From contig MDYQ01000165.1 of assembly GCA_003024175.1 (NCBI GenBank), positions 1 through 64,000 on the forward strand: 64,000 nucleotides of DNA, written 5' to 3'. Every line of letters begins with the position of its first letter. Positions within the stretch are counted from its first letter, which is position 1. Positions 1 to 64,000 of the stretch are shown in pieces. The notes beneath the pieces were generated by a model. The model searched no databases and was not told where the DNA came from. It saw only the letters and a list, made by a program, of their open reading frames with translations. The position numbers were made by a program, and so were the translations under genes. The DNA is from Planoprotostelium fungivorum (lineage: Eukaryota; Evosea; Variosea; Cavosteliida; Cavosteliaceae).

Positions 1-6
1 CTCTGA

Positions 7-233
7 TATAATGGAGGAAAGTATTATGGACTCCCACCAACACGCTCTGGGAGAATGTATTTTTCTAGAGAATTGAACGATCAGTTGTGGGTAACTCTGA
101 AGCAATTCTGGGACAAGAGTAAGATTCGAACAGAAAACATCCTCCCTTGGTTTTCAACATCAGATTATTATCAATATGAGTGGAACTTACCTGAAGAGAT
201 GGGAAATAAAGGCCTGATCCCTCGCAATCTCTG
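7..233 (+). CDS. possible 3' exon of a gene cut by the left edge
   Basis: Reading frame 1 is open for about 75 codons, from after a stop at 4-6 to a TGA at 231-233. It encodes a tyrosine- and tryptophan-rich tail with no family I recognise. The residue mix looks protein-like, and the flanking DNA after 234 turns AT-rich as expected outside a gene. No splice acceptor is certain, and an internal ATG near 58 would give only a short peptide. It may be the last exon of a gene starting outside the window, or chance. Confidence 0.22.
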
Positions 234-1079
234 ACGAAAAATAAGTAAGGAAAATAAAGGGCTCATATTAATTCTATAATCTTGGCAACAGTCAGAATAA
301 TTTGAAGGCATATCATAAGCACATACCTGTATCGGCAAGCTATGATGGAAACATAAGTAATGCATCAGACTTGTGTAAAAAAAGATATGAAGTTTGTCAT
401 CTTTAACTCTAATTTATTCAGTCTGGCATTTGATGGTTAAGAATATATATTTTTTAAATACATATTTAAGTTATAAATAAAACAAAAGGAGAGAAAGACA
501 AAGAAAAAAGAGGGGGCAGGGAGACAAAAATAATCTGTATTAACCGATAGATTAGTTGATTAAAATAGAATATCAGAAGAAAGATAAACAAACAATATAT
601 GTTCACATTTTTCGTAAAATAGGCATCATGGTCAGCTAAAATATTCTCTATCATATTAATTGGATCATGACTGCGCAGTTGAAAGCAAAGCTGTGGTCAA
701 TTGATTGTACAGAAATAGCTTGACATTGAGCTAAAAAGCTGGACAAAACATTGATAGGCTCTCTCCCAACAGTCCAAACCTCTCATTATTTCTTCTCAAC
801 AACCAGGGGTCAACTCCCCTTGGACACCACACCCAAGCTTGCCCCTATCTACCTGTGCACAGATGTCCAGAAGGATTACCATTCCCCCTCCTCGTACCTC
901 AACTCACATATATCTCTTTTACTACTTTTTTTTCGGGTCTCCCCACTGTACTGCAGAGTCCAAAGATATCAGTTGGCCAGCAATGATCATCAGAATTTTT
1001 ACACAATGGGTATCAGCACGAGAGTCTATGATTAAATATCATCAACGTAGCCTTAATATCAAATCGTTCATATATCTCC
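234..1079. other. intergenic, AT-rich
   Basis: I see no convincing gene here. Positions 400-660 are clearly more AT-rich than the rest of the window. Short reading frames on both strands give only low-complexity, hydrophobic or serine-rich peptides. The stretch holds the 3' flank of the acyl-CoA oxidase gene that ends at 1080. Confidence 0.6.
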
Positions 1080-3230
1080 TTAAAGTTGAGATTTGACTCT
1101 TCCAACTGCCATTAGAGGTTGAATGTACTTCTGATATCCAATGTTCTCCACTCCCCCCTCTCTCCTAACCTCCACATTCATAGGCAGCTGCCTCGTCCAG
1201 CCCATCAGGGTCTTGTACACATTGCCATCTCTCTGTCCTACGGCCGACTGCAGAGAAGCATCAGAGAAGTTCCAGGCGTCTGTGAGACCTACAGCCTCTG
1301 GGAGTAGAAGACGATGCTTCTGTCGAATGATCTCCCTGATACGAATCATTTGTCTCTGCGACAGGTATCCGTCCTCGACAAATCCCAGGGAGCCCTCAGA
1401 TGAATAAACCACCTCTGTCAGAGCGTAGAGGTCACTCAGATGCTTCATGACTCTCTTGACAGATGCGTCTTGGATGTGAGACACGTGACGGAGAAAGGAT
1501 TCCAAGAGAAACAAGTGGAAGTGGGCTCGTGTGGCAGCGACAAGTTCCAGCAAATATTCGTTCCACAGCTGTTCCGGTGTACCACTCAAGGAGGATAAGG
1601 CGTCGTGACATTCAAAGAGAAGTCTGGCAGCTCGGTGCTGGTACAGTTGTAGCTGTGCGTTGGTGTCTTCAAAGTTAGTGTTCGAGGGACAAGCATTTCC
1701 AAGGAAGGACTTGAGATACGCCAGACTTGGGTGGACTTCTCTCTCCTCTCGCACTGCCTTGACGGCTTTCATGAGGTAGCGGGCGGCCTGTTGATACATG
1801 ACGTAGTTTTCCCCTTCAACTGTGACCAGGGATGTGATGTCTCCCACAATGTGTGGGATTCCAGATAAGAAAGAATAACCGATCCCTCCCAAGCTGCGTC
1901 GACAGTCCTCCGCTGCAGAGGCTGCCATCTCAGTGCAGATGGCTTTTAGCCCAGAGGTGGCGAAATGAGTGAAAGGTAAGAGGCTGAGATCTCTCTTCTC
2001 CAGACGTGACGTGTGAGTTTGGTAGGTTTCCGAAAGATCTTTGATGGAGAATAAGATGGCGTAGCTGGTAGCAGAGTGTTTCAGAAGTCGAGCGTGCTGC
2101 GTCTTGTACTGAATGATGGGAACCTCTTCCACTCCTCCCATATACCCCTGCTGTCTGACAGTAGAATATCTCGTCGCGATGGTTACTGGTTGAGCCAGCT
2201 GGAATGCCGCCGTCAGAGCGACACCGACTCTCCCCTTGGTGAGACCTCCATACAGCAATTTGTCGTGTGGGGATGGTGTGTAGATACCATTCGCCGATAA
2301 TTTTGTGTTCTTCATGAGCATGTGTCGTCTCGGTATTCGGACGCGATCGAAGGAAAGATAACCGTTGTCGACGCTGCCCCATCCCATCTTGGTACCGATG
2401 TCTCCACTGTCCACTCCTGTTACAGGCTTCCAATCCACCAGCGATCGAATCTGAACGAGAAACGCGTGAACGCCGTGGTCCATCTCTCCAACGATGAGTC
2501 TAGCCATGACGAGCGCATGTGATGCGCTGTAACCCATACCGCCCGGCCAATACTTCGTGGCAGTGACTGAACGGGATCAGCTGACGAAGCCTGCCGGAAC
2601 TCACCGCATGGAGTGTGCAGGATGAACTCGTCTGTGAATGGATCAAAAGTAGCTGTGGTCTGAAGTCCGCGAACAAGAGTGCCGTGACCTAATTCTGTCT
2701 GGGCGAAAGTGCTTCTACTATGAGAGGCCACCAGTGGTTGCATTGTTCTTCGTCTCCCAACAATTTCACAGTGGCACCAAACAATTCCAACTGGTGCCTG
2801 TTGATGTGAGAATTGATTTCATTCAGCGTCGAATCACCCAAAGGGAGACGCGCTGAAGATGTTGTATTTGGGAGTGTATGATACGAAGCGAGAGTTCAGG
2901 CTGTCCTGTTCCAGGTAAAGCTTTCCCCACATCAATCCATCGTGATATTGTTTCTTGCGACCTGATCCTCTGTAGATGCGAGGGAGGATCGAGGGATCCG
3001 TCTCCTCCATCTGTAACTCATGGTCGAGACGGACATCCTCATGGTCACGAGCCGCTTCCTCACTGGTTCATTTGATTTTCGTTGCAGAAATGAACCCACC
3101 TGCCGAAGATGACGGCCGTGAGCTTTTGAACATCGAAGGAGATCATAGCCCGAGCTCGTTTCATCAGCTGCATCTGAGGATTATCTTCTGGGACATGATG
3201 GGACGTCTGAAGAAGAGGAGTCGGCTCCAT
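1080..3230 (-). CDS. peroxisomal acyl-CoA oxidase
   Basis: FAD-dependent oxidase of the first step of peroxisomal beta-oxidation: acyl-CoA plus O2 to trans-2-enoyl-CoA plus H2O2. The start at 3230 opens a typical N-terminal helix region ([12 protein letters not shown]). Later come the family signature QTELGHGT, then [18 protein letters not shown] and, near the C-terminus, VEGEN, which carries the catalytic glutamate of the family. The last residues are SQL, a variant of the PTS1 peroxisomal import signal. At least three introns of about 38-40 nt are visible (near 3100, 2840 and 2580); the one near 2580 joins ..TPC to [10 protein letters not shown]. The coding frame shifts once near 2745-2760, just before [12 protein letters not shown], and no ordinary intron explains it. 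A sequencing error, a 14-nt intron or a real frameshift are the options. All other signatures are intact. Confidence 0.9.
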
Positions 3231-4007
3231 GGATGATGGTCTGCTGAAAATGAAGGAACCTTCTCAAATCAAAACCAAGACAAGTGACGTTCTTGTCGCT
3301 GTCATCGCCTGAAACAACTTTCACACATATTTATCTCCTATAGAGGACAAATAAAAGCATCGGAAGTGTCCATCACAAAAACCAGAATTCACAAGAATCA
3401 TATAACGTAGCGTCATTCTACTGTATTGAATGCCCAGCGATTTACTCTCCTGGTTTGGCACTTCACTATCAGCAATACTTGACCAGTTGTTATAGATCCC
3501 ATATCAATCTCACTTCACAAGACAACTTCTCGACCTAGAAATATGACGATCTCTGTATCGCAATAATTTCTGATATGAGTCAGATGCAAAGACGGCCAGC
3601 GAACACCATTCATCGATTGTTGGTCAATTAATAGTGTCGCCTATGTTTCACCGACACGTGATCTCTCACTCTGACGCTACACCGCGCACTCACAGATTCG
3701 TGCTCCACTGACGATCAGAAAATTCGACGGCCTCTTGGATCACGCCAGACTGTCTGAAGATCACGTGGTTGAGTATGTCTGCGTGCGCACATCATAACCA
3801 TCACCTTCTTTTGAATGTCCGATGGAAGTCTCACCGACACAGTTAGAAGGTCTAAATATCATTGAAGCCAAGCTGTTGGGTGCTGTCATCAAATTCAATT
3901 TCAGAGCTCAAAAAATATATCTATAATCTGGCAATGTCAACCCTTAAGGATACTTATAGATCCAGATCTCTCTATATTTATTTCAATGTTGGTTCGCAAG
4001 AGGAGCA
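3231..4007. other. divergent intergenic region (promoters)
   Basis: This stretch lies between the starts of the acyl-CoA oxidase (-) and receptor tyrosine kinase 1 (+), so it should hold both promoters. A TATA-like tctatatttattt lies at about 3970-3983, some 25-40 bases before the kinase ATG. I found no reading frame with recognisable protein content. Confidence 0.5.
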
Positions 4008-7000
4008 ATGAGAAGACACACAACGATTCTCATCTTCTATATTCTTGTGTTTGCATCAGCTCAGCAGCATACAACCGACAATTGTGTATATTCAGATGAT
4101 TTGGGATACATTGATCTGGGATGGGCTGGAGGATTAGGCAGTTCCAAGTGAGATCGTTCTCCGATTCAGCATGATAACACCCTCTTAGCGGAAATTTCTA
4201 CATCGGAGAAGGTGATATCCAACTTCACTGGTCGCCTTGCGGGTAATGTGGATCTATGAGATTGTTCATTGATGTGGCACAGAGCTCTATCATATACGGA
4301 AGGAATCAGCCAGTATTGCGCTCAACAACAGCAACCCACTCTATGTATGGTTCTGACAGATCGAACTTTCAGCGCTGCGGTGAATGATACACGATTCCTA
4401 CGAGAGAACGGAGAGGTTCACTACAAGATGGATCTGCAGTGGAAACCTTCATATCTCGGTGCTCAACCGCTGACCATGGAGGCAGACATCCGCATCTACT
4501 GCGATGTCGATGCCCAGATACCCACTCTCAGTGCTCTCACTATCACCAACTCAAAGATGTCTCTGGTGTTTACAACGAGATGTCAAACGGTCAACCGAGA
4601 AATCATCGAAGGTGAGCGTTCTCTTCTCTCAAGCCTCTCACTTGGCAAGGAAATTCCGTGCAACATTTCGATGTATCATCGTACCCCATCAGGACGTACC
4701 AGAGCGGCGTCTACTTGTCCGCCGAGAACACAATCTGCACCAATTATACATACGAAGGAGGATACCGTTTGACCTTCACTTGCTCCATCCCCTCTACTTC
4801 CGGTGTCATACCTGCTCTTCTCTTGTCCAATGACTCCACCGTCACCATCGCATCCTTCGACTTGTATATCGTCAACCGAGGTGAAGATCACCAATGTTAG
4901 ATGAAACTAACGTATCCGCAGGCAAAATCGACATCAGTCACATCGATTCAACTCTGATCGGTGAGTCACGGTGGATATCTGAGCTGATCGACAATAGGGA
5001 TGAGGTACCTCACCTCCAGGAGCACATCTGCTCTCGATATAACCATCTCTGCTGATGACATCACGTGTGATTCCGACACATCCATCTTTTACGATGGTAA
5101 CTTCACTCTGCGAGGATCCGTGGAGTCTATGAGCCATCTATCAGGTGCGCCGTCACCCTCATCTTGTTGCTTACCAGAATAGAATGTTCTTTCGTCATAC
5201 AAGGAGGACAAGAGATCAGCGTGTATGACATCAATTGGACGAGCGTCTCTCTGAACAGGCCATTTCTCACGATCGATCGTGCTCTGGAGGTGAAATTATC
5301 AGACTGTGAATTCGATCAAGCCCCCCTCGACGATTTCGTTGCCCTCTTGTATGTCTCTGGTTCAGTGGATACCCTCTCTATCTTGAACACCGTCATCACT
5401 GAGGTGGGAAGCCATACAGACAGAGATGATGGATGACATGAGATAGGCCGGAAGGCCGAATGTTGGGGGAAGCATACGTCAGCTGATCGTCTCTTCTTCT
5501 TCTTTCACTTCGATGACAGTGAGTGTCGTATTTACGCTGATTCTGATGTATGCGGTAGTATCCCCTCACCGATGAAGATGCGGGATGTGTCTTGCCTTCC
5601 TCCGTATCCCACGTGACGATATCAGGGAGCACCTTTGATCTGTCCAATTGTGGCGTCAGGGGATTGAGGTTCCAGAAAGCGACAGTGAACATCACGGGCT
5701 CTGCATTCACCAACTCCTATTACGCCACATTGGAGCTGTTCAGAAGTAACGTCACGTATCAAGGGAACGTGATAACAAGTGTGTTTCATTCGAAGGGAGA
5801 TCGATCTTAACATCGACAGCATCGGGGAGTCTAGCCACGTACGTTTTCTTCCTCTCTTCTTGCAATTCCACTCTCACGAACAACACATTCGATTCCTTAT
5901 CGATGACCCCTCTTTCCATCTCTTTGGGGTATGCAGTCCTCAGTGATAATGTCTTCTCTAATAACGCCGGTCCATCGGGAGGTGAGAAGATGGTGATGAT
6001 CATCGTTAAATGTGTCAGCAATCAATGCTGTTCTGGCCAAATTGTTTGTATACCGAGACCGCTTCGAAAATAACGTCTCGTACGGGAGGTACAGCGGTAC
6101 GATCACTATCCTCGGTGGTGAGCATCATATGATTCATTCATCAATGACGCTGAATAGCAGTCGCATCCTTCTACAACGTTACTGGGGCTTACAATCTTGC
6201 AACCAATTCAGGGGGTTTATTCAACATTGCCAGCAGTGGCACACAACCCGTATTGATCGACGGACTGGTGTGCACCAACAATACAGCCCAAATGTATGGA
6301 GGTTGCATCAGTTGTTCGGGAAACACTGGCTCCCTTGTCATCAGAAGTGAGACGTCCCCTCCCAATTCATCTCAAATAGTATCATCAAAGAACATCTCAG
6401 ATAACCTTGATCACTCTCGTGATTTCACATCGATCTGATATGAATCAGATGCGCTGATCGAGGGAAATGTGGCACTGCTAGGCGGAGCCATCTACGCATT
6501 CGGCACACCACCCAATCTCACCGTAGAGAACGTCATCATCCGTAACAACCAATCCCCCACAGCGGGTGGTGGTATCTATCTGGGACAAAACAAAGGTTCC
6601 ACAACATTGAGGAACATCACCTTCTCACAGAACTCTGGTTCCTTCACTGGAGGTGCTCTCCTCATCAACTTTGGATTCGATACCTCCTGGGGTTCCATGG
6701 GTTACGTTCAACTCAACGTAGAGAATCTCCGTTTCTACAACAACACCGCCACGTCAGGTGCTGCCATCGCCAACATCGGAGCTGTGAGTGAAGGAAGGTG
6801 GATCGAACTGACGTGGACAGATCGATCGATTGAGCTTGAGTGATTGTGTGATGGCAGGGAACGTGGGGCTGGAGGGTGTGGGGCTGTACTCGAGGGGCAC
6901 CGTGGGAGAGATGACTCTCAGAGGTGTGGAAGTGAGTGGTCAAGGGTCCATCTTAGGAGGAGCCATCAAGCTGACCGGTAACATCACTCGACTCAGTGAG

Positions 7001-10000
7001 AAGTACCGTTATATTCTCTTGTTAAACGATACAGACATCTATCATAGCACTTTCAAGAGGAACACGGCGCTATCGAATGGAGGTTCCATCTATCAGGTGA
7101 GATACCACGAGAGAACTGTGAATGATGACGAGAAGGACGGCCCAATGGGAAGCGTTGGAATCTACAATTGTAATTTTGAAGACAGCTCTGCCTCCTACGG
7201 AGGTGCCATTCAACTGGTTTCAACATCGCCGGCTGAGCTCTACCTGATTGGTGAATTCTATGTGTCTTATCTGATCTGACACGACCAGGTAACACCTTCA
7301 ACAATAACAGTGCCACAATATCAGGGGGAAGCATATTCCTCTCGGGGTACAACCATGTGACCATGTCGAACAACACTTGTACGAACAGCTCAGCACTTTC
7401 TTCTGGTGGCTGCCTATGGATGAGCCGTACAAATGCTGTAAGTGACATTCACATGTGATAGAGATTCACTCACGATAGTCGAATGCAACAATCAGTGGGA
7501 ATACATTCGTCAGGAATAGATCACCACGGGGTTCTGTGATCTATTCAGATGGCGACGCCTTAGATACGATCATCACGTGTAGCGGCAATCAAATAGACAA
7601 GAACAACGCCACGGCCGGTGGAGGTATCGAGCTGTCAGGAATATTGATTCTCCGTGTGGATCGCGACACGATGCAGTTCAACCATGTGAGTCCGTATCAT
7701 AACCAGTGAATGACAATAGTAGGGTATGTATGGGGTGTACTATCTCACCGATTCATCTATCTTCGGATTGTACATCACGGGAGTCCGTGCCAGTGACAAC
7801 ATCGCATCGGCTGACGGAGGAGTGGTCACGCTATCAGGCTCACCCATGCAAGAGAGCAGAATCGTGAGTAGTGATCTTCAAGGGTAAGTGTGAACCGATC
7901 GATTGAGCCTCTGATGGAACGATCGTACAGGAACACGGCTGGAAGCAATGGAGGAGCGTTATTCATATCAATCAGAGCGAGCCTATGGAAAACGGAGCTC
8001 ATGAATAATTCTATGATGAATAATGCAGCTTCTGTGGGAGGAGCTATCTACATATCTTCAGGTGACACATGGATCGATGATAGATCTGACGGAAAAAGGA
8101 GCGGATGTCAACATCACAAATGTAGATCTGAGACACAATTCCGCCGAGATAGGAGGAGCGATACACCTCGAAAGCAAAGGAAACTCACACATAGAAAGCT
8201 GCAAGTTCGATAGCAACACGGCAGAAGGTACTGGCGGGGCGATGCACTTGAACAGTGAGAGTTCATCTATGGATCATAGAATAACAGAAGAACAGTCACG
8301 GGACAGAGTACAATTAGTAACAGTGTCATGATCAACAACACGGCCGTGGAAGGTGGATCGATCTTTGTAACTCAAGCCAATGCAACTCTTTTTATTCATC
8401 AATGTACTCTGAATGCTAATTCGGCCTCCAATTCTGGTGGTGCGATCAGTCTGATGGGTAAGATCAACAGAGATATCAATCGACTCAAATATAATCAGCA
8501 AATGGAGGCGGCGCAAGTGTGAACGATTGCTCTATGGATGCGAACTCTGCAGCAGATGGCGGGGCCTTATATATCGCTCAGCAGAGTGCAGATGTATCGC
8601 TGATGAATAACACCATCAATCAAAACAAGGCATACAGATCTGGAGGAGCCGTATTCGTGACAAGTAGATGATATCTAGAAAAATAGAGATTGACCAACAC
8701 AGATTACTACGGAAATACGACGATCAACAGCTGCACACTCGTTGATAATTCTGCCAACAACGGAGGTGCCATTCACGGGTCTGTTGTTGGGGAAACCATT
8801 CTCTTAGTAGACTCCATCCTGAATAACAATTACGCCAATCAAAATGGGGGTGCCATACTTATCTCATGTGAGTCTGTCTCTTCTAAACTAAAATTAATGA
8901 TGAGCCAGCTTACGACGGTGCCACCACAATACACGGATCGCTCTTCACACGCAATGGATGTGGCATGGAAGGAGGTGCTGCCCTGTTGAATCAATCGACC
9001 GGAGTATCACGCAGCAGCAAACAGTCGATCAATCAACTCTACAACTCTACCTTCACTTCAAATCAGGCATCCATCGGAGGAGGACTGTCGATCTATCAGT
9101 CCACTGATTTGGTCAATTGCCGGCTCTCTCAAAACACTGCTGCAAGAGGATCAGGCATCAATTTAGCTTCTGGTACTCTTCATTTGAACGGATCACAGTG
9201 AGTGAATAATGCAATCATTGATACTCAATCAGAGACAGGATATCGGACGAGACTGTGTCCATATCTTCCTCCGGAATCATGATCACATCAGATCCTGACG
9301 CACTCAACATCCAGTGTAATCCCGGCAGCGCCCCACAGACTCACACAGGTGATATCTGTGACAAACCAGAAGATCTGAACTTGAACAGATGGAACGATCT
9401 CTTGTGAAGAAGTCATGAAAGACACATCTCATATGCCGTTGAGTCGAGCAGCCATCGCAGGCATCGTGATAGGATGTTTCGTGCTGCTCTCGATCACGAT
9501 CGTTGCCATCTTCCTTCTCGTGAGGAGGAGACAGAAGAGGAGGATGAAAGAGAGAATGGAGGCGGAGATGCAGAGATTGAACGTATCGGACTTGATGTTA
9601 GACCACATTGTCGTAAGAAGATCCAATGGTGATAAGATGGCTCACCTCTTCAGGTGGAGGAGGTTATCGGTCACGGAAACTTTGGCCAGGTCTACAGAGG
9701 ACTGTGGAACGAAACCGTCGTCGCTCTCAAAGGAATCAAGGTATTACTCTTCCGTTACTCTCGTTAACATAGTTGTGCAGACGACAAGTACCACGGAAGA
9801 GTCTGAGTTCAGAAAAGAGATCGTACTTCTGAAGAAGCTGAATCATCCGGTGAGTTTATACATCATGTGCGATGTATCTCATCATAATAGAATGTTGTGA
9901 ATCTTCTGGGTGTTACTACACACAATGACCACTTCTTGATGGTATTAGAATTTGTAGAAGGAGGTTCTCTCGATGGGTGATTTTGTATACGGATCGAATC

Positions 10001-10914
10001 TTGATCATAATTTTGGCAGATACTTGAGGAAGAACCAACGAGATCTAAACGACAATTATCTGATATCCTTGTGCTTTGATATCGTCAAGGGCATGCTGTA
10101 TCTGCAATCGAAAGGTAATCATATGACGGTAGATCGTACAATAACAGCTCGCAGGCGTAGTGCATAGAGATCTAGCGGCCAGAAACATTCTTGTGGATAA
10201 ATCAAAGCATGCAAAAGTGAGACGGTGACTGATTTGTATTGTATTGATCATACGAGCAGATATCCGATTTTGGGTTGAGTCGAGAGGGTCATCACTATGA
10301 AGCGAAGAAAGGTGTTCTCCCTTTCAGGTAACATCTTCTGCACATTGACGCACACTAAACAGCGACAGATGGACAGCCCCCGAAGCGATCAGATACAAAG
10401 TGAGCACGTTCCAGTCAGACGTCTGGAGTTTTGGAGTCTTGGCATGGTATAGTGTCTGCATGATTTCAGCTCTTCTGACTTCCTTTCAGGGAGATATTCT
10501 CGTTAGGCAGAAGTAAGATTCACCGTTGCTTCCCATAACTGATCGTAATCTATAGCGCCGTACTGGGAATTGTCATCAAACCATGAAGTGATAGATTATG
10601 TTGTGGAAAAGAAACAAATTCTACATCAACCATTCAGATGCCCTAGTGAACTCTTTGAAATACTGAAGAGATGCTGGGAGTACGAACCACCGAACAGACC
10701 TCAGTTCAGAGACATATACACAGAGATGAAAAAACTATACGGCACGTCATTGTACAATGATACAAACCAAACCAAGCCACTTCAAGAGGACAATCGATCA
10801 GGTGAGCGAGCCTCGAGAGAATCAAAGAATAATGTAACACAGAGGAAGATAGTGTACATCAATACGAAGTGGGATATCCAGAACAACATAGCCAAGTATA
10901 TGAGGATGAGATAG
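4008..10914 (+). CDS. receptor tyrosine kinase with Pmp-like beta-helix ectodomain (RTK1)
   Basis: Single-pass receptor kinase in many exons with introns of about 40-50 nt. The ATG at 4008 opens a signal peptide ([20 protein letters not shown]). The ectodomain, about 5.3 kb of gene, repeats GGA(I/L) and FxxN-type motifs some 15-20 times (for example [24 protein letters not shown]). This is the pattern of chlamydial Pmp repeats and parallel beta-helices. A transmembrane helix ([19 protein letters not shown]) is coded at about 9450-9515, followed by a basic stop-transfer RRRQKRR. The kinase domain has glycine loop GHGNFGQVY, lysine in [28 protein letters not shown] and [17 protein letters not shown] with RWTAPE is the tyrosine-kinase form, not the Ser/Thr form. 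The catalytic residues are all present. Intron calls at 10207, 10326, 10447 and 10511 keep the frame. The ligand is unknown; the tail holds no recognised domain. Confidence 0.88.
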
Positions 10915-10971
10915 AATTGCAAAGTGTAGGAGTGTATATCTCAGCTGAAGTGGAAGGTTAATGTAAAATGT

Positions 10972-11851
10972 TCAATACAGTTTTTGTAAAGAGGTTTGCG
11001 TCACAACGTGCACTATGCCCCTCGTGTATAGCGGCACCCGCATCGTATACGCTTTATTCAGAATGTGTATAACCTCGCTGTAGCCCATACTAGCTGCAAT
11101 TTTGATGGCGTAATTGTGGTTTGCTGATGGATCCACACATGAATCGGATAAGAGCTATTGTACAGTCTCTGTGTGGCCATCACATACTGCATCGTAGAAG
11201 GCTTCATAGAGATCTACTAATGGGTACACACGTGGATCAGACAAGAGCAGTCGTGTAATCTCAGTGTGACGCCTTTTGGCTGTGCATCTGATGGCCTTTT
11301 GGCTGTGCATCTGATGGCCTTTTGGCTGTGCATCTGATGGCTATCTGGACAGTGTCGGTCTGGCCATGTGTAGCTGCACTTCTGATGACATTGTTATCTG
11401 CTGTGGACGGATCCGCTCGAGGATTAGACGTAGAATCTCAGTTGAGCCAATTCTCTGATGCCCTCATTGAATGGGTCCAATTCATTACGAGTCAACAGGA
11501 AGTGTAACGACTGGACACGGCCTCCTTTTACTGCCAAACGCAGATCTTCCTCCGTCAGACAATCAGTGAAGCTGTCCACTGAGAACGTCAGAAGGGTTCT
11601 TCCGCTCGAACAATGTCTTTCCATAACCTGCATATCAGACGAAGAACGGCAAACTGTCTTCTTTTTGTCGCCTCCGGTACCCACGGTGTGCAAGAAGACT
11701 TTTGTAACATCGCGACTCGAGATGATGCCGTTAGACATCGTTTGTCTTTTGTTGTGTCGTTTTTAGATGAGGAAAAGATCATCAGAAACCATTCACCGAA
11801 GAGATGAGCGAGGAACCATAACGATGTACTGGACTCTAAGAGGAGAATCAA
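10972..11851 (-). pseudogene. decayed F-box/ankyrin-repeat gene
   Basis: Read on the minus strand, pieces of an ankyrin-repeat protein appear in different frames. An F-box-like segment (VLRLICRLWKDIV) near 11600-11650 is followed by ankyrin-type units: EEDLRLAVKGGRVQSLHFLL, then IRSAATHGQTDTVQ, LLLSDPRVYPL with DAVCDGHTETVQ, and IKIAASMGYSEVIHIL. An in-frame TAG lies in the third unit. The frame also changes between the F-box and the first repeat, and again at a 23-bp triplication. This is the layout of F-box/ankyrin proteins that amoebae often carry in large families. A possible original start is the ATG at 11738. It converges on the receptor kinase with a 57-base gap and is probably non-functional. 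Confidence 0.6.
11272..11340 (+). repeat. 23-bp tandem repeat, three perfect copies
   Basis: The unit ccttttggctgtgcatctga plus tgg (23 nt) occurs three times with no mismatch at 11272-11294, 11295-11317 and 11318-11340. It lies inside the ankyrin pseudogene. Because 23 is not a multiple of three, each added copy shifts the ankyrin frame. Perfect identity suggests a recent slippage or an assembly effect. Confidence 0.95.
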
Positions 11852-12157
11852 GCAACTGGAGAGTCTTACACACGATTTACAGAGTCTCCCTCTTATCTCG
11901 ATTGAATCATGCTTCTCTGGACTTCGAAAGTCGAAAGATCACACGATGGTACCATCAAGAATATCATCTTCTTGATATTTCCTCAAGAAATTGAAAAAGT
12001 TGCCTTTTGTTCTCGATTTGTCTATCTCTCTGCTTCAGTTGAGCACATTTCACTTTGCACTCCCGTATTATGGACAGAAATCAGAGCAGTAGCATGTAGA
12101 AGATCTGCTTTTCTTCATCTATTTGTACAACTCAATGGAATGCCACGATTGCGAGTG
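11852..12157. other. gene-poor gap with a weak F-box-like plus-strand frame
   Basis: The plus strand has an open frame from an ATG at 11909. Its product includes FPQEIEKVAFCSRF and SLCTPVLWTEI, loosely like an F-box segment. It runs on into sequence antisense to the kinase gene that ends at 12158, so it is not a complete gene. It may be part of the same decayed F-box locus or a chance frame. Confidence 0.25.
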
Positions 12158-15100
12158 CTACAGGAAAGCAAACTCTGTGACCAGTTGTTTGGAATTTGGT
12201 CTCTGCAGAGGATCCATACTGAGGCAGCGATTCATGATCTGAATGATGGGCTCCAATGAATGATCCGTGATGGTTGGAACAGGTGGCATGATGCCTCTCA
12301 TGATCGCATCGGGGATGTCGATCTGATTCATGTGGTGATACGGTGTCTTCAATGTCAGCAGCTCCACAATCAACATCCCGAAAGACCAAACTGTACCGTC
12401 TCAGTCGCACATCCATCGATCTTCCTCACTATCAGATTGCACCGAGTATCCCTTGCTCTTGTTGTACACCTCGGGAGCGATGAACGCAGGTGTCCCTATT
12501 CACGTCAGACTCTCCCCTCAATCTTCACTCACCTGCCACGGTGGAAGGATTGTTCTCCTCCGTGATGACTCGACTCGTGTCGAAGTCAGTGATCTTGACG
12601 AGTTTGATGCAGTCCTGTTCGTCCAAGGCGACGAGAACGTTTCCACTCTTGAGATCTCTGTGTACGATGGGCTTCTCTCCAAAGTGAAGGTAAGCCAATC
12701 CCTTCGCGACGGAGAGGCAGCATTTGGTGATCTGCTTGTAGGGGAAAGGTACTCCCCTCCTCTTCTGGATCACGCTGTGCAGGGAGAATGGATAATACTC
12801 CATGAACAGACGGACCTGTGGTCTGCATCAGAGACGAAGGATGTGAAGGAGAGGTGATGGATCGTATGATACGAGAGGAATACCTTGTTGTCCTTCAGGT
12901 CGTGTCCGAGGTACCTGACGATATTATCGTGATACAGCGTCTCGATCAGCAACACTTCGTCGAGAAAAGCCGACTGAGTTTCCGGCAGGGCATCTTGCAG
13001 GTTCAGAATCTTGACGGCACAAGTGAAGCCCTGCAGACTGCATCGATAGACAGAAGCTCCAGAGCCTCCCGTGCCCAGTTTCTCAAAGATCTCCACCGTG
13101 TCGAAATCATAGGAAGACTGTTCGTTCTTGAGATTCCTGACGTTCAGTCGATCGGACGGTGCGCTGTTGGAGGAGGATTGCATCGTGTTTCTCTTGCTCA
13201 TGAGACTGGACGGTATGTAATTCGGCGTCACGTTATAACTGAAGAAGTACTTTCCACTCGTCTTGGATCTACCGACGGATTCCGCGATGAAGCTGATGAC
13301 CTCGTCCACTCAGTCCTCTCCTCTGTCTTACATCTCACCTGGAATGAACTCTCCGTCACGGCCCCAGGTGCACAGTTGATGGTGATCCTCACTCTCTGTG
13401 ATTTGTGCTGATCGAATGTGAGAGGGAGGATGTAACATGGACTCACAGCTTTCAATTGGAAGACGGAAGGATTGACGTCGACCGTGTGGGATGTGGCTTG
13501 TATGGTCATGGTACGGACGTTAGCGTTGATGGCACTGGGGTTCGTGATCTCGGCATCCACGTACGAGGTGGTCGTCTCTCTCTCCAATCTAAAGGATGGT
13601 GTCTCCACGACATCGCACGTCAACCAAGGTGCCTCGATGTTCTCTGTTCAAGTCGTCAGCTGCATCGTCTGTCGCATCACTCACTCTCAATTCTCCTCTG
13701 TATGGCTCTGTCTTGAATGTTTCGCAGGAGCTTCAGTGGGATTTCAGCCATCTTATCTCTGACTTCCGTGTCTAAAAATCGATTGTCTTCGTCCATGACG
13801 CTGTCTTTCCATCAGAATCATCTCTCAACATCCTTCACCTCTGCATGAATTGAAGGGAGGACGTGTATTGATGATCGTCCAGCAGACAGTAGTGAGAGTA
13901 GCCACAGGACACGTTGGTGAAAAATAACCTCTGAGCCTGCTTCGAAGACAAGAGTCTGGGGATCAACTGATGAGAGGCCATCTTCTCTCCTGATAATCTT
14001 CCCCACACGTAAGCTCTCCCATTATCGCTGACGCAGGCACTGGTTCCACTTCCAGCTGAGATCTGCACGATCACGGGGGCAACGTTGTCGATCGATCCCG
14101 CCGTTGGAAATAAAACTTCTCCCGGTTCGTTCTGTTTCTTCGTTCTCCTCCCCAGCTCCCCTATACAATTTCACTTCAATTCTTCTGTCCTCACAACTAC
14201 AATCGTGATGCATCATTTCGATCTCACCTGTCGTGTTACTTCCCCAGGAGAAGAGAGTACCGTCAGTGAACAAGGACATCGAGTGGGTGGTGCCTGCTGC
14301 CACATTCTTCACCATCTTGACGAGAGGAATGATGGTCGGTGAATGGACGCAGAACTGCGTCAGGTTCGACGTCGATGTCGGAATGGTTCCACCCTGGCCC
14401 AATTGTCCGTGGTTGTTGTATCCCCAACCAAATAACATTCCTGCATCTGAGAGGATCAGTTGTGGGAGATTGGGTAGAGGAGGACTTACTGTTGACGGCG
14501 ATCGTGTGGTGACCTCCGCAGGCGATCTGGGTGATCACCTGTGATTTGAGGGAGATCAAGAGAGTCGGTTTCTTGAATACGGTCCTCAGCTTACTCCTCC
14601 CCGTCTTACTGTTCTTCACCATGCTGTTCTCTAATCCCCTGCTTCTCGTCATTCTATCGTTCACGACATTGAAATGTGAGAGAACGAAGATGATGAATGA
14701 AGGAGATGGAATGAATGACGAGAGAGGAATGAAAGGTAGAACTCACAGTTGTCCCTCGTGATTGAGACCCCACATATAAACGGAGCCATCGGTCAGTACG
14801 GCACCCGTATGTACACCACCGCAAGAGATGGAGGCCAAATGAACACCACTGGGCAGAGGGATCTTGACAGGTCCAGGTTCTTTGAAATATCCCTTTCCCC
14901 TCCCCAGCTGACCGGCGATCTCGTAGTTGTGCTCGATCTGCAGCCTCTTCTTGTTCTCCTCTCCATTTATACCGATAATGGAGCAATTGATGTTGTATCC
15001 CCAACTGTGGACTTTTCCGTTGCTACACACGGCCACGCTGTGGAACGGTCCACTGCTCGCCCTCTCGAATCTGAAACCTCTTTCAGTCTCCTCCCTTCTC

Positions 15101-16577
15101 TTCTTCTCACCGATCGAACTCTGTGGCCGGCGTGAATTCGAATACGCTCTGATTGAGAGGCTGAGATGAACCCAAGACAATGGGGGAGATCTCTCTTGAT
15201 CCAACGGTGATCATCCTCCCCGTGTTGGCTGTTTCAGTCAGTTCTTGTCGTCGTTTGGTCTCACCATCCACGGCACTGATCGTGTTGTCTCCACAGTCGG
15301 CCGTGGTCACACCTGATCAGATGAGATGAAGCGATGGAGGACATTCGATGTCATAGTCTATACGATGATGTGACGCGTGAGATAGTGTAAGACGATCACC
15401 TGTGAAAATGCCGCCCATGGACCACAGATCACCACCAGCAGCGACCATCGGAGAAGAAGAGAGTGACTACCTGCGTCACTCTCGTCTCTCTCTTCATCTC
15501 ACCTTTAGAAAAGTTTCCCTGTTCTTCTTATCTGGCTCGTTCTTCTTCTTCTCCAAGTGGGCTTCGTAGCTGCTCATCGATTGACTGTGATCGTCGTAGA
15601 AACATCCCAAGAGATTCACTCCGTGCACTCTCTCGTTCCTGCCGATGGGCTCCACCACTGATGACGATCAGTAAGAACGCTCATGTGATCAACAGAGAGG
15701 ATGAAGTCAGACGTCGATGATGCGATGCACATGGGAGATGACTCACCGCTCTCCGAACGAAGAGACACCGGCTCTGATTTAGAGGATGCAGAGTGGATCG
15801 ATGTCGGTGGACTCTCTACGGTGTCGTCGTTCAATGACATCTTGCGAATGCCTTCTGAACCATTGAGAGATCCCAACTTTCTCTCTTCAGTAAAATCTTC
15901 TCGTGTGATGCTCACTGGACTCCTAGTATGCAGAGGATAGTTGGTGGCCTCTCTGATCGCGGTTATTTCAGAGATGATGTCTTACGATGATCCACCTGAC
16001 GGGTAATGCAACGGTGCTCCTCGTCCAATGCGATGGGGACTTTGCATCTTCTTCATTGGGGACGTCATTCGAGCTGCTTCTGGGTGATACTCTCGGTGAT
16101 ACTCTCGGTGAGTGATCCGGTGAGGCAGCCAGTGGTACTTTCAGTGTGGGTACCTGTTGGGGTAAATGATTCGCGATCGGAATGGAGTCACCTGATATGG
16201 AAGATCTTGTATACGAGAGGGGACGTCTGCGTCGCTGTTCAAAGGAGAGTTGTGTGAGCTGATGCTGTGAGATAATTGAGGTTGGGGTGTCCCTTGCGCT
16301 CCCTCCCCAGAAGAACTATACTCTTTAAATCGTGATATACCCTCTAAAATCTTCTTTCTCGTTCCCAGTTTGATGCCGATCGCCTCCATCTCCTGAGCGT
16401 TCAAAGAAATGACATCTGCTGGTTCGAGAATCTCTTCAGCTTCGAATATTTGAAGGGTAGCGTCTAAGATCGGTCCAATTAATAGTGCATGTTGTGAGAG
16501 CCATTCACGAAGATCTAAAAAGTCGAAATGATTAGGGATGGTTCAGTCAACATTCAAGATCTCGTACCTGTATTCAT
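12158..16577 (-). CDS. SAM - RCC1 repeats - protein kinase
   Basis: Multi-domain signalling protein in many short exons. The proposed start at 16577 (MNTDLREWLSQHALL) leads through a 53-nt intron into a SAM domain ending GIKLGTRKKILEGI. A serine-rich linker (including in-frame SPRVSPRVSP) follows. RCC1 beta-propeller repeats are coded at about 13840-15210: HSVAVCSNGKVHSWGYN, HTGAVLTDGSVYMWGLN, HTIAVN, HSMSLFTDGTLFSWGSN and ACVSDNGRAYVWG. Next is a beta-sandwich-like segment (NPSAINANVRTMTI) at about 13400-13620. The C-terminal kinase has glycine loop GTGGSGASVY, CAVKIL, HRDLKSGNVL and a DFD triad in place of DFG, then GMLIVELLTLKTPY and RPNSKQL. HRDLKSGN suggests a Ser/Thr or TKL-type kinase. 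It shares a divergent promoter region with the CDK gene. Substrates are unknown. Confidence 0.8.
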
Positions 16578-16925
16578 GTGTCTTCCCAGTCGTTCGGGTT
16601 GCTCTCGTTAGAAACGGGAACGCTGTTGTTGCTCCCGAGCGACTGGTTGAATAATTCTCCGATCCTTCTACAACTGCCTGACTTCCACTGGTCGATCGGA
16701 TTAGAGTGAGTGTTAACACGAAGGAAAGAGGCCCCAATGGTGACTGCATACGACTAGTTTGCTCAGAGATGCGTCCCTCTCTTTATTCAGTTATCGTATC
16801 TCATCATATCGTCGATTTAATTGAATATTAATTGTGAGCTCACATATGTATTCGATGATGTACTAGAAGAGAGATAGCATAGAAGTGCGTCAATCGTGAG
16901 GATACATCACAAGATACGTAACACA
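16578..16925. other. divergent promoter region
   Basis: This lies between the starts of the SAM-RCC1 kinase (-) and the CDK (+). I see no gene in it. A short minus-strand frame near 16580-16750 gives a serine- and threonine-rich peptide that could be a further N-terminal exon of the SAM-RCC1 gene, but nothing in it is recognisable. Confidence 0.4.
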
Positions 16926-18250
<1,325 letters not shown>

Positions 18251-18568
18251 TCCATCCCCTTGATTCTGTTCTATTCGAGTAGACGTTGGTCCTTGTATGA
18301 CGACGTACAGAATAAATAATAACCGACACTTTTCATCCGGCTTTATTATCTACTACTACTCTCTCTTGTGTAATACACATGTCTGTCGCGTCGTCTTCAG
18401 TGTTGTACGGCGGCTCCGTTCGCTCGTTGTAATTGTAATTGTGCTTGTCTCCTCAACCTATCTACGTCAGCTCTTCTTCTTCTCTTCCCTCTCACTTGTT
18501 GCTGTAGACTCCAAAAGGCTCCGAATAGATCTTCTCCTCGTGTGACGTCGATCCCTTCACTCGGTATG
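18251..18568. other. convergent intergenic region
   Basis: This joins the 3' ends of the CDK (+) and the low-complexity protein gene (-). The sequence aataaataataa at about 18311 could serve as a polyadenylation signal for the CDK. The rest is T-rich and codes for nothing I recognise. Confidence 0.5.
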
Positions 18569-20049
18569 TTACCGTGAACAAAAGACGGAACAATTGTCCC
18601 TGGGACGTCTGTAAGATCTGTCCCACGTCAGCTCCACAGATTCGATCCTCTCATCGAAAGGAAGGAGGAGGCCCACCTTGAGAGAGAAGACCGTGCTGCA
18701 GTCTTCGTCTAAAGGATGAGTGAGGCCACCGTCGATGCTCTCTAGACATGCCGTTCTAGAGGGTGGTAACTCTCTTCCCTCCGAATCCACCAACTTTACG
18801 GTGACGAATCCATCGGTGAGCTTCGTGTTATCATTCTTCGCGTCTCTCTTGCAGATGACGAGGGGGTTGGGGTGGAGGCATCGGTTCTCCTTCTTGTACG
18901 ATTTCCTCTGCATCTCGTCGGGTTCTTCTAATAGCCTGAATCGGCTTCCCTTGTTCAGCTGGGGTCCTCCCTGCGGTCTCGTGTAGCCGTTGGTCTCGCT
19001 CGTGCGGCCCACAGCAAAGTTGTTCTTGATGCCATGGGTGCTGCTCAGCTTCTTGTCTTTCTTGTTGAACTCGGAGGCCTGGTGGGGTGAGTTGAGTAGA
19101 ATGGAAGGAGATGTACCTGTCGTGTGGCTGGCTCGGGGAAGGATGGAGGAGGGATGGAGGGGGAGGGTGTGGGGTTCTGCATCATCATCTGAGAAGGGAT
19201 GGGATAGGGTGAAGCGTTGGCGGGGTAGTTGGGTGGAGCCATGCCAAACATGCCACCGTATGGATTCTGCATGTGCATGTAAGGGTGGGCTGTCATCATA
19301 AGAGATGGCATTTCAGATCCTTTCGGCATCTGATGGCGAAGATCGCTCGATGCCTGATGGAGAACGTAAGTCGTTCGGGAGAGAATGGATGAAGGATTTC
19401 ACCTGTGGAGTCATCATGGTGTACTGGGCTGGATTCATAGAGGGAGGAGGAGGCATAAAGTATGGATTGAATGTGTAGGGAAACATGGCTCCGGCCATCA
19501 TGGGATCTGAGGCGGTTAAGGAGGTGAAACGGTGTATAACGCACTCTGAAGATGTCCGAAAGGCATCTGAGGCACGTTGGAAGCACCCATTGCAAGAGGA
19601 TTCTTCCACTGGTTGGGATCCATCGTCGATGGGTACTCGTTGGCGGTCATCGTGGGTCTCTCGGCAGAGTTGGTCTTCCTCACGACCCAATTCACAGGTG
19701 CCAAGTTGTTCGAATCAGCTACTTTAGGGGTCGATATGGGTGTTGGTAGTTGTTCTGTGATGGGCGGTGGTGGAAGTGTGATCTCTTGTTTCGTCGTTGA
19801 TGGGTGTCTGCCCCAGGAGCCACTGGCCATATCATTCAAGAGGATGGCGATCTTCGAGCGGTCGTCTAAAGAGGGAGATTCAGCTCTCTTTCTCTTTCTT
19901 CCGCTATCAGATCCTTCTGACTCTGAAGAGGAGGAATACGAGTCCTCTCCTACTATCTGTGTGTGGGAATGCATCTGTGTGCCGGGCTCCCTCTTTGGTT
20001 CGGCTCCGTTCACCTGTTCTCCTCTGTTTTCTTGGTTGGGAACTATCAT
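18569..20049 (-). CDS. low-complexity, probably nuclear protein, family not certain
   Basis: Minus-strand gene with several short introns. I took the ATG at 20049 (MIVPNQENRGEQ) as start, though an earlier one is possible. The N-terminal half has a serine/glutamate-rich stretch next to GRKRKR, which looks like a nuclear localisation signal, and proline-rich linkers. The middle is rich in Met, Pro, Tyr and Gln (MQNPYGGMFGM, NPTPSPSIPPPS), as in many amoebozoan transcription factors. The C-terminal part looks folded: RFRLLEEPDEMQRKSYKKEN, CLHPNPLVICKRD, LTDGFVTVKLVDSEG, VFSLKVGLLLPF. I cannot name the domain with certainty; the Dictyostelium regulator CudA came to mind but I cannot verify it. 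A DNA-binding role is inference. Confidence 0.55.
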
Positions 20050-20453
20050 TAGGTTGTGGAGTCCGTGGGTGATGTTTGTTCTCCCAAAGTTGGATGAGCA
20101 GACCACCCAAAGAGAAAGCTCGCAGGTTGTCGACAAAAAACAGTTCCCATACAACCGAATCATAGAATTTATGTTCTTTCCGCTGTCACCACTCAAGGGA
20201 AATTCTACGGACTTGCTGCTAGTCCGCTCTCTCTCCTGTCCCCCTACATCACCGAGGTATGAGGAAGGGCATCGTTTCTGAGCAGCCTCAGGAGAGACAC
20301 AGATAGAAGAGATAATAGAGAGAGTGACCCAAGATATATCCCACACGCAGACATTTACGATCCCTATAAGGGGTCCAGGTCACGCCTTACAAGACCCACA
20401 TCCATAGGGACGATCCCATAGGGGTCTGGGTGTGCCGATGTTTTATTTCTATT
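20050..20453. other. intergenic region between two minus-strand genes
   Basis: This holds the 3' flank of the plexin-like gene and the presumed promoter of the low-complexity protein. Minus-strand sequence upstream of 20049 stays open in the same frame to about 20346, so the protein could start earlier. An imperfect direct repeat lies at 20357-20436. Confidence 0.4.
20357..20436. repeat. imperfect direct repeat, two copies of about 28 bp
   Basis: The first copy at 20357-20386 reads acgatccctataaggggtcc and continues aggtcacgcc. The second at 20410-20436 reads acgatcccataggggtctgg and continues gtgtgcc. They differ by a few substitutions and small gaps. They lie between two minus-strand genes and could be a regulatory site or chance. 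Confidence 0.55.
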
Positions 20454-23400
20454 TTAAATCTTATCGAACTCGGTGCCTTGGACGCAGGCCAGGAGGTCCT
20501 TCGAGAGGTCAGATGATAATTCATCTCCGCCCTTCTCACCTGTAGCTCTGGTTTCGGCTCGATCTTGTTTCTGTTCCTGACGATAAAGTTGTGCATCCAA
20601 GCCAGGGCGTTGTCTCGGGTCGTCTGTCTGGTGTCGGCAATTATCGGCCAACTCAAGACTCACCTCTGGGATGACAACAGACGGGCCCTCTGCTGTAGCT
20701 GGCACGTCCGTCTGTGGAGCTGTGAGATTCATAGGGGTGGACGTGATGAAAGGTGGAAGATCTTCATAGGGTGGTGGGACTCACCGTGATACGGTCGTAG
20801 AGCTGATGGAGAGGTGGAAGGTTGTCGATGATGAACTGATCCAGTTTCACCATGTGCTCCGCTTTCAGACTCGGCAGCGTCTCGTTGGCCAGATTCTGCA
20901 TGACTGCGCGAGTGAGAAGAATCAAAGACATCCGAATTCACCTCTGCTGACTAAGACGAGCATTCGTTGAGCGGATGCACTGGGTGGTTTCTGAAGGAGG
21001 TGATACACGTGTGGCGCCACGATGCTGGGCACGACGTAACGCAAGAACATGAACGAACCGACGGCCTTCTGTTCTGAGTTGGGGTACCTCTCCCCCACCA
21101 GCTGTCTGATCTGTTTCAAGATCCTCCTGAATTCCCTACCACCGTCACTCTCTCTCTCGTTCTCTCGCTGGACTCACGGTGACATAGCATCCGATTTTCT
21201 TATGCGAGTGAAGATCTTAGATAGAACGGCCAAGAGCTGGTAGATGTTGGCGTCCATAAAATCCTTCTCCTCCTGCCCGATCTTGTCCGGATCCACCTGA
21301 TGACGTCAATCCACGTCACCATGACGTCATCACCTCCATGTTGATGGTCTCGGTGTTGGGTGAGTCACCGTCGGGTGCTTGCACGATGATGTCCCAGATG
21401 GGTGAGGCCAACACCTTCCACAGGTACTCTAATCCATTGATCTTCGCGTATGAAGTGAACATGGAAGTGGACACGCTCGTTAGACGGAAGAGTGTTGTCT
21501 CTTGTTCTGATGGGGCGTCATTCGATGTCGTTCGAATCGTTCTCACTCGTCTTATCGATCTCGATGTTGATGTATCTCAGTAAGAGACGGGATGGTACGT
21601 CTCTGCCTCGGTACATGGCCAGGTACATGTAAAACTTTCCAAATTGGTCTTGTTCGTTACCGGAGGGTATACTGCTCAAGGCTCTCGCACGTTCGATGTC
21701 TGTCATCATTCAGAGAAGGGAGAGACCATCGTACTCACTGTTGTCCATCAGAAGCTCTTCTAATTGCGCCAATTTGGGACGAACGGATGCTGGAATGTTG
21801 AACATGGGCGACGTGTCCTTCTCTAATCCTACGGTGGAGAAATCTGGGGGAGGAGGTAGACTGTGTTGATGAGAGGATGATTCAAGTGATGATGTCACCT
21901 GATGTCCTTTCCCTGTGATTCGCGTCTCTTGCGGATGAAGACGATGGCAACGATGACGATGATGATGAGGATCACTACCAGACCTACGACCACTCCGATG
22001 ATGATGTACTCGGTGGTCTGACGATGAGATCAACGATGTGATGATGAAATCGACGATGACGACGAAGGGATGATGTGATGGAGATCACCTTAGAGGGTGG
22101 TGCTGGTGGTGGAAGGATTGCATCTGTGTTCGAAGTGGAAGCAGGGCAGGACATACCATTGCGGACGAGAGTACCGAGATCACACGTGCCGTTCCAAGCA
22201 CAACCGTAAGGTGATCTGACGCATTTTTCACACGTGTCCAGTGTGGGACAGTCTGATAGCATTCAGATGATCTGTCCGATGCATCTCCGGCTTCGATCTC
22301 TCACCGTATACGACAAAAACGGAGGGCAAGCGATCGAAATATTGATCCAAGTGATAGATGGATGCCTGTCAAGAGTGAGTGAACTGACTCACAGAAACGA
22401 ATCACGTTGTATCGCCCCGGAGTCAGAGTGGATCCATCCAGCGTGTAGTTTCCACCATTTCCATCCGATGTGGCCTGTCGTTTCTGGCTGATAGGAACCA
22501 TGGCTATCGATTGACTAAACAATCGTGAGAACGTTGTATCGATCGAAGATACGCTCACTTTGTATTCTCAGTGAGAGAGTAGAGGAGAGCGGAATAATTG
22601 TTTGGACTTGGATTGTACCACAGACTGATGAGAATGCTCTGACCCAGGGGGAAGGATGCACTGCTCACCTTCGGTGATGCCACTGTGACTCTTCAGAACG
22701 AAGAGAGAGATGTCTGTGTCTCACGTTGGCATTGTACACCGACGTAAAACGACAGACTCGCATTGAGCGGTGTGTACTGTGTTGCCGTGACACAAGGGAG
22801 GTTGGTGTTGCTCGTGTTGCATTGATTCTGACACCAATTGCACACTGTACTCAATAGACAGCTCGTGCAGTTGGTCAACGAAACGCAATCTGTACACGTG
22901 AGACGTTTGATGTGATTCCATTCTTCTCACCAACGATGGTGAGTGTGATCGTCGCCGTATTATTCATGAATGTAGAACCCAATGCGTCCACCTGTGTCAC
23001 GTTCACCTGTTGATCATCAGATTTGAGGTATCGATCGGGTTATGTACGTTGTAAGTTCCTCTCAAGGTCGTGTTCTTGGACAGAGTGAATTGAAGTTGAG
23101 TGTCATTGATGTAGACCAAGGGAGCTGTATAATTCTCTTGTCCTCTGGCATAATTCCACGTGTAATTCGCTGTCGATCGGTCAGTCTTCAGTAAGAGACA
23201 CTCTTACCTGATGATTTGAAATTTCCAGTGAAAGTCAACGTGTAATCTTTCACTCCTACGGCGAATTCAGTGGGCGAGATGGAAGAGAAGTGAGGAACGT
23301 CTTGCAGCCAGGAAGTGACGTTGGTACAGTCGATCCTGTGAGTGCACAGACCTGTCCTCTCGTTAATCTCGATCTCTCATCTTCGTCTCACTCAAGTAAT

Positions 23401-25293
23401 TGCACCAGCCACAGCCGACGGGTGTGACCAGAGCCATACAATCATCGATGGTATCGGCCACACTACAATCCGTGTAGGTGTATGTGAAGTTGTTTTGAGT
23501 GTAGGGAGCGATCGAATTTTTGTATCTCACGTACACGGTCACATTATCACTCTCTGCTGATCGATGAGATCATTCCACCAGAAGCATGATGATGAGGATG
23601 AGCTGATTACTCACCCGTAGAGTTGGCGAGAGTATGAGGAGGGGTCATACACTGAAGGTTGACCGAGCCGTTCGTCGATTTATACGCAATAGCTTGTACT
23701 GGCTTATCATCGATCACACAGGCTACACATCTCAGTCACATATCTATCTATCCACTCACTCCAATTGCCTGTTGGATTGTGGTACATGGACAGATGAATG
23801 GTCATATTCAGGGTCGTGTTACCACTGATGGGACCAAGAGAAGGAGTGGTATCATTCATGGTGGGACATTGACTCGTTTCACTGTAGAGCGTACCATAGG
23901 CATAGTTGTTCGGTGCCGTTCGATCGACGCAGATGACATCCACTTCGTTCCACATACTGCAAAGATTCAGCTGGGTGGATCAATGTCTCTCACCAATAAG
24001 TGGGATCGTTCTTAGTACACGAGATGCAGTCTACGTTTTTCGAACAGCCTATCTAGATCAACGACCATGAAATGTCCTTCTCTCTCACTGGAGACGGAGA
24101 CGTATCTGATTGAGGGAGTGGAAGTGGTTACATATGCAATCTGATCCGTTGAACTGAGGAAAGTCATGCTACCCGAGCCTCCACTACCCAGAGGCGTCAT
24201 CGTGTGATCCTGATCAAGTCAGTCATAGGCACGAAGGAGCATCACTCACATCTAATCCTCGAGAGATGTTACCGTTGTTGTCCATCCAATAGATCACTTG
24301 ATTGTTGATGTCCACGGTCAGCGATGTCACGCGAGAGGTTGGATCCGACAAGATGGCATAGTCTTGGTAGGATAGAGTCAATCCATCGGAGGAGAGTGTG
24401 TTGATGATGGCAAATCCGACATTGTTCAGGATCATGATGACGTTCGTCACGCTGGACATGTGAGCTCGATGGATGATGATGAGCCGATGATGGCTGGTCT
24501 CACTTGTTGGCGGTGAAGACGGAACAATTAGAGAAACTGCCACTGCCCAGGGTGATCGTCTTGTTGAATGCGGGTGTCGTTTGTGCAAAAGTGTTGAGTT
24601 GCATGTAACCGGTGAGGGTGGAAGAATAACTGAAGGAATATTTTCCAGAGCAGACGAAATTTGGAGTCGTCGTGGCTGTGTTGCGTGAGAAGATGACAGG
24701 AGATGTCTGACTCACTCCAATTGGTGAATTGGACGGTTCCATTGAAAGCATAGGCCAATCGATTATCCCAGAGAATGAAATTCGTCTTGAAAGAGTTAGT
24801 GTCTGCATCGACTCACTTCACTCACGGGATTGAGCGGTGGATCCATCAGCATAAGGGCAGCTGCATTGTTCTGCTTGATTGCGATAGGAATGCTGAAATT
24901 CTAAGGAAGATCAATGAGGTGAATTTCTAGGTTTCAACTTACCGATGAGATGCTATTTGTTCGAGAATTGATAATCAAGATCCAGGAAATAGAACCAGAA
25001 CTGGAAGGGATGACAACCACTGCTGCTTCCGCATCGGCATTGTAATTTATGAACGGGATGGGAGAGGAGACAGTAATCGGTACACTAAATGTATTATTCT
25101 GACCGTTGGATAACGGCTGAGATGAATTAGCTCGATAAATTCGTCTCATTACCTTCAATGTTACAGTATACTGATTGGCTCCCATCATGCCCGAAATGCG
25201 GAGGGTAGAATTTCCAAAGAGGAAAGTGTTATCATAAGCTGATACAATCAGAGGAATGATCAAGAGGAGAAGGTTTAGAGGTAGCCCCCTCAT
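20454..25293 (-). CDS. plexin-like receptor: PSI/IPT-type ectodomain, TM, cytoplasmic RasGAP
   Basis: Large type I membrane protein in many exons. The start at 25293 gives a signal peptide (MRGLPLNLLLLIIPLIVSAY). The ectodomain has a segment like a YWTD/NHL propeller blade (SLTVDINNQVIYWMDNNG, near 24280-24340). After it come PSI-type cysteine modules (NCTSCLLSTVCNWCQNQC near 22830-22870; CEKCVRSPYGCAWNGTC near 22180-22240) and IPT-like strands (TPSLGPISGNTTLNMTI near 23830). The TM helix IIIGVVVGLVVILIIIVIVA is coded at about 21930-21995, followed by RKRRES. The cytoplasmic part is a RasGAP domain: TLFRLTSVSTSMF, with the arginine-finger position (FR), then YLWKVL, DFMDANIYQLL and the hallmark FMFLRYVVPSIVAP. 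The last exons read ITAPQTDVP, NALAWMHNFIV and DLLACVQGTEFDKI. Extracellular PSI/IPT plus cytoplasmic GAP is the layout of plexins. A semaphorin domain was not recognised, so orthology to animal plexins is not claimed. Confidence 0.8.
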
Positions 25294-25431
25294 TCCGATG
25301 ACTTTTGTGTGCGCGTCCTTCTGTCAGGGCGGAATGCTGAGACATCTGGCAGAATAAACGTACTTTTATTTGAGAATTATCTCTCGTCGGACTTCTGCAC
25401 ACACCCCATTCTTTTCGGGTCATCAATCGCA

Positions 25432-26162
25432 ATGGACCGTAATCCCTTCAGAGACGCTAATGATTGGGGAGAGGACTCAGACGACCTTCTACTGTCTGAC
25501 GAGACATCGAGGTCCAGAAGAGTGCGGATGAATAATCGATGTTTTCGAGACTGATGGAAGTAGACGGAGATACAGTATGAAGGGTTCAAGATGGGAAGAT
25601 GGGAGATCATTAGAACTTTCGCATTCGTAACGGGTGTTTTATGCATAGTCGGTTCTCTAGCATTCGATTGGACTAGCGAGGATAACAAGAACCAATTGCA
25701 CATCACCCAACCAGCTCTTTCTATCAATTGCTGTAATAAGGTACGCACTTTTCGTACGAAGAACATGACCAATAGGAATACAGTCTACGGCCCCTCTCTT
25801 CATGGTCAGTGTATTCTTTGCAATGGTCCTTCTCATTTGTGACGTCGCATCCAATTTTTTTGTACAGAAACGGTGAGCAGTTGATAAATAGTCACACTGA
25901 ACGAGATTAGATGGATGGCAGGTTTCCGCGTGGGAGTATCACTTTTGATATGTATTTTCCTCATCGGTGAGCCCCTCTTCCCCTCCAGCTCATGTTGACC
26001 ATCACAGGTGGTACCATCTCTTGGCATGCGGTCTACAAAGAGAACAAATGGTACATGGGCTACTTCTCTGCCATCGCCTCTTGTGCTTGGTGGTCTTTCA
26101 TCACCTGTGGGCTCCTCGTGGCCCTCAGAAGAGACAATCGCTTCCGCATCATCAAAGTGTAA
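25432..26162 (+). CDS. four-pass membrane protein (tetraspan/claudin-like)
   Basis: Small membrane protein in about five exons, beginning MDRNPFRDANDW with an acidic N-terminal tail. Splicing at about 25531-25565, 25741-25787, 25868-25911 and 25973-26008 restores one frame. That frame has four hydrophobic helices: TFAFVTGVLCIVGSLAF, FMVSVFFAMVLLICDV, FRVGVSLLICIFLIGG and SAIASCAWWSFITCGLLVAL. The order resembles claudin/PMP22 or fungal Sur7-like tetraspans, but no diagnostic motif is clear. The first splice uses a weak donor (gttttc), so that junction is the least sure. The stop at 26160 lies 43 bases from the end of the converging histidine kinase gene. The function is unknown. Confidence 0.65.
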
Positions 26163-26204
26163 TTGTACATATTTAAAGTAGATTTTTAACTCTGTACATC
26201 TCTT

Positions 26205-29200
26205 CTATTCGATCATTCGCGCCAGCCTGGGTGTGTTCTCTATGGCATCAAAGATGTCGTTCTTCTGGAAAGGTTTCGTGATGTAGACGTTCATGCCGAT
26301 CGCTTTGGCCGTCTGCATGTGCGTCTCTCTCGCGTTGGCAGACACTCCGATGATGAGTGTGGGATCACATTTCTGTTGCTGTTCGAACTCTCTGATCTTC
26401 TTCGTCGCTTCCACTCCATTCATGATGGGCATCTGTTTCATCATCAGATCACCATCGATTGTATGACTCTCCACTCACCTCAAAGTCCATGAGAATGGCA
26501 TAGAAAGACCTCCCCGAAGCATAAACACTGCGAGCCTGCCCTCGTCAGCTCCCCTGCATCCTCCCTCTCACCTTATCGAATGCCTCTTGACCATTATCCG
26601 CCAATTCCGTCGAATAACCTTGTGATTCTAAGATCTTCTTCAACAACTTTTGGTTGATCATGTTATCTTCCACGATGAGGATCTTCTTCGTCACGTTCGA
26701 TCTCTTGGCTGGCCTCTCTTCGATTTCATTACGCTGGGGTGATGAAGAAGAGGAAGAGGTCTGCAGTTGGTTGGCGAAGGAAGGTCTCTTCCTCTTTGTG
26801 CTCTCGAAGGGTGGCACGCGGCACGTCACGTTGAAGAAGCAGCTGGAGCCCACACCTGACATCGATTTAGATCTACGGTGATCATGTGATGCAAGACAAG
26901 AACGTGTCTCTCTTAGAGGATGATGGATGATGGATGTCGCATGTGATAAAGATTGTATCTCACCCTTCTGGCTGGTGATGCCTATGGTACCACCCATCAT
27001 CTCGATGATCTCTTTCGTGATCTTCAAGCCCAAGCCAGAACCTCCATACTTTGAAAAGATGGTCGAGTTGGCCTGAGAGAAAGGTTGGAAGAGCTTCGAC
27101 ATCTCTTGTTCTGTCATGCCGATGCCCGTGTCTTTCACCGTGAAGATCAACTTGACTTGATCTGCCTCCATCATCTCGTGGTGACAGCTGACCGTCAAGC
27201 CTCCCTTGTGCATGAACTTGACCGAGTTCGATATGATGTTGATCAATGCTTGACTCAGCCTGACGAAGCATCAGAATAGATGAAATGAATTTCATCACCT
27301 CTGTGGGTCTCCGATGGCCTGTAACTCTGGGTCTGATATCTCAGGTGTGTAAGTCAATCCTCTCTCCATCAACTTCGCCTTGTACATCAATCCGACCTAC
27401 ATCAAGTCAACTCTCTTCTTCCATCGATTCAACACCTTATCGATGATGTCGGCGGGCTTGAATACGACATCTTGCAACTTGATGCCCTTCTTCTCGATCA
27501 TGGAGGCCGTCAGGACCGTATCGACGATGTCTTTCAGATGATCTGATGATACCGAGATGGCATCCAGCATCTCCCCCAACTCATCCACTTTGTGCAATAT
27601 CTTCTCTTGCGCTTCATCATCGATGCGATTGAGAGTGAGATACTCTCTCAGATGTGACACCTACATCCGATCAGTTTGATTTCTTGTCCTCAGCTCACTT
27701 GATCGGACATCAATTGCTTGCTACCGTAGATACCATTCCTGATCTCATCAATATATCTCGATGCATTCATCTCACAGTGGATTTCTCAGCTCGTGACACA
27801 AGACATCGATGAACTCTTCGAGTCCCTTCTTCACCACGGCTAACTCTGTGGCCAATGCACGATGTCTGTATCGATTAGAAGGTGAAAGGTAATTCGATTT
27901 ACCTCTTTTCGGATTCGAGAAGGTGAGAGAACTTGGCGTTATCTAAATGCATGGCCATCTGTACAGCTATGATGCCCACGACCTATCATTCATTAAAGTT
28001 CATCCTTAACTCTTTCACTCACCTTTGCCCTCTGATCGTTGAACGCATTGTTGATGAGATTGTTATCTAGATAGATGACACCTTTAAATCGATTGTTATT
28101 GATGATGGGCATGCACAATATGGACTTCGTGTCGTTATTCTGCAGCCACTGACTCGACTCGAACGATTGAGCTCCTGCGGACGATCAGTCACCTCTTCAT
28201 CTTCTCTCTCACCTTTTCGATCTCCTATGATGACCGTCTCTTTCGTCCGGGCGACATAGTTGATGATGTTGTGAGGATAATTGCTCATGCTGTGAAGTGA
28301 TACGGCCCTGAGAGAGTCCACGTTCATCCTCTCGATGTCACCTTCCGCAACGACAAGTAGATCTCCGTTGTTCTCTTGGAGTAGAAAGATTCCTCTCTGT
28401 GCGGCCGCGTTCTCGATCAATAGTCTCATCGTCGTATCGAGCAGCTTCTCCAGGGACATATCGGCAGACGTTGATTCGGAGATCTTGATCATGATCTGCA
28501 CCATAGATCAGGACCGATCGTAAAGTCGAAATCCATCATTACAGATGGGATCTGAACGTACCTGCATGTCGATGGTAGAATCTAAATCGTAAGCCTTATC
28601 TCTCGCCATCGGCGGTGGTGTCTGCATCGGCTTATTCTTATCGATCCCCAACGACAGCTTCAGAACATCAGACGATCCACTCGATTGGACGACGGGTGAT
28701 CTCCTCGTCTTGCTCTGCGCGATGATGCTCGAATGATTCCCCTTGGAAGAATTCATCTTCAATTCGAAGCCTGTGGATAATACGGAGATGTATCCAGGAT
28801 AGTCTTCGGTCATCTGAGCCAATTTGGCGGACGAGCCCCATTCACGGTAGAGACGGAACGATTCTTCCAAGTGGTTCTTGGCGTAGTCCTTCTGTCCCAG
28901 CGTGATCCACAGTTGTCCGAGTAATTCTGAGCTGAGGGCTTCGTATTGGAGGAAGCCGTACGAAGATGCGGAGGCTTTCGCTTCTTTGTAGTAGAGGATG
29001 GCTTCGAGTGATTTTCCTTCTCACGTTCATTTTCTCACGCGATGCATTATCTTCTCACCTTCACTCCTTGCCATTTCGGCGCGTAAGAGGCACAGTTTGT
29101 GGGCGTTGTTAGATGGACACGTCTGAGATATCTTCTCGAATATTTCAACGTACTCCTTCTGTCGATTCAGATAAAAGTCTGCTCGTTCTTCTGAAATGAC

Positions 29201-32200
29201 TGTTTCTCTTCAATAAGACGATTTACGATAAGTCTCACCTTCAAAGTATCTCGCTTGTTTTGCTCTGAGGATGATCATTGCGGCGCAGAAGAAGAATTCC
29301 ACTTCAGAATAGAAACCAGTCACTCCATCCAGGTTCTCGAACGCCTTGTCTAATAGCTCGAACACGTCATTATATTCTCGATTGTTCCTCCACATTTGTG
29401 TCTGATGCACGTGAGTTCTCATTCGATGAAATTGATACGAAGATGTGATGTTGTAATATTCGATCAAGTGAATCATTTCACCTGCAATTGACCGACATAG
29501 ATGGCTCCCTTATTCATCTTCAGATGCTCCTTCTCCAGCGACAGAAGTTGATCCGTGGGCATCGAATCATCTCGAATGTGATACCTCAGTGGAATGGTCA
29601 TACCCATACCGTAATACCAAATGACACGGCTGTGTCTCTCCAAGAAAGGTATGACTCTACGGTAGATGTCCATCGCCTCATCTAAATTCGACCCTCTCAA
29701 GTATCTGTGAGTGACCATGTGGTGGGACAGGTAACAAGCGTACGGTACGTTTCCGACTTCGAGTGCTGAGTTGAAGCCCTTGTCCAATAGGGGAAAAGCG
29801 TCGCTGAGTCTGCGAACGAGCTGGTTCGTCCCAACACCGAATGGGAAATAACACCTGCAGCGTAGCTCTTCGTTGGGATGAGACTCTAACACGTGACAAC
29901 CCAAAACTGCCACTTCGAATGCGAATTGAGGTTCGGTTTCGTATTCCATCGCAGAGAAGGCCCAATTGCAGAAGGCAGCCGAGCTGTACCTTACAATTAT
30001 TCAGCAAGGATGTACACTCTTTGATATCATAGAATTGAGCTGGAGAGAGAATGAGGCGTAAGATAGACTTACTTGCACAGACCGTGACGCAGAGTCCAAT
30101 TGAAAGCCATGGCAGAGACGATGGCTAGGTATTCTTTCACGCCGGTGATGTAACCTGCAGCCCAGGCCGAGATGAGAAAGTACAAGACGGTTTCCTGTCC
30201 CTTCTCGGTCATATCCTTCAGCTTGTACAGCTCTGAACACTATTTCGAGTCAGTACGAAGATTATACATGCATGGTGACTCACCGTTCTACCGGCTAATA
30301 TCGTCTCTGTCTCTTCGGTTAAGCTCTTGAGTCTCTCTATTCTCTGCTGTTCGAGTGTTATTCACTCGTGTGAAATAAAACGAATCGGACTCACTTGACT
30401 GGAGATCGTGCGGGACGGTAGATGAACGTCGTACATCTTCAGACATTCAGCGATGCTGTCGAGGGCATCGTTGTACTTCTGATCCAACTCCAACTGTGAT
30501 CTCAGTATGGCGTAAATTGATGCCTTGTCCTCCCGATTCTTACAGTTGGACATGATGACTGGGTACAACTGTTTCGCTCTCTCTCCCTCTCCCCTCAAAT
30601 ATTCTGCCTCTACCAGAATCTGACCCGTTTCAATTTGAATCGATATCCTCTGTGTCACCTTATAAATAGACAGCATCAGCTCATAGTGAGTCGTCCATGA
30701 ATCTCTCGGCATCATGGATGAAGCGATGGATATGTATTCGTAAGCCGGTTGTATGGCGTTCGAATGCTTCGCTCGCTCGGCCGTCTTCACCCACAGATGA
30801 GCCAACTGCAACTTTTCTTCTTCGTCTTGAATGAGATCCTTCGCGATGCCAAAGTGGGCCATGATATCAAAGAGCCTCTCGTCTAATTGTTCGGAGGGAA
30901 CGATCTGCAGGAAGATGTGAGGGAGAGAAGAGTCTGCGTTCTCACCTTCAACAGAGCCCGGCCGATCTTGAGATGGATCTTGGGACGATCTTCCAAGGCC
31001 GTCAATTCGTAGGAGGCTTGTTGGACTTTGTCGTGTGAGAATTGGAATCTGGCGTCAGCGGCGTTGCGACGTAGTATGGGATTGGAGAAGGCCATGGAGC
31101 CTTCGTCCCCAAACATGAGAATCAACTCGTCTGTTCTATCCTTCAGTCTCATTCCATCTCATTCAATATGGAATGAAAAACGTCTTCTGATGCATGTGTT
31201 GACGACAGAGAGATGTACGTGTGATCGTACGGTTGAGAGATCATGCGAGGGGTGTATACCTTTGATGGCGGGCCACAGGTAATCGGCAGCCAGATCGATG
31301 GAACAATCGGCCAGAGCCGATAGTGTCATCATGTCGAATCGGTTACCGATGGCAGCCGCCAACGACAAGATGTCCCTCGTGTTCTGCTGCAACTTGTACA
31401 ACCTCTCTGTCATCAATTGCAGCACGTCATCGTTGATGCTCTTCAGATTTTGGAATGACTCCCAGACCCATTTACCTGCGGAGCTGAAGGATGAATGAGC
31501 TCTCCACACTAGTGTTCACTTTTCACCTGTCGAATCTGATGTGGTCGTTGTCCACGAGATTATTCAAGAAGGCATTGATGAAAAATGGATTTCCTTGTGT
31601 TTTCACGGACACCATCTGGGATAGCTCGATCACCTGACATCCATCAACGATGTGATGTACGATGCGTTCGAATCTCACGTCTGATGAGGACCTCTGGAAG
31701 GAATCGGCGATCAATTGCGTGATGTGTTGATGAGTTAGCCCGGTCAATCGAATCTCTGTGATCTCCCTGCAGCTCTCGATGGCTTTCAAGGTGATGATGA
31801 GAGGTGACGATTCGTTCACTTCGTTATCTCGATAGGCTCCTGTTCTCTCATCAATCTCGCGTGATGTAGAGTGTCATCACCGATCATCATGAGATGAGAT
31901 ATGTCATCGTTCGTCATCAATTCTTGGAAGAGGGATAAGGTGGGGATATCTGCCCATTGTAGATCGTCCAAGAAGATGACGAGAGGGTGCTCGGGTCTGG
32001 CAAACACCTGCATCACATCAACGATGGGATCATCAATGATGCGATCATCTCGATGCGTACCTTGATGAACTCTTTGAAGACGGCCTTGAATCGATTCTGG
32101 TTCTCTGATGGACCCAATGGAATGAGAGGTTGTTGTGGGCCGATGATGAGCTCCACCTTCCCTGTGTCATTCATCGTAAAAGCACATCGATGATGTCTTC

Positions 32201-33846
32201 ACTACGAATTGATCGATCACCTCAGGTATAACATCGATGACCAATTGACCTTTTCCACTGAGACCTTTCAGCAGTGTGTCCTTCCAGTATTGAATGACTT
32301 CCACGTTCTCCGTCAGTAACTTCCTCAGTAATTGTTGAAAAGCCTTCACTCTCAGTCTCATTTTCACTCTATTCTCTCACCTGACACACGCACGAATAAG
32401 GAATATTCTTTGCGTATTGATCGATCTTTCCAGAGATGAGATGACCTCCGCTCTTCGTGAGAGGTTTGTGTAATTCGTTGATGAGTGAAGTCTTGCCGAT
32501 ACCACTGAAACCCGACACGATGGCAAGGCGGTTGTGTTCCTGCCTCAAGTCAACGGTTCATCCTCGGAGGAGATCTTAAAATAGATCTAACCTTATTGGT
32601 GGCGACGCTTTCGAAGACATCCAAGAGGGCCTTCATCTCATTTTCTCTTCCGTACAGCTTCTGGGACAGCTGAAAACGGCTCCTGACGTCGCAACTTCCG
32701 ATCTGGAATTCCCTCGGAATCCCCTCGGTGATATCGGCGAGACACCTCTCCAAATCCGATCGAAGTCCGAAGGCTGATTGGTAACGATCGTCGGCATTTT
32801 TGGACAAGAGTTTCATGATAATGTTCGACAGTGTCTTCGGTACCTTCTCCACCGTCAGCTCTTCTCTTCTATATTCTCACCTGAGCGTTCTTGTTGCATG
32901 GAGGATCGGCATTCTTTGCGATGAGGGAGTAGATGAGCTTGGATGGTTCGTCAGATTGGAAGGGATTGACACCCGTGCAGAGTCTGTACATGACCACACC
33001 GATCGTGTAATAATCCGTACGAAAATCGACGTCCTACAATTGTGAGAGAGTTTTGACGATGAAGTGATGGATCATCATCTTGTGCGACGATGGAGGCAGA
33101 GATGCGATCGTGACACACCTTGTTCATTCTTCCCGTCTGTTCGGGGGAGATGTATTCTAGATATCTGAGAAACTGTCGTGGATTGATCACCACTTGATTC
33201 TGTTTCTGGAGGAGGGAAGAATAACTGAGGTCGCACAACTTGACGAGGTTGGCGCTGCGGTTGACCAAGATGTGTTCGGGGCAGACTAATTGATGGACAT
33301 AACCCTTCTGATGCATCTGATATGGTGAGTCGAATCATATCCCCACGGAGCGGTTACCTGTCTAACACACTCCACGATGGACACCGACAATCGTATGGTT
33401 TCGATCATACTGTACTCCTCATTCTTTTCCAATAGAGCGGCGAGAGATTGCGCACCAAAGTCCTCTGATATGAGCGAGGGTATACTGGTCGACTTGTCCA
33501 TCGCATGATAAGTTAAGACACCGGGGAGATCTCGTAATTGTGCGCCGATTTCGATCTCTCTTTCGTACTTCATCAACATCTTTTCTGAAGATCCTGTGGC
33601 TGTTTTGACGATTACAGAACCCGGCAATGCTTTGCTGATGGAATGACATCAGAATTACGAACATAGCAGGATCATATTTCGTCATATATACCTGAATGCT
33701 CTCTGTATGATGCTCGTGCTAGTCTGGTATATCGTCGTTCCAGACTCGCAATCGAATGCGAATGCATCGGCTGCGAAGCAGTTCAATGCGAGGCATCCTA
33801 TTCAGACCTTACCTGGAAACCTTATCGTGGCATCAGTTTCGTCCAT
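26205..33846 (-). CDS. giant hybrid histidine kinase (pseudokinase-AAA-GAF-HK-receiver)
   Basis: Very large two-component sensor of roughly 2,000 residues. The start at 33846 (MDETDATIRFP) is joined by a 42-nt intron to ADAFAFDCESG. The N-terminus is a degenerate protein kinase domain: VKTATG, then YVHQLVCPEHIL in place of HRD and LCDLS in place of DFG. It still has YISPEQTGRMN. Next is an AAA-type ATPase with Walker A GFSGIGKTSL (near 32500) and Walker B VIFLDDLQWAD (near 31960). A long helical region follows, then a GAF domain (at about 28500-28030) with RGIFLLQENNGDLLVVAEG. The histidine kinase has H-box IDVLCHELRNPL (near 27800), N-box NIISNSVKFM, and DTGIGM with GGSGLGLKI. The C-terminal receiver has ILIVEDN, phospho-acceptor Asp in ILMDFEMPIMNG, VSANA and the conserved Lys in TKPF. 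The same order is known from fungal group X histidine kinases. Autophosphorylation and phosphorelay residues are intact. Confidence 0.9.
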
Positions 33847-34213
33847 TACACCCTCATGCGTTCGAGAGATTTCGGGCTTGCGATGATTATGAAACGGGCG
33901 TAAAATTTTCTCCTTTATATTTGACTATACCAGTTCTACAGGGACTCCCTTCAGGGAACCTAGACACAGCTGATGATGCAGCTGGTGAGGGGGAATAACG
34001 ACATAATTGTTGAGACCACACGGCCGTTCCTTTCACGCACAGTGACTCGGTTTCAAGTTGAAAAATTCTGACAGGAGATAAGTCTCTCACACAGTTTCTC
34101 GCTCGATCACCCAGAGTCTGTTCACGCAGGAGAACCAGGTAGCACCTCCGCCCCCATGTCGGGCCATTCTCACATTCACTTGCTCAGATTTTCAACTTTC
34201 ACGCTCTACCCGC
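33847..34213. other. intergenic region, histidine kinase promoter
   Basis: This is the upstream side of the histidine kinase gene. No recognisable protein is encoded. A minus-strand frame through 33887-34090 has random-looking content and would overlap the promoter. Confidence 0.45.
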
Positions 34214-34411
34214 ATGGATGAATCGATGGAGGCGGCCAGATCGAACCACCGCGATACCGTCTTTCTGCTCGTGAAGGATCTGGATGCCGATAAACTGACC
34301 GTGATGACGTTAATGGAAGGATATTCGATCAGAACCTCTCTTCATATAAATGGTAGCGACCATCTTCACCTACTCCTGAACAGACTTAGAATGATGAATT
34401 CTGAGACATAA
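34214..34411 (+). CDS. small ORF of 65 codons, uncertain
   Basis: A single open frame with ATG runs from MDESMEAARSNHRDTV to a TAA at 34409. The product is short, charged, with one hydrophobic patch (TVFLLVKDLDADKLTV). It has no recognised domain. It sits in the gap between the histidine kinase promoter and the 3' end of receptor kinase 2. It could be a small gene or chance; nothing but its openness and its ATG supports it. Confidence 0.25.
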   Translation: MDESMEAARSNHRDTVFLLVKDLDADKLTVMTLMEGYSIRTSLHINGSDHLHLLLNRLRMMNSET

Positions 34412-34438
34412 ATCACAAGGCTAAAAGAGCTGCTTCTT

Positions 34439-37400
34439 TCATCTCTCATCAACTCCTTTATTTTTCAAGATGACAGCGTCACGATTGATAGTTATCTGCA
34501 TCATCATTGTACACTGTTCCACGTCAGCTTGTATGAAGAGCGACTCCATACCCCCAGCATCAGGTCCCATCGTCCCGTGGATCTCTTCTGGCGTCAACAT
34601 CTCGTACAGAGAAGTCATTGAAGAGTGAATGTCGATGAATCTAGGTCTCTTCTCTGCTTCGTACATCCAACACCTGTACTTATCAACTCCCTACATCACA
34701 GGAGACTCACTTTGAGAAGATGGCAAATAGCTCTTCCGGGCACCTCATCATCTTTCAGTGTCATTTCATGAACTTTCTCTTCACCTGTGAGGTCTTCCTA
34801 ATGTTCTCTTCTCTTCTACAACGTGCCGGATGACGTCCTGATTCGTACCTAATTCCCAGTACGGAACTGTACTCGTCAGTCTACAACGTACCTGATGAGA
34901 TTTGCCACTCACCCAGGCCGAACGAGAAGATCTCCCTGATAAGAGGTCAGTTGTGTCAAAGGGAAGCACGACATATCACCAGGCTAAAACACCGAAACTC
35001 CAGACATCACTCTCGTAGCTCGTCTTTCTCTGTTGGATGGCCTCAGGGGCAGACCACCTGTCCGAGATGAAATTGAATCGAAATTTCGATCGAATGTCAC
35101 CTGTAGGGTAGAAGATCTGACTTTGCCTCGTATTCACTCTGGATGCGGCTCATACCAAAGTCCGAAATCTGGAGAAATAAGATGAAACCATATACCAAAC
35201 TTCAAGTTCATCGATTCACCTTACACCGTTTCGAACGGTCGACGAGAATGTTTCTCGCCGCCAGATCTCTGTGTACGATGCCCTTACCCTGCAGATATAA
35301 CATTCCCTTCACCACATCGAAACACATGAAGATCAAATCATTATCCGTCAGACTTCTCTGCTGCTTCCTCAGGTAACTGTGAATCGTTCAGAAGTGCGTG
35401 ACGATCCACTCGGCGTTCACTCTTTGAGAGAGCCCTCGTCCACGTATTCTAAGACCATGAGGTACTGTTCATCGTGCAGTATGACACCCAAGAAACGAAC
35501 GATGTTGGGATGATTGAGGTTCTTCAGTAGAACAATCTCCGCCTTCCATTTGCTATCGTTCGTCTTGTCCGGCTGAGAGGGTGAGTCGAGTGTGGTTATA
35601 TGGTCTCACCGATACTCCCTTCAGGGCTACGGTCGTTGCGTCCCAACTGCAAGTGTGTCAATTTATGCCTGAACGAATCGTTCATGATGAATCGCGAGTA
35701 CTCACGTTCCCCGGTAGACTTTTCCGAAATTTCCACTATCGATGACTCCTTTCACCTGTACAAGATCAGATGTCTGTTTCTTAACGATGAGATCGATTGA
35801 AATAGACGATCTCTAGTTTCAACACTCACGACAACGTTTCTGAGGAGGAGAGGATACAGATCATCCGATGTTTCAGCTTCCACTTGGTGATATCGCTCGA
35901 GAGCTCTCTTCTTGAATCTGAGGAACATGATGAAGATGAATGTGAGGAGAAGTACCGCTGCAACCACCACCGCCACGATGACGATCTTCTTCGTGATCGT
36001 ATCCTTTGGTGAATCAACGCAAGTCACTGTGGTGTCTGTTCTATGTCAGAAAACACAAGTAGAATGTGACGTCACTCTGTGATCGAGTCGTGTGGCCAGT
36101 TGGACAATCGATGAGATCCGTGATGGTGATATCACTCGTCAGTTGCGATCCGGGAGACAAGTAGATGTGATCTTTCGAGAAACTGAGAGAATGAGTCAAA
36201 TTGATGGAATAGTGTGAATCACCTGCTCTGTGTCGAATTCAATGTGCCGTTGTTCACGTAGACGGAGGCACCGAGGTAGGTGGCTGTGTTGCCCCAGAGG
36301 TGACATTCTGAGATTTGGACGTCACCGTCGGTGTATATGGCTCCACCGTTCTTGGCGGAATTATCCGCAAAATTGCTGGAGAATAGAAGGGGAATTGACA
36401 TGGCAGATCTCTTCTCTCCTTGTCTCCTCCACTTGATGTACAGAGCGCCTCCGTCTGATGCGTTGTTTGACATCATCGTACAATTATACACATCCACCGA
36501 GGTGTCCATCGCTGTGATATCTTCACATCCCGTCATCATCGATGAGCCATCATACCTTCGATGTAGATACTTCCTCCACTGTCTGCAGAGTTCGCCGAGA
36601 GAGAAACATCTCTCAGTTTGATAGAAGAGGAGACACCATTAAGATACACCGCTCCTCCATTTTGAACCGCTTCATTCCTATCGACGGTCAATCTTGTCGA
36701 CGTGCTCGCACTCACTGATTCAGATTGGACTCGGAGATGAGTAATGTCGATGCAGTCAATTCAGCAGAAATGACAGAACCATTCATCGCTGCTGAATTTC
36801 TCTCTCCAATAAGGCCGGTAAAATTCATACGACTAGATGTAGCTCGCACAGACAAGACACCTCGACTTACCTGCGAGAAGATTCACTTCGAATTGAATAT
36901 GATATCTCTCACCTGATTATCCAAGTAATGATCCGAATGGATGGTCACGTTCAATGTGCCCTGCAGATGAATGATAGCTCCCACCGTGGCCATGTTTGAA
37001 CCGAATTGATTCGAGCGACTGTAAACATCCGCGACCGCCCCCGTGATGTCTAACACGTCTCCATTTCGTGCCACGTTACGTTCCATCACGTTCTCCTCCA
37101 TCACAAGATCACCCTGACGTACATCAATACATCGATTGAATGGACATCGATATACACTCACTTGCGTCATCTTACACTTGATGACACTGCCACTGTCTGA
37201 AGCGACATTATTCGATAATTCGTTGTCCCTTAGAACAACGACATCAGCCTCAAGAACCAGCAAGGCCCCTCCGTCTTGATTCGAATAATTCTCTCTGAAT
37301 CGAGAATCTGATCCATTCAGACGAGGAAATTGAGATGATGGAATGATAAGCTCACCTCTTAATTCAGCGCGTGAGACTCTGAGAAAGACGGCACCCCCTC

Positions 37401-40400
37401 CCATCTCGGCCATGTTGTGTGACAGCGAACAGTTTGACATCTGAAGGTCCACGTCTCTCGCTTCGATCTGTCTTCCTTCAGCTCTCGCCCTCTCCTCCTT
37501 CTCACCGTGATACCACCGTTCGTGTCGACGTCGGTGACGTAAATAGCACCACCCATAGTGGCATTGTTTCCATAGAAAGTTGTGTTACCCAAATGGATGG
37601 CACCGCCTACGGATTCTCTGTAAGACACTTTGAGTGCTCCTCCGTACAGCCCGGCTTGATTATTTAAGAAGAGACTGTCACTGATGTAGATGTTGGGACA
37701 ACGAAAAGATGTGACGGCTCCTGGGATGGTTCGGTATCACGATACGTAACGTACGTACGTACCTCCGTTACCATGGCTGTTACCTTGGAAAGTCGAAGAA
37801 GTGATCTGGAGAACTCGAGCGCTTTCGATGAGAATAGTTCCACTACCGTCACTCACTCCACCGATAAAACGAGAAGAGTTCACGTAGACGAGGGCTGAGG
37901 GAACGTACACGTACACGGCCGTACCTGTCTGTGTCAGTCGTCACGAACGTGTCAGATATGTCACACCGATCAGTGCCTGACATCCTTCCGCAGTCACTGC
38001 GTCGAGACTGATCTTTGGCTCGGGTACGGTTGTAGAATGCTCGAAATAAGCCACTGGATTCCATTTCAATTCGTCGATTGAATCGTTCGATGTCATTTCA
38101 CCTGCACCGATGGGAGAATAACAAGATGTAGCTGTGATCTCACACATCTCTATGTCATCGATATAAGCTCTCTCCTATTATAATGTGAGACATAGCACGT
38201 TCTTTTGACTCACGTCAAAATAGAAGACTGGTGAAGAAGATACAGAAACTGCGGTGACATTGTAGATTTGAACCTTTGGAGTGTTGCAGTAAAAGTCTAA
38301 ACCTTGTCTGCACTGTGATAATTCGACGTTTGTGATTTGCACTCCACTCATCCAATATCCAGTGATGGATATACCCTTCACTCTCTCTACCCTGACGTCC
38401 TCCATTGTGATCTGTATAGGGTTCGATTTTCATGGCTGACACTTTTTCACCTACCTGTTGGCCCATGGTGGTGTCTAAGGATAATCCGGGTATGTAGACG
38501 TCTGTCGAGGCAGAGATGAAGAATCGTGAGATGTTCAGATAATTAATCTGGCCTGATATGCGGACGGCTGATGTGGCACTCTTGAAATTTTGAGACCAAG
38601 TGACGTTGATGTCGTGAAGAGTGATGGTGTATCCGGTAACTTGTATCTGCATCACCGCTACATAAATCTATTCAGTATGATGCATAGGCCAGAAACAAAT
38701 GTGTGATATAACGTGTAGATAGTGGTATATGCATGAATTGATAAGAATGGGATCATGATGTGCTCATCATGTGATCGTCGTGTGATGAATGATGCGGTCA
38801 CGATGAAAATTGAGACGAGACTCACCTGACGAAATTTCATTGGAATCCTCTGATACAATATTATCATCGATCGATGTGTATCCATCTACAGAGACGTTCC
38901 CCTTCGTGTTCGTCATCCTGATCGCTCCCGCCAGAGAAGTACCAACACATCCTCTTGTTGTAATGTTTCTCAATACGATATCATCACTCTTCGTATCTGT
39001 AATGGCCAGGGCAGCTGTACACATTCGATGAGAGATCTCGGTGAAAACTCACCGCTACCAAAATCCGTTTGAGAGCGATCGAACCACAAGTTGCTCAGCG
39101 TGATTCCTTTGGAAGTTGTGTACCTGAGGGACACGCTCGAGCCAGAAAATTTGGTGTCGTTGTAGATGAATAGATCGGATAGGGTGAGAGCATCGTGAGT
39201 GGAAGCAATGGTGATGCTGTCGTTCAGGTGGATGAGGTGAGTGAGGCTGATATCTGAATGCGAGTGAGAAATAAAATGAAATAAAATGGGTCACTTTGGA
39301 GAGAACAAGAGCGAGTCGTGGAGAGATAGAGAAGTCCTGCGGTGGATCTTGTCATGATGATGTCATGGATGGTCACTTGACCCAGACTGGCCTTATCTGA
39401 AGAGAAAAAGTTTGTATTGGCGGACAGTCCCTCCACATACACATCCTCCAATTCGAGTTGATATTTCAAGCCGAAAAGTGCTGGTGGATCATTCAGGGTC
39501 ATCCAATTGTCCCAGCCAGCCACAGATGAGTTGTGGACGGTCAAATTCTTCAAGTTCAGTTGGTTGTACGAACCATTGATGAAGATCGTGTGAGATTGCG
39601 TGTTGATGTTGCGAAACGAGTTATTCGTCATAACGATCGTATCGACGACAGACGACAAGATGATGATGGAGCTGACGCTGTCGATGGATGAGAAGGTACA
39701 GCCGATGATGCGAGTCGATAGGTTAGTTGCGGGAGAATTCTGTCTCTTCGCATTCAAGAAGGAAGAAGTGCCGCTGAAGGATGAATTGTAGAGGAGAATG
39801 GATGAATTCCGCATCAGGATGATCATGGATAGATCGTTCGATGGGTCCTGGATGGGTGAGACGATGATGATTTCGTGACTCTCACTCGTTGGCTGTAGAA
39901 GGTACTGTGTCGGATGATGATGTCACCACTCCCATTGTTGTAAAGCAGAACTCCCGCACTGACACTCTTGACCCGATTGAAGACGATGGAAACCTAACAA
40001 AAGTTATTTGGTGAGGTGGATATGCTCAACTCACTCGACCGAACATCTGGATGATGCCTGGAAGCCTCTTGGTGATACCCTGATCGATGGTCATATAGTT
40101 CGCTGTGAGTGTGCGTGGTTGTTCGCTACGATAAGAGATAGTCGAAAACGGGCCTCTGCTGGTTACACTGAGAACATCAGGAATCATTCGGTACTACCCC
40201 GATTCACCTGTTCAAGATCACATCCGAAGAATTGATCTGCAGCACTGTACAGGATGGCCCTCCAAGCACAGACAAATTTGTCAGGACGATGATTTGAAAT
40301 GATGTCAGATTGAAACCTGAGAGGGTAAGAAGAGATCTGCTATGAATGGCTCACATCCTTGAATCGCAGTTCCATCCCCTTGTCCAACAAGGTTCAATGA

Positions 40401-40633
40401 TTTACCCGTCCCATCTACCGTCATCCCGACGAAGAAGATACCTTCAGACAAGATGAACGTCAGGTCATCATGTTGTTGAAGATTACTCGTAATCACTGAG
40501 AGCATGAGACCGCTGTAGAATGTGATACATCATTCTCACCGACACCGAGATCGGCTGTCGCATTCACGTGGACAACAAAGTCCGACTTTGCAAAATGCCA
40601 TAAGAACAAGATGCAGAGAAGGATGCTCTTCAT
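34439..40633 (-). CDS. receptor tyrosine kinase with Pmp-like beta-helix ectodomain (RTK2)
   Basis: Second member of the RTK1 family, on the opposite strand. The start at 40633 gives a signal peptide (MKSILLCILFLWHFAKS). The ectodomain is coded at about 36060-40500. It combines Asn-rich beta-helix strands in its N-terminal half with GGA(I/V) repeats closer to the membrane (GGAIHLGNTTFYGNNATMGG, GGAIYTDGDVQ, GGALLVLE). The transmembrane helix (IVIVAVVVAAVLLLTFIFIM) is at about 35930-35995, then RFKKR. The kinase has SGNFGKVYRG, lysine in [16 protein letters not shown] near 35255, [25 protein letters not shown] and a C-lobe ending RPRFIDI. All catalytic residues of a tyrosine kinase are present. 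Domain order, the GNFG loop and intron style match RTK1, so the two share a recent family origin. The ectodomains are much more diverged than the kinase parts, as expected if they bind different things. Confidence 0.87.
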
Positions 40634-40917
40634 CTTTCCTTGTCAGCTGTCTGACAATCTCCAGTTGAAAAACCTTCAAAAATCTTTAAATTCAACAACG
40701 CAAACAAGCAAATGACAGGGCCACAGGAACACTCTTAGACGAAAAGCCATTCGAACATTCGAACATCTGTCGTTCCAACGAGAACAGTGAATGCGACATG
40801 TACAATGGTTCTCCTCTTTATCATTCACAGCCCCCGAATTCACACAATGATCCTCCTTTTCCTCCTATATCTTGCATCCGCGCCCATTCCAGTATAAACC
40901 TGTTCTCTGTCATTCTT

Positions 40918-43331
40918 CTACCACAGAACATCACAAGCTCTGTCTGACCTGTACAAGAAGATCTCTGCATCCACTGCTCTCAGATTTGTCTCTGTAAACA
41001 GCTTGCCTGCCGTGATCATCTTCTCTGCCTCTTCGATGTGCTTCTTTGCCTTGTTCAGCGTCACTCTGCCCTCTGCTGTCAGCCCTTCCACTCTCTTGCC
41101 TTCTGCTTCCATCTTGTCTAACACTTGCGGAACTGATCCAAAGCCGCCAAAGTATGTGATCAGACTGTACAGATCTGTAAATCTGCATTCACACATCAGC
41201 ACTGAAGAACAATCGATCGAAATAAAGACTCGATCTCACCTAAAGTTGAGAGGAACATAATGATACCACGGTACAAAAGCATTTGTGAACCTGTAGATCT
41301 CAGCGAAATCCCATCGAATATCCAAATTCATCTCACCATTCTGTACACATGATAGACTTGACCACGAGACTATCCATCTTGAGCAGTTTCTTGAATCTGG
41401 CACTCATACCGTGTCCATCGACGTCAACGATGTACTTGTACCCTCCAAATTCCTCGAAGTCGACCTCAGGCTTCAGCATTCCCAATCGAATCATCTCCTC
41501 CTTCTGGATGCTGGCGTTGACGTACTGTCTTCTGTCACTCATTTGCCTCAGTACACCGAATCTCTCTCACCATGATGTCGTTGAAGCCCATGTCTGAGAA
41601 TGCTGTGTCCATCACGTGGCCCGGTACGTTCACTGCACACCGTCAGCTCTTGTCCTCTCTGCTTCTCTGTCTCTCACCTTCCTTTGCCCCTTCTTCTGTG
41701 TCGACTAAGATGGGCTCCATGGCTGACACATCTGACGTGCGATTGGCTCTCAGCAGCAGTCTGTGTCTGTGCATTCCTCTCCACGCCTCGTTGTAGACGG
41801 TGCCACCGGTATCAGTACCTCTGAATATCATCGCATCTAATGGAATCGTTCAGCGAATGGACGGCATGATCGGTGAATGGATGATGTGTCTCACCCTTCT
41901 TCTCTTCGAAGATGGAAGGATATCTCGGATTGCTCTGCCACCTGATTCCACGTTCAGTAACAAAGACATCAGTCGATCACTCACTCTGCATCCCTCCACG
42001 AGTAAGATCCATCCGGCACTCTGATGTCGTTGGCATTACCCAATTTCGCCCTCGATAACATTGGAAACAGATCGTTGACCACGGTCGTATAATCATACAG
42101 AGGGCTGATGAGCCATCCAGCGATCTCTTGCATGTCCGCCTGCTGACAGATGTCCACGCTCATCTTCAGATCGGACACAAACCCTCCTGTCTCTGTCGTT
42201 CCGTCCATCGTGTTTCTCACTCTGTGGAAGTCGATCTTGTAGTCCCACCCTGCTCTTGCGTTGATCTTTGCCATCCGCAGAGGGCTGTTGGGCGGACACG
42301 TCTTCTGATAGATGTGCATCATCGTGTTGTTCGGTCCTGGACTCGTTCCTTTCTGTGGAAGCGTCAGTTGTTGTCACTGTCGATGATGTGATGAGAAAGA
42401 TCACCAGGTTGATTTCTGGTTTCGATAGATTTGGCTCAGTCTTGTCGTCTTCTCCAATCAGATCTGTTTTCACTTTGTCAAAAGATGAAACAGTTATTCT
42501 CGTTCGATGTGTCATCACGATGTTGATTGGAACGATGGTTTCAATTGTGATGATCGCTCACATTCTCCTTTCCTGGCTGCCGCTCTGTATTCATTGATCC
42601 TCTCGTATGGAATCGTAACTCTTCCAAACTGTGACAAGTTGATGGGAAGTTCGACGTCTGGAAGATCGTAGTGTGTGCTCATGTGCTGCATGAAAGCGAT
42701 CGTGTCTTTCTCGATGTAGGGAGTGCCTGTGCCCGACTGCGGACCCCACGTCATGTTCTACGTCCATCAGCTTTCTTCCATCTTCTCTTCATCACCTTGC
42801 CGGGGGTCATTTTGACGATGAGCATGCGATTCCACTGTTGAGCAAGCATCCAACTTCTCGCTCTCAACACTTTCGGATGGATAGCTCGGTAAGGTAGCAG
42901 CTCTTCCATCAGATCGTCGTACTCTACCATGCTGGGTGCTTGGTCCGTCGTGTGTTGGTTTCTAAAAGCGTGCCACTGATCAAAACCGTTGGGTGGGTCT
43001 AGTCCGTACCTGAAACCATGATTACTCGTCGTGTGCTGCAGTTCTCTTGGTGATCTCACCTGTCTTTGTAGTCCTTGCGAGCATACTCGAGGTTTCTCAG
43101 CCGTTTCGCTCTTCTAAACTTTCGCAGATACACCTTCTCTGACTGACTCAGCAGTTTCGGTATGGGATGCTCTCTCTTGATGGTGGCGGTGTCTACTGGA
43201 CGATACCGAAGGTGATCCCCTTGGACATTCTTCGCCACGGTTGCAACATCTCCTTGCGTGAAGAGGAAGACAGTGAAGGAGAAGGCAAGGAAGACGAATA
43301 ATAGTCCAGTTGCAGTCCGAGAGCTGCTCAT
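40918..43331 (-). CDS. GT90 (CAP10-type) glycosyltransferase
   Basis: Type II membrane glycosyltransferase. The start at 43331 (MSSSRTATG) is followed by a signal anchor (LLFVFLAFSFTVFLF), which suggests a Golgi enzyme. Motifs in order: RYGLDPPNGFDQWHAF; VLRARSWMLAQQWNRM; a Trp-rich GWDYKIDFHRVRN; NPRYPSIFEEKK; DAMIFRGTDTGGT; YKYIVDVDGHGMSARFKKLL; KSIMCTEW; and PWYHYVPLNFRFTDLYSLI. The VDVDGxGxSxRFKxLL stretch and the WYHYVP segment are hallmarks of the CAP10/POGLUT/KDELC family, known in fungi for capsule xylosylation and in animals for protein O-glucosylation. Donor sugar and acceptor cannot be read from the sequence. The C-terminal helical tail (LNKAKKHIEEAEKMI) is an addition. Short introns throughout. 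Confidence 0.82.
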
Positions 43332-43760
43332 GTTATCTGTGCGCCTCCTTCCCCAGTGTCAACCGAGATTGTTGGGCAGGAACCTTGTGGTCCTTCTTTC
43401 ACCTCAAGATCTTTATCGGGCTAAATCATCGATCAATCCCCGATAGATATCAAGGGTGTCAAATCTATCACTAAATAGCCTGGCACTCGACACCGCGCCC
43501 CGCACGAATCGTCTATAACCAATGAACCAAACAACACTTTCGTCTCTGGTGTTGTCTCTGAGCTCTATCAGACAACAGGTACTCCAGAGAGTTATCACAT
43601 GATGAGAATATCTGGTTGCAACCCACTTCTGGCGTGACAGCTTCTCTAAAAAGAAGAAGTCACAGCTGTCGTGCGGCCCAAGCGATTCGATAAAAAAGTG
43701 CGAAGAAGGCGAGTATCCATAGTGATTTAAGTTAAAAAAAAGGCAACCAAGGATGAGTTT
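43332..43760. other. intergenic region, GT90 promoter
   Basis: This lies between the GT90 start and the 3' end of the RasGEF gene, both on the minus strand. There is an A-run at 43733-43741. I see no gene or clear regulatory motif. Confidence 0.5.
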
Positions 43761-46700
43761 TCAGTCTTCATTAGCCGAGCTGTCGCTTAGCTCTTCGATG
43801 GCGTGTGTGAATGCACTGTGACCTCTATATACCACCGGCTTAGCCCTCGGTGCCGATACCTTCTGTCTCTGTTCCCTCCTCAGATTCGCCGGGCTGGAAT
43901 ACTTCTGTCCGATCATCTCCTACCAAGTCCATCAGCATCACCTCCATCATCTTCCTTCACCTTCAACAAGAGAGCCTTGTCCTTCGCCGTGAGAGAGTTA
44001 TTGCCCGATAAGACTTTCAACTTGGACAGATCGTCATCGGACATGGACATGCTGCGATTGTTGCGGCTGGCCCTCCTCGGTGTCGTCACTGTCGTGTCGT
44101 TGTCGGAATCGGAAACGTATTCACTCTGGGCGTGGTGAACGATCTCTTCGTCATCGGTGGAGGACTGCAGCTCCGTCAGATGATGGAGAATTGAAGATGC
44201 TCCGTCAGATGATGGAGAATTGGAGACGCTCCATCACCTGGTAGTCGGGCTCTTCGGACTCGGAATCGGACATGTCGGGTCGGACTCCGTTGAAATTGTC
44301 TCTGGACGATGATCGGGGTGTGCCGACGGACTGATGTCGACATCAGATCGTGCATGATGGATCGTGATGGTGAAGACGATGAAGAGATGACGAGTTCACC
44401 TCTTCTGATTCTGTTCTCTCGATGTGAGAAGACACTCTGGATATAGAAGGTGAAGTGTCGCTCATGACCGACGAGCTCCTCTTCTTCGGTGGTTCCTGCC
44501 TTCGATCAGCTCACAATCGACACACAATCCTCGCACATATTGTTCAGACAAGTCTCTCGCTTGCTTCTCGTTGAAAATCTATCACACGTCAACGACAAAA
44601 TCATCTGAGAGAATCATCTTCCATCACCTTTGGGTTCTTCAGATAGGCATACAGATCGGGTGACTGATCGATCCTATACTTTGTCCCCTGGTACGTCTTC
44701 ATCTGCGTGATGAATCGACACAAGTTTCTCAGTTTCGAGATGTTGATGTGACCCTCTGATGTGATGGTGGGTATCTCCTCCACTGATGTGATATCTTTCG
44801 GCCACAGACCGATGTAAGGAATGAGAGGTGGATCGGAGCAGGCTGACCAGGATTAGATCGATCTTGATGAGACGACGAATGGATCTGCCGATGGAGAGAG
44901 TGAAGGGTGACTCACTCAGTTGCATGCGGTAGCTCTTGTAATTACTGGACATCTCGAACAGTCTCGACAGATTATCGAACGTACTCATTGATTTTCGGCT
45001 GACCTGTTTCACATCAAAATGGGATCGAAATGAGTGTACACCGTTGATGAAACGGAAGAGACAAAACGACAGTGAAAGACAAACGTTTTCACTCAGTTAT
45101 AGAAGAACAATGCATCATGTCCAATCGTGTGGAAACGATGAGGAGATGATAACCTCACCCTCTCCCACGTCTTCTCCAGCCTGGATATCGTGTAATGATT
45201 CAACGCCACGACGATGGCGTAGGCGCTGTTGTAATTCTGCAGAGTTCGCAGGACGTCGGCGATCTTGATGAAATGCATGAGAACGTTGGCTCTCCTCTGT
45301 AACTTGTCTCTCCTCAAGATCTCTGAATAAACCCACGCCGTAGTCTGCACTTGCATCAGTTTCATCTCTTACACTTTTCACGAGAATCTATGTCTCACCG
45401 TGTTCCACTGCTGGGCCATGGCTGTAAACTGAGGAGATCTCTCCGGTTTTTCAAAGGCCTTGTGCAAGAACTCTTGACTCTGCTTTTTTTCAGAAAAGTC
45501 GACGAAATATCTCCCACCTTGATGTTCTGAAGCAGCGAATGATCGAGTAGAGTCATCTGAAGGGCCACGATGGTTGGCTCGTGATCGTCGATGTCTAATT
45601 CTCTACTGGCTCCCTTCTCCGTTGACACAGGCAACTCCACCTTCGTACTACTGCTCTCAGCCTCTGCCGCGATGGACTACAACGGAGTTATGAGATTATT
45701 TTCGATATCTCCTCACGAGAAATTTCTGGAAGAAGATGTCGTTGGCTTGGGTGGAGGCGTACTGTTTGAATATCTCCATGAATTTTTTGTTTCCCGCCAA
45801 AATGGCGCTGGAGCTACCGATCCAGTTACGTAAGACACGCATGGCTCTGTCGATTGAGTCAGCTTATCACCATGGTTACATCGTGCATACCTCGTTTGCA
45901 CAGCCTTGTCCCACGAGTTGACCATAGGTCTCTGCAGTCCTTCCAATAATTTTCCGAGAAGAGTCTCCGCGTCTGAGAGAAGTCAGGGGAAATTCAGAGA
46001 AATTTCGTCGTCGACAACCATCGTGAAGTGACGTCACGGACAAGTGATGCGACATTTCTCACCCGTGAAGTAAGAGTGAGCATACAAAACTGTATCTGTG
46101 AACGACTCATCCAATCGACTGTAGAAGGGATCCAAAAGTTTGATCATGATGGCATTCATTGATGCAGCAGACACGATGTGGTTTCCATCCTTCATCACGT
46201 ACTCCACCTCCGTCTCCTCCTATTTCCCATGAGTTCTCCACGGATTCTCCACGCATCCCACCTCGAAGACTTCTTCCTCTTCCATGAAGAAGAGAACGAG
46301 CTGTGAGCCGACCTTCGTTGCATCTGGTTTCTGTACGTTGGATTCGATCTGTTTCAGATAATCTTCTCCCGCAGAGTTGATCGCAGCTGCTCCTCTCAAC
46401 CAGATGGGCCCGAAGATTTGACTGATCGTCTCCCTCGGTACCCTGTGTTGATTCAGAATGAAACTCTACAGTGTGTGACTCACTTTGTCGCGGCGATGTA
46501 ATTGCGTAGGAATTCGATGAATGACTTGAGAAAGTATCTGTGGCTGGGAGGGAGAGAGAAGACGAGCGATCTCGCCGCGTTCCTCTTCTCTTCCAACTTT
46601 TCGATCTCTGGTATCATTCAACTCATACTCGTCCCTGTGAAGATACGCACCAGACCACAACAAGAAGTCGTTGTGTAATTTGAATGTCAAGAGTGGATCC

Positions 46701-48267
46701 TGCCACTGCTGAAAGAATGCGATGAGAAACGAAGCGACGACCGTGGGTGAATCGTCGTCGGCCAGACTTCCACTCTCCAACCTCTTCTGTTCCTCTTCGA
46801 AGGGCAACAGTTCGACAAAGAGTTTAGGTGTCTGCGTTCCCTTGCTGAGAAGGAACGTGAGAGATTTCGTAAAGAAGGTGGGGAGCCTGCCGTCTTCTAG
46901 TAGGGTCTCCGGTAGTGCGCCCAATACGCTCCTGATGACGTCATCACACGTCACGGAGGGGGGCTCACGAGTAGAGGATACCCTGTTCCATCAGTTGCTG
47001 TCGCGCTTTGCGGCTGACGAGGAAGTTGCTCAGCTCTTCGTTCTTCTTCACTCCGATGCTACCTGCTATGTTTGGTCAATCGTCGAACTCGTTCATGATC
47101 ATGAGAAGAGGTGATCTCATCATGATGATCGTCCGCGATGATGATGATGAACGTGTAGAGTGTGATACGAACCCAAGTTTCTCTCTCCGGGGTTGATCGA
47201 TTTACTTCTAGAATGCTTCGAAGGTGATGAGGATAAGTTGGGAGATGCAGTCATGGATGGACTGTTCGATGTGATGGTCTTTGCCTTGCGGGTGCTCATC
47301 GTCTCCATCTGTGTTCGTCGCAATTTGGCAAAATTGGAATATTTGTTTCCTGCGATCAAGTCAATCATGCACGATGATCGTGTCAGATGATTCACCTAGC
47401 TGCTCTTTCAACAAATCGGCCTTGGCCATAGATTCTAATGATACACTGTTTCTCTTCTTTTCTGCTTTCTCTACCTCTGCATCCGCTGATGGTCTTTAGA
47501 CGATGATGATGGAAGGCACGTGTTACTCACAAGATGAACCGACACTCTCTTCGCTGTCTTTTCTTCTCGGTCTGAGAGTTACACTGATCCTCTTAAGTTT
47601 TCTCTCTGGTCTCTCATCTTCGCCCGTGGCGGAAGAGGCCAATGTGATGTACCTGCATTACATCGTCACTCTCAACGTTCAAACAAACGCTCTTTGTGAC
47701 TCACATGTCTTCCCAACGTTTAGATCTCGCTCTCTCAACTTCTAACTCTGCCGTCAATCTTGCATTCTCTTCGGATAATAGTTCGTTGGCAGCCAATAAT
47801 TCGTCTAGATGTTCTCCTAATTTGAGTTCTAACTCCTGCTCTCGGTCAATGATTGGGATGGTGATGATGTTCAGTAAAGATGTTACCCTTCTCTGTTGTT
47901 TCTTCATGGCCTTCCGCAGTTTCTTCTCTTCCTCAGTTCTACGGGTTCGGTCTGAATCAGAGTCATCCGATCTCTGTAATCATTCAACAAGTGTCACTCA
48001 AACACTCCCTCTTTCAAAGCTTCTATGTCTTTGAACATATATGAACAGAAGACACGACGGATGGAGTTTAGACATTGTGATGGAAGGGCTCACCGGTGAC
48101 TCGGATCCGCTGTTTGCGAGACCATTCAGATTTGCAATCAGAGCGGGCGGTGTTGCACCAATCAATGATGGACGAGGAGTCGTCGCGGGAGAGGGTGGAG
48201 AAGATGTGTTGGGTGTTGATGCAGCGGACTTCCTATCGGTTGATCTCTTGAAGCCGAAGAAAGACAT
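43761..48267 (-). CDS. RhoGAP-like and RasGEF fusion protein
   Basis: Cytosolic regulator of small GTPases. The start at 48267 (MSFFGFKRSTDR) is chosen over an in-frame ATG at 48552 that would add a weakly protein-like tail. A Ser/Pro-rich N-terminus is followed by a coiled coil (REQELELKLGEHLDELL) near 47850. A RhoGAP-like domain lies near 46630-46920 (LPTFFTKSLTFLL, VVASFLIAFFQQWQDPLL, FKLHNDFLLW). The place of the arginine finger, usually GIFR, reads KLFVELL, so it may lack GAP activity. Next come MEGLQRPMVNSWDK and a helical linker. The RasGEF catalytic domain covers about 44600-45600: ALQMTLLDHSLLQNI, RANVLMHFIKIADVL, NYNSAYAIVVALNHYTISRL, ACSDPPLIPYIGLWPKDI, and INISKLRNLCRFI. The acidic/Ser-rich tail ends NED at 43761; a last intron at about 43796-43831 is optional. 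Confidence 0.82.
44170..44236 (+). repeat. 29-bp tandem repeat, 2.3 copies
   Basis: The unit gctccgtcagatgatggaga plus attgaagat (29 nt) occurs at 44170-44198 and 44199-44227 with two differences; a third partial copy is at 44228-44236. It falls in a proposed intron of the RasGEF gene, so the non-triplet unit length does not disturb the protein. Confidence 0.85.
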
Positions 48268-48604
48268 CGTTGCCTCTTTACCGCATGTAGACTCAGATGC
48301 TCTCAGATGACCTCTAAATCTCTTCGGAAGAAAACATTCGACATTTTTTGACGCCCACGCGAGGAACTCATTTTTATTCTGAACTTCTGAAGCAGCATAG
48401 TTTAGATGGTGGGACTTCTGCTTTACTCCATCTACCTCGTTTATTACTTCATAACTGATCATCAGCAGCAGCATAGATGTGGAGAGTTTAGAGGGTGGTG
48501 TTATGATAGGAAAATGAGTGAAATCTGAGGGAAGATTTAAATTAAATCCCATTCAAGGAAATTGAAGGGGAAGAGAACATAACATCCAAGATCACAGCAG
48601 CACG
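48268..48604. other. divergent promoter region
   Basis: This lies between the start of the RasGEF gene (-) and the papain-fold gene (+). On the minus strand the RasGEF frame is open to an ATG at 48552, so part of it could be coding if that start is used. No other gene is seen. Confidence 0.45.
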
Positions 48605-49207
48605 ATGACCGACAAAAACACCATCACCATCAAGATCGGTCGCTATAACCTCTCAGACATCAGATTTGCCGAGCACTGGGCGGTCAAGATCAACGACACA
48701 TGGTATGAAGTAATGGGTCAAGGAAAGAAATCAAACAACTCTCCAAACGTGATCGACACGCACAATGATGACAGTAAATACACCACCATCACCGACATGA
48801 AAGACATCCCATCCACCTTCACGGAGAACGACATCGTCAAATGGATCCAAGGCTGGGTAGAGACCAACCAAGTCTATAATTGGACCCGCGCCAACTGCCA
48901 ACAGATGGTCAGCCAGATGATCAGCCATTTCACACGAATCAAAGTACACACGCAGAACACTAAGCTGGGGACGGGTCTCATGCTGGCCGGCGCAGCGACC
49001 CTCACGGCGGCAGCACTCGTAGCTCCCATTCTGGCCATTCCAGGGATCTTCATCGCTGGCATTGGAACTGTTGCAAGAGGCGACCACGGAACACCTATCA
49101 ACGAGAATTGTGGATGTTATCTCTGCAGAAATCAGGCGGGAAATCCAAAGACGGAACAATCGGTCGACCGATTGATCGTAGAGAATGACGCCACGACCTT
49201 CATGTAA
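48605..49207 (+). CDS. LRAT/PPPDE-like permuted papain-fold protein with hydrophobic segment
   Basis: Single-exon gene of 200 residues, unusual in this intron-rich window. Residues 22-28 read AEHWAVKI (His24). Residues 91-101 read YNWTRANCQQM (Cys98). A histidine near the N-terminus in HWAVxI, and a later NCxxxV/F helix, is the order of permuted papain-fold enzymes (LRAT/HRASLS acyltransferases and PPPDE peptidases). Residues 121-157 are strongly hydrophobic (GLMLAGAATLTAAALVAPIL), followed by CGCYLC. HRASLS proteins also carry a C-terminal membrane segment. The likely role is a membrane-bound thiol hydrolase or acyltransferase; the substrate is unknown. The gene converges on the FAM135 gene with a 31-base gap. 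I am fairly sure of the gene and less sure of the family. Confidence 0.7.
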   Translation: MTDKNTITIKIGRYNLSDIRFAEHWAVKINDTWYEVMGQGKKSNNSPNVIDTHNDDSKYTTITDMKDIPSTFTENDIVKWIQGWVETNQVYNWTRANCQQMVSQMISHFTRIKVHTQNTKLGTGLMLAGAATLTAAALVAPILAIPGIFIAGIGTVARGDHGTPINENCGCYLCRNQAGNPKTEQSVDRLIVENDATTFM

Positions 49208-49238
49208 CATAAAGATGTACAGTCGACAAGTTTAAACT

Positions 49239-51670
<2,432 letters not shown>

Positions 51671-52077
51671 GACAGAAGCGTCCCATCTGATGTGATTATC
51701 CATCACTCTGCCTCATGCCTCCTCCACTACTGAAGCTGTAGTTCGGGAGTTCAATGCGAATGTTCATGGAAATATCTTCAAGGATAACTATTTTCAATTT
51801 CGGATCCTCAGCCGTCGAACACTCTTGTCTGGGATTGATCATCACAGGAGAGTGTCACAGATAAGAATATATGGGAGTTCGACTACGCAATGAGTCATTG
51901 GGTGTGACGTGACGTTCAGAAGGCCAGGAGATGGAATGCAGTTGAGCAGCACTTGCCTTTGCTTTGTTAAGAGAAGACAGCTTGGGTGCATGGATGAGCT
52001 TTCGGACAAAACGTCGTCATCTACGACGTCATCAAGACACATTTTCAAAATCGGAAACAGACAAACATCATCACATA
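51671..52077. other. divergent promoter region
   Basis: This lies between the FAM135 (-) and ATX1 (+) starts. Frames on both strands are open for 70-95 codons here but code for nothing recognisable and overlap each other. Confidence 0.45.
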
Positions 52078-52369
52078 ATGGCAAAGGTAATAATCGGACC
52101 ATCGTTGATGAGCCTGACCCCTCCAGCAAGAGTTTAACGTAGAAATGACCTGCGGTGGTTGCTCAAAGGCAGTCGATGCCGTATTGAAGAAGACACCTGG
52201 AGTAGACAGCGTCAGCATCGATCTACCCGCAAAGAAGGTCACAGTGGAGGGCTCAGCCACGAAGGAGGAGATCTTGGCTGCTATTGCAAAGACGGGTGAG
52301 ATTACTATAGAACAAGCAACCTGATTGAAATATTCAACCTTAACAGGAAAGAAGGCATCCGCTGTCTAA
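52078..52369 (+). CDS. ATX1: ATX1-type copper metallochaperone
   Basis: Three-exon gene for a 64-residue protein. Exon 1 is only ATG GCA AAG, then a 50-nt intron. The main exon reads FNVEMTCGGCSKAVDAVL and continues through KKTPGVDSVSIDLPAKKVTV to EEILAAIAKTG; a third exon adds GKKASAV and the stop. The MTCGGC motif supplies the two copper-binding cysteines, and the lysine-rich C-terminal loop (KTGKK) is the usual docking surface. In yeast and animals this protein hands Cu(I) to P-type ATPases of the secretory pathway. The length equals the family norm and no residue is missing. The nine-base first exon would be easy to miss. Confidence 0.93.
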
Positions 52370-52593
52370 AATGGCCAACATTAGTCAATCGGCTGGAACG
52401 AAAAGATCCAATACATTGAAACTTTTGCAAACTTCCGTCGTGTTCAGTGAGAATGAGAAGACAACATCATTTCTCTCTTTGTGTTGTTCAGATTCAGGGG
52501 ATGAAGTCATACCACCTCTTTTGTGCAACTAAATATTCATCAAGACGGCGTCTGTTCACGAAAATAGACAAGGCTCGTATAGGGTAAGTCAAC

Positions 52594-53000
52594 AATGATC
52601 AGATACTTGCGACTATCATCGTCAAGTTCAACATCGGAGGTGATGCGTCGGAGGTCAATCACATCGTCATCATCATCGTCATCGATTTCAACTGATTCGC
52701 TTGATAGGTCCCATCGACAAGAGCAACTCTGTCGATGCCATCAACTACATCAAAACCGAGCTTGTCAGCGAGATCAAATCGTTCCGTACCGCTTAGTCAA
52801 CAGAAAATTGCTCATCGGTGAATGGTCCGGAGACAACAACTTTGGAGACAACAACGTCCTCGACTTCGTCGACACTCAGTCTGCCGTCTTCGCTGCCGCT
52901 GATGCCTACACCTTCTGGTCGTGGCAGGGAAGCGGTAATTGGAACTTCCAGCGGGGAAATAGTATCCCGCCAGGCGTTTCACATTATTTTATAAGTGGCA
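52594..53000 (+). pseudogene. possible GH5-type exo-beta-glucanase C-terminal fragment
   Basis: An open frame here encodes KLLIGEWSGDNNFG and AAADAYTFWSWQGSGNWNFQ. The GEWS motif followed by a (F/W)W(S/T)W strand resembles the C-terminal end of fungal GH5 exo-1,3-beta-glucanases. An upstream piece in another frame (NSVDAINYIKTEL) can be joined by a 23-nt intron. The catalytic N-terminal part of a glycosidase is absent, and the serine-rich start is unlike a domain. It runs up to the cupin start at 53007. I treat it as a fragment; it may instead be a small gene of another family. Confidence 0.3.
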
Positions 53001-53006
53001 CACAAC

Positions 53007-53775
53007 ATGAGCAAGGTAGACACTACACCAGCGGCTCTCATCTCCGACGCGAGGGCACTCCCAAAGAGTGGTAGAGAAGAAGGGGTCGGTATTCAAGGAA
53101 ACACTGTCTTCTTCTCCCGGACACCCGAAGATGAGCTCAGAGAAGCAGATGGACTGGTATATCTGGTCAAATGTATATCGCCCGTAGGAGTGGATTTCGA
53201 CGTTCCACCACATTGGCATCCCAGTGAGTTGTTTGACTCTGTAGTCACCACCTGATGTATCTGCAGACCAGACTGAATTCTTTCGGTGAGATGTCACCAT
53301 CTCGACAACATGATGCATCAAAACTGATCGCTCGAAGAGTTTTCTGTGGCCAAGTTAACATCACCGTCGATGGTGTCGTCACAACTCTCACTCCAGAGGA
53401 TGGCGAATTGACCATTCCGGCTGGTGCAGTGCACTCCATCCACATCGATGCAGAGGTTCACGCCGAATTCGGAGAACGAACAGATGTGGACCCCATCAAG
53501 AAGATGTTGTTCTTAAGAGGACTCATTCGCAAAGGAGGACAAGCCGAATCTCTCAGCATGATGCAGGCTCTTCGCCTCTTCTATGAAGATGGTGAGATGG
53601 GACGAAATGGGATGACGTTCTGACGTCATGTTTAGAGGACACCTACCCTTCCACTGGATCAAAGACGATGGACAGACTGATGGTGAACGTGGTAGGAGGA
53701 TTCTTGGGAACGTATCTAGGTTACGGAAGAATACCAGAATCAACCGAAGAGGAGAAACAACGTAGACGTCTGTAG
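53007..53775 (+). CDS. cupin-domain protein with C-terminal membrane segment
   Basis: The ATG at 53007 (MSKVDTTPAALISD) lies about 15 bases after a TATA-like attttataag. The cupin core crosses two introns: VPPHWHP, DQTEFFR, VFCGQVNITVDGVV, then DGELTIPAGAVHSI. His and Glu residues stand where cupins hold a metal (HWHPDQTE with a distal H in AVHSI). A C-terminal helix region (MQALRLFYEDG) and a short hydrophobic stretch (VNVVGGFLGTYLGYG) precede a basic end. Such single-domain cupins include dioxygenases, isomerases and sugar-binding proteins, and the sequence does not decide among them. Three introns of 43-50 nt are seen. Confidence 0.75.
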
Positions 53776-54128
53776 CCGATGACGAAAGATGAAGATGTAA
53801 ACCTCCTCACAGCTCCTCTCAACCTCGAACACCACATGATCGTGTACTGCGTCATGCGATAGATTTTGTTGTAGTCGATGCTGTGAGTGCACTCTTTGGT
53901 GTGTCCTGCGTGACATCAGATGAGAAGACGAACAGATCACTTACTTTAAATGAATATATATCCCATTCAAGTGGGACAGATGTGAGTACAGAGCACAACG
54001 TAGATGAGTTGACCTCGATCTTAATTCTGTACATTCAGTTATGTACCCATTAGCGTTGTAGTGGATGATTTCGTGGAAATTCATTCACCGATCCGAAATT
54101 TTTGCGACCCACACAAGACACAACCACC
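53776..54128. other. intergenic region
   Basis: This lies between the cupin and DUF4246 genes, both on plus. A minus-strand frame at 53740-53940 is cysteine- and histidine-poor and unrecognised. I see no clear feature. Confidence 0.5.
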
Positions 54129-56683
54129 ATGCCACCGAAGAAGAAGTCAAAGAGCACCCGCAGTAACATGAAAGCAAATGTTGACCTATTGGACGATGAA
54201 GCGGAAAGTCTCCTCTCACAGAGACCACGATGCGTCATCCACTCACGCCATCCTCTAGAGGAAGACGATTGGATCGAGCTGCCCATGTGTCGTTTAGAGA
54301 GACAGATGGAGCTCTTCTCTCAGGCCATTCGGTGGGTTCATTTCATAACCCGTCTTGGCTGACTCTCTGAATAGAGGAAAACCGAATTGGATGGTCAAAG
54401 TGAAAGATGAGAAGATCTGTAAGAAATGGGTTGAGGAGGCCATTCAGGAATCGAAGAAGCAGCCTCCCCCACACCTCGCATATACCTATAGGGGTACCGA
54501 ATTGACACCAGCCGCGGCACGTTACATCATCGAAGAGAACCGCTGGTTGGCTGATCAAATCGTCGAGGGAACTATCGAGGTGAAACACAATTGTTTTATT
54601 GGAGTGATACATCTCCTCTATCATGAGATTTCGGTGCTGATGGAAACAGATGTCACCCGTGATGGGTGTGTTTCAATCGGATGGACTGATCGAAGATGAG
54701 CTAAAGAGGGAACTGCTCTCGAACGCCAAACTTTTGGAAGACGTGCCTGAAGATGAGAGAGACTGGCACCCCGGATCCTCAAAACAGGTGTGTCTACGCG
54801 AGAGAATTCTACGTTGGCGATCTCCTCGTGGCGGACGTAGATGGGAGGCTTGTGAGATCATCGGCGCGAATTGACCTCGTGTAGGTCTTAGACTTGATTC
54901 ATCCTTCTCTTTATTGCTTCGTGTACGGTAGAACATATCAAGTGGAGAGACAGATGAAACCCACTCTATTATCAACTGGAGCCTCTATCGTGCGTGTCAT
55001 CATCACGGTTGTCATATCGACTCGTGTCGAACATCTCGACGAACGCATCATCTCCATCATGATCCCACATTCACCCATCATCGACATGGCTGACGATCAC
55101 ATCAGATGACTCCACTTCCACCGCCTGCCGATGTCCCCCGACCCATCCGGTACAACCTGATGGGCGAGGCGTCTTACGATTCCGATTCGGCCCTTTCTAA
55201 GAGATTCCACTGGCTACCCAGCGAATTCATCGTGGACGAAGAAGGAAGAGTCAAGATCGATTCTTACGTCAACAATTTACACCCCGTAAAGCACAAGAAG
55301 ATGTACGGGACACTCGCGAAGGTTTTCGAACGGTTCGTGCCGCTGCTGGGAAGGGTGTTAGATGCACCTCGCATCAACCGCATAGACCCTCACCTGGCAG
55401 ATTATATCGCTTCGAGGTCGAGGGTGAGTCCACCGTCTCGATGATGACCGTTCTTGTCATGATGATCGTGATGGTGTTTTGTAGGAACGCATCAAAGAGA
55501 TGATCGCCATGGAGAGATACAACGAAATGAACGAAGGAGGAGAGGTAGCCGAAGAGAACGAGGATGAATGGTACGACAGAGTTCAAGAGATGAAATACGA
55601 GGCGAAAGTGCCAGAGAAATTCAAGCCCACACCAGAGAAGTTTGTCGGTGAGACTTTTATTTGTCTGTCACACGATCATCACTATATCATCATCATCACT
55701 ATCTCATCGTCATCATATCATCATCATCACTATCTCATCATCATCACCGTTCTTCATTTGACACTCTTTGCAGACCTTCGCGGTAGAAGATTACAAGTCA
55801 TCGTCAAGATGGCCAACATCGAGTTGACTCCAGAGAGTCCAGAGTATAAGGGAGGGTCATGGCACGTAGAGGGCATGCTCAACGAACGCATCGTTGCTAC
55901 TTGCATCTACTACTACGCGTCGAACAACATCTCAGAGTCCAGATTGGCTTTTAGAAGGAGAGTCCGTCAACCTTACACGGGAGACGAACAGACAGAGCAG
56001 TCGGAGGGTGTCACTGAAGTGAGTCGAATATGATGTCATGAAATATCTCGTGGTGCATCTCGTTCTCGAAATTACACGATCAAATCATCACTTCATCACA
56101 TATCATCATCATGACACATCATAAAATCACATCATCATGCGCTCGTCTTTCATGTGATGAAGATCTAAGAGAGACCATAGTGCCATCAAATCTTTGGTTT
56201 GGGCGTCTGGAACAGCAGCCTGAACGAAACCCTCGGTTCGGTTGAGACAAAAGAAGGAAGATGCATCGTCTTTCCCAACATCAACCAACACATGGTGACC
56301 CTACACACATGTCTAAAGACGTCGATGTGACACGACAACAGGTGTCACCTTTCCGCTTAGCTGATGCAACTCGACCCGGCTCCAGAAAGATCTTAGTCTT
56401 CTTTCTCGTCGACCCAGATATGAGAATCACGTCCACGGCTCGTGTTCCACCGCAGCAGCACGACTGGCTGTGGGACGAACTGAAGGCATGCGAGCCCTTC
56501 TCTTCTCTCCCTAGGGACATCTTGAACCTCATCGAAGGGTACTGTGGATTTCTCATGAAGAGAGAAGAGGCAGAGCGAATTCGCCTGGAGCTTATGGAGG
56601 AGAGGTCGGCAATGGTGCAGAACGTGAATGCGGGTGAGATATTGGGTGGAAAGAGGGGATTGAAGGTAGCCAGGTTTGTTTGA
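54129..56683 (+). CDS. DUF4246 protein (2-oxoglutarate/Fe(II) oxygenase-like)
   Basis: Multi-exon gene starting MPPKKKSKST. It carries the DUF4246 landmarks known mainly from fungi: ENRWLADQI, GVFQSDGLIEDELKREL, DWHPGSSKQ, VLDLIHPSLYCFVYGRT, FHWLPSEFIVDEEG, INNLHP-type NNLHPVKHKK, then GGSWHVEGMLNERIVATCIYYYA, SRLAFRR, and FRLADATRPGSRKILVFFLVDP followed by RVPPQQHDW. The HVEG motif followed much later by an Arg in RPGSRK suggests the HxE...R metal/2-oxoglutarate site of a double-stranded beta-helix oxygenase. This is an inference; the family has no established reaction that I know. One intron (about 55647-55773) is unusually long and made of atc/atcatc repeats. Another long intron lies near 56021-56215. 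Confidence 0.85.
55667..55752 (+). repeat. (ATC)n-rich microsatellite in an intron
   Basis: Blocks of atcatcatc alternate with cactatctc over about 85 bases inside an intron of the DUF4246 gene. The intron is more than twice the usual length, so repeat growth explains its size. Similar atcatc blocks occur in the next long intron near 56085-56145. Confidence 0.85.
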
Positions 56684-57670
<987 letters not shown>

Positions 57671-57972
57671 TCATGAACTCTCACTCTGTGAGCTGGTGAA
57701 TAAACGAACATTGTATGTCTATTCACTACGTTCGAGAATTTAAATGGAAACAGAGAACAGTATGTGTGTAAAGTTTCTGTAAAAAGAGATAGAGATTGAT
57801 CCTGAGGATCCTCAATTGATGGCAACGGTACCTCATCTGACACTCCCGATACGACTGTGGGGTTAATGTATTAGTATTCGATTTCAGAACTTCTCAAAAG
57901 TTGACGAACGAAGATGTGATCGTGAGGAGATCGCTGGCACGATGATGGAGACACAGATGTAATACAAGTTGT
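57671..57972. other. convergent intergenic region
   Basis: This lies between the 3' ends of the ARF (+) and DOCK (-) genes. The sequence gaataaac at about 57700 may be the ARF polyadenylation signal. No gene is seen. Confidence 0.55.
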
Positions 57973-60900
57973 TTATCTGGGTGACTGTGGGTCATTCAAT
58001 ATGCCACTTCCTCCCTTTGTCGGTGTCGGTGCCGGTGCAGTTGTGGTGACCACCAATCTCTCTTGCTTCTCTTTCGCCAGTTGTTTTGCTCTCTTTTCTT
58101 GTGCTTGAATGTGAACCAGTGCCTATTTTTGAAAGTCAGATCTCATGTGATGTGATGAGGCGACGGTTTTTCACCTTCTTTAGGACGGAGTTTCCATCGT
58201 AACGAGAGACGAAGGTGTTCATGATGACTTGGTACTTGTCATCGAGCATGTTGTGGAATGGAATCTGCTCAGAAGTGATGATCCTCGAGTTGATCTCCAG
58301 GCCGGACTTGGCCAGCAGTAGGACCTGAAGAATAAATCAGAATTTCTCGACGTTTCATCTCGATGGCAAGTTGTAGATCTCACCTCTCCCATAATTTCTC
58401 TCAGATTATTCTGATGGTCCTCGCTGGCAACAGTTCCTTCACCCAAGAAAACTTCGCAGAATTTCATCGGGCCCACGTGTACAGCTGTCGACGTCAGAAA
58501 ATTGCGTGAAATCTACAACTCACTGGTTGCCAGGGTACCGGTCAGGAGAGACTGAAGTTTGTTCTTGCTGGGAGGATCGGAATAAATTTCGGTTCTGAAT
58601 TGTTCCGCCCTCTCGGTCATCGATTCGATGGCACATTCTACCGGTAACAGGATGATCTACCTTTTTTCAATTTTTTTTTTTCATTTTCTTCAATCTTCTC
58701 TATTTTTGGATGTAGATACTCGTATTCTTTGAAGGTATAGAACAGAATAATGAAATCAATCTCACGTCTTCTTGTCTGACGATCGGTAAACGATTGTTGA
58801 GATAAGGGAATGATCTGTCGATGTAGTAGATAGTCTTCTTCTTCTGCTGCCTGCCCACATCATCTTCGTTGAATTTTCCACCTCCTGTCATGAACGGGAT
58901 TTCACTGAGAAATCGACCTGTACACGATCAGAGGAATATAAAATAAATCGATCGATGATGAATTGAATGATGAATGTATGACGAACGATGACCTATGATG
59001 ACAATAATGGTTCTCACAGATATTAAAGTTTTGAGCGGAGAGTGAATCTCTCTCTTTCAATTCTGCAGCATCCAGATAAGGCTTGATGGCTACGATCTAC
59101 AACGCATCGTCAGCGATCACGTGATGAATCGACGATGTGGATGACATACCTGGAAGTGAATCTTCTCTGGATCCAACGAATCGATATCGACATCACGATT
59201 TGTGAGGGAGATGATGTTGGCCGCATCAACCTTTGTCTTCACGGATAATTGTTTCTGTCATCCATCAGCCGATGTCACATCATCAAATCAACGATGCGAT
59301 GTTCGATGGCATGTACTCGATCAGATCGATATTCGTCGACGTCTACAACGATGTAGATGGACTCACGATCAGACTCTGGGCGATGTTTCCAATGGTGAAT
59401 CTGTACTTCTTCTTGTAGACGTACTGTCTGCCGTGTTCCTCTCCCAGATACTTCTTACCGTAAAACACGACACGGTAGTAACGCGAGAAGACTTCTCTAC
59501 CTTCTACGGTCTGAAATTTCGATGAGAACTAGAGTGTATGCAGATGGATCACCGTGGAGACTAATTTCTCGGCTAATTTCTTGAAATCGTTGGCCCAGCG
59601 GATCATCTCTGCAAAGTTCTTGTCGTGTTTGTAGATCATCATCAACACGTGTTGAATCTCTAAGCAGAGCTCGTACCTTCCCTCCTGTTACGGTTCAGGC
59701 TCTGAGAATAAAACGAAATAAAATAGATGGAGATGGAGTTCAATACTTCCAGATGTCGTTGATTGGATGAAGATTGTAATTCAAAATAATTTGAATGATT
59801 TTAAATGATCATTTGTCACCCTCTCTAGTAGGTTCGAGCCATTCTTAAGGAATTGGATCATTCCATTGATATTCCAAGAAGAAGATTGGAATCTTCCCTC
59901 ATCAGCCTGCTCTCATCAGTACACATCGATGACATCATCATCACGCACGAATACATCATCAGACAACTGCTGTTCGTGAAATACGTTGGGCGATATCGAA
60001 TTGAACGGATGTTTGGCGGGATCTTTTTCTCTGAATTCTCTCGGAAGCAATTCCGGAAAATTCTTGTTGATGTACTGACAGATCGTGTACGCCACGGTGA
60101 TCTTACCCTGCGCCGCCTCCTCCGTGTTTCCTGCGAAATTTCAACTTACGTTCGACGTACGCGGCCCACCCCATTGGACTTGAATGAGGGAGAGGTTATC
60201 CAACCAAGTCAGCCTGAGGTCCGGTGAATCGATGTAGTCGTTCGCAATCTGTCTGTAGATGTCCGCCGTAGCTTCTTCATCGACCCAATTGGACGCGATC
60301 TTGTTGTCATACTTTGAAATATCGTTGAGACTGGAACCGTTGAGTCGAGGAGAGATAAATGTTGACCCCACCGATTCACGAGCTCTTTCAACCCGACAGA
60401 GAAGCCGTCCGGGTTGTCGATGTCCTTTGATTTCACGACGTGGACTTGGTTGTACTGTATGATGTCACTCAACGAAGAGGTCATGACCGTGTAGTCCTTC
60501 TTCTTCTCTCCAATAGATCTGGATGAAGAGAGTGAAGCAAAGTGTCGAATTCGGGCGACACTCTGTGTCTCTTTCCAATTCAATTTGGTCAAGAGATACA
60601 TCGTAGCGCACGCTCGCGTTCTGTCGTATGTCACGTCGTGATATCATGATGGGAATGGCTGGTTGTAGATGGTCACCTGATGTTCGCCTGGGGTGAATTG
60701 ATGTGTTCGAGTATGGTGGTCATCAGGTCCTCCAGGTAAGGCGCCATCTTGCTCCTAAAAATAGCCTTCGACAGCTTCACCGCGATGAGAGCCAACACCG
60801 GGTAAGCTCGCACGACAAATCCTGAAGGCTCATAAATTCCCGCGAAATTTCATCGACTCACCATCGTCGTTGCTGGACAATAACTTGTTCATGATGTTGA

Positions 60901-63900
60901 ATATCTTCTCATTAAGAGGATCGTCCTCTCTATTCAATGTCTTCTCTGTCTCAACGAACAAGAGGGTCGTGTTCAATGCCACGATGTTGGCCACCTGGCA
61001 TTCGTTCTTATCCTGAAAACTCGATTAGATTCCGTAAAAATACGGAAAAATATCATACCATAAAGTGGTCCAAGGACAGGCGGAGGAAACCGAGGAAAGC
61101 TTCCTTTCTCATGGAGGACTCCTTCGATAGCCAATCAGTCAGCAGGTTGACGTGGCAGTGCTTGATGATGAACAAGAAACACATGATCCACTTCTGGATG
61201 TCGGCATCCGCTGTGATCTGATGGATGGACGACGCCTCGCTGACGATCTACAACGAGTCAGACGTCGATCTACAACGGTCAGATGGACTCACGGTGAGCA
61301 GTAGGGGGAAATAGATGTTGACCAGGTCGCTCAGTCTGTCTCCATTGTACCTCTCATCAAACTCGTGTTTTCTAAGTAGGGCCTTCAGCAGCGTAATCCA
61401 CTGCCACTGTTCTCTGTTGCCAGTGTCGTAGATGGACATCTGAACCTCTCTCAGCAACAGTCCACTGAGAAAATGTTTCTTCCTGGAAAAAGTCAGACTA
61501 CAACGCGCCACGAGATTTCACCAGAAGACGGCGGGGATATCGGCGAGTTGTAGTTGTCCAATTTCCGACTTATCGACGAGATTGAGAGGAACGTAATGTT
61601 CAAAGTCACTGATGATCTTCAGCCAAGTGAATTTGGCCTTTCCTCCCCAAGCTGCCGTGCTGTCGCCGGACGATGAAGTCTGTGACGTCATCAGTTGGCT
61701 GGTTGTAGATCGATGCGACTCACTTGCGTGTACTCGTGGATGATTCGGAAGACGAGGCCTCTGTCTAAGAGGGAGAAGAGGTCATTCAAGAAGAGGGGGG
61801 GAGATACGGTGACATCATAAGAAGACAGTGTGACCACCTGATGACATCATCAGAAAGACATCTCGCGTGACGTCATACCTTCTTCATCAAGCGTTGTAGA
61901 CGATCGGTGAATTTGACATTGAATCTTTGGCTGTCAGTGAAATCTACGTGAAATTTCGCACCTCTGAGTGTGGTTGGGGGATTGGAGCAAGTTTCTGTCG
62001 TGGAGGTCGAGGGCCATGGACTTTGACATGATTTGGAATAAGAACCAAGAGCTCTTCAGCTGTACGATCTTGTCGTAATCTTTCTTCAGAACAGAGTACC
62101 AGTATTTGCATAACACCTGATGATCGATGAGATGATGTGACACGATTGATGTCATCGATGCATGATGCATGATGTATGATGTTCGATGGTTGATGGTGAA
62201 TAGATATGGATGATGTATGATGATGGAACTCACTTCATATATGGGCCTCCTCTCTGGCTTTCCATCGTTGTAGAATACAGGATTATCAAAGATATAATAC
62301 ACGTAAGACGCCAAGACACTCTGTGCGAACTGACTGTTCAATCTACAACGCTCTTCAGTCCCGTGACATCTTACCACGCTCACTTTTTCAGTAGACCGAC
62401 GATCGTTAAGAAAGATTGCTTTGCTTCTTGTACGTCCGGCTTCAGCATGACATAGAACAGACAATTCAAGAGAATCGGTAGAAATCTCATGCAGCCCGTG
62501 ATATCGACGTTGGATGCGATGGCCGAGATGGCGGACACGCTGAAACCTGGCGGGAGGTTTGAGTTTTGAAAAATGGCGGGAAATCACCTAGCCGTTGGGG
62601 GTTGATGCTGGAGCTACCACCGCCCGAATTGAGCGATCTGAAGTTCACGTTGGGCGAAGAAGAAGTCTTACCTACACATCGTCACTCTCACCCCACGATA
62701 TCATGTGAGATATCACACGTAACGATACGTACCCGGTGTCAACGCGTTCTTTGTCTCTCTCGCGTTCGGCGACGTCGGTGTAGAATTGGTCCCGGTGTTG
62801 GCGCTGTTGATGTTCTTGAACGTTTCCGTTGGAACTTGCGATCTGAAGCACTTCAAGAAGAAACTGTTGAGAACTGGATCCGGGCTGTAGATGCTCGAAT
62901 TCAACCTCNAAAATTCGGACGTCATCGTACGGATCACCTTGACGACACCCTCTCCCAGATAGGGCCCAGACAGCAGCTCACCCTTGGACACACTGACGTG
63001 GTGTCGATTGTCACCGATGATCTTGTGTTGCTCGTAGATCGGTAGGAAGGAATGTCCGATGATGGTGTACACCTTCGTACCTACTCGAGTCTCAATTCCG
63101 TTCGAGTCTCAATTCCGTTCCCACCTTTCTTCGTCGTGCAGTTGTAATACGTGAAGAAGAGATGCATTTTGGGCAGCATTACCGCGGGTAATTTGACTTT
63201 GATCTCTTCGTTGAAGGTGAAGTGTCTGCCTGAAGCCACTGCAGAGGTGAAGTAACACGTGTGAAACTGTGTAGACCAAGGATGATAGATGTGAGCGTGC
63301 TCGCCGTTGTCCGAAGCCGACTCGTCCCATCTCAATTCGACCTTCAACTGCATAGGGCGTCAGATTTGAAATTCCTTCAGGATTTCACCTGAATCGTCGC
63401 TTCGCTGGGCAGGCGGAGCGTGACGGACTCGGGATAGATGTACAGATCGTTGTAGAAGGTTGTGTGTGGCCAGGGGTCGGACTTGTCTTCGAAACAGTTG
63501 ACTTCCTGAACCACGTCGACGCTTTCCTCCAAGAGGTTCTCTTCGGTACGTAGAGGTAGGCGGCTGCTGTTGATCCTATTTTTAGGCTCGAACTTGATGT
63601 TCTTGATGTCTAATAATAGCTTGGAAGGGAAGACTTTCGATTTCTGCAAGGGTCGGTGGATTGTAGATGGGATGTAAAAGGAAATAAAAAGAGAAACGAC
63701 GTCCCACCTTGTTGGCACTGTCTTGCTGTGCGTCGTACGCCTGAGAAAATTCAGAGAAATCCCTCACACCTCTCTCACCTGCTCGTTCGAGATGATCGTC
63801 CCGGGCTTGATGAGACGTAACTCCACCGCATATTTACGTATATCCTTGTCCTTACCCGACAGTGAAGATCCTCCCGCGTTCGTCAGCACTGGGTTCTGTA

Positions 63901-64000
63901 CCGATCCGGTCAATTTTCCGATCTCATCAAAGAGGGAGACGGTAGCCCACAGAGCTTGAACCAAAGGTGAGCCCTTCGTGTGGATTTTGTCGGGGCGAAC
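57973..64000 (-). CDS. DOCK-family guanine nucleotide exchange factor (5' end outside window)
   Basis: Very large protein that should activate Rac/Rho-type GTPases. The C-terminus ends GGSGILNDPQSPR at 57973; the N-terminus lies beyond 64000. The DHR-1 (C2-like, lipid-binding) domain is at about 62900-63720: NDLYIYPESVTLRL, HPWSTQFHTCYF, FNEEIKVKLPAVML, LFFTYYNCTTKKGG. Long helical repeats follow. The DHR-2 catalytic domain covers about 58200-60000: YYRVVFYGKKYLG, GKFNEDDVG, LLPVECAIESM, and the strongly conserved VASEDHQNNLREIM with INSRIITSEQIPFHNMLDDKY. The DOCK order and C-terminal signature are clear. A 17-bp tandem duplication at 63086-63119 breaks the frame inside the DHR-1 exon. There is one undetermined base at 62909. 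Introns carry a repeated gttgtagat motif. Clade (A/B against C/D) is uncertain. Confidence 0.88.
63086..63119 (+). repeat. 17-bp perfect tandem duplication in an exon
   Basis: The unit cgagtctcaattccgtt occurs at 63086-63102 and again at 63103-63119 without mismatch. It lies in the DHR-1 exon of the DOCK gene. With one copy the minus-strand frame runs on as GIETRVGTKVYTIIGHSF; with two it hits a stop. Confidence 0.95.

Follow-up and report, generated by a model that had tools for sequence, protein, structure and literature searches.

A real, single gene model within a 64,000-nucleotide stretch of the Planoprotostelium fungivorum genome (contig MDYQ01000165.1; the whole stretch analysed, hereafter the window) encodes a predicted membrane protein that is plexin-shaped and, by the features tested, is no plexin. 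Its product proceeds from a hydrophobic start through an N-terminal region of ~300 residues, four PSI modules alternating with three segments of ~100 residues, and one predicted transmembrane (TM) helix to a RasGAP domain. We consider it likely that this is a type I single-pass receptor, in which a plexin-like layout was assembled independently around a GAP of the neurofibromin/p120 type, and that it would shut off Ras locally in response to a ligand. A receptor carrying its own RasGAP is a known kind of protein, of which the one described here is a new variant.

Gene model and order of domains

The gene occupies the minus strand from an ATG at 25293, the first after an in-frame stop, to a stop codon at 20454. 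Its 29 exons are separated by 28 introns, all GT-AG and 36-73 nt long (median 40), and the spliced product of 1197 residues is read in a single frame. The model derives from a dynamic-programming search for exons and introns, with codon scores taken from the long ORFs of the window, followed by curation by eye; automatic and curated versions differ in several introns, chiefly near residues 656-755 and past residue 1139. Both strands of 20454-25293 were read, and the coding signal is that of the minus strand: when trained without this gene, the search scored 110.9 on the minus strand of 20380-25420 and 7.8 on the opposite strand, and 30 dinucleotide shuffles of the same interval gave a mean of 4.7 and a maximum of 9.4. 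This coding signal is not due to chance. The features of the gene and its predicted product are listed here.

20454..25293, minus strand: whole gene, 29 exons, receptor-RasGAP of 1197 aa (dynamic-programming models curated by eye)
25240..25293, minus strand: signal-peptide-like N-terminus, aa 1-18 (hydropathy)
24090..25239, minus strand: N-terminal extracellular region, aa 19-318, with a YWTD-like stretch seen by eye at 24274-24339 (no Pfam family, convincing PDB match or significant internal repeat)
23866..24028, minus strand: PSI module 1, aa 320-361 (Pfam PSI 1e-5, 26.2 bits, above the cut-off of 23.1)
23477..23862, minus strand: putative IPT/TIG domain 1, aa 363-459 (Pfam TIG 2.4e-4, 21.5 bits against a cut-off of 20.9; 20.6 bits with longer borders)
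23305..23467, minus strand: PSI module 2, aa 463-503 (Pfam PSI 2.5e-6, 28.2 bits, above cut-off)
22956..23286, minus strand: IPT/TIG-like domain 2, aa 510-593 (Pfam TIG 1.3e-3, 19.1 bits, below the cut-off of 20.9)
22792..22887, minus strand: PSI module 3, aa 603-634 (Pfam PSI 1.6e-3 alone, below cut-off)
22251..22728, minus strand: third inter-PSI segment, aa 656-755 (no family; least certain splice choices)
22146..22250, minus strand: PSI module 4, juxtamembrane, aa 756-790 (Pfam PSI 1.8e-3 alone, below cut-off)
21934..22005, minus strand: predicted single TM helix, about aa 814-837, then RKRR (hydropathy, sequence)
20884..21577, minus strand: RasGAP domain, aa 931-1106 by Pfam (1.9e-23); PDB alignment to NF1 about aa 890-1176 (2.1e-26)
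21484..21486, minus strand: Arg948, arginine-finger column, TLFR (alignment with p120GAP and NF1)
21039..21041, minus strand: Arg1067, FLR motif, FMFLRYVVPSIVAP (alignment)
20457..20883, minus strand: C-terminal part, aa 1107-1197 (first ~70 aa match the closing part of the NF1 GAP structure in alignment; no further Pfam family)

An initial sequence-only reading had placed this plexin-like order within one gene, and the model agrees. The exon encoding the TM helix (22017-21899) carries both the last part of the stalk and the cytoplasmic RKRR; the splices on either side of it keep the frame, and the exons that follow continue in frame into the RasGAP domain. Since the introns flanking the TM exon, of 71 and 38 nt, are taken as too short to hold a gene boundary, we treat the locus as a single gene. 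The predicted model comes from computation and curation by eye, and on that ground two adjacent genes, one for a PSI/IPT membrane protein and one for a cytosolic RasGAP, might have been misjoined; the short introns on either side of an exon that spans stalk end to RKRR, together with the in-frame run to the RasGAP, make such an error very improbable.

Outside this gene, the window revealed no second copy of PSI (none at E < 0.2) or RasGAP (none at E < 0.9), with profiles that included the gene itself. Interrogation of viral and prokaryotic contig collections, the scope of this search being non-eucaryotic, with a single sequence as query, which detects close relatives only, retrieved 10 and 27 pattern matches, none of them confirmed. 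Phage sequences yielded no match when queried by megablast with 4001 bases, and no tRNA or Rfam match was found. Neighboring genes encode GAF/histidine-kinase/receiver, RhoGAP-RasGEF, DOCK-C2 and RCC1-kinase proteins and large receptor-like kinases; taken with the short introns, this setting suggests an amoebozoan host, possibly a protostelid.

A PSI-rich ectodomain lacking a recognizable propeller

The signal peptide, PSI-type modules, TM helix and RasGAP domain first proposed by inspection were recovered: in whole-protein Pfam scans PSI passes its cut-off (8.1e-13), as does RasGAP (1.9e-23), and hydropathy predicts both the signal peptide and the TM helix. The 19-residue hydropathy maximum of the latter reaches 3.83 in windows starting at residues 814-819; besides it and the N-terminus, a single borderline window, at 78, exceeds 1.6. 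Taken singly, two of the four PSI modules score above the cut-off.

Between these modules, the IPT-like strands of the earlier reading found TIG matches in two of the three segments, but one lies just above and the other below the cut-off, and the assignment appears marginal and dependent on the borders chosen. The match in the first segment covers the full TIG profile, accompanied there by a sub-threshold TIG_plexin match (8.8e-3). The protein also gives weak sub-threshold PSI_PlexinA-B matches. That in the second segment disappears when the segment is cut as a 120-residue piece; because this segment also matches DUF7497 (1.1e-3) and, more weakly, bacterial Ig families (0.013-0.12), we call it IPT-like rather than proven IPT. 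TIG was absent from five shuffled segments and, up to E = 10, from the scan of the whole protein, a limit that here and below must be read with HMMER filters that discard most matches above 0.1. Against the PDB, the sole match of the ectodomain was the PSI of Plexin-C1, at PSI module 2 (E 0.39). The distribution of N-x-S/T sequons is consistent with the predicted topology in that 32 of 33 precede the TM helix; the ectodomain count of 32 compares with 17.9 +/- 3.5 in shuffles (none of 2000 reaching 32), and the single cytoplasmic sequon with 1.9.

The N-terminal region had been suggested to form a YWTD/NHL-like propeller, a claim that found no backing in profile, PDB or repeat tests. One YWTD-like stretch, at about residues 249-270, is visible by eye. 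No propeller family emerged from Pfam searches with the whole N-terminal region or with three sub-pieces of it, and a 40-residue piece containing the YWTD-like stretch gave a single weak annexin match (0.19). Against the PDB the region matched a chitinase at 0.049 and a lectin at 0.88, both taken as chance, and its internal periodicity was unremarkable: the best lag (65) had a z of 1.93, and the best local score was equalled in 27 of 300 shuffles. Among the families expected of a plexin-like ectodomain and GAP, PSI and RasGAP are found above their cut-offs and TIG marginally; Sema is not found at E up to 10, whether the query is the full-length protein or its N-terminal ~300 aa.

The RasGAP domain and its relation to plexins

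The cytoplasmic domain scores 83.9 bits against the Pfam RasGAP family (PF00616; cut-off 28.3). Ranked by phmmer against the PDB, its matches are NF1 (2.1e-26), p120GAP (1.5e-17), SynGAP (1e-8), IQGAP2 (2.3e-5) and IQGAP1 (8.4e-4); plexins do not appear up to E = 1. In an alignment of eight GAPs its identity is 29.7% to NF1, 25.9% to p120GAP, 19-21% to the IQGAPs and 14-17% to plexins. The finger arginine proposed from the motif TLFRLTS is borne out by alignment with p120GAP and NF1, which places Arg948 in the finger column; the names of the finger and FLR columns follow what we take to be the p120GAP and NF1 residue numbers.

Two substitutions might suggest a pseudo-GAP that recruits active Ras in the manner of IQGAP and does not switch it off: at position 1099 an Arg stands in place of the Lys found in NF1, p120GAP and both IQGAPs (plexins carry Gln there), and the FLR motif continues with PS, not PA. 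This reading is unlikely, in that both the finger Arg948 and the FLR Arg1067 are kept and Thr944 is the same residue as in p120GAP, whereas both IQGAPs have Thr in the finger column and YYR in place of FLR (PMC12871552). We read the domain as a canonical, probably active GAP of the neurofibromin/p120 type.

Whole-protein Pfam scans gave neither Plexin_cytopl (PF08337) nor Plexin_RBD, the Rho GTPase-binding insert (PF20170), at E up to 10. The same scan of plexin-A1 as control returned Plexin_cytopl at 7.2e-190 (631.9 bits) and Plexin_RBD at 2.2e-47 (160.2 bits), with a sub-threshold RasGAP match (25.8 bits against 28.3); the NF1 control gave RasGAP at 6.4e-35. In pairwise comparison the domain scores -1 to -2 bits against three plexin GAPs, and p120GAP reaches 18-19 bits against plexin-B1.

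A tree of RasGAP domains that includes plexins, neurofibromin and IQGAPs could be built, but it places the domain with none of them. Its eight rows comprise the sequence from the window, NF1, p120GAP, IQGAP1, IQGAP2 and plexins A1, A3 and B1 (SynGAP and plexins B2, C1 and D1 were left out). Approximately unbiased (AU) tests on the eight-row maximum-likelihood tree rejected no grouping: joining the window row to the plexins gave p-AU 0.355 at a cost of 0.25 log-likelihood units, and joining it to NF1, p120GAP or the IQGAPs gave 0.21, 0.363 and 0.196, respectively. The branch separating the three plexins from the other five rows has support of 100/100, which says little because these plexins are close to each other; beside the window row the support values are 49/13 and 72/83, and we therefore draw no argument for independent origin from the tree. 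A repeat on a second alignment had the same likelihood and constitutes no independent check. The eight-row tree decides neither for an independent nor for a very old common origin.

The proposal that the layout arose independently is therefore upheld in part: profiles and pairwise scores side with neurofibromin/p120GAP, but the AU test leaves the grouping with plexins standing. That grouping would accord with a PSI-IPT-TM-RasGAP receptor older than the amoebozoan/opisthokont split, in which the canonical RasGAP was the ancestral form and from which plexins descended after gaining Sema and the RBD and diverging in the GAP. The putative PSI-IPT-PSI-IPT-PSI alternation, as in the plexin stalk, and the weak, sub-threshold TIG_plexin and PSI_PlexinA-B matches point the same way; yet the pairwise scores against the three plexin GAPs are negative, even though p120GAP and plexin-B1 detect each other, and several losses would be required given the reported absence of Sema proteins in Capsaspora and Creolimax (PMC6374515). 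We regard such deep common ancestry as improbable. That survey describes plexins as a novelty of choanoflagellates and animals (Choanozoa); it searched by Sema sequences and keywords, so that a receptor lacking Sema would have escaped it. Since the family profiles differ, Sema and the RBD are missing, and plexins are reported from choanoflagellates and animals alone, we find it most likely, on present sequence comparisons, that the layout was put together independently of plexins. Recurrence of this kind has precedent, in that repeated invention of domain combinations is reportedly common, with an estimated 25% or so of eucaryotic combinations having originated on more than one occasion (PMC3499355).

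Comparison with known systems and proposed function

The protein shares with plexins an N-terminal region outside the cell, a putative alternation of PSI and IPT domains, a single predicted TM helix, a cytoplasmic RasGAP fold, and Arg in the finger and FLR columns. It differs in having no match to Sema or the Rho-binding insert and a PF00616 RasGAP instead of Plexin_cytopl, and in its stalk, which has four PSI modules, the last beside the membrane, and at most three IPT domains, compared with six in plexins (PMC6374515). Its nearest RasGAP domains, in the PDB and by identity, are those of neurofibromin and p120GAP (RASA1). In neurofibromin the GAP is followed by CRAL/TRIO (Sec14) and PH-like domains, whereas the protein described here, with ~90 aa past the RasGAP match, shows none of these by Pfam; neither neurofibromin nor p120GAP is known to span the membrane. 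Among Amoebozoa, the Dictyostelium tgr genes likewise encode IPT/TIG surface proteins, and to our knowledge Tgr proteins carry no RasGAP. IPT/TIG proteins are abundant in amoebozoan proteomes, numbering 55 in D. discoideum, 42 in PhyP and 5 in AC, columns that we read as Physarum and Acanthamoeba (PMC4931340). A Physarum protein of different layout, RasGAP-PB1-PAS-SAM, is described in PMC4758236, in which the terms "plexin", "IPT", "PSI" and "TIG" do not occur. Among titles and abstract openings in a largely open-access literature, no receptor of this type was seen.

For the independently assembled receptor that we favor, a course of action may be proposed. The N-terminal region and the PSI-IPT-PSI-IPT-PSI-x-PSI stalk would bind a ligand or another cell surface; binding or clustering would rearrange the receptor and deliver its GAP to Ras-GTP at the membrane, so that Ras signalling would cease locally. 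The result may be less actin-driven protrusion, macroendocytosis or adhesion, and the receptor could thereby couple restraint of macropinocytosis and phagocytosis to an outside cue. The GTPase concerned may be Ras, Rap or both; for neurofibromin the main substrate is Ras. Both Ras and Rap are substrates of GAP1, SynGAP and probably plexins (PMC12871552), and Dictyostelium RasGAPs hold back macropinocytosis and phagocytosis (PMC4374526, PMC12871552).

A second receptor-RasGAP with the order PSI/IPT-TM-GAP, in a distant protist, would mean one of two things: that evolution arrived at this wiring twice, which makes it a design rule open to test, or that the wiring long predates animals. For amoeboid cells, the protein is also a candidate for a receptor that shuts off Ras directly.

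Predicted regulators of small GTPases

Predicted proteins of small-GTPase signalling accompany the receptor-RasGAP, the plexin-shaped predicted receptor with a cytoplasmic RasGAP domain (values here and below are those of profile matches):

43840-47907, minus strand: predicted protein joining RhoGAP (1.4e-11) and RasGEF (5.3e-32) in one chain
60029-63831, minus strand: DOCK-like protein (DOCK-C2, 3.8e-26)

The RhoGAP-RasGEF gene lies about 19 kb from the receptor-RasGAP, and the DOCK-like translation contains one X, so that its interval holds at least one ambiguous base.

Kinases and other predicted genes

Histidine and protein kinases are represented by the following predicted genes:

about 26205-28813, minus strand: hybrid histidine kinase (GAF, 3.4e-5; HATPase_c, 8.6e-23; receiver, 4.9e-6, under the family cut-off for this ORF)
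12158-15577, minus strand: a single predicted gene that combines RCC1 repeats (1.3e-14) with a protein kinase domain (6.4e-8)
17020-18432, plus strand: kinase (Pkinase, 1.6e-68), cyclin-dependent-kinase-like as judged by eye

Other predicted genes are:

55485-56683, plus strand: DUF4246 protein split over two ORFs (6.6e-34 and 4.3e-20)
49594-50046, minus strand: DUF676, serine-esterase-like (9.2e-20)
1083-2576, minus strand: acyl-CoA oxidase (1.5e-50), whose 498-aa ORF is the longest among the 61 in the window of at least 125 aa

Repeat-rich receptor-kinase-like proteins

Large predicted proteins at 3986-9957 (plus strand) and 34876-40633 (minus strand) each contain many short repeats, beta-helix-like on visual inspection, and a TM-like stretch, together with the start of a kinase domain, putative in the former. 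For the latter protein, one ORF matched Chlam_PMP (1.2e-4) and the kinase piece of the protein matched PK_Tyr_Ser-Thr (3.3e-24).
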